Below, piece by piece: positions 1 to 40,855 of a stretch of DNA of 40,855 nucleotides. How positions within the stretch are numbered: position 1 is the stretch's first letter; each line of letters opens with the position of its first letter. Below the pieces are notes generated by a model. The model was not told where the DNA came from and searched no databases. It was given only the letters and a program-made list of their open reading frames with translations. This stretch comes from Lachnospiraceae bacterium (GTDB taxonomy: Bacteria > Bacillota > Clostridia > Lachnospirales > Lachnospiraceae), in assembly GCA_024403485.1 (NCBI GenBank), contig JAKSRT010000009.1:1-40855 (forward strand). The letters run 5' to 3'. Both the position numbers and the translations under genes were made by a program.

Positions 1-246
1 GAAATCGAGAATGCTGCCATGTGTACCGAAGGTGCTGACAAGGTATGCTGTATTTACAACAATAAGCGCCAGGTCATCGTTCTTCTTGCAGAAGGAGAAG
101 TCACCGAGGACAGTCTTATATCGGAAATTAAAAAACACGTACCCGAATATATGGTTCCCGGTAAGGTTGTTCTTTTGGATAAAATGCCTATGAATGCCAA
201 CGGAAAAACCGACAGAAACCTTTTAAACGAAACCTACGGCAATTAA
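1..246 (+). CDS. AMP-forming acyl/amino-acid ligase, C-terminal fragment
   Basis: Only the last 81 codons lie in the window; the reading frame is open from base 1. The fragment carries the C-terminal lid of the ANL (AMP-binding) superfamily: the segment PEYMVPGKVVLLDKMP followed by NANGKTDRNLL, whose GKTDR lysine is the conserved catalytic lysine of adenylation. Such ligases activate a carboxylic or amino acid as an adenylate and transfer it to CoA or to a carrier protein. A free-standing acyl carrier protein lies 1.8 kb downstream on the same strand, so this is probably the carrier-loading ligase (DltA-like or NRPS-adenylation-like). The substrate cannot be read from this fragment because the specificity pocket is outside the window. 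Confidence 0.85.
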   Translation, partial: EIENAAMCTEGADKVCCIYNNKRQVIVLLAEGEVTEDSLISEIKKHVPEYMVPGKVVLLDKMPMNANGKTDRNLLNETYGN

Positions 247-313
247 TCCATAAGCGACGACGTACTTTATCGTCGATAAACTCCGAGAGAAATCCCCAAA
301 GAGAGGTTTTTAA

Positions 314-877
314 GTGAAGACAAAAAAACTGTTTTCAACCGAAATAATTGATATCGATTCCGACATTATTTTAGAGCGCATCCGGGTTTCCATGGCCGAA
401 AACCTGCTTCCTATGTATTCCGATGAAAGCATATACATACTGCGCCCCGGAATGCCCAGAAAAGATGTTGCCTCCGTTGAAAAAATGCTCTCCAGAATGT
501 GCGCAGAAATTGAAGAGAAAACTGCTGCATATTTCGTTATCAAATCAAAAGCAGACGGTACATATCTCGGTGTTATGGAATGTTTTCATTTTGATTCCAT
601 GACTGATAAAATAGAAATAGGCTATACGATTTTCCCCAATCAGCAGGGAAAGGGATTGGCCACAAAGGCGATTGGACTTCTCAGTCGGTTTCTTTTGACA
701 GAAATTGATGCAAACCGCATTACAGCCTCTGTTCATCCCGATAACGCAGCCTCAAACAAAGCACTTTTAAAGTGTTCTTTTACCTATGAAGGAACCGCAA
801 GAGAAGGTGAGTTGTGGCCCGGAATCGGTCTTGTGGATGTTAAACAGTACTCCCTTTTGAAAAAGGATTTATTCTAA
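314..877 (+). CDS. GNAT family N-acetyltransferase (RimJ/RimL-like)
   Basis: A 187-residue protein starting at a GTG with GAGAGG seven bases upstream (301-306). The C-terminal two thirds match the Acetyltransf_3 type of GNAT fold: the acetyl-CoA binding segment IGYTIFPNQQGKGLATKAI around residues 97-115, then HPDNAASNKALLKCSFTYEG, the classic RimJ/RimL helix and beta-bulge signature. It probably acetylates an amino group on a sugar nucleotide, a small molecule or a protein. The gene ends in TAATG, so its stop overlaps the start of the glycosyltransferase by one base, which indicates translational coupling and a shared pathway. Amino-sugar acetylation for a surface polysaccharide is the likeliest role, by context only. 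Confidence 0.8.
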   Translation: MKTKKLFSTEIIDIDSDIILERIRVSMAENLLPMYSDESIYILRPGMPRKDVASVEKMLSRMCAEIEEKTAAYFVIKSKADGTYLGVMECFHFDSMTDKIEIGYTIFPNQQGKGLATKAIGLLSRFLLTEIDANRITASVHPDNAASNKALLKCSFTYEGTAREGELWPGIGLVDVKQYSLLKKDLF

Positions 878-1944
878 TGAATTCAAGAATTTATGTTTGT
901 CATACATATTATCATGTGTATATTTCCATCTTAAAAGAGTTGAATCTCCCCAAGGACAAGCGTGGTGAGGCAACTCTTCTTCTCAGCAAAATGTCAACCG
1001 ATTTTGAAGCTCTGAAAGACAGAGTGAGTGAAACCGGTGTTTTCCGCGATGTAATCGAATATGACGAAAAGAGCGAGACCTTTTTCCCTGAGTTGGCCAA
1101 ATATCACGAGGAAAAAGGAAATATTGCATTTAATATGCTTGCCCGCATTAAATTTACCAAAAAGCTGGCAAAATTGAGTGCACCGTACGTTCCCGTCGAT
1201 TTCAAGAAATATAAAGACATTTATGTTTTCTGTGACGCCGATCCAATCGGTTATTATCTTAATTGGAGGCGCATACCCTACCATGCGGTCGAAGACGGAC
1301 TCGATACCCTGGTTCACATTGACGGAGCCCGTTTTGCCAATCGCGGGCATTTTAAGTTAAAAGCTTTTATGTCCAAAAAGCTTAATCTGATATTTGTTAT
1401 GAACGGATATGGTAAGTATTGCAAGGACATGGAAGTAAATGATATTAAAGGAATTAAATACCCTTGCCCCTACTATGTGGAAGTACCACGTCACACCCTT
1501 ACGGACAATCTTTCCGAAGAAGACAAATCAATCCTTCTTAAGGCATTTATCAGAGATATTGATACATTAAAAAGTATTGTGGACAACTGCAAAGAACAGG
1601 GCAGCATTCTTTTGCTTACCGAGCCCCTTTGCACTCTTGATGTCAGGGAACATATTTTTAGAGATATAATAGAAAAGTACAAAAATGAGGGAACAATCTT
1701 TATAAAGCCTCATCCCCGTGACTACTTGGACTATAAAACCCTTTTCAATGAATATCCTCAGTTCGATGCCACGGTTCCAATGGAGCTTTTAAACTTCTTT
1801 CCCGGCCTTCGTTTTAAAAAAGTGGTAGGGGTTCTAACGGTTATGAATGCTCTCTCCTGTGCCGATGAAGTGGTTCGTTTGGGTCCGGATTTCCTGGATG
1901 AATACGAAGACCCCTTGATTCACAGACAAAATGAGTTAATATAG
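877..1944 (+). CDS. GT52/polysialyltransferase-like glycosyltransferase
   Basis: A 355-residue cytoplasmic protein. It begins with IYVCHTYYHVYISI, the N-terminal 'CHT/YH' strand and helix seen in family 52 and polysialyltransferase-like enzymes. Mid-protein it has YHAVEDGLDTL (the EDG motif), and near residue 275 FIKPHPRDYLDY, the HP motif that binds the nucleotide-sugar phosphate in this GT-B group. The late segment VVGVLTVMNALSCADEVVRLG resembles the 'S/T near the C-terminal nucleotide site' of the same families. I infer transfer of a sialic-acid-like or other CMP/UDP-activated sugar onto a surface glycan. It is coupled to the preceding GNAT gene by a one-base overlap. Family assignment is moderate; the donor sugar is unknown. 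Confidence 0.7.
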   Translation: MNSRIYVCHTYYHVYISILKELNLPKDKRGEATLLLSKMSTDFEALKDRVSETGVFRDVIEYDEKSETFFPELAKYHEEKGNIAFNMLARIKFTKKLAKLSAPYVPVDFKKYKDIYVFCDADPIGYYLNWRRIPYHAVEDGLDTLVHIDGARFANRGHFKLKAFMSKKLNLIFVMNGYGKYCKDMEVNDIKGIKYPCPYYVEVPRHTLTDNLSEEDKSILLKAFIRDIDTLKSIVDNCKEQGSILLLTEPLCTLDVREHIFRDIIEKYKNEGTIFIKPHPRDYLDYKTLFNEYPQFDATVPMELLNFFPGLRFKKVVGVLTVMNALSCADEVVRLGPDFLDEYEDPLIHRQNELI

Positions 1945-2004
1945 TGGGTATAGTATTCAAAACAGAGTTTGAATTAAAATCATAAATATATGAGAGGTTT
2001 ACAC

Positions 2005-2235
2005 ATGAGAGATACAATATTGGAAATTCTTACTGAAGTTGGTGACGGCTCTTCTTTTGAAGGTTCTTCAAATTTCATTGAAGACGGATTAATCGATTCT
2101 TACCAGATGGTAGAAATTATCGAAGCTCTCGAAGAAGAATTCGACATTGAAATTTCAGGTCGTGATATCATTCCGGACAATTTCATTGATTTAGAGTCAA
2201 TTGAAGCCATGCTTTCAAAATATATCGAGGAATAA
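2005..2235 (+). CDS. Acyl carrier protein (stand-alone)
   Basis: A 76-residue acidic protein with the phosphopantetheine attachment motif FIEDGLIDSYQMVEII, in which the DS serine would carry the 4'-phosphopantetheine arm. I chose ATG 2005 rather than the in-frame ATG at 1990, because AGAGG (1993-1997) sits about seven bases before 2005 and would overlap the earlier start. The size and acidity fit an ACP, PCP or DltC-type carrier. Its neighbours are an AMP-forming ligase upstream and an AAC(3)-type acyltransferase immediately downstream. The simplest reading is that the ligase loads this carrier and a transferase unloads it onto a sugar or glycan. Confidence 0.88.
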   Translation: MRDTILEILTEVGDGSSFEGSSNFIEDGLIDSYQMVEIIEALEEEFDIEISGRDIIPDNFIDLESIEAMLSKYIEE

Positions 2236-2247
2236 TTTTCTTTTATT

Positions 2248-3021
2248 ATGAATTTTACCGATTTTATAAAAAATACCAACTGGATAAACAAAGGAGATAC
2301 CATTTATGTTATCTCCGATATGCTTCCTCTTACCCTTAACTACCGTGCAAGAGGTGAAAAGCTCAATCTTGATGCAGTAATTGACTTTTTAAAAGAATGT
2401 GTCGGTCCCGAGGGCAATATTCTTTTTCCCACTTTTAACTGGGATTTTTGTAAGGGAATTGCTTTTGACGCAAGAAAAACTCCCTGCAGAACCGGTGCAT
2501 TGGCAAAAGCCGCACTAAAAAGAGCTGACTTCATAAGGACAAAGCATCCTCTTTATTCTTTTGCCGTATGGGGAAAAAATTCTTTGGAATTGGCTGCTAT
2601 TGATTGCAAAGACGCCTTTGGTCCGGGCACAATATTTGATAAGATGAGTGAACTCAATGCAAAGGCTCTTGTAATCGGGATTCCTGCTTTAAGCGGTTTT
2701 ACCTATGTACACCATGTTGAACAGATGGTTGGCGTTCCTTATCGCTACAGCAAGGACTTTTCTGCTGAATATACCGACTTAGGCGGAAATACTTCCACAA
2801 AAACCTATTCCATGTATGTAAGAGATTTAGATATGGATCCAAGACATATTGAAGGTTTTAAACCCCTGGAAGAAATAATGATTAATGACGGAATTATAAA
2901 AAGAGAAATGTACGATGATGTAATGTGTTCATTTATGAACGCAGTCGACACCTTCGAACCTATCAGAAAAGATATTAAGGAAAATGATTCAAAAAATATG
3001 TATACGTACAATCACTTGTAG
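2248..3021 (+). CDS. AAC(3)-family N-acyltransferase
   Basis: A 257-residue protein of the aminoglycoside 3-N-acetyltransferase fold. Family features: GDTIYVISDM near the N-terminus, FLKECVGPEGNILFPTFNW (the 'G.l..PT' segment) around residues 47-65, FIRTKHPLYSFAVWG (the 'hP..S.a..G' motif), and GFTYVHHVEQMVGVPYR with the catalytic-site histidines and glutamate. Family members use acetyl-CoA, but chromosomal homologues in polysaccharide clusters usually acylate amino sugars rather than give drug resistance. The gene starts 12 bases after the ACP stop; its closest Shine-Dalgarno-like sequence (GAGG 2227-2230) is rather far upstream, so coupling to the ACP is likely. It is the last gene of the left cluster, ending just before a strong terminator. 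Confidence 0.85.
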   Translation: MNFTDFIKNTNWINKGDTIYVISDMLPLTLNYRARGEKLNLDAVIDFLKECVGPEGNILFPTFNWDFCKGIAFDARKTPCRTGALAKAALKRADFIRTKHPLYSFAVWGKNSLELAAIDCKDAFGPGTIFDKMSELNAKALVIGIPALSGFTYVHHVEQMVGVPYRYSKDFSAEYTDLGGNTSTKTYSMYVRDLDMDPRHIEGFKPLEEIMINDGIIKREMYDDVMCSFMNAVDTFEPIRKDIKENDSKNMYTYNHL

Positions 3022-3048
3022 AATCATTATTTTCATATTCAAATAACA

Positions 3049-3072
3049 AAGCCCCCGATTAATCGGGGGCTT
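3049..3072. terminator. Bidirectional intrinsic terminator
   Basis: A perfect 24-base palindrome: arm AAGCCCCCGATT (3049-3060) and its exact complement (3061-3072). It lies between two convergent genes, the AAC(3)-like gene (+) and cdaR (-). A-rich sequence on one side and TTAATTATT on the other provide a weak U-tract each way, so it probably ends transcription from both sides. Confidence 0.9.
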
Positions 3073-3086
3073 AATTATTGCACTGT

Positions 3087-4391
3087 TTATTTCTTTAAGA
3101 TTACCGTAACTTCTACCGGCTCTTTTATCCACACATTTTCAGGAAGATCCATCAAAAGAGGAAGATCGTACTTTCCGGCTCTGAATCCTCGAATGTCGTG
3201 CATCAACTCATAATCACTGAAATCTACAGTGAAATTAAGCTGAGACATTTGAATCTTTTCCAAATCCTGCGCAAGACCAACTACTACAAATTCAACATAA
3301 CCGTTTTCATCTTCCCATTCTGTTGCGGAGAAGCCTTCGGGTATATTAATAACTTCTATGTTACGCAAGAACGCGCTTATAGTCTGTTCCTGATACTGCT
3401 CGATATATACCGTTACATTTGCATATCCTGAGAAATTGGAATCAGCCAGTCTCACTCCGGAAGGTAAGAAATTAGCTATATCAATAACCGCCTTAAGTGA
3501 TGATGACAGTCCGGACACATTTAACTGACTTTCCGGAATAACAATCTTTTCAACCTTATCTATTACAGAAGGAGTTGCTGCTATTACTACGTTTTCGACA
3601 TCACATTCGACTACACCGGTAACATTGTATCCTTCAGCCGGAGTACCTGTACTTGAAACCACAAGCGGAACCTTCTTGGTTGCAAGGATTTCGACTTCAA
3701 CTCTTACTGAGTTTAGGTTCATTTCAAGGTTTTTATCATCTACTTCGTTGCCTTCATTGTCATAAAGGACTATATCAGCTGAGGTGGAAATATTTTCCTT
3801 GAAGCCGGTTACCTGCACGTCAACATTTGCTCTTGAAATGGAGGAAATAATCGATGCCGGACCACTGATTTTTACCTGGTTTTGCGCCTGAGTAATATTT
3901 CCGATTACATATCCCGATTCTATATCACCTGATGTTGTAGCAGAAATCGGAAGTTGAACCGTTCTCTTATTTTCTACCCGTACCTGAATACTGTCAGCCG
4001 AAGCACTGATGCTTTCAACTTTGTCCGAATACTTTGTCACACTGAAAATAATCGGAACCGTGGATTCATCCTCAGACAAATATCTCATATCGGCTACCGC
4101 TTTTAAAGAATCATCACCGATTTCTCTGATAACAGATCTGGGTGCCTTTATTACAACCGAAGCCAAAACATCCGAACCGTTTACTACTTCCAATGTTTTT
4201 CCCGAAGAAGTGATAACTTCCTGATTTAAAAGTGATACCGGTATGTTTTTTCTTGTATCCGTTACAACCGGGTCTGTAATATTAATAACAACAAGCCAGA
4301 GAAGAATTGCGGATATTATAGATACCAGCTTCAATCCGATATTCTTTGTAAAGAAGTTGGTAAGGCGCATTTTTACACTGTCAAAACTCAT
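3087..4391 (-). CDS. cdaR: CdaR (YbbR-domain) regulator of diadenylate cyclase
   Basis: A 434-residue protein with one N-terminal membrane segment (about residues 18-38, IGLKLVSIISAILLWLVVIN) and a long extracytoplasmic part made of YbbR repeats. About four can be recognised by recurring features such as 'vpv.....G....Gy.v' (QLPISATTSGDIESGYVIG; KVPLVVSSTGTPAEGYNVTG) and 'v.v.G' segments. CdaR proteins bind and modulate the membrane cyclase CdaA. The start codon overlaps the cdaA stop by four bases, the usual cdaA-cdaR arrangement. The commonly following glmM gene is absent: a terminator stands directly after the stop codon. Confidence 0.93.
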   Translation of the reverse strand: MSFDSVKMRLTNFFTKNIGLKLVSIISAILLWLVVINITDPVVTDTRKNIPVSLLNQEVITSSGKTLEVVNGSDVLASVVIKAPRSVIREIGDDSLKAVADMRYLSEDESTVPIIFSVTKYSDKVESISASADSIQVRVENKRTVQLPISATTSGDIESGYVIGNITQAQNQVKISGPASIISSISRANVDVQVTGFKENISTSADIVLYDNEGNEVDDKNLEMNLNSVRVEVEILATKKVPLVVSSTGTPAEGYNVTGVVECDVENVVIAATPSVIDKVEKIVIPESQLNVSGLSSSLKAVIDIANFLPSGVRLADSNFSGYANVTVYIEQYQEQTISAFLRNIEVINIPEGFSATEWEDENGYVEFVVVGLAQDLEKIQMSQLNFTVDFSDYELMHDIRGFRAGKYDLPLLMDLPENVWIKEPVEVTVILKK

Positions 4392-5260
4392 GCCTTCCTC
4401 CTTCCGGACTTGTTGATGAAACGAACACGTTTCTTCTCTGCCCCCGGTTTATTCTGAATCACTTCAAGCATACGCCTGAAGTTTTCCTGGTTAACATCTC
4501 TTTCAAGTTTGCCTTCGTAAGCCAAACTGATACGTCCGGTTTCTTCTGATACAATAATTGTAAGTGAATCACCTATTTCCGAAATACCCACACCGGCGCG
4601 GTGGCGGGTACCAAGTTCTTTGCTGAGTGAGAGATTGTCTGAAAGCGGAAGATAACAGGTAGCATAAGTAACTCTGTCGCCCCTGATTAATACTGCTCCG
4701 TCATGAAGCGGTGTATTATGCTCAAATATATTAATAAGAAGCTGACTTGTAACAATAGCATCAACCTGAATACCTGTTCTCTCGATATCAGATAAACTGT
4801 TATTCTGCTCAATAACGATAAGTGCTCCGGTTCTTACCTTAGCCATTTCGTTACAGCCTCGCATTATCTCGTTTAATGTCTTATCAGAAAAACGTCCGCC
4901 TTCATTGTGGTTTTGATCAAAAAGATTCAACTCACCAAAATTTGCCTTTCGGCCAAGCACTTCAAGTGCTCTTCTGAGTTCGGGCTGGAATACAACTACA
5001 ATTACCGTAGCCGCAATGGTAAACACTCTGTTTGCTATCCAAAGGATCGTGCGCATTTCGAACAGCTCTGCTATCAAAAGGAAAGCAAGAATAACAACTA
5101 TTCCTTTAAGCAGTGCCCAGGCTTTCGAGTTTTTAATCCAAAGCAATATCTCATAAACCAGAAAGGCTATGACTGCAATTTCAATCAAGTCTGTCCAGTT
5201 TACTTCGGGCATATTAAATTTTCCAAAATTAGATTTAAAAAATTCAATCAGATTTGCCAT
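4388..5260 (-). CDS. cdaA: Diadenylate cyclase CdaA (DisA_N domain)
   Basis: A 290-residue integral membrane enzyme making c-di-AMP from two ATP. Three hydrophobic helices fill residues 10-85 (LIEIAVIAFLVYEILLWI; ALLKGIVVILAFLLIAEL; a third near VFTIAATVIVVVFQPELRR). The DAC domain follows with both catalytic signatures: NTPLHDGAVLI (DGA motif, about residue 187) and LGTRHRAGVGISE (RHR motif, about residue 220). Length matches CdaA/YbbP, which are about 270-290 residues. It is translationally coupled to cdaR. c-di-AMP controls potassium and osmolyte uptake and cell-wall balance in Firmicutes, which makes its two unknown membrane-protein neighbours upstream interesting. Confidence 0.97.
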   Translation of the reverse strand: MANLIEFFKSNFGKFNMPEVNWTDLIEIAVIAFLVYEILLWIKNSKAWALLKGIVVILAFLLIAELFEMRTILWIANRVFTIAATVIVVVFQPELRRALEVLGRKANFGELNLFDQNHNEGGRFSDKTLNEIMRGCNEMAKVRTGALIVIEQNNSLSDIERTGIQVDAIVTSQLLINIFEHNTPLHDGAVLIRGDRVTYATCYLPLSDNLSLSKELGTRHRAGVGISEIGDSLTIIVSEETGRISLAYEGKLERDVNQENFRRMLEVIQNKPGAEKKRVRFINKSGRRKA

Positions 5261-5278
5261 GGTCTAAATTTCCGTTAC

Positions 5279-6562
5279 CTAGTTGGGTTTATTGTTTACT
5301 CTGTTCATTGCCGCGGCAGTTCTTTCTGCCTGTGACATCTGCTGTTGTTTTGCTACCCGCTGAGCCTGAGCTTGGGAAGCTATTGTCTGCTGAGGTTGGG
5401 GCCTTGAAGGCTGCTGAGGCTGCGGTCTAACCGACTGCTGCGCCAATGGTCTTCCGGTTTGAGTTCTTTGGGGCTGCTGAGATTGAGGTCTAGCCGACTG
5501 TCGACTCTGCTGCCCTGATGTTTTTGTATTGTCCTGAAATCCGGGTCTTGTATACTGTTGTCCGGATGTTTCGCTGCTCTTTTGCTGAACAGGTCTTCTC
5601 TGCTGAGGTCTGTGGTCCTGCATCCTGCTCGGGGCCATTTTTCTCTTTGCAGTTTTCTTTATCGGTTCGTCTTCGATTATTTCGTTTTTGGGAACAGCCT
5701 TTACATAGTAGTAATATTCATCATCTTCAAACTGCAGCTTTTCAATCTTATTGTAGTTAAGGTCAAAAAGGAAATATTGAAGAATCAAATTGATAACTGT
5801 TGAAATAATAACCCCGATAAACAATCCACCAAAATTAATATCTGCGTCAAGCACAACTCCTGCCATTAGTGCTACCACCAAAAGAGTAACTTCTCCGGCT
5901 CCGATTGCTGCAGTCCACGCATATTTGATAGGCAATTTTCTTATCAAATAAACAACTACGGTTGCAATTGAAAATGCCACCACAAGAGCAATCATAGTTC
6001 TGTTGCCTACCAATGCATCAATAATAATCTTAAACTGGCCAAGCTTTGATTCTTCGGCGGATGAAGTGAGGTTTTCTGCATTCTCCGAAATGTAATGAAG
6101 TACCTGATATATAACAACACCACTTCCGACAGCCACAAGTGAAGTAGGCTCCCCTACAAGTCCCATTGATATAGGCATCACATAGGGCATCTTAAACACA
6201 AAGGAAAGAGGTGTCAGTATTCCTGCATATGAATCCTTGGCAGCAAATCTGAAATACAGAAGGAACATAACAAGGAAAAGAGCAAGAACCACAATTGCGC
6301 ATTCAAGTGAAAGGGCATATACATGAGCTACAATAATAAGGCCCAATATGACAATAGTCAGATTAAGCGGAAGGAATGAACCTGCCAATGCAATAATTAA
6401 TGTGATGGGAGCACTGTTTAACCTTGCCATAAAGCCCAGCTTACCGTTTATTTGCATTAAAGCAATAAAAACAAGAAGGAACTTGATTACAGGAATAATC
6501 AGAGCATCATTTCTTCCTATGAACTTTTTGATTGCTACTTTTATTCTAGACAAACTATCCAT
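5279..6562 (-). CDS. Unknown polytopic membrane protein with Gln/Pro/Arg-rich tail
   Basis: I do not recognise a family. The 427-residue protein has about eight or nine hydrophobic helices in residues 20-275 (for example VIKFLLVFIALMQI, APITLIIALAGSF, LTIVILGLIIVAHVYAL, MIALVVAFSIATVVVYLI, GEVTLLVVALMAGVVL, GGLFIGVIISTVINLILQ). An acidic/tyrosine linker follows (FEDDEYYYYVKAVPK), then a basic KKTAKRKMAPSRM stretch, and a roughly 110-residue low-complexity cytoplasmic tail rich in Gln, Pro, Arg and Ser with recurring 'RPQPQQ' units. It overlaps the preceding small membrane gene by eight bases and lies 18 bases before cdaA, so it is co-transcribed with the cyclase. A transporter- or permease-like role is possible but not shown. 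Confidence 0.75.
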   Translation of the reverse strand: MDSLSRIKVAIKKFIGRNDALIIPVIKFLLVFIALMQINGKLGFMARLNSAPITLIIALAGSFLPLNLTIVILGLIIVAHVYALSLECAIVVLALFLVMFLLYFRFAAKDSYAGILTPLSFVFKMPYVMPISMGLVGEPTSLVAVGSGVVIYQVLHYISENAENLTSSAEESKLGQFKIIIDALVGNRTMIALVVAFSIATVVVYLIRKLPIKYAWTAAIGAGEVTLLVVALMAGVVLDADINFGGLFIGVIISTVINLILQYFLFDLNYNKIEKLQFEDDEYYYYVKAVPKNEIIEDEPIKKTAKRKMAPSRMQDHRPQQRRPVQQKSSETSGQQYTRPGFQDNTKTSGQQSRQSARPQSQQPQRTQTGRPLAQQSVRPQPQQPSRPQPQQTIASQAQAQRVAKQQQMSQAERTAAAMNRVNNKPN

Positions 6563-7046
6563 TAAAATCTTCCGGAAGGCTTATTTCCAAGGTATCAAAG
6601 CCGTCTGACTTTTCGTACACTTTTGTTTCGCCTAAATCCTCCTCTTTAGCATCTATGGTTCCATTATTGTACATAGTTCCAAGCAACTTAAGATTATTAA
6701 AATATCTCTTAAGACTTTTTCTTGCTCTGCTGTATTTAACAGAGAAAGCTATATAGACAATAACGCAGTATGTAACCGTAAAAACTACATAATATTTCAA
6801 AACCTTGCCGGCAAAATCCCACAAATCCATTTTGTAGATATTAGCCATAAAGTTTTCAAAATCATAATATATATACGCACCAAAAACTATCATATATGCG
6901 ATTGTCGCACATATGATAGCCTTAATAACCTGAACACTCACATAATCGCTTCTGAAGAATCGGGCAACAGCGCTGTTCTTTTTACCGTCCCCTGCTTCAT
7001 ACGATGCCATGCGGGTCATAAGCTTAATTCTTGTTTCGTTAATCAT
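6555..7046 (-). CDS. Unknown membrane protein with two TM helices
   Basis: A 163-residue protein without recognisable family motifs. It has a charged N-terminus, then two hydrophobic helices (VQVIKAIICATIAYMIVFGAYIYY, about residues 38-61, and VLKYYVVFTVTYCVIVYIAFSV, about 83-104), and a cytoplasmic C-terminal part that is basic first (KYSRARKSLKRYF) and then acidic. It lies between yvyF and the polytopic membrane gene and overlaps the latter by eight bases, which suggests the two are made together and may form a complex. Confidence 0.72.
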   Translation of the reverse strand: MINETRIKLMTRMASYEAGDGKKNSAVARFFRSDYVSVQVIKAIICATIAYMIVFGAYIYYDFENFMANIYKMDLWDFAGKVLKYYVVFTVTYCVIVYIAFSVKYSRARKSLKRYFNNLKLLGTMYNNGTIDAKEEDLGETKVYEKSDGFDTLEISLPEDFNG

Positions 7047-7065
7047 TTTCTATCCTAAATTAATT

Positions 7066-7476
7066 TTAGAAATGATGCATTCTGGCACCATTATTTGTTT
7101 CTTTCTTTTCGGGAACAGGCTTCTGCTGTGCTCTTACAGCAGCTGTAGCAGCTCTGAAGCCGTTCGCCAGACTGTTCTTACAGGAATCGCAAAATCTGCC
7201 CGATCTGATTGGCTGACCGCAGGATTCACAATTAATCATAACCATGGAGTCACTGGCAAATTCAAGTCTTTCCTCTCTGATCCACTGCTGAATCTGGCCG
7301 ACTTCAACTTCACATTCTCTTGAAGTTTCCTGAATACCTGCGCCCGGATGGCTCTGGATGTATGCTTTTACTTCCTTAAATTTAACTTCAACTTCTTCAC
7401 GGCATTTAGGGCAGATAATTGCTCCCATGGCATAGTTAAAAAGTGCGCCGCACTTTCTGCAATTTCTTACGTTCAT
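7066..7476 (-). CDS. yvyF: YvyF-type flagellar operon protein
   Basis: A 136-residue protein with two zinc-ribbon-like cysteine pairs at each end of its core: CRKCGALF and CPKCREEV near the N-terminus, then CESCGQPIRSGRFCDSCKN around residues 84-102. The middle (ETSRECEVEVGQIQQWIREERLEF) looks like a helix-turn-helix. This is the arrangement of the 'flagellar operon protein' YvyF, which in Bacillus lies between comFC and flgM. The comFC neighbour here preserves that synteny although flgM, flgK and flgL are not in the window. A strong AGGAAGGA site stands six bases before the ATG. Confidence 0.85.
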   Translation of the reverse strand: MNVRNCRKCGALFNYAMGAIICPKCREEVEVKFKEVKAYIQSHPGAGIQETSRECEVEVGQIQQWIREERLEFASDSMVMINCESCGQPIRSGRFCDSCKNSLANGFRAATAAVRAQQKPVPEKKETNNGARMHHF

Positions 7477-7488
7477 TGTAAATCCTTC

Positions 7489-8196
7489 CTATGTTTCGGC
7501 AGCCGAAACGGTTATAAAATATATTTTTTCAACGCCGGACTTTCTTAATTCCGAAGCCATCGAATCAATTGTACTTCCGGTGGTGAAAATATCGTCAACG
7601 ACGATAACTTTCTCTAATTTTACACCATTTTTATTGACAATAAAAGCCTTTTTCATATTAATAATACGTTGATTTTTATCGCATTTTTTCTGAGGAATTG
7701 TATCTTTTTTTCTTAAGATTACATCGCTATACACAGGGACATTTATTCTCTTTGACAATTCCCTTGAAATCAGTTCGGCCTGATTGTATCCTCTTGATTT
7801 TAATCTGTTTTTATGAAGCGGCACCGGAATGATACCGTCAGCCTCCAAAGCTTCTATCCAATACTTTAATTCTGTTGCAATGACCTCCGCATAAAATCCA
7901 GCATATTCAGGCCTGTTCATATATTTAAATCTATAAATTGACTCTCCTATGGTTTCATAGGAAAACACTGACCTTCCGGCATCAAACACATGCGTATGTC
8001 CTGCGCATTCCCTGCAGTAATCTTTTGAATCTTCAGTAGGCCGCCCGCACTTAAAGCACAGCTTCCCCTCTATATATTTTATTTTCTTTTTACACTCCAT
8101 ACATATACCGAATTCATTTTTGTCCAAAGCCCCATCACATACTGCGCAACGCTTCGGATAAACGAAATCCAATATCTTATTCAGCAAATACCTCAA
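7489..8196 (-). CDS. comFC: ComFC-family phosphoribosyltransferase-like competence protein
   Basis: A 235-residue protein with the two-part ComFC/GntX architecture. An N-terminal zinc-binding region has clustered cysteine pairs (CAVC, CMEC, CFKC, CREC within about the first 65 residues). A type I phosphoribosyltransferase domain follows, with the PRPP-binding motif VIVVDDIFTTGSTIDS near residue 200 and IIPVPLHKNRLKSRGYNQAE in the middle, typical of the family. ComFC helps import single-stranded DNA during transformation in Bacillus. The gene overlaps recD2 by 20 bases and is followed 12 bases later by yvyF. Confidence 0.93.
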   Translation of the reverse strand: MRYLLNKILDFVYPKRCAVCDGALDKNEFGICMECKKKIKYIEGKLCFKCGRPTEDSKDYCRECAGHTHVFDAGRSVFSYETIGESIYRFKYMNRPEYAGFYAEVIATELKYWIEALEADGIIPVPLHKNRLKSRGYNQAELISRELSKRINVPVYSDVILRKKDTIPQKKCDKNQRIINMKKAFIVNKNGVKLEKVIVVDDIFTTGSTIDSMASELRKSGVEKIYFITVSAAET

Positions 8197-10432
8197 TTAT
8201 TCTGTCTTTTAACCCCGAATATCTTCTGTTCTCAAAATTGTTTGCTATCATTTCCGCTACGGTGCCCTTATCCCCAAGCATTACCAGGCACTTTTTAGCT
8301 CGCGTTACCCCTGTATATAACAGATTTCTGTTCATCAGTTGTCTCGGTCCGGCCATTATAGGCATGACAACCGCTGAGTATTCACTTCCCTGCGACTTAT
8401 GAACCGTAATCGCGTAAGCAAGTTCCAGCTCATCAAGGTCAGAAAACGAATAGTCTATCCGCCTTCCGTCATCAAATTCCACCGTCAGGGTATTAAAGGC
8501 TTCCGCTATATCCTTTATCCTTCCCATATCCCCGTTGAATACCCCTACTCCGGCATCTATCGGAATATTGTACTTGCCGACAATCTCCCATTCAGCCTTG
8601 TAGTTGTTCTTTATCTGCATTACTTTATCGCCGACTCTGAAAACAGTCTCCCTGTAGAGATATTCTTTCTTACCGTTTTCCGGAGGATTAAGCTTTTCCT
8701 GCAAATATTTATTTATTGCTTCCACACCAAGGTTTCCTTTTCTTGTGGGCGTCAGAACCTGAATGTCAAAGGGCTTCGCATCAACATATCCGGGCAGCAT
8801 CTGTGTAATTAGTTCCACCATGTTGGCAAGAATGCGCTCGCTGTTGTTTCTTTCAAGGAAAAAGAAGTCCCGGCTCTTATTGTCTGCGGTTATCTCTTCT
8901 CCCCTGTTTATGCGGTGGGCATTTAATACAATATCACCTGAGCCCTCCTGTCTGAATATTTTTTCAAGCCTTGTTACCGGAAAGCATTCACTTTCGATCA
9001 GGTCCTTAAGTACCTGCCCCGGGCCTACACTTGGCAGCTGATCGGCATCACCTACCATAATAAGTCTTGCTCCCGGTGCAACCGCTTTTAAAAGAGACCT
9101 GAAAAGAAATATATCTACCATAGACATTTCATCTACAATGATTACATCCGCTTCGACGGGATTATCTTCATTGCGAACAAAGTATGCCTCATTGGCGTCT
9201 TCTTCCGGAGCACCGTTTAATTCCAACAATCTGTGTATTGTTTTCGCCTCATACCCGGTGGCTTCCGTCATTCTTTTTGCGGCGCGTCCCGTAGGCGCAG
9301 CCAAAGCAATATCAAAGGCACGATTTTCGAAATAATGAATCAGCGTATTTATCGTGGTGGTTTTACCTGTACCGGGACCGCCTGTAATAATACTGGCACC
9401 GCTCTTTATTGATCTGAATACCGCAAGCTTTTGAAGTTCATCCAAAACCAGGTTATTTTTACGCGTAATCAGGTCAATCTCATTGCTAAGTGCAAGGTCA
9501 ACATCTTCGCTGAACTCCAGATGAAATTCTTCGCTTACATTCCTTAGCATGGCTGCAACCGATTTCTCTGCCATATAGCTGGTTGTTGCATATATTTTAG
9601 GCTGTTCCTCCAAAGTCTCCGGCTTCTTCATGGTCAATTTTCTGTCCATGATAAGATTTTCTATATGGGGAAGAATAGCATCTTCTCTGACTTCGATAAT
9701 TCGTCTTACATTCTCAACAAGAATATCTTTCGGAAGATACATGTGACCCTGGCCTACCGCAAGGGACAGAGTGTATAAAATTCCACTTCTTATGCGGTAG
9801 TCGCTGTCCGGTTTTACACCTGCCCGACGGGCAATTTCATCTGCGGTTTTAAAGCCTACGCCGCTTATATCTTCAGCTATTTTATATGGGTTTTCTTCGA
9901 TTACACGATAGATTCTGTCCTGATAGAAAGAATAAATTTTGATGGCCAGATTATTTCCGATACCATACTTTTGAAGAAACAGCATAGCATCCCTATAGCC
10001 CTTCTTTTCATGAAGAAGCACACCTATTTCCTGAGCCTTACGCATGGTAATGCCCTTTATGCCTGAAAGTCTTTCCGGATGCTTTTCTATTACTTCAAAG
10101 GTGTCTTTCCCGAATTCATCGACAATACGCTGTGCCAAAGTCGGCCCTACACCTTTGATAAGTCCCGAGCCCAGATATCTTACTATGGCAGTCTCATCTT
10201 CAGGTTCAATCTCAACATAAGATACGACCTTAAACTGCTTACCATATACGGGATGAACCGTCCATTCTCCCGTAAGTTCCAGCATTTCACCTTCATCCAC
10301 CGTCGCCATGCTGCCTACAATCGTTTCTTCTTTTTCATCGGTCTGAAAACGGCATACACGATAAGCTGTGTTTGGACTTGCATATGAAATTTCTTTAATA
10401 TATCCCTTAATTGTTTCCAAAATAACCCCCAT
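8177..10432 (-). CDS. recD2: RecD2-type ATP-dependent 5'-3' DNA helicase
   Basis: A 751-residue superfamily 1B helicase. The N-terminal part holds the helix-hairpin-helix repeats of RecD2 (LIKGVGPTLAQRIVDEFG, LSGIKGITMRKAQEIG, ISGVGFKTADEIARR). The motor then begins with Walker A GGPGTGKTTT near residue 350, APTGRAAKRM, Walker B VDEMSMVD, VGDADQLPSVGPG, and the late motifs LTPTRKG, AITVHKSQGSEY and LYTGVTRAKK. Length and order fit RecD2, which acts without RecBC in Firmicutes. The ATG sits only five bases beyond the U-tract of the preceding flgJ terminator, and no standard ribosome binding site is visible. This points to read-through or an internal promoter in flgJ. Confidence 0.96.
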   Translation of the reverse strand: MGVILETIKGYIKEISYASPNTAYRVCRFQTDEKEETIVGSMATVDEGEMLELTGEWTVHPVYGKQFKVVSYVEIEPEDETAIVRYLGSGLIKGVGPTLAQRIVDEFGKDTFEVIEKHPERLSGIKGITMRKAQEIGVLLHEKKGYRDAMLFLQKYGIGNNLAIKIYSFYQDRIYRVIEENPYKIAEDISGVGFKTADEIARRAGVKPDSDYRIRSGILYTLSLAVGQGHMYLPKDILVENVRRIIEVREDAILPHIENLIMDRKLTMKKPETLEEQPKIYATTSYMAEKSVAAMLRNVSEEFHLEFSEDVDLALSNEIDLITRKNNLVLDELQKLAVFRSIKSGASIITGGPGTGKTTTINTLIHYFENRAFDIALAAPTGRAAKRMTEATGYEAKTIHRLLELNGAPEEDANEAYFVRNEDNPVEADVIIVDEMSMVDIFLFRSLLKAVAPGARLIMVGDADQLPSVGPGQVLKDLIESECFPVTRLEKIFRQEGSGDIVLNAHRINRGEEITADNKSRDFFFLERNNSERILANMVELITQMLPGYVDAKPFDIQVLTPTRKGNLGVEAINKYLQEKLNPPENGKKEYLYRETVFRVGDKVMQIKNNYKAEWEIVGKYNIPIDAGVGVFNGDMGRIKDIAEAFNTLTVEFDDGRRIDYSFSDLDELELAYAITVHKSQGSEYSAVVMPIMAGPRQLMNRNLLYTGVTRAKKCLVMLGDKGTVAEMIANNFENRRYSGLKDRIIEVFAE

Positions 10433-10437
10433 AGGTC

Positions 10438-10497
10438 AAAAAAAGCCACCTGATGAGGCATTACATCCAAAGGTGTAAAAGCATCATGAAAGGTGGC
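10438..10497 (-). terminator. Intrinsic terminator after flgJ
   Basis: On the minus strand GCCACCT (10491-10497) pairs with AGGTGGC (10445-10451), and the intervening sequence can fold further (TTACA/TGTAA, GATG/CATC). Seven T residues (10438-10444) follow. The hairpin separates flgJ from recD2. Confidence 0.8.
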
Positions 10498-10506
10498 TGT
10501 CAAATC

Positions 10507-10875
10507 TTAAAGATCATAATTTCTTTTCATTTGTTCGTACAGCATTTGTGCCAGCCCAAGAGAATTTCTCTCTGTAGACTGCGTGGCCAGTTCACTTATC
10601 ATATTATCTTTATAGTAATCCATCAAAGCATTGTTTGAACCGGATCCAAAAATACCGGTGGTTCCATCTTCGCTTTGAACGGTTTTCATCATTTCTTTCA
10701 TGCACTGTTCAAGGAAATAAGCCTCAAACTTTTTGCAGGCATCCATCAGTTCCTCGTCGGTAGCCTTACTGTAGTCCTTGCTAGTGTCTACCTTTGATGC
10801 CGCTTGAGCATTCTGAGCATTTTGAGTCACAAAGTCTGTATATTGATTTATCATTGAAGATACGTCGAGGGACAT
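10507..10875 (-). CDS. flgJ: FlgJ-type rod-binding protein (muramidase-less)
   Basis: A 122-residue protein containing only the N-terminal rod-binding domain of FlgJ (DEELMDACKKFEAYFLEQCMKEMM, then NALMDYYKDNMISELATQ and GLAQMLYEQMKRNY at the C-terminus). Such short forms are normal in clostridia; the muramidase domain of proteobacterial FlgJ is missing. I place the start at ATG 10875, with AAAGGA six or seven bases upstream, instead of the longer open frame to 10947, whose extra residues are encoded by the repeat tract. It should help assemble the flagellar rod through the cell wall, together with the two rod proteins upstream. Confidence 0.9.
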   Translation of the reverse strand: MSLDVSSMINQYTDFVTQNAQNAQAASKVDTSKDYSKATDEELMDACKKFEAYFLEQCMKEMMKTVQSEDGTTGIFGSGSNNALMDYYKDNMISELATQSTERNSLGLAQMLYEQMKRNYDL

Positions 10876-10887
10876 AGAGATTCCTTT

Positions 10888-11091
10888 CTTCGCAACGCGC
10901 ACTCGCTTTTCTTGCTTCGCGCACTCGCTTTTTCTCGCTTCGCGCACTCATAAACGCTTACGCGTTTTACTGAGCGCTTCTCGGCAAATACTTCGCAACG
11001 CGCACTCATAAATGCTTCGCATTTATTTCGTCGGTGCTGGCGCACCATACAGCTACCGCCATAACCTTCAGCTGCCTCATGCAAGCATGAG
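10888..11091 (-). repeat. Repeat tract: four CGCGCACTC units with several short hairpins
   Basis: The 256-base gap between the flhP-like gene and flgJ is filled with repeats. CGCGCACTC occurs four times (10896-10904, 10918-10926, 10941-10949, 10999-11007), each preceded by TTCGC or TTCGCAA. The 17-mer CTTCGCAACGCGCACTC occurs exactly twice (10888 and 10991). Two copies abut short perfect hairpins: AAACGC/GCGTTT (10952-10967) and ATAAATGC/GCATTTAT (11008-11026). Two further hairpins follow: GGTGC/GCACC (11033-11046) and CTCATGC/GCATGAG (11076-11091). The tract stays open in a minus-strand frame, giving a low-complexity Lys/Arg/Ser peptide I regard as non-genic. It resembles a dispersed intergenic repeat family, which I infer but cannot test. 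Confidence 0.75.
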
Positions 11092-11131
11092 CATCTTCAG
11101 TTTATGTCGCTATCTGTGCGTTGCTTGTAGC

Positions 11132-11947
11132 TTAACGGAGGTTGTTGGCTTGCTGGAGCATTTCGTCGGAAGCAGTGATGGCTTTAGAGTTAAGCTCATA
11201 TGCACGCTGTGCTGTAATGAGGTTTACCATTTCATCAACTACCTGAACGTTTGAGCCTTCAAGGTAACCCTGTGATACTTTGGTACGCTGAAGATTTGTA
11301 TTATTATCTTCGTTCATTGGAGCACCGCTTGCAGCGGATTGTTCAAATAATCCGGAATCAAGTTTTTCAAGACCGGCGGGATTGTTAAACTGGAAAATAC
11401 CAAATGATATACCAAGGGGTTGAGGGTTGTTCTGTGCATCCGGATAGCAGAACTGTCCGTCACCCGTAATAACCATACGGCTTGAAATATAATCACTTGA
11501 GAAAGCAATAGGCTTACCTGTTGCATCCAATACCGGAAGTCCGTCACTGTTTGTAAGCACAATACCGCCATCGTTGTTCATTGCCCAGTTAAAATTACCG
11601 CTACGGGTATAATAAGTATTTCCGTCCTCACCGCGAACCGCAAAAAAGCCTCGTCCCGATAAAGCGAAAGCAGAATCACTTTCAGATGCAAGAAGAGCAC
11701 CGTCTGTGAATATAGATGTAATAGCTGCGTTTCTGACACCAAGTCCTACCTGAGCTCCGACCGGCTTGTTTTCCCCGTTCGCAGTAGTAGTCTTTGTCTG
11801 TATTGTTTGATAAAGAAGTGATTTAAATTCATTCACTTCTGTCTTGTATCCTGCTGTGTTTACATTAGCAAGGTTATTTGCTATTGTATCGACATTTGTT
11901 TGTTCAGCACGCATTCCTGTTGCTGCTGTCCATAAGCTTCTTACCAT
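11132..11947 (-). CDS. flhP: Flagellar basal-body rod protein, FlhP/FlgG-like
   Basis: A 271-residue rod/hook family protein. It starts with MVRSLWTAATGMRAEQTNVDT, then the flg_bb_rod signature (IANNLANVNTAGYK). The central FlgE/F/G-like fold includes ALSGRGFFAVRGEDGNTYYTRSGNF. It ends with the conserved C-terminal coiled-coil region (GSNVQVVDEMVNLITAQRAYELNSKAI). These helices pack in the distal rod. Order mbl-flhO-flhP is the same as in Bacillus subtilis, hence the symbol. AGGAGG lies seven bases before the ATG; the gene follows flhO by 14 bases. Confidence 0.94.
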   Translation of the reverse strand: MVRSLWTAATGMRAEQTNVDTIANNLANVNTAGYKTEVNEFKSLLYQTIQTKTTTANGENKPVGAQVGLGVRNAAITSIFTDGALLASESDSAFALSGRGFFAVRGEDGNTYYTRSGNFNWAMNNDGGIVLTNSDGLPVLDATGKPIAFSSDYISSRMVITGDGQFCYPDAQNNPQPLGISFGIFQFNNPAGLEKLDSGLFEQSAASGAPMNEDNNTNLQRTKVSQGYLEGSNVQVVDEMVNLITAQRAYELNSKAITASDEMLQQANNLR

Positions 11948-11961
11948 TTAGTTACCTCCTA

Positions 11962-12738
11962 TTAAGACAATCTTCCCAACTGTGTGGAAACAATTTCAAG
12001 AGAGTCATCAATAGTTGATATAACCTTCTGATTAGCCTCATACTGACGGGCAATCGTGATCAAATCAACCATTTCAGTTACAATGTTAACATTTGACATC
12101 TCAAGATATCCCGAGTATACGGTTGCATTGGCATCCTTAATAGTAGCTCCTTCTACAGGCTCAAGATAATTTTCTCCATATTTCTTAAGATAATTATAAT
12201 CCTCAAAATCGGTGAGTTTTACGGTGTCAATCACATTTCCATCCTGCATAATACGTCCCGCCGAATCGATGGCGGTATCTTTTGTAGGATCCAATCTGAT
12301 TCTGCCTTTTTCACCAACAACAAAGTCGCCGTCCTTCGTTACCAAATAGCCTTCCTTCGTTAGTGAAAATGAACCGTCTCTGGTATATTTAGTAGAGGTT
12401 TCCCCCGATTTATTGGTATATTCAACTGTAAAAAAGCCTTCTCCCGATAAAGCAAAATCGAATGTGTTATCAGTGATCTTGAAAGAACCCTGTGAATAGT
12501 CAGTATAGTTTTCTCCTATTTTTACACCGGGTGTATTGATTCCCATTCTTCTTGGGATATTGGGAGATTCTGAGGTATCTTTTAATTTAAAGGCCAATAC
12601 CGAATCAAAAGACTGACTGGTTGCACCTTCTTTTTTATATCCTACCGTAGTGGAGTTAGCCAGGTTGTTGGTCATTGTATCCATACGATGCTGTTCATTT
12701 ATCATTCCTGAATAAGCTGTATATAGTCCTTTTACCAT
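11962..12738 (-). CDS. flhO: Flagellar basal-body rod protein, FlhO/FlgF-like
   Basis: A 258-residue paralogue of the next gene. The N-terminus MVKGLYTAYSGMINEQHRMDT and TNNLANSTTVGYKKEG give the rod-protein signature. The middle contains FALSGEGFFTVEY, and the C-terminus VYSGYLEMSNVNIVTEMVDLITIARQYEANQK is the second conserved helix. It is slightly more divergent than the FlgG-like partner, as is usual for the proximal-rod subunit. AAGGAG lies six bases before the ATG. It follows mbl by 22 bases and should share its transcript. Confidence 0.93.
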   Translation of the reverse strand: MVKGLYTAYSGMINEQHRMDTMTNNLANSTTVGYKKEGATSQSFDSVLAFKLKDTSESPNIPRRMGINTPGVKIGENYTDYSQGSFKITDNTFDFALSGEGFFTVEYTNKSGETSTKYTRDGSFSLTKEGYLVTKDGDFVVGEKGRIRLDPTKDTAIDSAGRIMQDGNVIDTVKLTDFEDYNYLKKYGENYLEPVEGATIKDANATVYSGYLEMSNVNIVTEMVDLITIARQYEANQKVISTIDDSLEIVSTQLGRLS

Positions 12739-12760
12739 GGCAACTCCTTTAGGTTAATTT

Positions 12761-13762
12761 TTAGAATAATCCGCCGGGTCTGAAGCTTGCATTAAATTCA
12801 ACGCACTTACCTGTTCCGATAGCAACCGCTGTCATGGGGTCTTCAGCAGTAACGGTGTTAATACCCATCTTTTCGGAAATAAGATCTTCAAGACCGTTTA
12901 ATAAGCTTCCACCACCGGTGAGAACAATTCCGCGGTCTGCAATATCTGCAGAAAGTTCCGGAGGTGTCTGCTCAAGTACCTTCTGGATTGCATCCAGAAT
13001 AGCATTACAGGGATCTTCCAAAGCGTCTAATGTTTCATCGGAAGAAACTTTTACTGTATCAGGGTGACCGTTAATGAGGTTACGGCCTTTAACGTCCATA
13101 TACTCAACTTCCGGTCTCTTGAAAGCACATCCAATCTTTATCTTGATATCTTCAGCAGTTCTGTCACCAATCAAAAGATTGTGCTTAATTTTCATATATC
13201 TTTGAATTGCAGAGTCAAAATCATCTCCTGCAACTTTAATTGAAGTACTGGCTACAGGACTACCGCAGGAAATAACAGCCACGTCGGTAGTACCGCCACC
13301 GATATCAACAATCATGTTTCCACAAGGTTTTGTAATGTCGATACCTGCACCGATTGCTGCTGCAAGCGGCTCTTCAATGATAATTACTTCTCTTGCACCT
13401 GCCTGATAAGTAGCATCTTCTACTGCTTTCTTTTCAACTTCGGTAACTCCACTGGGAACGCAAACCGCAATACGAGGTTTTCTGTATGTTCTGTGTCCGA
13501 TTGCCTTCTGGATGAAGTATTTCATCATCTTTTCTGTAACTGTATAGTCAGAAATAACACCCTGTCTTAACGGTCTTATCGCCGTTATATTACCGGGTGT
13601 CCTTCCCAACATAAGCCTGGCATCCTCGCCAATAGCCATTACTTTATTTGTATCTCTGTCGAATGCTACAACTGAGGGCTCTTTTAAAACAACGCCCTTC
13701 CCTCTGATGTAAACAAGCACGCTGGCCGTTCCAAGATCAATTCCTATATCTGAATACTGCAT
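12761..13762 (-). CDS. mbl: MreB-family actin homologue Mbl
   Basis: A 333-residue bacterial actin, the same length as Bacillus Mbl. Actin-fold motifs: phosphate-1 IGIDLGTASVLVY at the N-terminus, ISDYTVTEKMM, phosphate-2 MIVDIGGGTTDVAVIS near residue 157, and the adenosine motif GIVLTGGGSLLNGLEDLI near residue 278. It polymerises under the membrane and guides lateral wall synthesis. I prefer Mbl to MreB because mreC and mreD do not follow, while flhO-flhP do, as in Bacillus. AAAGGG lies seven bases before the start. Confidence 0.94.
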   Translation of the reverse strand: MQYSDIGIDLGTASVLVYIRGKGVVLKEPSVVAFDRDTNKVMAIGEDARLMLGRTPGNITAIRPLRQGVISDYTVTEKMMKYFIQKAIGHRTYRKPRIAVCVPSGVTEVEKKAVEDATYQAGAREVIIIEEPLAAAIGAGIDITKPCGNMIVDIGGGTTDVAVISCGSPVASTSIKVAGDDFDSAIQRYMKIKHNLLIGDRTAEDIKIKIGCAFKRPEVEYMDVKGRNLINGHPDTVKVSSDETLDALEDPCNAILDAIQKVLEQTPPELSADIADRGIVLTGGGSLLNGLEDLISEKMGINTVTAEDPMTAVAIGTGKCVEFNASFRPGGLF

Positions 13763-13813
13763 ATTATAAGTCCCTTTCTATGACACTAAATTCCAAATTA
13801 CATACTCCATGTA

Positions 13814-13819
13814 ATTATA
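13814..13819 (-). promoter_or_regulatory. Putative -10 element of the mbl-flagellar operon
   Basis: TATAAT on the minus strand about 50 bases before the mbl start, in an AT-rich leader. The matching -35 region (TTTATA, 17 bases upstream) is weak. Assigned by position and consensus only. Confidence 0.4.
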
Positions 13820-13872
13820 ACTTAATTAGAAATCAATATAAAGGGTTTTATAATGTTTTAATAAAAAAAATA

Positions 13873-13904
13873 GAAGAGACCTTTTCATATATATCGGTCT
13901 CTTC
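13873..13904 (-). terminator. Intrinsic terminator after uvrA
   Basis: A 9-base-pair stem on the minus strand: GAAGAGACC (13896-13904) pairs with GGTCTCTTC (13873-13881) around a 14-base loop, followed by TATTTTTTTTAT. It lies about 70 bases beyond the uvrA stop codon and isolates uvrBA from the mbl operon. Confidence 0.85.
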
Positions 13905-13971
13905 ATATCATTTCTTTATAGCTTTTGCTAACTTTTTGGTTAGAAATTTGCTTATTTATTTTGCCCGTTTT

Positions 13972-16833
13972 TTAGTCATTCTGCTTCTCAGCCAAAATCT
14001 TTTTAAGATACTGTCCTGTGTAAGAATTTTCCACCAAAGCAACCTCTTCGGGAGTACCTTTTGCAATCACCGTTCCACCGTCAGAGCCACCGTTAGGGCC
14101 CATATCAATAATATAATCGGCGGTCTTAATCACATCCAAGTTATGTTCAATAACTATAACCGTATTTCCACCCTGCACCAAACGATTCAAAATCTCAATA
14201 AGCTTGTGAACATCGGCAAAATGAAGGCCTGTTGTAGGCTCATCCATTATATATATGGTTTTTCCGGTACTTCTCCTCGAGAGTTCCGTAGCAAGTTTTA
14301 CTCTCTGTGCTTCGCCGCCCGAAAGCTGTGTACTCGGCTGTCCAAGCTTAATATAACCAAGACCCACTTCCTGCAAGGTCTTAATTTTATCTCTTATGGA
14401 CGGTACGTTCTCAAAATAATCCACTGCTTCATCCACAGACATGTCCAACACATCATAGATAGATTTGCCCTTATAAAGGCACTCAAGAGTTTCTCTGTTA
14501 TAACGTTTTCCACCACAAACTTCACAAGGGACATAAACATCCGGCAGGAAATGCATTTCTATCTTGATAATACCGTCACCCTGGCAGGCTTCACATCTGC
14601 CGCCCTTTATATTGAATGAAAATCTGCCCTTCTTATAGCCGCGCTCTTTTGCTTCTCTTGTCTGAGCAAAAAGATCTCGAATCTGGTCAAAAACACCGGT
14701 ATAGGTTGCCGGATTTGATCTGGGAGTTCTGCCAATTGGCGACTGGTCTATATCGATAATTTTATCAAGTTTCTCCACTCCTTCAATTCTATCAAAGGCA
14801 CCCGGAATGGTATGTGCTCGGTTAAGAACCTTCGAAAGATACTTATTAAGAATCTCATTTGTAAGAGAAGATTTACCCGAACCGGACACACCTGTAACGC
14901 AAGTAAGCACTCCAAGAGGAAAAGAAGCGTCCACATTCTTTAAATTATTCTCTTTTGCTCCCCTTACAGTAAGCCACCCTGCCGGCTGTCTTCTGCTGTC
15001 GGGAACAGGAATTGACATCTTTCCGGACAGATACTGACCGGTTATTGAGCGCTTAACCTTGGCGATATCCTTCGACGTGCCCTGGGCAACAAGCTCGCCG
15101 CCGTTTACTCCGGCACCCGGACCTATATCAATAATATGGTCAGCTTCTCTCATGGTTTCCTCATCATGTTCAACCACAAGCACGGTATTGCCCAAATCGC
15201 GAAGATGTTTCAATGTATTTAAAAGCATCGAATTATCTTTCTGGTGAAGGCCTATACTTGGTTCATCAAGAATATAAGTAACACCCACAAGGCCTGAGCC
15301 TATTTGAGTCGCCAGTCTTATACGCTGTGCTTCCCCGCCTGAAAGAGATGCCGTAGCTCTTGATAAAGTTAAATATGAAAGTCCGACATCACTTAAGAAT
15401 TTAACACGGGCATTAATCTGCTTTAAAATTTGATTTCCGATAAACAGCTGCTGTTCTGTAAGATTCATGTTATCCATAAATTTCATGAGTTCGGATACAG
15501 AAAGGTTTGTTATTTCGTAAATATTGAGACCTCCCACCGTAACGGCAAGAAATTCTCTTTTAAGTCTCATTCCCCCACAGGCTTCGCAGGGAGTAATATT
15601 CATATAGTTTTCGTATTCGGCCTTGGCACTTTCAGAGAAGGTTTCGCGGTATCGAATTTTACAAAGTTCCAGCACACCCTCGAAAGTCACTTCATATTCT
15701 CCAAATCCTCTCTGGCTTTGGTATCTGATTATGAATCGTTCTCCACCGTTTCCATACCAGATTAAATCCTGTATTTCCTTAGGATAATCACAGAAAGGCG
15801 TGTCCATATCAAAGTGATATTTTTCCATAAGAGATACCATAATTGCATGCATCCAACTTTTAGGATCTCCCATCGATTTAAATCCATTGATTACAATAGC
15901 CCCTTCATTAAGTGTTTTTGTCTCATCCGGAATAATGAGAGCGCGTGAAAACTCCATTTTATAACCAAGACCGGCGCAGACAGGGCATGCTCCAAATGGG
16001 TTGTTAAAAGAAAAACATCTGGTTTCGATTTCAGGGATGCTGACTTCACAATCAGGACACGAAAAACTTGCGGAAAAAGATAGAGTTTCTCCGCCCACAA
16101 CGTCAACCGTCATCAAACCATCCGCAAGTGCAAGGACAGTTTCTACAGAATCTGTAAGTCTCTTTTGAATATCTTCGCGTATTACCAATCGGTCAACAAT
16201 AATATCAATACTATGCTTTATGTTCTTGTCAAGATTGATTTCTTCAGACAGCTCATACTGGCTGCCATCAATAATTGCACGAACATAACCGCTTCTTCTG
16301 GCTTTATCAAGAACCTTTTCATGCTGACCCTTCTTGCCTCTGACAACAGGTGCCAAAAGTTGAATTCTTGTACCTTCTTCAAGAGTCATAATCTGATCTA
16401 CCATTTGATCGACACTCTGTTTCTTAATTTCACGTCCGCAGACAGGACAGTGTGCGATACCGATTCTTGCATAGAGAAGTCTGAAATAGTCATAAATTTC
16501 AGTAACTGTGCCTACGGTAGATCTTGGGTTTCTGTTGGTGGACTTCTGATCTATAGATATTGCCGGAGAAAGTCCGTCGATTCGCTCTACATCAGGTTTC
16601 TCCATCATACCCAGAAACTGTCTTGCATATGAAGACAAGGATTCCATATATCTTCTTTGGCCTTCAGCATAAACAGTATCAAAAGCAAGGCTTGATTTGC
16701 CTGAGCCCGACAAGCCCGTAAGTACCACCAATTGGTCTCTGGGTATATCAACGGATATATTTTTTAAATTATGTTCATTGGCACCTTCAACATGAATCAC
16801 ATTATGTCTGGGGCGCATTTTCTGTTCTGCCAT
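13972..16833 (-). CDS. uvrA: Excinuclease ABC subunit A
   Basis: The DNA-damage sensor of nucleotide excision repair. It contains two ABC ATPase modules: the first Walker A LTGLSGSGKSSLAFDTV, the second VTGVSGSGKSSLTNEIL. Each has an LSGGEAQR signature. The zinc-finger cysteines are present (CPVCGREIKK; CPDC and CPVC; CEACQGDGIIKIEMHF; CEVCGGKRYNRETLE), as is the UvrB-binding region. I place the start at ATG 16833 (953 residues, MAEQKMRPRHN). The frame extends to a GTG at 16872, and ATG 16818 is also possible; none has a clear ribosome binding site. It follows uvrB closely in one operon. Confidence 0.95.
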   Translation of the reverse strand: MAEQKMRPRHNVIHVEGANEHNLKNISVDIPRDQLVVLTGLSGSGKSSLAFDTVYAEGQRRYMESLSSYARQFLGMMEKPDVERIDGLSPAISIDQKSTNRNPRSTVGTVTEIYDYFRLLYARIGIAHCPVCGREIKKQSVDQMVDQIMTLEEGTRIQLLAPVVRGKKGQHEKVLDKARRSGYVRAIIDGSQYELSEEINLDKNIKHSIDIIVDRLVIREDIQKRLTDSVETVLALADGLMTVDVVGGETLSFSASFSCPDCEVSIPEIETRCFSFNNPFGACPVCAGLGYKMEFSRALIIPDETKTLNEGAIVINGFKSMGDPKSWMHAIMVSLMEKYHFDMDTPFCDYPKEIQDLIWYGNGGERFIIRYQSQRGFGEYEVTFEGVLELCKIRYRETFSESAKAEYENYMNITPCEACGGMRLKREFLAVTVGGLNIYEITNLSVSELMKFMDNMNLTEQQLFIGNQILKQINARVKFLSDVGLSYLTLSRATASLSGGEAQRIRLATQIGSGLVGVTYILDEPSIGLHQKDNSMLLNTLKHLRDLGNTVLVVEHDEETMREADHIIDIGPGAGVNGGELVAQGTSKDIAKVKRSITGQYLSGKMSIPVPDSRRQPAGWLTVRGAKENNLKNVDASFPLGVLTCVTGVSGSGKSSLTNEILNKYLSKVLNRAHTIPGAFDRIEGVEKLDKIIDIDQSPIGRTPRSNPATYTGVFDQIRDLFAQTREAKERGYKKGRFSFNIKGGRCEACQGDGIIKIEMHFLPDVYVPCEVCGGKRYNRETLECLYKGKSIYDVLDMSVDEAVDYFENVPSIRDKIKTLQEVGLGYIKLGQPSTQLSGGEAQRVKLATELSRRSTGKTIYIMDEPTTGLHFADVHKLIEILNRLVQGGNTVIVIEHNLDVIKTADYIIDMGPNGGSDGGTVIAKGTPEEVALVENSYTGQYLKKILAEKQND

Positions 16834-16921
16834 TTTAAGTAAGCACGCAGAGCGTGTCCTTTCTTTTTTCACGTATATTTAACATAAATAAAAGCTTTAT
16901 CAAAGATAAGCTTAAAAAATG

Positions 16922-18919
16922 TTACTTATCATTATCCATATCAAGCAGTTCCTTTTTTAAACTTATCATTCTGTCCCTAAGTACCATAGCTTCCTCGAAA
17001 TTAAGATCTGCAGCAACTTTCTTAATACGCTTCGAAAGACGTGCTATTTCTTTTTCAAGTTCTTCTCTGCTCATGGATTCGGGATCCTTGTCATCCAGCT
17101 TTTCTTCCTTACTATCCGTCGAAGAAATACGGATAATATCTCTTACCGCCTTTTTGATTGTTGTGGGGGTTATGCCGTTTGCTTCGTTATATTCAATCTG
17201 AATAGCACGTCTGCGTGCGGTCTCATCAATACACTGCTTCATGGAATCGGTAATATTGTCCGCATACATAATGACGTGTCCTTCAGAATTTCTGGCTGCT
17301 CGACCGACTGTCTGAATAAGGCTTGTGGTGGATCTAAGGAAGCCTTCTTTATCGGCATCAATAATAGCCACGAGAGATATTTCCGGAATATCAAGGCCTT
17401 CTCTAAGCAGGTTTATTCCCACAAGAACATCAAAAACATCAAGACGCATATCTCTTATTATTTCGCTTCGTTCCAATGTGTCTATATCCGAGTGCAGATA
17501 TTTTACTCGAATGCCAGCCTCAGCCAGATAATTTGTCAAGTCTTCAGCCATTTTCTTTGTAAGAGTAGTGACAAGTACCTTAAAGCCCTTCTTTGTTTCT
17601 TTTCGTATTTCGCCAATCAGGTCATCTATTTGGCCTTCAACCGGTCTAACATCAATAGGGGGATCAAGGAGACCTGTGGGTCTGATGATCTGCTCTGCCC
17701 TCATAAGTTCGTGTTCCGCCTCATATTCGCCCGGAGTCGCTGAAACAAAAAGAACCTGATCTATGCGGGATTCAAACTCACCAAAGTTTAGCGGCCTGTT
17801 ATCATAAGCTGACGGAAGTCTAAATCCGTAATCAATAAGTGATGTTTTTCTTGCATGGTCACCGGCATACATGCCGCGAACCTGAGGAAGTGTTATGTGC
17901 GACTCATCCACTATAAGAAGATAGTCATCATCAAAATAGTCAAGAAGGCAGTGCGGCGGTTCTCCCGGTTGAAGTCCGCTTAAATATCTGCTGTAATTTT
18001 CTATACCGGAACAGACTCCGGTTTCTCTAAGCATCTCTACATCAAAGTTTGTTCGTTCTGAAATGCGCTGCGCTTCAATCAGCTTATCCTCAGATTTAAA
18101 GAATTTAACACGTTCATGCATCTCCTCTTCAATCTGATTACAGGCTCCGTTAATAATATCCTGATTAAAAACATAATGAGACGCAGGAAAAATCATGCGA
18201 TGTTCAAGATTTCTGACCACTTTCCCCGTAACCGGGTCCACATCGCAGATGCGGTCGATTTCAGAGCCAAAAAATTCAATTCTTACCAGATAATCGTAAT
18301 CATGCGAAGGAGCTACTTCCACAACATCTCCACGTACTCTGAAGCAGTTTCTCTCAAGGTTTAAATCATTTCGCTGATACTGAATTCCGATTAATGCGCG
18401 GATAACCTCATCACGATCGATTTCCTGACCTCGTCTTAAAGAAACGGCCATGGCTTTAAATTCCTGAGGACTGCCAAGTCCGTAAATACATGAAACCGAC
18501 GAAATAACGATAACATCTTTTCTTTCTGACAAAGAAGCCGTAGCAGAAAGTCGAAGTCTGTCTATTTCATCGTTAATCGAAGAATCCTTTTCAATATAAG
18601 TATCTGTCTGAGCAATGTAAGCTTCCGGCTGATAATAGTCATAATAGGATACAAAATACTCCACTGCGTTCTCGGGGAAGAATTCCTTCATCTCGGAGTA
18701 AAGCTGTGCAGCCAGAGTCTTATTGTGAGCAAGAATAATTGTAGGCTTGTTAAGTGCCTGAATTACATTGGCCATTGTGAAGGTCTTTCCCGATCCGGTA
18801 ACACCAAGAAGGGTTTCACACTGGTTACCCTCTCGGAATCCCTGAACAAGCTGCTTTATTGCCTCCGGCTGATCACCTGTAGGCTTATATTCTGAATGTA
18901 ATTTAAACTCCATATCCAT
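16922..18919 (-). CDS. uvrB: Excinuclease ABC subunit B
   Basis: A 665-residue UvrB. Seen in order: the PTGDQPEAI start segment, Walker [16 protein letters not shown], the beta-hairpin [11 protein letters not shown] that probes the DNA strand, DESH (Walker B), the helicase motifs [16 protein letters not shown] and TVGRAARN, and a C-terminal UVR coiled coil ([16 protein letters not shown]...[14 protein letters not shown]) for UvrC contact. It starts 17 bases after the SGNH-like gene, too little for a normal promoter, so transcription should come from further upstream. Confidence 0.97.
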
Positions 18920-18936
18920 CTCTATTTCTTAAAATT

Positions 18937-20523
18937 TTAGTACATAATAATCTTACTATACATATAGACCGGCTCAGGCCGTCCAACACTAGCTTCATAT
19001 TCGCAGCCAAATATTATTTGTACTTTCCCGTTAATCGCTGTCATGTCTATAACATATTGATGCCACTCATTATCAATATCGTAGCAATTATATGGTAATT
19101 CTCCCACGATCTCACCGTTCTCGTCTATCACACACACTATAGGTTGACTGCCGGTAGATAATGTCTTGCCATAAAATGTAAGATAACCATAGTCATCAAC
19201 ATTTTCAACTTCAATAGTTGCGCCAATGTATTCTTCGCTTTCAGCATAACCCTTCGCTGATATTTCGGTTTCATGTTGGAGATTTCCTATACATTCGATG
19301 CCACATGTATTATCACATTGTCCCTCAACAATATTCGCACTATACAAATGCAAATTTTCTCTATTGGTCCCCAACAAATCAACAGGCTGTACACCGGAGA
19401 ATTCTTGATTTAGCAAAGCTGCAATATAAAAATCGCTTTCATAGTCAACTTGGCTGTTTAGCTTACTATATTCAAAATTCAAATAATTATTCAATTCCGT
19501 TTCTAAATATTCAGCATAATTATCTTCGGTCAATTCATATTTCCCATCATGCATCCACCGCAAAATTAAGCTATTTATCCACTGACCATAATGTATAGTA
19601 TCCTTATAATTATTTATGTTTCCCGTTATGTCCAGTCTGTTATTAAATGAAAACAATCGTATATTATCACATTGAAGAATCATCTCGATAATATATTCTT
19701 CAGCCTCAATTTGTTTATAGATATCTCCTTTTACCACCAAATTTTTCCACCAAATTGCGCTATATGGTGTAAAAAAATAATAAAAAGTTATATTGGGATT
19801 TTCTTTGGCTATTTGTATTACATTTTGTGAAACATTCCCTTCTATAGTCTTTTTCTCTGCCTCAGACAAATGTATTGGCTTCCCTTTGGCAATATCTTCT
19901 ATTCCGTTCTGACATACTTCCCTCATTCCAAATGAGTTTTCATACTGCCAGCTTGAGTACTCATCAAAAGAAGTAATTCCCGGCGCAAAACCATCTTGAC
20001 TTCTTGCTTCAGCTATAGGGTATACTCTACTCCATATAATATCTCTGTTCCAAATATACAAAACATCGTTTAAAGGTTTTGAATCATAAAGAAAAGTAGG
20101 AAAATCGCCTAAATCCGTCCTCATTCTATCTTTGCTATCGAAAAACATCCACATATCAAGGCCACGGACAACTATTTCGAGATTTGGATTATTTTCAACA
20201 GCAACTATTAAGTTTTCATTCGTTTCCTTATATGTTCCACCTGAGTACGGTACTTTTATGGATTTACAGTCAAAAATAACATCCATATCCGAAGTTTTGA
20301 AATTTTCTGTCATCGAAGTTCCCGTTATCATGGCATTATACTCAAAATGCTTTGTAATCCCATCATTCTGACTTCTTTGGTTATCTAATGTGTAAAAATA
20401 TTTTGTTGTATCCGGTTTATGATAATGCATAAAAGGGTCAACTTTATAGACCCATATCCCTAAAAATCCCAAGCCCAATACAACAATGGTTAACCATCCT
20501 ATTGCCCAATACTTTGGCTTCAT
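18937..20523 (-). CDS. SGNH-hydrolase-like partner of the MBOAT acyltransferase
   Basis: A 528-residue protein with an N-terminal membrane anchor (YWAIGWLTIVVLGLGFLGIWVY) and an extracytoplasmic domain. It shows the elements expected of AlgX/AlgJ/DltD-like SGNH folds: MITGTSMTENF (block I serine, about residue 67) and NYKDTIHYGQWIN (Asp/His pair). The C-terminal 130 residues look like a separate beta-rich carbohydrate-binding-type module (YGYLTFYGKTL...VQIIFGCEYEAS). Start chosen at ATG 20523 with AGGA ten bases upstream; a GTG nine bases earlier would touch the site. Next to an MBOAT gene, it probably completes O-acyl transfer to a surface glycan. Its composition is visibly AT-richer than uvrBA. 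Confidence 0.72.
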   Translation of the reverse strand: MKPKYWAIGWLTIVVLGLGFLGIWVYKVDPFMHYHKPDTTKYFYTLDNQRSQNDGITKHFEYNAMITGTSMTENFKTSDMDVIFDCKSIKVPYSGGTYKETNENLIVAVENNPNLEIVVRGLDMWMFFDSKDRMRTDLGDFPTFLYDSKPLNDVLYIWNRDIIWSRVYPIAEARSQDGFAPGITSFDEYSSWQYENSFGMREVCQNGIEDIAKGKPIHLSEAEKKTIEGNVSQNVIQIAKENPNITFYYFFTPYSAIWWKNLVVKGDIYKQIEAEEYIIEMILQCDNIRLFSFNNRLDITGNINNYKDTIHYGQWINSLILRWMHDGKYELTEDNYAEYLETELNNYLNFEYSKLNSQVDYESDFYIAALLNQEFSGVQPVDLLGTNRENLHLYSANIVEGQCDNTCGIECIGNLQHETEISAKGYAESEEYIGATIEVENVDDYGYLTFYGKTLSTGSQPIVCVIDENGEIVGELPYNCYDIDNEWHQYVIDMTAINGKVQIIFGCEYEASVGRPEPVYMYSKIIMY

Positions 20524-20535
20524 ACCAATCACTTC

Positions 20536-21983
20536 CTAAAAATTGAAATACAAAAACACAGATTCCGAGCCCAAACATGTAATGCCCCATATAAAAAAGA
20601 CTGAAGCAAATATCGTCCCTGCCCAAGTAAATTTGTCCTTATTTCTATAATTATTTTCCAAAATAAAGCATACAAAAGCCGAAACTAAGATGAACATATT
20701 CATAATAAATCCGCGAATTTCAGCATTCTTTCCCCAAAACAGAATTGTATTTAGGAAGAATTCAGCCTCCGGGAATGAAAAAGAAGCAATTAATCCATCG
20801 CTAATATACGTACTTTGCATCGAAATGATGTGTAGCAAAATATCACTCCACTGTTGAATACTTTCTGCTCTGAATAAAAGCCACAATATGTTTATAACAA
20901 TGAAGCTAAGTAACCACCTAGCCGGTTCAAATATATTCTTTGCATACTTCTCAACCAATCTGTCAAAAACACAAAATGCGCCGTGCAAAATTCCCCAAAC
21001 TACAAATGTCCAAATAGCTCCATGCCACATTCCGCTAATCAAGAAAACAATCATTGTATTTACGCACGTGAACAGAAGTCCCTTTTTGCTCCCTCCCAAG
21101 GGAATATAGATGTATTTTGTGAGAAATTTAGTTAATGATATATGCCACCTTTTCCAAAAGTCTCTTACAGAAAGCGCCTTATAAGGTGAATCGAAGTTAA
21201 TCGGCAGAGATATATTTATCATTTGAGATACACCTACCGCCATATCACTGTAACCGCTAAAGTCAAAGTATATCTCAAAAGTGTAGAAAAGCATTACTAA
21301 AATCCAATCCATTGATGTGGCTTCTTCCACATTTGCAAACCCCCACGAAACCGCTTTCGAAAATGTGTCAGCAAGTATTACTTTTTTACTAAGCCAAATG
21401 AAAATAATTTCAATCCGGAAGCAATATTGCCCCAATTTACTTTCATTAAATCACGGTCATTATACTGCTCTATAAAATCTGCCGGATCCATTAACGGTCC
21501 CATCAATATTTTGGGGAAATACAAGATATATGAAATATAATCAACAAAGTCGACTTTCTTTATTTCATGGTTGTAAACGGCTACGATGTACGCTATTTGC
21601 TGAAATGTAAAAAAGCTGATACCCAGCGGCAGACTTAACCATTTAAGTTGTAATAATTCTTTTCCGAACCACTCATTGATGTGTGCTATTGCAAAATATG
21701 AGTATTTAAAGTATAAAAGCAGACACACATTTACCATTACCGGAAGATACATAAATATCTTTTTCCATTTTACTTTTCCTATTAATATGGCAAATATGTA
21801 ATTGATAGCAATGCTGATACCAAGTACTTTCAAGTTAGATATGCCACTATATGCATAGAAAAAAAGGCTGGCGGCAATAATAACAATCTTACCCAATACA
21901 AACTTAATTTTGCCAAGCAAGAAATAACTCAATATTACCATTGGGAGAAAAGCAAATATAAACCCATAGCTGTTAAACTGCAT
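20536..21983 (-). pseudogene. MBOAT O-acyltransferase (AlgI/DltB-like), interrupted by a -1 frameshift
   Basis: Two overlapping frames together make one full-length MBOAT protein of about 480 residues. Frame 1 (start 21983) covers the N-terminus and stops at 21378 after GLKLFSFGLVKK. Frame 2 continues with KKVILADTFSKAV and runs to 20536; it holds ALSVRDFWKRWHISLT and the active-site region SGMWHGAIWTFVVWGILHG with the conserved histidine. The break is at an A6 run (21382-21387); a seventh A would restore GLVKKVILAD exactly. MBOAT proteins move acyl groups across the membrane to a glycan or teichoic acid. It may be a true pseudogene, a slippery or phase-variable gene, or a sequencing error. 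The start has AAAGG ten bases upstream. Confidence 0.85.
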
Positions 21984-22085
21984 AAATTATCAACCTTTAT
22001 TTTTATTCTCTAATCACTTCTTGTTGCCGGTTGCTCTTCTAAATATGTGTATGTCAAAGGAAAACCGTGTAAAGTATCTTTAGAT

Positions 22086-22145
22086 ATTATCACATACACA
22101 CTCATTTGTCCATAAAATTACGAACATTCGTTCGTGTTTTGACAA
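22086..22145 (-). promoter_or_regulatory. Putative promoter region of the MBOAT-SGNH-uvrB-uvrA operon
   Basis: On the minus strand, TTGTCA (22140-22145) stands just upstream of the LexA box, and TGGACA (22107-22112) with GATAAT/ATAATA (22085-22091, spacing 15-16) just downstream of it. Either could be the core promoter; both would be blocked or overlapped by LexA. It is located after the lipoprotein terminator and about 105-160 bases before the MBOAT start. Confidence 0.45.
22121..22134. promoter_or_regulatory. LexA (DinR) SOS box
   Basis: CGAACATTCGTTCG fits the Gram-positive SOS box CGAAC-N4-GTTCG exactly; extended outward it is a 16-base inverted repeat ACGAAC-ATTC-GTTCGT (22120-22135). 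It lies between a terminator and the MBOAT start, so it should control the minus-strand transcript that ends with uvrB and uvrA, known SOS genes in Firmicutes. No other box of this type was noticed near uvrB. Confidence 0.8.
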
Positions 22146-22191
22146 ACGCAGAGCACTCTACCCTCGATATATCACTCGACGCATTGAACAT

Positions 22192-22226
22192 AAAAAGGCC
22201 GCCCGGAGTTTATTCCGACCAGCCTT
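22192..22226 (-). terminator. Intrinsic terminator after the lipoprotein gene
   Basis: Minus strand: AAGGC...TCGGA pairs imperfectly with TCCG...GCCTT around a short AT loop and is followed by TTTTT. It lies 32 bases past the stop of the small lipoprotein gene. Confidence 0.75.
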
Positions 22227-22258
22227 CTTGCATTTGTAATCGTTACCTGTAATTTCAA

Positions 22259-22660
22259 TTAACCCTGATTTGTATAGGTATATAGTTCACTACCGTCAGC
22301 ATTTAAGTAGATAAACTTAACTGTGATTTCACTGCTTACGCCGCTTTCGCCCTTAATAGATGCAATTGTACCGGCAACTGACTTGTCAAGTTCGCTGGCC
22401 ATCATGTCGGGATCAAGCATTGTATCATCAGCAAACTGATAATAGTATGAAAGTGTATCACCTTTAACTTCAATCCATACATTGCTGTATACACTGCCGT
22501 ATCCGGCTGCGGTAATCTGCTTCATCATAGTAGTATTAATCTGTTCGATTCTTCCGGCCTTTGTATAATAGTCTTCAAGATTCTTTGCGCTGCTTCCGCA
22601 AGCTGCCAATACACATACCGCCATAACAATTGCTAAAATTTTTGCAAATCTCTTTTTCAT
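22259..22660 (-). CDS. Small lipoprotein of unknown function
   Basis: A 133-residue protein with a lipoprotein signal peptide: a KKR start, a hydrophobic core (ILAIVMAVCVL) and the lipobox LAAC with the modified cysteine at residue 21. The mature part of about 110 residues begins GSSAKNLEDYYTKAG and contains alternating helix and strand segments (SYYYQFADDTMLDPDMMASELDKS; SSEITVKFIYLNADGSELYTY). It resembles the short DUF4854-type lipoproteins common in Lachnospiraceae, but I assign this with caution. AGGAG lies seven bases before the ATG. It is a single-gene transcript with its own promoter and terminator. Confidence 0.85.
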   Translation of the reverse strand: MKKRFAKILAIVMAVCVLAACGSSAKNLEDYYTKAGRIEQINTTMMKQITAAGYGSVYSNVWIEVKGDTLSYYYQFADDTMLDPDMMASELDKSVAGTIASIKGESGVSSEITVKFIYLNADGSELYTYTNQG

Positions 22661-22714
22661 ATCATTCTCCTACCAATAAAATATTTTTGTGAGCTTTCCT
22701 CAACACAGCTTTTG

Positions 22715-22743
22715 AATTTAACATTAAAAGAGCTGTATGTCAA
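22715..22743 (-). promoter_or_regulatory. SigA-type promoter of the lipoprotein gene
   Basis: Minus strand TTGACA (22738-22743), 17-base spacer, TAAATT (22715-22720). The -35 is a perfect consensus match; the -10 matches four of six. It lies about 55 bases before the start codon, in the region shared with the divergent glycosyltransferase gene. Confidence 0.7.
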
Positions 22744-22793
22744 TCTTAATTAGAATATGGACAAAAGAAACTCCTCTGATGTAAATTTATTAT

Positions 22794-24359
22794 ATGAAAA
22801 ATACAGAAACTATTATTTGCCGATTGATATGCGGTTTTTTTGTGCTTGCCGGTGCAATATTAAGTTATTACTCACTGATTGAAACAGTAGTTATTACTAC
22901 CAATTACGAAGAGTATACAATACTGAAGGATCACCCCTTGCGTAATCTTATTACGATAATAATTCTTTTTGCACTTCTTGGACTGTTTACATTTATAATC
23001 GACGGACTGATTTCAAAAAGATCAATTGATCTTGCTAAATTTGAAAAGTATCTGTTCACCGCAGTATTTGCCGTCACATCCATTCTCTCAATTATTTGGG
23101 CTTTTCAAAGCGATGCTTTTCCAAGAGCGGACGGCTGGTACGTCGCCCAGTATGCAGAAGTTACCGCAAAGGGTATCTACCCCGATTTTCTTTTGCCCCA
23201 AGGATATCTTTATACCTATCAAAACCAGCTTGGTTTGTACATACTGATGACCTTGCTCTTTAAGCTGTTTGGTTCAATGAAGTTCCTTTCTTTCACTCTC
23301 TTCAACGCACTCAGTTATATCCTTTTATTTGCTTCATCACGAGGTGTTGTTTCCGCTCAGGACAAAAGAATCGTTCCCAAAATTTATGTGGACATATTTT
23401 ACCCGCTGTTTCTTCCTGCATTTCTTTATGTAGGCTTCATTTACCAGGATATATCCGCATTGGCTTTTGGTATGTTTGGACTTTGGATGATTTGCGAATA
23501 TTTCGAAAGTCCCCGACTCAAATATGTTGTTTTATCGTTTGTAGGTTTTCTTATCTCTGCATTTATAAGAAACAATCTGACAATAATACTAATTGCTCTG
23601 GCCATATATGTATTAGTCACTTCACTAAGACAAAAGAAGTTTGCACCCGTTTTAGGGTTTCTGGCTGTTTTTCTTGCGGTATTTATAGGAAGCAGCCTGC
23701 CTAAGTGGTATTTAAACTCAAAATTCGATGCCGGGCTGAACGGGAAAGTAGCGTATTCAACTTGGATATATATGGGACTGGGTGATAATGAATTCGGTCC
23801 CGGGACCTATGATGGTACCAACAGGCAAATTATTGAAGATTCCGAGTTTGATCTTGATGTCGCTTCAAAAAAGGGTAATACAATGATTAAAGAACGTGTA
23901 AGCGAAATGACAAAAGAACCGCTTAACACATTAGATTTTTTCAAAAGAAAACTTCTTATCCAGTGGAACGAGCCCGACTGCCATGCTTACTACGAAGTTG
24001 CCACCGCAGTTTACGATCCGGTATCCGGAATCGATAAATCAAAAGTAAATACAATAGCTTATGTATTTAAAAATCCGACTACAATAAGATATTCCAGGTC
24101 ATTAATGAACATCTTTCAATTGTTCACATATGTTGTTCTTACGATCTGGGCCGCATCATATCTCTTTTCAAAGCGAGCAACTTTACGACATTTGTTTTTA
24201 CTTATGATAGCAGACGGCGGCATTGTTCTTACGCTTTTATGGGAGGCCAAAAGCCGCTACGTTCTTCCCTATATGCTGATTTTAGTCTGTTGTCTTGCCA
24301 TAGCCTCAGCAGATATTAATGAATGGATAAAGAGTAAAATAAAAACTAAGTTGCAGTAA
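22794..24359 (+). CDS. GT-C-type polytopic membrane glycosyltransferase
   Basis: A 521-residue protein with about eleven hydrophobic helices and the layout of GT39/PMT-like polyprenyl-phosphate-sugar transferases. The first extracytoplasmic loop contains AFPRADGWYVAQYAEV, with the acidic residue expected for catalysis. A late motif LWEAKSRYVLPYMLIL stands near the C-terminus, followed by a short basic tail (SKIKTKLQ). The same two landmarks occur in the N-terminal half of the convergent fused protein (YPTADAEILIEIAE and IWEAKPRYVFPAYL), so the two are paralogues. I see no clear ribosome binding site before the ATG. The target glycan is unknown. Confidence 0.75.
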   Translation: MKNTETIICRLICGFFVLAGAILSYYSLIETVVITTNYEEYTILKDHPLRNLITIIILFALLGLFTFIIDGLISKRSIDLAKFEKYLFTAVFAVTSILSIIWAFQSDAFPRADGWYVAQYAEVTAKGIYPDFLLPQGYLYTYQNQLGLYILMTLLFKLFGSMKFLSFTLFNALSYILLFASSRGVVSAQDKRIVPKIYVDIFYPLFLPAFLYVGFIYQDISALAFGMFGLWMICEYFESPRLKYVVLSFVGFLISAFIRNNLTIILIALAIYVLVTSLRQKKFAPVLGFLAVFLAVFIGSSLPKWYLNSKFDAGLNGKVAYSTWIYMGLGDNEFGPGTYDGTNRQIIEDSEFDLDVASKKGNTMIKERVSEMTKEPLNTLDFFKRKLLIQWNEPDCHAYYEVATAVYDPVSGIDKSKVNTIAYVFKNPTTIRYSRSLMNIFQLFTYVVLTIWAASYLFSKRATLRHLFLLMIADGGIVLTLLWEAKSRYVLPYMLILVCCLAIASADINEWIKSKIKTKLQ

Positions 24360-24391
24360 TTTTCATACTTATTCCGTTTTGCCGCAAATCG

Positions 24392-24423
24392 AAAACAGAC
24401 GACACTTTTGTGCCGTCTGTTTT
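24392..24423. terminator. Bidirectional intrinsic terminator
   Basis: AAAACAGACGACAC (24392-24405), loop TTTT, GTGCCGTCTGTTTT (24410-24423): a 14-base-pair stem with one mismatch, flanked by A and T runs on both sides. It lies between two convergent genes and can serve both. Confidence 0.88.
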
Positions 24424-24452
24424 TATAAGCCAAAGGAACCATGATCGTGTAA

Positions 24453-27002
24453 TTAGGACCGTCCCCACTTCTTCTTTCCCGCAAAAATCATAAGCACCGA
24501 TATTACTGCCGATATCGGCAACGTATATGCAAACGGTACCATTCCATAATTCATTCCGCCGTATAGAAGCAGGCATACAACCGTGAACACCCACATGTGC
24601 ACGAAATAAATGTTTGTACTGAGTTTTCTGAAAAAAGGCCAGATTCTTGTTCCCTTAAGATTTAAATTAACTCCAATCATCAGTAAGCCAATACTTTCAA
24701 GAAGATATGGTGCATCTTCGAACTTAGCAGGGAAAGAAAGGAAATATCCAATAAGCAAAAGAAGGGTTCCCGTTTTCCAAGACAACTTCTTTTTCGCAAA
24801 ATATACTCCAAGCGGAATATAGCACAAGCCTCCTAAAACTCTTCCCTTACCGATTGTATTGATTACAATCGCTCTGATTACATCATATACTTTTCCCGCA
24901 TATGCTCCGCTCATCAAATAATCGATAAAGAAACTTACCAGGAATGCTGTCACAGACAAAACAATCCATGTACTTTCTTTTACATTTATTTTAATCAAAA
25001 GAAGCATAAACAGGCATGCGAATATACTGGAAAGCAAATACCACAAAATCCATGAATTGTAGTGTTCTCCCGTAAACAGGAATCCCTGAAGATAATATAG
25101 TATCGCTGTTTTTAAATCAAAATTGTATTGAACATATTCATAAATTGCCAAAGGCAGATATATCACATTCCATATCACATATAGAATGAAAATCTTTTTT
25201 ATATAATCTAATATTATTTTTTTCTTTTCGCTGTATGCCTCACATTTAAGCAGTTTTTTACCGAGAAGAAATCCGGCGGCCAGGAAAAAGAAACCAACGG
25301 CAGGCCTGATAAGTCCTTCAATATAATGACCCTTCCCGGCTTCTATCATCGTGACATGAGGAAGAGTATGAATAGCCACTACAGCCACAGCCATAAGTAT
25401 TTTTATCAAATCAAGGCCGACGTAATTACCTACTACCTCTGTCTTTTCAGATACAAGATATTCCCTTATGCGCATAATACCCGCATTTTCATAGTATTCA
25501 ACCAATTGATCAAAACAAAAAACTGCGAATGGTATCGTGCAAAGATATGCAGGAAATACATACCTTGGCTTGGCCTCCCATATAATACTGAAAAGAAAGC
25601 TTCCAAAAACATAAATCAATGAAAGATATGACAGTAACGGTTCTTCCTGCTTCTTTCGAATCGAAAAGAAGATCTTTAACATGATTACCCCATAAACAAA
25701 AAGCTGAAAAATCTTACAATACTGACCCAACTTCCATAAATAATCAAATTCGTTGTAGAACTTTGAAGCAAACTCTGACTGTCCCTCCGGTTCATAACTG
25801 TTTGTCATATTTAAGCATGAATAAGTAGGGGTATTCCACTGGTAGTTGATTTTTCTGTAATAGAAGTCAACCGCATATTTCGGATCGTCAGCAAACTGAT
25901 TCATTTTTGTTTTGATAGCACTTTTTACAGCCAGCTTTGTGATCGCTGCATCATTGTCATTATTAACAAATACAAGTTGATGATAAAAATTACACCAACC
26001 GGGCATTCCATCGGTATCGCTCAATCCCATACCCACGGTCGCAATCATGGGGATCGCATCAAAATCATCATTTGTATAATCCTTATATATCGCATTGTTT
26101 ATTGCCGTAGGAATAAATGTGCCTGCGAGTACCACAAGAATAAGTATGGCACTTAGGATTCTTTTTTCTTTTTTCAACAATCCGATTGTCAAAAAAATGA
26201 GAATTGCGGCAGTGACTATAAGTGCATTAGTCTTAACAAGATAATTCAAGCCACATGCACAAAATATAATAATAAACTTATATATTTTAGGATTATTTAC
26301 ACATTCACATACCATGTATATTGAAAACATGGTAAGACCTGCGTAAAGCAAGTCGCCGTAAATCATGGGAGTATAGAAGTAAAGAGGAAGACAGAAAAGC
26401 ATAAAAATGCAATATAAAAAACGCAGTTTTGAGGCTTTATCTTTAGGTGCTATGTGCTTAATAATTCCCGAGCCTGAGGCCACAATAATAATAACCGACA
26501 CCGCAAGCACCATCTGATATGCTTTAAAATTACCGTCACCGAACACTTTGTGTATCATTCGAAGAACAGTAACAAAGCCTAACTGATACGGAAAAAAGGT
26601 AAGATAGTCATTGGGAGCGAAGGGCTGCTGAATATGATTATTTATATTCTCTGCAATTTCAATCAAAATCTCCGCATCTGCAGTAGGATACACATTTGCC
26701 GCAAATATCCATGCTGCTGAAATAGCATACATAACCAAGCAGAAAAATCCCGTTATTGCCGCTGCAGGAATTTTATAAAGAAATTTGTCATACAAAATTC
26801 CAAGTCCCTTCAATGCGGCTGTTAAAACAAGAATCCAAAAGGACATATATAAAACATTGTTTCCGTTAAGAATCAGAGCCTCATTGGAGGTATTCAAATT
26901 TATACCGGTGTAAGCCAAGCCCACAAAAAACAGGGCGGCAAACATTATAAGCAGAATAACCCGCAAAATTTTTGTATATGTCAGTTCCTTTAATATCTTC
27001 AT
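24453..27002 (-). CDS. Fusion: GT-C membrane glycosyltransferase plus acyltransferase-3 domain
   Basis: An 849-residue protein of two membrane modules. Residues 1 to about 510 are a GT-C-like glycosyltransferase: an N-terminal helix, the acidic loop YPTADAEILIEIAENIN, many helices, and the late motif IWEAKPRYVFPAYL. Residues from about 535 to 845 form an Acyltransf_3 domain (GLDLIKILMAVAVVAIHTLPHV with the usual histidine; RPAVGFFFLAAGFLLGKKLL; SWILWYLLSSIFACLF; IYFVHMWVF). That family O-acylates glycans with acyl-CoA. The fusion suggests that the sugar is transferred and acylated, or flipped, in one complex. AGGGA lies about seven bases before the start; the gene follows the MurE-like gene by 32 bases and is last in the operon. 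Confidence 0.8.
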   Translation of the reverse strand: MKILKELTYTKILRVILLIMFAALFFVGLAYTGINLNTSNEALILNGNNVLYMSFWILVLTAALKGLGILYDKFLYKIPAAAITGFFCLVMYAISAAWIFAANVYPTADAEILIEIAENINNHIQQPFAPNDYLTFFPYQLGFVTVLRMIHKVFGDGNFKAYQMVLAVSVIIIVASGSGIIKHIAPKDKASKLRFLYCIFMLFCLPLYFYTPMIYGDLLYAGLTMFSIYMVCECVNNPKIYKFIIIFCACGLNYLVKTNALIVTAAILIFLTIGLLKKEKRILSAILILVVLAGTFIPTAINNAIYKDYTNDDFDAIPMIATVGMGLSDTDGMPGWCNFYHQLVFVNNDNDAAITKLAVKSAIKTKMNQFADDPKYAVDFYYRKINYQWNTPTYSCLNMTNSYEPEGQSEFASKFYNEFDYLWKLGQYCKIFQLFVYGVIMLKIFFSIRKKQEEPLLSYLSLIYVFGSFLFSIIWEAKPRYVFPAYLCTIPFAVFCFDQLVEYYENAGIMRIREYLVSEKTEVVGNYVGLDLIKILMAVAVVAIHTLPHVTMIEAGKGHYIEGLIRPAVGFFFLAAGFLLGKKLLKCEAYSEKKKIILDYIKKIFILYVIWNVIYLPLAIYEYVQYNFDLKTAILYYLQGFLFTGEHYNSWILWYLLSSIFACLFMLLLIKINVKESTWIVLSVTAFLVSFFIDYLMSGAYAGKVYDVIRAIVINTIGKGRVLGGLCYIPLGVYFAKKKLSWKTGTLLLLIGYFLSFPAKFEDAPYLLESIGLLMIGVNLNLKGTRIWPFFRKLSTNIYFVHMWVFTVVCLLLYGGMNYGMVPFAYTLPISAVISVLMIFAGKKKWGRS

Positions 27003-27034
27003 CTCAATCCCTATCTATAGAAAACAAGTGCATA

Positions 27035-28483
27035 TTAACTCTGTTTTTTGTATCCCATTTCTTCCAGAACCATATAAGCTCTTTCGATGTCGTTCGGTCG
27101 TTCCACAAGTTCACCCATAGTCATCATATAACGTTCAGCGCCCTTACCCAAAATGAGAATTGTATCTCCCGGTTCAGCATCTTTGATCGCCTTTGTTATC
27201 GCTTCATCACGGTCAACGATGAGTTCGTAGTTTGTTGCATCGGGAACCGTTGCAACCATTGTATCCACAAGCATCTGAGGATCTTCGAATCTGGCATCCT
27301 CGATTGTAAAATAATTGTAATCTGCTGTAGCTGTACAATATTCTGCCATATCGGTTCTTCTGTAAACATCTCTTGAACCGCCTGCTCCAACCACTACCTT
27401 AACCTTTCCGTCGGTCAATGTATCTTTTATATATTCAACCAGATTCTTTACTGCATTGGCAGTGTGAGCATAGTCAACAATTACCTTGAAGGGTTGACCA
27501 CAGTCAACAACTGTCTGTCTTGCCTCAACGGGTGACAATTTCGCCACATACTTGACGATATCGGCTGTAGCAATATCAAAATGAGAGAGACATCCTATTA
27601 CTGCCATCAGGTTATATACATTAAAAATACCGGATAGGTTACATACCACATGGTGCTTTCCAAGTTTTCCGTTTAATGTAAATTCAAGGAAATTGTAGGT
27701 CACATTAACATCTGTCGCATAAATGTCCGCCTTTTCATTAATCGCATATGTAAGAACAGGCGCTCCGGCATGTTCAATAAAAATGTGAGCATAGGGATCA
27801 TCGGCATTTATTACACATATACCTTCGGACTTTGTATATTCCATCAATTTTGCTTTGGCTTCACCGTATTTCTCCATTGTTCCGAATAAATCCAAAGCGT
27901 CTCTCGTTAGATTGGTGAAAATTGATGCGTCAAATGAAACACCATCCATTTTTCCGGTACCCAGTCTTTCACCCGTAGCTTCCATGGAAACATATTCGCA
28001 CTTGTCTTCCTGAAAACCATCAAGAGCCTGGAACAGTTCTTCCTGAAGAGGAGTTGTATAATCATTCTCCTGAGTATAATTCTCGCTTCTTATGCCATTT
28101 GTACCAATATATCCGGTCTTATAACCCATCATGTTAAGAATCTGATACATCATTTCAGATGTTGTGGTTTTACCGTCCGTTCCGGTAACTCCGATCATTG
28201 TAAGCTGACCAAGAGGTGCACCGTAAAAACGATTCAAAATTTCATTCATGGCGCGCTGGGAATCCTTCACGATTACCTGTGGTACATCCACACCTTCAAT
28301 TTCATGCTCACAGACAATTGCTACAGCGCCATTGGCAACAGCACTTTTTGCGTATGTATGACCATCAACCGTCAATCCCTTAACAGCAACAAAAAGGATA
28401 TTCTCTCCCTTTGTTCTGGAATCATCGGATATTTTGCTTATTTCTACATCATATTCGCAAGGATATAACTCTTTTAATTTCAT
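27035..28483 (-). CDS. Divergent MurE-like Mur ligase
   Basis: A 482-residue three-domain Mur ligase. The N-terminal domain has DSRTKGENILFVAVKG and the central ATP site IGVTGTDGKTTTSEM. The carbamylated-lysine segment YGEAKAKLM and FTNLTRD are kept, and the C-terminal domain has DYAHTANAVKNLV and GAGGSRDVYRR. Several invariant MurE positions differ: the SSH-type motif reads MEATGE, FTNLxxDHLD reads RDALD, and the amino-acid specificity motif DNPR reads EDAR. MurE adds L-lysine or meso-DAP to UDP-MurNAc-dipeptide. The changes suggest a different amino acid or acceptor; the adjacent gene would supply 2,4-diaminobutyrate. The gene starts seven bases after the aminotransferase. It could also be the main MurE of a divergent lineage. 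Confidence 0.82.
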   Translation of the reverse strand: MKLKELYPCEYDVEISKISDDSRTKGENILFVAVKGLTVDGHTYAKSAVANGAVAIVCEHEIEGVDVPQVIVKDSQRAMNEILNRFYGAPLGQLTMIGVTGTDGKTTTSEMMYQILNMMGYKTGYIGTNGIRSENYTQENDYTTPLQEELFQALDGFQEDKCEYVSMEATGERLGTGKMDGVSFDASIFTNLTRDALDLFGTMEKYGEAKAKLMEYTKSEGICVINADDPYAHIFIEHAGAPVLTYAINEKADIYATDVNVTYNFLEFTLNGKLGKHHVVCNLSGIFNVYNLMAVIGCLSHFDIATADIVKYVAKLSPVEARQTVVDCGQPFKVIVDYAHTANAVKNLVEYIKDTLTDGKVKVVVGAGGSRDVYRRTDMAEYCTATADYNYFTIEDARFEDPQMLVDTMVATVPDATNYELIVDRDEAITKAIKDAEPGDTILILGKGAERYMMTMGELVERPNDIERAYMVLEEMGYKKQS

Positions 28484-28490
28484 ATACTAT

Positions 28491-29759
28491 TTACCTGCCA
28501 AGTAATTCTTCAATGGAGTCCCTGATAATATCGAGACCCTTAAACAAATCATGTTCAAAAATTGTAAGAGGGGGAAGTATTTTTAATACACAGTCACCTC
28601 TTCCGGCTCTTTCGATAATAAGTCCTTTTTCAAAGCACTTATCCGCAACCTTATGTGAAAAGTCCTTGTCTTCGAATTTACCGAAATCTATACCCCAAAT
28701 AAGTCCTATACCGCGAAGTGAAATCTTCTCATCCAAAGGCATAATTTCTTTTTCGACATATTCCTTAACCAAAGCTCCCTTTGCTACAACCTGTCCGTTA
28801 ACATCATGTTCAACGTTATATTCAATCGCTTTTCTGGCTGCAACAAAAGCAATCTGGTTACCACGGAAAGTACCGTTGTGTTCAGCGGGCTTCCAAATAT
28901 CCAGATCGTCTCTGATAAGAAGCAAAGACATGGGGAAACCGTAACCTCCGATGGATTTGCTGAGAGTTACCATATCAGGCTTGATTCCGGCTCTTTCAAA
29001 AGAAAAGAAGGTTCCGGTTCTTGAGCATCCTACCTGAATATCATCAGCAACAAGCAAAATGTCATTTTCGTGACAGATTTTTTCGAGTCTCTTTAAAAAC
29101 TCGACACTGGCTACATTGATACCGCCTTCTGCCTGAACAGTTTCAATGAACACTGCTGCCGGCTTCTCAATTCCGGAGTGGTCGTCATTCAAAATAGCTT
29201 CAAAATAATCAAGAGAGTCAAACTTTTCTCCCAAACCGTTTTCATAAGGAATAAATGTGACATTATCAAGAGAAACTCCCGCACCGTCACGGCTGGTCTT
29301 ATCGGTTGTAAGTGCGAGGCTTCCAAGTGTCATTCCATGGAATGCTCCCATAAACGCAATAATATTCGAGCGCTTCTTGTTCTTTCTGCAAAGCTTAAGT
29401 GCTGCTTCAACGGCATTGGTTCCGGTGGAGCCGCAGAACATCAACTTATAATTCAGTTCTCTTGGATCCAAAATAAGTTTCTTAAAGGTTTCAATAAATT
29501 TACCCTTTGCTTCTGTGTACATATCCATAGCATGAGTAATATTATCTTTAAGAAGATAATCGATCACTTCACTTTTGATTTCACCGTTGTTGTGTCCGTA
29601 GTTTAATGCACCGCAGCCGGCAAGAAAGTCAATATATTCGTTACCGTCTTCATCCCAAATGGTAGAATTTTTTGCTCCGGTAAATACTACGGGATATTTT
29701 CTGCAGTAAGATCTGACCTGAGATTCGTTTTCTTCAATTATTTTTTTGTATTCGCTCAT
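28491..29759 (-). CDS. Class III aminotransferase, diaminobutyrate--2-oxoglutarate type (EctB-like)
   Basis: A 422-residue PLP enzyme with strong resemblance to EctB/Dat. Seen: VRSYCRKYPVVFTGAKNS, IDFLAGCGALNYGHNN, GSTGTNAVEAALKLCRK, AFHGMTLGSLALTTDK, FIETVQAEGGIN, VADDIQVGCSRTGTFFSFE (Asp/Gln contacting PLP), LSKSIGGYGFPMS (the Schiff-base lysine is in LSKS) and EHNGTFRGNQIAF. It should make L-2,4-diaminobutyrate from aspartate semialdehyde and glutamate. No ectA, ectC or siderophore decarboxylase is nearby, so ectoine is unlikely and the product may feed the adjoining ligases. AGAGGAG lies four or five bases before the ATG, below a long intercistronic hairpin. Confidence 0.88.
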   Translation of the reverse strand: MSEYKKIIEENESQVRSYCRKYPVVFTGAKNSTIWDEDGNEYIDFLAGCGALNYGHNNGEIKSEVIDYLLKDNITHAMDMYTEAKGKFIETFKKLILDPRELNYKLMFCGSTGTNAVEAALKLCRKNKKRSNIIAFMGAFHGMTLGSLALTTDKTSRDGAGVSLDNVTFIPYENGLGEKFDSLDYFEAILNDDHSGIEKPAAVFIETVQAEGGINVASVEFLKRLEKICHENDILLVADDIQVGCSRTGTFFSFERAGIKPDMVTLSKSIGGYGFPMSLLLIRDDLDIWKPAEHNGTFRGNQIAFVAARKAIEYNVEHDVNGQVVAKGALVKEYVEKEIMPLDEKISLRGIGLIWGIDFGKFEDKDFSHKVADKCFEKGLIIERAGRGDCVLKILPPLTIFEHDLFKGLDIIRDSIEELLGR

Positions 29760-29773
29760 ATTACTCCTCTATA

Positions 29774-29822
29774 AGCATTCAATTGGTTTAACACTTACAT
29801 TTTGGTAAGAGTCTTGAATGCT
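29774..29822 (-). other. Intercistronic hairpin before the aminotransferase gene
   Basis: AGCATTCAA (29774-29782) pairs with TTGAATGCT (29814-29822), and CTTAC/GTAAG (29794-29798/29805-29809) forms an inner stem. In the transcript it ends just upstream of the AGAGGAG ribosome binding site. No U-tract follows, so I read it as a processing or translation-control structure rather than a terminator. Confidence 0.5.
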
Positions 29823-29853
29823 GCATATTATCATATGATTCGCTTTTTTGTTT

Positions 29854-31725
29854 TTAAACATATACCGGCTTCTTTGGAACTTCGTTATTTATAAAGTAGA
29901 TTTCATACCAGATAAGAAAAGCGTACACCGTGTAAATTTTACGCCCGTTGTTCCAGCGGCCACTGTGATGTTCTTCAAGAAGTGCCATAAGTTCATTGAC
30001 ATTAAAGAACTCCGAAACCCAATCTTTACTAAACATCGTTTTAACTTCGATGTACCACTTATCTTCTTTAATCCAATCCTTGAAAGGAACAAGGAAGCCA
30101 AGCTTCTTTCTCTTTGCCCATTCTTCAGGAATGGTTTTATTGGCAGCAGTTCTGAAAGCATATTTTGTAACATAATCATGAATAATGTACTGAAGCGGTA
30201 TCTCTTCGCTTACCTTAAATACCTCGCGGTCAAGGAAAGGAACTCGAAGTTCAAGAGAATTGGCCATAGTCATTTTGTCTGCCTTTAATAAAATGTCATA
30301 AGGAAGCCACAAATGCATGTCCGTATACATTTTCTTTAGCAAGTCAGGCTTATCCTTAATTTCATCAAATATAGGCTTTGTTACTTCCTGATATTTTTTA
30401 CCATTTCTGTATTCGGGTTTAAGGAGTAAATCCGCTTCTTCATTGTTCATGATAAACGCCTGTCCAATGTATGAATCTTCAAGCTTAGAACCTGCTTTTA
30501 TAAGAAAATGTCTTCCCTTCATGTTAGGCATTTTAAGAGCAATGTTTTTCATCATCTTGCGGAAACCATAAGGTAGCTTCATATATTTTGCATACTCTCT
30601 GGGTGTTTCGTACTCATAATATCCTCCAAAGAGTTCATCGGCACCTTCACCGGAAAGAACTACCTTAACCTCCTTGGATGCCATATTGGCCAGGAAGTAA
30701 AGCGGAACCGCAGAAAGGTTTGCGTGAGGTTCATCTGAATGATATTGAACCGTAGGCAGAATATCAAAAAACATTTCAGGGGTAATATCCTTCTGCTGAT
30801 GTTTCATGCCAAGAATTTCGCATAAGCCGTGTGCATCTCCGATTTCGTTAAATCCGGGAGCAGTAATGTCACCCGCAAAACCAACAGTAAATGCCTTGTC
30901 TACATTGGCATTGGCTACAATATAGCTTGAATCAACACCGCTTGATAAGAATGCTCCGACTTCAACATCAGATATTTTGTGATATTCGATACTTGATTTC
31001 ATGATGTCATTAATCTTATTAACGGCCGTATCAAGATCGTCGTTGTTGTTTCTGTAGTTGATTTTAAAATACTGACGGATTTCCATCTTACCGTCTTTGT
31101 ATGTAAAGCAGTGTCCCGGATTAAGCTTATGTACATTCACAAAGAAAGTATCGGTAGGAACAGAATACTGATACATAAGATAGGTTTTTAATGCATCTTT
31201 ATTCAATTCCTTCTTGAAATCAGGATGATGCAAAAAGGATTTTATTTCGGAACCGTACATGAACAGTTCATCGGTTGTGTAGTAGTAAAAAGGCTTAATA
31301 CCAAAGGGATCTCTGGCTCCGAAAAGTTCCTGCTTGTTTCGATCCCAAATTACAAAACCAAACATTCCGCGAAGATGGTCCACAATGTCTTTTCCATACT
31401 GCTCATAACCGTGAACTATTACTTCGGTATCGGAGTTTGTAGTAAAAACATGACCTGCCTTGACAAGCTCTTCACGAATTTCTTTATAGTTATATATTTC
31501 ACCGTTGAAATTAATTACAAGTGATTTATCTTCGTTGAAAAGAGGCTGGTCTCCAAGACTTAAGTCAATAATACTCAGTCTTCTGAATCCCATAGCCACC
31601 TTATCATCGCAAAAGAAACCTTCTCCGTCAGGTCCTCTGTGTTTAATGGCATCTGCCATTTTGTGAACTATAGGGTCTTTTTCATTTGAAGGCAAGCCAT
31701 CAATAAATCCTGCGAATCCGCACAT
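29854..31725 (-). CDS. asnB: Glutamine-hydrolysing asparagine synthase-family amidotransferase
   Basis: A 623-residue AsnB-type enzyme. The N-terminal class II glutaminase starts with the nucleophile Cys2 (MCGFAGFID) and has RGPDGEGFF, RRLSIIDL and INFNGEIYNY. The synthetase domain has the pyrophosphate loop LSSGVDSSYI near residue 260, LSGEGADELFGGY and KADKMTMANSLELRVPFLD. All catalytic motifs seem intact. It may make asparagine, but family members such as LtsA/AsnB amidate the DAP side chain of peptidoglycan. The position between a peptide-type ligase and a MurE-like ligase makes an amidating role here plausible. AGGAGAAGG lies close before the ATG. Confidence 0.93.
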   Translation of the reverse strand: MCGFAGFIDGLPSNEKDPIVHKMADAIKHRGPDGEGFFCDDKVAMGFRRLSIIDLSLGDQPLFNEDKSLVINFNGEIYNYKEIREELVKAGHVFTTNSDTEVIVHGYEQYGKDIVDHLRGMFGFVIWDRNKQELFGARDPFGIKPFYYYTTDELFMYGSEIKSFLHHPDFKKELNKDALKTYLMYQYSVPTDTFFVNVHKLNPGHCFTYKDGKMEIRQYFKINYRNNNDDLDTAVNKINDIMKSSIEYHKISDVEVGAFLSSGVDSSYIVANANVDKAFTVGFAGDITAPGFNEIGDAHGLCEILGMKHQQKDITPEMFFDILPTVQYHSDEPHANLSAVPLYFLANMASKEVKVVLSGEGADELFGGYYEYETPREYAKYMKLPYGFRKMMKNIALKMPNMKGRHFLIKAGSKLEDSYIGQAFIMNNEEADLLLKPEYRNGKKYQEVTKPIFDEIKDKPDLLKKMYTDMHLWLPYDILLKADKMTMANSLELRVPFLDREVFKVSEEIPLQYIIHDYVTKYAFRTAANKTIPEEWAKRKKLGFLVPFKDWIKEDKWYIEVKTMFSKDWVSEFFNVNELMALLEEHHSGRWNNGRKIYTVYAFLIWYEIYFINNEVPKKPVYV

Positions 31726-31773
31726 ATCCTTCTCCTAACAACTAATTTTCTTATTAATCTGTCAAACATCAGA

Positions 31774-33000
31774 TTATATGGTATTTTTATTTTTCTTATA
31801 TTTCTTTTTGTAATTTGTTGCTCTTAATATCAAGTAAAGCTTATGCTTAAAGGACTTCTCACCTTTGTATTTAAGGGGATCCACCTTTTTATGCTCTTTC
31901 CAAAGTTTAAGCGCCTCTGCTTTATAATCATCATTAAGCACATACTTTTTGAGTACGCTCTTTGGCACCATGGAAAGAAGAACCTTGTCTTCAAGCAGTT
32001 CAAATTCTTTTTCCTTACCCTCAAATACATCATCAACAAGAGTGGTAATAAGATTATGTCCAAGAGCGCAGAGATAATAACTTGAGCGCGCCTGACGAGG
32101 ATTGATTTCCATTACCTTAAAGGTATTGTCACGTCTGTCGTATTTAAGATCAAATTCAGCGAAGCCGTTATATCCGATTCCTTCAAGGAAATTCTTAAGT
32201 TCTTCCACGGTTTCTTTAGTCTTTCCAAAGGCGTTATATCCGTTCATCAATACAGTACAATTTCCGATTGCCGATGGAGAGTGCTCCTGTAAACCAATCT
32301 GGGCAAAAGAAGCAAGTTCCGCTTTTCCCTTGGTATTTACATAGAATACGCAGTCAAACAGATAGGAATCATCTCCCGGAATAAACTCCTGAACAATCAA
32401 TGTATCTTTATATCCGGAAGCTTTAACTCTATTAATAAACTCAACAGCATTATCGGGAGTTGTCGCCTTAAATACTTTAGGCTGTCCCGCAAAATGGTGG
32501 CGATTGTATTCTATGCCATTACTTGGTTTAATAATCAGCGGATAATACATATCCTTGGGAATAGGTTCGGTTTTTTCTTCGCTGCAGTTATAATAAAGGG
32601 TTTTTGCAAACTTAAGTCCCGCCTTGGAAAAAGCCTTATAAAAAGTTTCTTTGACAAGAAATGCATTAACAATCTTTAAGTTTGGACTGTTAAAAACAAA
32701 ATATTCGGAAATTTTCTCCGCATTTTCCACAAGGAGTCTTACATATACATCATGACATGGAATGGCGAGGATCTTTTCCCCCGTAAAATTAGCCTTTCCG
32801 TATTCAAGCATTGCATTTACAAAGCCTTCGTCTTCTTTAAGATCCGGATGATACGTAATATTCACTATCGATGAAAACTGCGTAAATCTTATAGGCTCGG
32901 TTGCAATTACATCAATAGGCTCTTTGAATGCTTCATGATAGCATCTTGCCATATAATAGGTATTCATGTCTGAACCGATAAGGCATATTTTATGATCCAT
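31774..33000 (-). CDS. ATP-grasp ligase, D-aspartate-ligase-like
   Basis: A 408-residue ATP-grasp protein. An N-terminal pre-ATP-grasp fold opens with ICLIGSDMNTYYMARCYHEAF, which resembles the start of the Enterococcus D-aspartate ligase (Aslfm). Then come YPLIIKPSNGIEYN (the ATP-binding lysine), LIVQEFIPGDDSYLFDC (the hinge), and FKVMEINPRQARSSYYL, the metal-binding EINPR motif. The last 45 residues are very basic (KYKKNKNTI at the end). Such ligases form an amide or acyl-amine bond with ATP. Since it follows a racemase gene by only 20 bases, as the Enterococcus ligase follows an aspartate racemase, a D-amino acid is a likely substrate. Confidence 0.82.
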   Translation of the reverse strand: MDHKICLIGSDMNTYYMARCYHEAFKEPIDVIATEPIRFTQFSSIVNITYHPDLKEDEGFVNAMLEYGKANFTGEKILAIPCHDVYVRLLVENAEKISEYFVFNSPNLKIVNAFLVKETFYKAFSKAGLKFAKTLYYNCSEEKTEPIPKDMYYPLIIKPSNGIEYNRHHFAGQPKVFKATTPDNAVEFINRVKASGYKDTLIVQEFIPGDDSYLFDCVFYVNTKGKAELASFAQIGLQEHSPSAIGNCTVLMNGYNAFGKTKETVEELKNFLEGIGYNGFAEFDLKYDRRDNTFKVMEINPRQARSSYYLCALGHNLITTLVDDVFEGKEKEFELLEDKVLLSMVPKSVLKKYVLNDDYKAEALKLWKEHKKVDPLKYKGEKSFKHKLYLILRATNYKKKYKKNKNTI

Positions 33001-33020
33001 TTTAACAGGCTCCTTAATAA

Positions 33021-34190
33021 TTATTCTTTATATATTCTCGGAATCGATGAATCAAGATTTGTCATCAATTCGTACATAGTGGTCATTACATGTCTGGTTA
33101 TTGTTCTGATGGGAATATCTCCCCCAAATACCGTAACCTTGTCGTACTTTTTAACGCTGTCGTCTACTTTTATTTCACACATACCCATTCCGATTTCTCC
33201 GATTATAGGGTATTTCTTTCCATTAATTGCTACGCTGCTGCCTACACGTTTTCTGTTTATTCCATCACCGTATCCGGTATCAATGGTGGCAACAATCTCA
33301 TCCTCCTCAGCCAAATGAAGCATTCCGTAACCAACATACTCGCCTTTTTTTGCCTTCTTAACCTGAATTACTTCGGTGTATAGAGTAAGCGCTGTTTTTA
33401 AATCAAGTTCCGGGTACGGCTTTACAGGCTTCACGTGATTCTTTTTATTAATCATATCATGCTTGAGTTTACGAAGTCGTCCTTTAATATCGCTTGAATA
33501 CTTGTTCATAAGATTAAAGCCGTAAAGAACAACCCCAAAGCGGACGGCGGTAGTAAATCCGGGCTTTTCATGGGCCATAACGGTCTGGCTTTTATCAACA
33601 TGTACCATGGGTATGTCTTTAAGCGGAATACCAGCAGTAAGCTCTACAAAGCGGTTATAATCTCTTTCATATTCAGTATCTGAAAGTCCTGTTGTATGAA
33701 AATGAGTAAATATTCCTTCAACAGTAAGTTTTTCATTTTTCACCGCTTCGCTATATATTCTCTCGAGCTCCGATTTCTCCTTAAATCCAAGACGGTTCAT
33801 GCCGCAATCGACTTTTATGTGAAGCTTTAAATCTAAACCCGATTCCACAATGTCAATAAATGTTTCCGAATCGTTAACACATACGGAAATATTATTGTCG
33901 GCACATATTCCGTAATACTCTTTATGAACAGGTTCCAGCATTATAACCGGAAGTTCCCTTTCATACTCACGTACCTTAAGGGCCTCATTTAGATTGGATA
34001 CGGCATAAGCATTTATCCCGCCCTTTTTCAGTGCCGGAATAATACCGTATCCGTGACCGTATGCATTTCCTTTTACAACGGCTATATAATATTTGTGCGG
34101 ATATTCCCGGGTGAGAATTCGCGCATTATTTTCCAAAATTGAGTTGTCGATTTCAATGAAGGTTTTTCTGTAATCAATCATCTCTGTCAT
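33021..34190 (-). CDS. alr: Alanine racemase-family PLP enzyme
   Basis: A 389-residue fold-type III racemase. The PLP lysine is Lys40 in AVVKGNAYGHG. HIKVDCGMNRLGF, EGIFTHFHTT and ATIDTGYGDGINR are family motifs, and VGYGMLHL contains the expected catalytic tyrosine. Two oddities: a basic insertion of about 30 residues after the VRFGVVLYG motif (SSDIKGRLRKLKHDMINKKN region), and IGEIGMGMCEI where most alanine racemases have a 'cMD' motif. These could mean a substrate other than alanine. It is the first gene of the six-gene operon, and its spacing of 20 bases from the ATP-grasp gene argues for a joint role. Confidence 0.85.
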   Translation of the reverse strand: MTEMIDYRKTFIEIDNSILENNARILTREYPHKYYIAVVKGNAYGHGYGIIPALKKGGINAYAVSNLNEALKVREYERELPVIMLEPVHKEYYGICADNNISVCVNDSETFIDIVESGLDLKLHIKVDCGMNRLGFKEKSELERIYSEAVKNEKLTVEGIFTHFHTTGLSDTEYERDYNRFVELTAGIPLKDIPMVHVDKSQTVMAHEKPGFTTAVRFGVVLYGFNLMNKYSSDIKGRLRKLKHDMINKKNHVKPVKPYPELDLKTALTLYTEVIQVKKAKKGEYVGYGMLHLAEEDEIVATIDTGYGDGINRKRVGSSVAINGKKYPIIGEIGMGMCEIKVDDSVKKYDKVTVFGGDIPIRTITRHVMTTMYELMTNLDSSIPRIYKE

Positions 34191-34241
34191 TGCCTATTCC
34201 CAATATTTTGTAGGTTTATGGTTATTACATGTTGATATTCT

Positions 34242-34247
34242 ATTATA
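34242..34247 (-). promoter_or_regulatory. Putative -10 element of the racemase operon
   Basis: TATAAT on the minus strand, about 52 bases before the racemase start and after the ctpA terminator. The -35 box is not clear (TTCATA at 15 bases is the best match). Position makes it the likely promoter of the six-gene operon. Confidence 0.4.
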
Positions 34248-34305
34248 GAATACCAGATATAGTATGAAATAAAAAGTGATTAAAATTGCTAAAAACATAT
34301 CAAAA

Positions 34306-34331
34306 AGTGCGGTGGAATATTCCACCGCACT
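34306..34331 (-). terminator. Intrinsic terminator after the CtpA-type protease gene
   Basis: A perfect 26-base palindrome, arm AGTGCGGTGGAAT and its complement, followed on the minus strand by TTTTTG. It begins six bases beyond the protease stop codon and separates the ftsEX operon from the racemase operon. Confidence 0.9.
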
Positions 34332-34336
34332 AATAT

Positions 34337-35596
34337 TTAATGTCCCAATTTATCATGAATGCACTCTAATGCCGCATCAAGCTGAGTATCAATCTTATCA
34401 TCACTGTAATAAAGATCCGCATCCAGATCAACTTCTATATCAGGTGCAATACCTTTCTTGTGAATACATTCGCCGTTAGGCGTAAAATAACTGCTTGTTG
34501 TAATCTTTAAGCCGGTACCGTCACCAAGCGAATAAATCTGCTGAACAATACCTTTACCGAATGTATTTTTACCCACAATAGTGCCTTTACCGTAATCTCT
34601 TATAGCACCGGTCATAAGCTCTGATGCACTGGCACTATATTCATTGACAAGAACCACCAGCGGGATTTCGATGGGGTGTTTTCCCTTTCCCTTATAGTCC
34701 TCACGATTGCCGTATTTATCAACCGTATAGGTTATTGTTCCCTCGGGAAGAATATATTCACAAATACCTACTACTGTATCAAGATTTCCGCCCGGATTGC
34801 TTCTAAGGTCTAAAATTAAAGCTTCCATGCCCTGCTTATTCAAGTCATCATAAGCCTCTTTAAACTGTTCGAGAGTAACCTCATCAAACTCGGTTATCTG
34901 AAGGTAACCTATCTTATCCTCTTTCATTTCATAAATAACGGTAGGCGTTTCAATCTTTCCACGTGTTACCGTTATATCAAGATAATCACTTTCACCTTCA
35001 CGAATAATTGTTATAACAACATCCGTATCTATAGGACCCTTTATGAGGTTAGTAACCTCAGTAAGAGTCATACCGCTGATTTCGGTTCCGTCTACAGCAA
35101 AAATAAAATCCCCATCTCTTATACCGGCTTTTTGAGCAGGTGACTTTTCAAAAACACCTGAGAACATAGGAAGATTTCTTGTTTCATCCATTGTTACATA
35201 CGAACCGACACCATAATATATCCCTTCACTCTCCTCAAAAAGGGCCGCCAGTTCTTCTTTTGTATAATAAACGGTATAAGGATCATCCATGGAATTAAGA
35301 ACTGCAGCATATATATCTTCCTGCATCTTCTCTACATCCACATCTTCTTCAAAGTAAAAATAATTATCTATATATTTGTAGATTTTTTCTACCTTTGTAG
35401 CCACATCTGAGTTAATAACCGTTCCGTCAGCAGAGATACTGTTTCCCCCGCTATTTTTTAATATATTGGAATAGTGTTTTGCCTGACTCGAAATTAATAT
35501 ACATGAAGCAATGGTCATAATAAGCGTTGCAACTACTACTCCGGCAATTATTCCTCCCCAAAAGGATTTTCTTTTTTCTTTCTTTAAAGCTTCCAT
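34337..35596 (-). CDS. S41-family C-terminal processing protease (CtpA) with PDZ domain
   Basis: A 419-residue membrane-anchored serine protease. One N-terminal helix (GGIIAGVVVATLIMTIASCILI) is followed by a helical segment, a PDZ domain (SPAQKAGIRDGDFIFAVDGTEISGMTL) and the protease domain with LILDLRSNPGGNLDTV. The Ser/Lys pair lies in NEYSASASELMTGA (Ser near residue 318) and VGKNTFGKGIVQQ (Lys about 25 residues later). CtpA enzymes trim or degrade cell-wall hydrolases. Here it follows an M23 endopeptidase by 34 bases, which suggests it matures or destroys that hydrolase. It is last in the operon. Confidence 0.94.
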   Translation of the reverse strand: MEALKKEKRKSFWGGIIAGVVVATLIMTIASCILISSQAKHYSNILKNSGGNSISADGTVINSDVATKVEKIYKYIDNYFYFEEDVDVEKMQEDIYAAVLNSMDDPYTVYYTKEELAALFEESEGIYYGVGSYVTMDETRNLPMFSGVFEKSPAQKAGIRDGDFIFAVDGTEISGMTLTEVTNLIKGPIDTDVVITIIREGESDYLDITVTRGKIETPTVIYEMKEDKIGYLQITEFDEVTLEQFKEAYDDLNKQGMEALILDLRSNPGGNLDTVVGICEYILPEGTITYTVDKYGNREDYKGKGKHPIEIPLVVLVNEYSASASELMTGAIRDYGKGTIVGKNTFGKGIVQQIYSLGDGTGLKITTSSYFTPNGECIHKKGIAPDIEVDLDADLYYSDDKIDTQLDAALECIHDKLGH

Positions 35597-35630
35597 ATTT
35601 CTTCTCCAACTTCATGGAAACTGTTTGGGA

Positions 35631-36887
35631 TTAGCCCAAATAATTCCAAGGACTTACATATGTTCCGTTCAGACGAACGGTAAAGTGCAGATGGTTACCG
35701 GTTGAACTTCCGGTGGTACCCACTGCAGCTATTTTTTCGCCTCTTACCACCACTGTTCCGGGACTTACATACAGTTTACTGGCATGCATATATATGGTAA
35801 ACAACCCATCGCCGTGATCAATCATGACATAATTTCCCATTGACCAGTTATAAGTAGCCGCCACAACCACGCCGTCATAAGCGGCTAAAATCGGGCTTCC
35901 CGCAGGGGCACCCATATCCAAACCACTATGGAATTCGGATTTACCGGAAAAAGGATTGCTTCTCCATCCGAATTCTTCGGTAATACGAATATATTGAGGA
36001 CACGGCCACGCAAATACACCACCGTCATAGGTCACTTTGTTTGCAGCTGCGGCCAAAGCTTTCTTTTCTTCAAGAATAGCTGCTTCCAATGCTTCTATTG
36101 CTGAAACTTCTGCTGCATATGCAGCTTCCGCACTGTTAATATCAGCTTGTGCCTGACTGATTTGTTTATTGTAATTTGCCAGCTCGGTTTCTTTTTCGGC
36201 CAACATAACTTCTAAAGTTTCTTCTTCACTTTCAGCCGTCACCTTGGCTTCATCGAGGGCTTCCTTGTCAGCCTCTAAATTAGCTTTGCAAAGTTCCGTC
36301 CATTCTCTGGTGGCTCTGTATTCTTCGAGACATTTCTTTTCATAAGCTTCGAGCTGATCCACATAGCTGGCTTTTGTCAAAAAATCACTGAAAGATTTGG
36401 CATCAAGCATTATCTCAAGGTAGAATGAATCACCCTGCTCATACATGAACTTAATCTGGTCTTTCATTGCCTGATACTGCTTTTCTTCAGTTTCTATTGC
36501 TATGCGAAGATCTTCGGTTGCCACTTCAATTTCAACTTCTTTTTCAGCAATAAGCGTGTTAAGTTCTTCGATATGATTATTTAATTCTTCAATCTGCTCA
36601 TCAAGCTTTGATATATATGCAGCTACATCGGCTTTTAAGCCCTCCAATTCCTTCTTAAGTTTCTTGGAGTCCGAAATACTTGATTGCAGTTTCTTCTTTA
36701 ACGCTTCGGATTCTTTAATCTGTTCCTGCTTTTCGCGAATACTGTCATTGGTCAAAGTACCGGATGAAGTATTTCCCGCATAAGCCTTAGGTACCGATAA
36801 TCCCAGTGAAAGACAAAAAATCAATACTATTGTTAATGCTCTTTTTACTTTTGATTTAGTTTTACGGCTTACTTTGATTTTATACAT
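35631..36887 (-). CDS. Secreted coiled-coil M23 (LytM) endopeptidase, EnvC-like
   Basis: A 418-residue secreted protein. Signal peptide ALTIVLIFCLSLGLSVPKAYA, then a 230-residue coiled coil rich in Glu/Lys/Leu/Ala (residues about 45-290), and a C-terminal LytM domain. The metal ligands are intact: EFHSGLDMG (His and Asp) and GNHLHFTV (His), with IYMHAS between. E. coli EnvC lacks such ligands and only activates amidases, so this protein is probably a true endopeptidase. The coiled coil is the part expected to contact FtsX, whose gene ends 24 bases upstream; FtsEX-driven control of cell-separating hydrolysis is the likely role (as with PcsB or CwlO elsewhere). Confidence 0.92.
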   Translation of the reverse strand: MYKIKVSRKTKSKVKRALTIVLIFCLSLGLSVPKAYAGNTSSGTLTNDSIREKQEQIKESEALKKKLQSSISDSKKLKKELEGLKADVAAYISKLDEQIEELNNHIEELNTLIAEKEVEIEVATEDLRIAIETEEKQYQAMKDQIKFMYEQGDSFYLEIMLDAKSFSDFLTKASYVDQLEAYEKKCLEEYRATREWTELCKANLEADKEALDEAKVTAESEEETLEVMLAEKETELANYNKQISQAQADINSAEAAYAAEVSAIEALEAAILEEKKALAAAANKVTYDGGVFAWPCPQYIRITEEFGWRSNPFSGKSEFHSGLDMGAPAGSPILAAYDGVVVAATYNWSMGNYVMIDHGDGLFTIYMHASKLYVSPGTVVVRGEKIAAVGTTGSSTGNHLHFTVRLNGTYVSPWNYLG

Positions 36888-36911
36888 CTAAGCTCCCAAA
36901 CAAATAAAATT

Positions 36912-37808
36912 TTATACATGAAGATGCTTTCTGACAGTTGAAAAGCTTCCGAAAAAGCCTATTCCCACACCGATTATCAAGGATATAGGAACCAATGTTT
37001 TATAAATAGCCTCAATGGTAAGGAAATTGAGAAGTGATGACAAAACCGAAAACTGTCCTGTCACAAACTCAATTGCCTTGTTATAGAGAAAATAGATAAG
37101 GCCAAGAGGAAGCGCAGCTCCGATAAATCCGATAAGCATACCTTCAATTACAAAGGGTGCTCTTACAAAAAAGTCAGTGGCCCCGATATATTTCATAATA
37201 CTGATTTCTTCTTTACGAACGGAAATACCAATCATAACCGTATTGCTTATAAGGAATACCGAAACCGCAAAAAGAATCAAAATAATACCTGCCGAAACAT
37301 ATCCCACAAGTTTATTTACACCGTCCAATGTCATGGCTGTAAGTTCGCTTCTTTTAACCTCTCTTACACCGTCCACGGATTCCAAAAAAGAAACCAGGGA
37401 ACTCTGCATTGAAACATCGCTAAGATATATCTCATAGTTTGCGGAATCCGCAAGAGGGTTTTCAAGAAATCCTTCACTGTATTCACCAAGATAGTCCTCT
37501 TTAAAGCTGTCCCAGGCTGCATCGGCAGAAACAAAATTAATATCCGAAACTTCTGCACGCTTACGTATAATCTCACCAATTTCATCGATACGTTTATCCG
37601 TTATGCCCTCGTCAAAGAATACTACAACGCAAACTCCTTCTTCAGCTGTTTTTACGATATTTTGGAAGTTGGCCAAAACCGCATAGAAAATGCCAAAAAG
37701 AAAAAGACAGGCAGCTATAGTAGCTATGGAAGCAAGCGAAAATAATTTGTTTCTGAAAATATTTTTAATACCCTGCCAGAGAGTATAAAACAATGTACTA
37801 ATCTTCAT
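36912..37808 (-). CDS. ftsX: Cell division ABC transporter permease FtsX
   Basis: A 298-residue permease with four membrane helices: one near residue 25 (LFSLASIATIAACLFLFGIF), then a large extracellular loop of about 130 residues, and three helices in the C-terminal half (LVGYVSAGIILILFAVSVFLISN; FVIEGMLIGFIGAALPLGLIYF; VPISLIIGVGIGFFGSF). The RKEEISIMKYIGATDFFVRAPF segment is the coupling region typical of FtsX. Its start overlaps the end of ftsE by 11 bases. The loop should bind the adjacent M23 protein. Confidence 0.96.
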   Translation of the reverse strand: MKISTLFYTLWQGIKNIFRNKLFSLASIATIAACLFLFGIFYAVLANFQNIVKTAEEGVCVVVFFDEGITDKRIDEIGEIIRKRAEVSDINFVSADAAWDSFKEDYLGEYSEGFLENPLADSANYEIYLSDVSMQSSLVSFLESVDGVREVKRSELTAMTLDGVNKLVGYVSAGIILILFAVSVFLISNTVMIGISVRKEEISIMKYIGATDFFVRAPFVIEGMLIGFIGAALPLGLIYFLYNKAIEFVTGQFSVLSSLLNFLTIEAIYKTLVPISLIIGVGIGFFGSFSTVRKHLHV

Positions 37809-38526
37809 CGATATACACCCCGTTCTCCTGATCGCTGATTATTACACCCTTGTTAAGGGTAATAACTCGCTTACTCATAGAATTAACGATATTTTTATCG
37901 TGAGTTACCATGATAATGGTAGTGCCTGCTGCATTTATTTCTTCAAACAATGACATAATTTCCGCGGAAGTTTTGGGATCGAGGTTACCTGTGGGCTCAT
38001 CGGCAAGGAGAATTGTAGGCTTGTTAACCAAAGCTCTTGCAATGGCTACTCTTTGCTGTTCGCCACCCGAAAGCTGATTGGGCCTAACTCTGTATTTTCC
38101 GGCAAGTCCGACCGTCGCAAGCACAGTAGGTACATTTCTTCTGATTTCACGACCGGGCGTCTGGATAATACGCTGTGCAAATGCAACATTTTCGTAAACA
38201 TTTCTGTCTTTCAAGAGTCTGAAATCCTGGAATACCACACCGATATTTCTTCTGTATTTAGGTACTTTTCTGTGCGGAAGTCTTTTAAGATCATGATTTA
38301 ATACATAAATATTACCTTCCGTAGGTGAAAGTTCCTTCAAAAGAAGCTTCGTGAATGTAGACTTACCCGAACCGGACTCACCTACAACGAATACAAACTC
38401 ACCCTTTTTAATTGTCAGGCTGACATCTTCAAGTGCATGTGCATTATTATCTTTATATATTTTCGTAACATGGTCCAGTACGATGGCTTCATCGTCTTCC
38501 ATGTATCTTCTTCTACGTCTGGGCAT
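37798..38526 (-). CDS. ftsE: Cell division ATP-binding protein FtsE
   Basis: A 242-residue ABC ATPase with Walker [16 protein letters not shown]-loop VFQDFRLL, signature [15 protein letters not shown], Walker [13 protein letters not shown] and the H-loop VTHD. It has a short basic extension before the ABC domain ([13 protein letters not shown]). The ATG overlaps the stop of the upstream regulator gene (TAATG), an unusual coupling of a cell-division ATPase to a PucR-type regulator. Confidence 0.97.
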
Positions 38527-39611
38527 TATTTTTCTGTCTCCATATACTTCATGTATTTAACTACCATAAGAGCAATTTTAAAGGTAATAGCATCTTCAAA
38601 TACTCTAAGGTCAAGACCTGTAGACTTTTGAAGTTTATCAAGTCTGTATACAAGAGTATTTCTGTGAATGTATAACTGACGGGAGGTCTCCGATACATTA
38701 AGACTGTTTTCAAAGAAACGCATAATTGTATCAAGAGTCTCTTCTTCAAAATCATCAGGACTCTTTCCTCCGAAAATTTCTTTGATGAACATCTTGCAAA
38801 GAGGGAGAGGAAGCTGATAAATAAGTCGTCCTATTCCAAGTTCCGAATAAGCAACGATGTCTCTTTCGGTAAAGAAAATCTTTCCAACATCCATCGCCAT
38901 CTTCGCTTCTTTGTAAGAACGGCTTACCTCTTTAATTTCTCCAACCGCTGTTCCGTATGCAATATGGACATTGGCATTTCCTTCTTTTTCAAGAGTAGTG
39001 ATAATTGCTCTTGCAGCCTTTTCAACCTCTCTGTCATAATCGTTGTCTTCTATTTCTTTAACTACGATTACATCGCTTTCATCTACAGCTGTAATGAAAT
39101 CATCTGAGTTGGAACCAAAATGTGTTCTTACGCTTTCAAGAACATTGAAATCTTTATGATTGTCGGTTTCGATAATCATTACCACTCTTTTGGCTTCCGG
39201 AGTAATATGCAATTTTTTGGCGCGGCTGTATATATCAACCAAAAGCAGGTTGTCCAAAAGAAGGTTTTTAACAAAATTATCTCTGTCAAAGCGTTCCTTG
39301 TATGCCACCATCAGATTCTGAATCTGAAAAGCAACCATTTTACCGATCATGTACACATCCTCACCTGTTCCGCAGGCAATAAGAATATATTCGGGAGTGT
39401 TTTCATCGTAAATTTTGAAGTAGAGATAACCCTGAATCTCCTGATAGTCAGCCGGAGACTGAGCAAATTCCCTGGCCTGTCTCGATACATCGTTAAGTCC
39501 GGTTGTGGTTGATACAACCTCTCTGCCTTCAGTGTCCACCACGCAAAGTTCAACTCTTGAAATGGCTTTTAATCCGTCAATGGTATTTTGTAAAACCTGG
39601 TTTGATATCAT
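38526..39611 (-). CDS. PucR/CdaR-type transcriptional regulator
   Basis: A 361-residue regulator. The N-terminal half starts MISNQVLQNTIDGLKAISR and looks like the putative sugar-diacid-recognition domain (VDTEGREVVSTT, FAQSPADYQEIQGYLYFKIYD, AFQIQNLMVAYKERF). A GGDEF-like middle domain follows. The C-terminal helix-turn-helix is typical of PucR_C/HTH_30: FFENSLNVSETSRQLYIHRNTLVYRLDKLQKSTGLDLRVFED is its core. I chose ATG 39611 with GAGGA eight bases upstream over a GTG at 39638. Classic members sense glycerate or related acids; the co-transcription with ftsEX suggests a wall- or growth-related signal here. Confidence 0.88.
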   Translation of the reverse strand: MISNQVLQNTIDGLKAISRVELCVVDTEGREVVSTTTGLNDVSRQAREFAQSPADYQEIQGYLYFKIYDENTPEYILIACGTGEDVYMIGKMVAFQIQNLMVAYKERFDRDNFVKNLLLDNLLLVDIYSRAKKLHITPEAKRVVMIIETDNHKDFNVLESVRTHFGSNSDDFITAVDESDVIVVKEIEDNDYDREVEKAARAIITTLEKEGNANVHIAYGTAVGEIKEVSRSYKEAKMAMDVGKIFFTERDIVAYSELGIGRLIYQLPLPLCKMFIKEIFGGKSPDDFEEETLDTIMRFFENSLNVSETSRQLYIHRNTLVYRLDKLQKSTGLDLRVFEDAITFKIALMVVKYMKYMETEK

Positions 39612-39928
39612 ATAGTCGTCCTCACTAGTAATTTTCACTACACTTTTGCGCCAAAAATCATAGTCTATTTTTCCAATGTAAGTATTATTTTATAACAATT
39701 TACTCATATTTTCCATATAGAATTTATGTTTTTTATGCAATTTTTTGAGTATTACCGAGTTAATAACATATTTTCTGCATTAAAAAATAAACAAAAAAAC
39801 ACAAAAAGAACCATCGACAGCATAACTATAGCGCTCAAAAATGTTCTTTTTGTGTATATTTTACAAATACTTATGTGAATTTTATCCAAATCAGCAAACA
39901 AAAATTGTTGTTTTTGACAACAGTAAAC
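39612..39928 (-). other. Upstream region of the regulator-ftsEX operon
   Basis: This 317-base stretch has no gene. It holds the terminator of the CvfB-like gene (39799-39855) and a very AT-rich leader (39640-39790) that must contain the operon promoter. Several TATAAA/TAAAAT-like and TTGCAT/TTGTTA-like words occur, but no pair is convincing. Confidence 0.5.
39799..39855 (-). terminator. AT-rich intrinsic terminator after the CvfB-like gene
   Basis: Minus strand: ACACAAAAAGAAC (39843-39855 complement) pairs with GTTCTTTTTGTGT (39799-39811 complement), a perfect 13-base-pair stem around a 31-base loop, directly followed by TTTTTTG. The loop is long for a terminator and contains GCGC and AGCAT words. 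Confidence 0.72.
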
Positions 39929-40774
39929 CTACTTTTTAATCAGTCTTATTTTGTTGTTTTCCGTTATTTCAATAATTCTGTTTTTATATAGATTTCCAAC
40001 TGCTTTCTTAAACTCATTCTTGCTCATTCCCGTTTCTCTTTTGATTACCTCCGGTGAAGCCTTGTCGGTAAAAGGCAGAACTCCGTCATAGGCATTAATG
40101 ATATCAAGAACTGTTCTGGCATCACTTTCGATTTGAATATATGCCTTTTCACGAATGCTTAAATTAATCTTACCGTCTTCACGAACAGAAATAACCCTGG
40201 CAGAAACGCAGTCGCCGATATCCACTTTCCCATAAAGCTCTTTTTGCGGAATAAGTCCTTGATACTTATCATCTATGGCAACAAAGGCACCGAAATTGTC
40301 GCTGGTCTGGTAAACTGTACCGGTTACTCTGTCATCTTTTTTTATATTTTCAGCCGTGCTCAAATAAGGATATACATTCATGGTGGCCGCTATACGACCT
40401 GATTTATCTATATAAGGTGCAACCAAAACTTCTTCGCCGGCCTTAACCCGTTTTGTCTGTTCAGCGAAGGGAAGCAATAATTCCTTTTCAAGTCCCCAAT
40501 CCAAAAAAGCACCGATTTTTCCCACCTCAGATACCGTAAGTCTTCCAACCTGATGCAATGTAAGTTTCGGTTCGTTGGTAGTTGCAATTAAACGGTCCTT
40601 AGAATCTCTGTAAACAAAAACCTTAACCCCGTTTCCGTATTTAATTCCTTCGGGAACCTGCTTTTTAGGCAAAAGAACATGTTCAGAAGCTTCGGTGACG
40701 TCTTCTTTTAAATAAACACCGAATTCTACTTCCTTTTCAAGATAAAGAGTCTGATATTCTGCGATTTTAATCAT
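39929..40774 (-). CDS. CvfB-like S1-domain RNA-binding protein
   Basis: A 281-residue soluble protein with the CvfB/YitL layout: repeated S1-type beta-barrels (VGRLTVSEVGKIGAFLDWGLEKELLLPFAEQ; GTVYQTSDNFGAFVAIDDKYQGLIPQKE, about residues 65-220) and a C-terminal winged-helix (ASPEVIKRETGMSKNEFKKAVGNLYKNRII). CvfB affects RNA metabolism and virulence gene expression in staphylococci. I place the start at ATG 40774; the longer frame starts at a TTG that overlaps the GAGG site (40788-40792 region). It is a single-gene unit with a terminator after it and a group II intron end directly before it. Confidence 0.88.
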   Translation of the reverse strand: MIKIAEYQTLYLEKEVEFGVYLKEDVTEASEHVLLPKKQVPEGIKYGNGVKVFVYRDSKDRLIATTNEPKLTLHQVGRLTVSEVGKIGAFLDWGLEKELLLPFAEQTKRVKAGEEVLVAPYIDKSGRIAATMNVYPYLSTAENIKKDDRVTGTVYQTSDNFGAFVAIDDKYQGLIPQKELYGKVDIGDCVSARVISVREDGKINLSIREKAYIQIESDARTVLDIINAYDGVLPFTDKASPEVIKRETGMSKNEFKKAVGNLYKNRIIEITENNKIRLIKK

Positions 40775-40801
40775 AAGTTTTTCCGTCCTCAATTATAATG
40801 A

Positions 40802-40855
40802 ATCGAGTAGGAGAAATTCCTCTTCACGAGGAATTTCGACCTCTCACACCACCGT
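40802..40855 (-). mobile_element. 3' end of a group II intron (domain VI), partial
   Basis: Minus strand reading from the window edge: ACGGTGGTGTGAGAGGTCG, then a perfect 10-base-pair hairpin GAAATTCCTC/GAGGAATTTC with loop GTGAA (40813-40837), then TCCTACTCGATT. GAGAGG pairs with CCT-A-CTC leaving one bulged A at 40808, seven or eight bases from the 3' end AT(T). This is the domain VI branch-point geometry, and ACGGTG at the edge would be the 3' strand of domain V. The rest of the intron and any reverse transcriptase would lie beyond base 40855. The insertion point is about 25 bases before the CvfB-like start codon. Confidence 0.65.

What the first reader, a model, noticed from the sequence alone, without database searches (positions are those of the whole stretch)
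24453..34190. Six-gene operon combining racemase, ATP-grasp ligase, amidotransferase, diaminobutyrate aminotransferase, MurE-like ligase and a GT/acyltransferase fusion
Seen: six minus-strand genes with gaps of 20, 48, 94, 7 and 32 bases and no internal terminator, bounded by strong terminators on both sides. Family knowledge: MurE builds the muropeptide stem, Aslfm-type ATP-grasp enzymes add a D-amino acid to it, AsnB/LtsA-type enzymes amidate it, EctB makes 2,4-diaminobutyrate, alanine racemases supply D-amino acids. Inference: the operon makes an alternative stem peptide or cross-bridge, or a muropeptide-like conjugate carrying diaminobutyrate, which the last membrane protein links to or decorates with an acylated sugar. 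I know of no named pathway with this exact gene set.
Basis: partly seen in the sequence, partly recalled or inferred. Interest (0 to 1): 0.85.

Follow-up and report, generated by a model that had tools for sequence, protein, structure and literature searches.

The report
Custom cell-wall peptide operon, gut bacteria
A group of gut bacteria carries its only gene for the third building block of the cell-wall peptide next to genes that seem to make an unusual amino acid and a cross-bridge, which suggests that its wall is built from an unusual part.

Summary
The six minus-strand genes are real, at the stated coordinates and spacings. Five (Alr paralogue, ATP-grasp ligase, AsnB-type amidotransferase, EctB, MurE) form a genus-wide cassette: EctB lies directly upstream of MurE in 14 of the 16 genus genomes with this MurE; contig ends cut the other two. 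The sixth gene (GT/acyltransferase) follows in only 8 of 16 and is not core. The operon MurE is the only MurE found in the own genome (73% complete) and in a 97%-complete congener, so it builds the main wall. Its mDAP-binding motif DNPR is EDAR in 16 of 16; the 29 nearest outside MurEs read keep SDNPR. The ATP-grasp protein is 30% identical to a lactobacillus ligase paired with a racemase (AslA/RacD-type); in other Lachnospiraceae it sits beside a MurE lacking the mDAP arginine in 19 of 28 loci. No ectoine synthase over cut-off was found. Best reading: a non-DAP stem and cross-bridge module in which EctB supplies L-2,4-diaminobutyrate to MurE, while racemase, ligase and amidotransferase build an amidated D-amino-acid bridge. 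The link to the wall is strong; Dab at position 3 rests mainly on EctB linkage and is unproven.

The parts
34306..34331 (-). intrinsic terminator after ctp, bounds the operon upstream
33021..34190 (-). Alr-family PLP racemase paralogue; the genome has a second, better-scoring alr at G000:C80
31774..33000 (-). ATP-grasp ligase of the AslA/Aslfm (D-aspartate ligase) type
29854..31725 (-). AsnB/AsnH-type glutamine amidotransferase; not the only one in the genome
28491..29759 (-). EctB-type L-2,4-diaminobutyrate:2-oxoglutarate aminotransferase
27035..28483 (-). MurE, only copy found; residues E395-D396-A397-R398 where mDAP-type MurE have DNPR
24453..27002 (-). membrane protein: GT-C-like first half (weak match), Acyl_transf_3 second half; accessory, directly after MurE in 8 of 16 genus genomes
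24392..24423 (-). 3' terminator-like hairpin between the operon and the convergent gene 22794-24359
34337..39638 (-). upstream neighbours: PucR-type regulator, FtsE-like ATPase, FtsX, PcsB-like M23 hydrolase, S41 (Ctp) protease; same flank in L011-L015, not in L009; probably not part of the pathway
13972..18919 (-). uvrB and uvrA, the downstream flank (uvrB directly follows MurE in G206 and follows the GT/acyltransferase gene in L014)

Best explanation
A genus-specific peptidoglycan precursor module. EctB transaminates aspartate semialdehyde to L-2,4-diaminobutyrate (L-Dab). MurE, the only one the cell has, adds L-Dab in place of mDAP or Lys as the third stem residue. The Alr paralogue makes a D-amino acid (D-Asp most likely), the AslA-type ATP-grasp enzyme ligates it to the side-chain amine of residue 3, and the AsnH-type enzyme amidates the remaining carboxyl. 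The expected unit is L-Ala-D-iGln-L-Dab(D-iAsn)-D-Ala-D-Ala, cross-linked through the D-amino-acid bridge (an A4-like wall with Dab). Shown: gene families, single MurE, changed motif, conserved linkage, family of the ATP-grasp ligase. Inferred: substrates of EctB, MurE, the racemase, the ligase and the amidotransferase. My confidence that it is a non-standard stem/cross-bridge module for the main wall is about 0.8; the figure below is for Dab at position 3 with a D-amino-acid bridge.
Against: DapF is present in all 7 genomes of this lineage tested, so mDAP is available, though it is also the lysine precursor. The Arg of DNPR is kept, which the ATP-grasp-linked MurEs elsewhere lack. E and D at the first two motif places are shared with 14 of 19 such MurEs that have no EctB beside them, so they argue against mDAP but not for Dab in particular. 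The racemase is an Alr paralogue, not RacD; its substrate cannot be read from the sequence. The ATP-grasp relatives closest in the tree (G245, G249, G272; 37%) stand among housekeeping genes; G249 and G272 have an SDNPR MurE and in G245 no MurE over cut-off was found, so the ligase does not strictly imply a non-DAP wall. One genus genome (G697) has a partial 30-bit FemAB match that is over Pfam's cut-off of 24. G160 has both EctB and the ATP-grasp/MurE pair but on different contigs. No enzyme of the set was assayed and I know of no wall analysis of this genus.
Confidence: 0.47

Rival explanations
1. The stem keeps mDAP (or Lys) at position 3. Dab, perhaps racemised to D-Dab by the Alr paralogue, is the bridge residue that the ATP-grasp ligase attaches, and AsnB amidates the mDAP carboxyl as AsnB1 does in L. 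plantarum.
For: DapF in 7 of 7 genomes tested; Arg of DNPR kept; racemase, ligase and EctB are in one operon; mDAP amidation by AsnB1 is known (PMC4155827 passages).
Against: D to E, N to D and P to A in 16 of 16 MurEs exactly at the mDAP site, the first two shared with MurEs from genomes without a DapF match such as G160 and G294; the AslA family is described as adding beta-activated D-Asp.
Confidence: 0.2
2. Lys- or Orn-type stem with a D-Asp bridge; EctB acts on a different substrate or its Dab serves elsewhere.
For: AslA-linked MurEs elsewhere in the family lack the mDAP Arg and mostly share the ED residues; MurE model closest to Lys-type S. aureus MurE.
Against: EctB scores over the equivalog cut-off and lies directly upstream of MurE in 14 of 16; no ectoine synthase over cut-off.
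Confidence: 0.16
3. Type B (B2gamma-like) wall as in Clavibacter: L-Dab in the stem and D-Dab bridging from D-Glu, with the racemase making D-Dab.
For: Dab source and a racemase in one operon; B2gamma walls contain L-Dab and D-Dab (PMC9603630 passages).
Against: MurT/GatD, which amidates D-Glu, whose alpha-carboxyl a type B link needs, is present in the own genome (not checked in the others); AslA-type ligases act on stem residue 3.
Confidence: 0.08
4. The operon makes a separate muropeptide-like conjugate or natural product that the GT/acyltransferase decorates.
For: Unusual gene mix; a membrane GT/acyltransferase follows in the window.
Against: The only MurE found lies in it and the membrane gene does not follow in half of the relatives.
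Confidence: 0.04

Closest known systems
D-Asp cross-bridge pathway of lactic acid bacteria (racD, aslA/aslfm, asnH, murT/gatD; PMC4155827)
   Same: racemase + ATP-grasp carboxylate-amine ligase + asparagine-synthase-type amidase; ligase homologous at 30% over 404 columns
   Different: racemase is an Alr paralogue, not RacD; MurE and EctB are in the same operon; the MurE motif is changed
AslA-type ligase beside MurE in other Lachnospiraceae (found here)
   Same: ATP-grasp ligase beside a MurE without DNPR (19 of 28 loci); first two motif residues ED in 14 of 19
   Different: MurE 23-30% identical, fourth motif residue G in 17 of 19, D or T in the others; a RacD-like racemase near in 13 of 28; no EctB beside them; DapF not found in the three such single-MurE genomes tested
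L-Dab-containing B2gamma peptidoglycan of Clavibacter (PMC9603630; Dab at position 3 also listed in PMC11555704)
   Same: predicted L-Dab at stem position 3
   Different: type B cross-link from D-Glu through D-Dab, Actinomycetota; no gene set compared here
Thermotoga maritima MurE (4bub)
   Same: Asp for Asn in the motif with Arg kept (DDPR vs EDAR)
   Different: LD-lysine ligase; EDAR has Glu at the first position and no Pro
Ectoine operon ectABC
   Same: EctB
   Different: no EctC over cut-off in the genus; EctA was not searched for

Membership tests
MurE (TIGR01085) | profile score over curated cut-off and three Mur ligase domains | tested here: met
MurE, mDAP-adding type | DNPR motif | tested here: not met
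   EDAR in 16 of 16 genus MurEs; NCBIfam's NF001126 mDAP-ligase model is nevertheless passed on overall score, 421.8 vs 373
MurE, Lys type | motif such as DNPA without the Arg, plus the acidic Glu of the GKG.E loop | tested here: not met
   Arg kept; Glu of the GKGAE loop present
D-aspartate ligase AslA/Aslfm | sequence homology to an AslA-type ligase paired with an amino acid racemase | tested here: met
   30% over 404 columns to the Latilactobacillus ligase next to a PF01177 racemase; that this ligase is AslA is inferred from the gene pair
D-aspartate ligase AslA/Aslfm | uses D-Asp and the side-chain amine of stem residue 3 | not testable with these tools
   -
D-aspartate ligase AslA/Aslfm | ATP-grasp fold | tested here: met
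   model of modest confidence (pLDDT 62.7) matches ATP-grasp enzymes, E 1e-10, TM about 0.4
AsnH (D-Asp amidase) | class II glutaminase with N-terminal MCG plus asparagine synthase domain, gene linked to the ligase | tested here: met
AsnH (D-Asp amidase) | amidates the bridge carboxyl | not testable with these tools
EctB diaminobutyrate aminotransferase | over TIGR02407 cut-off | tested here: met
   579.1 vs 552.2 bits
Ectoine pathway | EctC present | tested here: not met
   0 of 16 genus genomes over cut-off; two weak matches below it
Alanine racemase, housekeeping | the genome's best-scoring alr | tested here: not met
   C80 copy scores 364.1 bits vs 242.7 for the operon copy; both pass the cut-off of 168
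VanT serine racemase | over the VanT cut-offs | tested here: not met
   172.3 vs 460 bits for vanT-G-Cterm
B2gamma Dab wall | L-Dab and D-Dab in the sacculus, D-Glu-linked bridge | not testable with these tools
   needs muropeptide analysis

The most novel reading that the evidence does not exclude
A whole genus of gut Lachnospiraceae has abandoned mDAP for an A4-like wall whose third stem residue is L-2,4-diaminobutyrate with an amidated D-amino-acid bridge, made by one operon in which the diamino-acid source (EctB) and the only MurE are coupled. It would be the first gene-level pathway proposed for a Dab-type stem and the first such wall proposed in Bacillota, within the literature searched here.
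Probability: 0.4. Interest if true: 0.82.

Novelty: new variant of a known kind. Interest (0 to 1): 0.66.

Why it matters
The third stem residue decides which host sensors see a bacterium (the NOD1/NOD2 split is touched on in the passages read of PMC3829189, and PMC11382707; details are general knowledge) and which transpeptidases and hydrolases work on its wall. A Dab wall in gut Lachnospiraceae, a family in which three of the four genera in the review table read here have no wall type entered, would be chemically new for the phylum as far as I know and would link a residue so far known from actinobacterial walls to a set of genes. The operon gives a direct test: five purified enzymes or one sacculus digest. 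It also gives a sequence signature (EDAR plus ectB) for finding such walls.

Tried and rejected
Considered and rejected: a second or specialised MurE beside a canonical one (only one MurE found); an ectoine operon (no EctC over cut-off); VanT-type D-Ser resistance (scores far below cut-offs); the GT/acyltransferase as a core part (8 of 16); AsnB as the only asparagine synthetase (second copy); a tRNA-dependent FemX bridge (none in 6 of 7, one partial match in G697); a known RNA element (none in Rfam at gathering scores over the whole window; the 94-base AsnB-EctB spacer folds with z -3.25, but by the match ends that spacer is only about 10-15 bases in L009, L011, L013, L014 and L015 and about 54 in L012). 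I first took the C42 Mur ligase for a canonical MurE; one search showed it to be MurF. I also first read Glu at the first motif place as a sign of a shorter diamine; one search shows ED in 14 of 19 MurEs without EctB beside them, so I withdrew that as evidence for Dab.

Led nowhere: phmmer of the ATP-grasp protein against solved structures (no real match); the alanine-racemase pocket was compared by alignment but gave no substrate call, since the position of the well-known active-site Tyr (recalled as Y354 of the Geobacillus enzyme) is also changed in the genome's own better-scoring Alr; the Subdoligranulum record has no annotation over the match, and the largest-ORF list gave no usable context.

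Literature: (open-access full-text library only) showed no report of Dab in Lachnospiraceae or Clostridia walls, nor of ectB linked to murE, among the listed papers (one search listed 15 of 432, one search listed 25 of 30). Most subscription journals are not held, so this is weak evidence of absence. Papers seen as passages only: PMC11382707, PMC11555704, PMC9603630, PMC3829189, PMC4155827. All others as search listings only.
Full report
What is in the window. Six minus-strand genes lie at 24453-34190 with gaps of 20, 48, 94, 7 and 32 bases, between two strong hairpins. Family searches name them Alr-type racemase, ATP-grasp protein (only weak ATPgrasp_Ter, CPSase and PRK12767 matches), asparagine-synthase-type amidotransferase, EctB, MurE, and a membrane protein with a sub-threshold PMT_2 match in its first half and Acyl_transf_3 in its second. 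The window is a contig of a 73%-complete, 2.19-Mb genome. The seven named relatives are Lachnospiraceae MAGs; two titles name yak omasum and horse faeces, and the RUG/RUI labels I recall as rumen collections.

Which genes belong together. In the seven named relatives the order Alr, ATP-grasp, AsnB, EctB, MurE is kept as far as the contigs reach. FtsE-like ATPase, FtsX, a PcsB-like M23 hydrolase and a Ctp protease precede it in L011-L015; L010 shows Ctp only (contig end), and L009 has a different upstream region, so the flank is not universal. Downstream in G206 uvrB follows MurE at once, and in L014 it follows the GT/acyltransferase gene. The genus search found the MurE in 16 of 18 genomes at 69-83% identity, and in 6 of 6 of those at least 90% complete with at most 5% contamination; the two without are G691 (72% complete) and G694 (89%, 6% contamination). 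EctB lies directly upstream in 14 of the 16 (window included); in G699 and G686 the contig ends there, and a second G686 fragment carries AsnB, EctB and the start of MurE. The GT/acyltransferase gene follows directly in 8 of 16. So the unit is five genes and the sixth is accessory. Several named MAGs are the same assemblies as genus handles (for example L013 and G206, and G299-G303 by matching contigs and positions), so searches are not independent samples. All descend from one ancestor; conserved order among proteins 69-83% identical is evidence of retained linkage, not of repeated invention.

The only MurE. The own genome has eight Mur_ligase_M matches; read out, they are this MurE, MurF, MurC, two ends of MurD, two FolC-like proteins and MurT beside GatD (the last two by Pfam). 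With the murE profile, exactly one match over cut-off was found in each of G000, G206 and G299-G303, in each case the orthologue of the operon MurE. SDNPR MurEs of ordinary Lachnospiraceae score 432-458 bits in four genomes and 358 in G067, so a second one would not have been missed for weakness. The operon therefore most likely makes the main wall, which overturns the idea of a side product.

The ligase and its company. A search of 299 Lachnospiraceae genomes found the ATP-grasp protein in 33, two of them of this genus. Of the other 31, four with weak matches were left aside; the remaining 27 gave 28 loci read with flanks. Of these 28, 19 have a MurE within 3.5 kb on the same strand; in 19 of 19 the fourth motif residue is not Arg ((E/D)DPG in 16, DEPG, DEPD and DNPT in one each). 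13 of 28 have a RacD-like gene within 3.5 kb (11 same strand, 2 opposite) and 5 an AsnB-type gene (3 of these on the opposite strand). Two others adjoin FemAB. Against the pattern: 9 of 28 have no MurE nearby, among them the three closest in the tree (L105-L107), which sit among housekeeping genes. Three genomes with a single MurE of the DPG type have no DapF match. In PLSDB records, relatives are a Latilactobacillus curvatus carboxylate-amine ligase directly after an Asp/Glu-family racemase (30% identity) and a Lactobacillus crispatus protein directly after asnB, whose product is 42% identical to the operon AsnB. PMC4155827 (passages) describes this pathway: RacD and AslA in one operon, AsnH amidating the D-Asp bridge, MurT/GatD amidating D-Glu. 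The structure model of the ligase is modest (pLDDT 62.7) but matches ATP-grasp enzymes.

EctB. It scores over the equivalog cut-off, occurs in 10 of 299 family genomes at E <= 1e-100 and, in the loci read, is beside MurE only in the two genus members among them. Ectoine synthase is missing over cut-off in 16 of 16 genus genomes; two weak sub-threshold matches occur in G206 and G693. So Dab is probably made, not for ectoine, next to the only MurE. This linkage is the main evidence for Dab.

The racemase. It is an intact Alr paralogue; a higher-scoring alr exists at C80. Of 8 genus genomes searched for Asp/Glu-family racemases, G206 (97% complete), G000 and G687 gave none and five gave one; the four that I read (L180, L181, L186, L188) lie on other contigs than the operon and do not show the MurI-type start seen in L189 and L190. 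So the operon racemase is a natural source of the ligase's D-amino acid, but its substrate is open: D-Asp fits the ligase family and the need for a free carboxyl to amidate; D-Dab or D-Ser are possible.

Conclusion. The most likely reading is a complete non-DAP stem and bridge module with L-Dab at position 3 (0.47, lowered from 0.5 after the recount); that it is a dedicated stem/cross-bridge module for the main wall at all I put at about 0.8. L-Dab stems are known from Clavibacter-type B2gamma walls (PMC9603630, PMC11555704, passages), so the residue is not new to bacteria; the gene set, the phylum and the predicted A4-like arrangement appear to be. Literature searches listed nothing on Dab walls in this family, in an open-access library only.

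Noticed in passing
L115, L116, L122 (G032, G232, G296): Two different MurE genes in one cluster, one with AEDPG and one with SDNPR, beside RacD-like and ATP-grasp genes: these species may be able to build two kinds of stem peptide.
   Followed up: partly
L087 and L123 (G126, G291): ATP-grasp ligase directly beside a FemAB gene, a possible mixed bridge made by both enzyme types.
   Followed up: partly
L105-L107 (G245, G249, G272): The ATP-grasp relatives closest to the window's stand among what read as rlmB, sigma-factor and cysS-like genes (by eye) without MurE nearby; function unclear.
   Followed up: no
window 27035-28483, residues 167-172: The acceptor-side motif MEVSSH of MurE is MEA(T/S)GE in 16 of 16 genus members, a second unexplained change in the active site.
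   Followed up: partly
G206, G000, G687: No Asp/Glu-family racemase, hence no MurI, found (G000 and G687 are incomplete); D-Glu may come from a D-amino-acid transaminase, not searched for.
   Followed up: no
window 18937-24359: Between the operon and uvrB the window has an MBOAT acyltransferase gene (20536-21435), a 531-aa protein without a Pfam match, and a membrane protein (22794-24359) related to the first half of the operon's last gene: perhaps a surface-polymer island.
   Followed up: partly
L012 8812-8835: Ctp and Alr are almost contiguous here, without room for the terminator seen in the window, so ctp may be co-transcribed with the module in some species.
   Followed up: no
L124 (G054) and L125-L131: EctB in eight other Lachnospiraceae was not near MurE in the stretches read; in G054 it precedes a 3306-aa ORF, possibly a peptide synthetase that uses Dab.
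   Followed up: no
window 29760-29853: The AsnB-EctB spacer folds better than shuffles (z -3.25) but has no Rfam match and is much shorter in most relatives.
   Followed up: partly
L196 (Lactobacillus crispatus plasmid p1): An asnB plus AslA-type ligase pair sits on a 96-kb record listed as a plasmid: a cross-bridge module on a mobile element, if the record is right.
   Followed up: no
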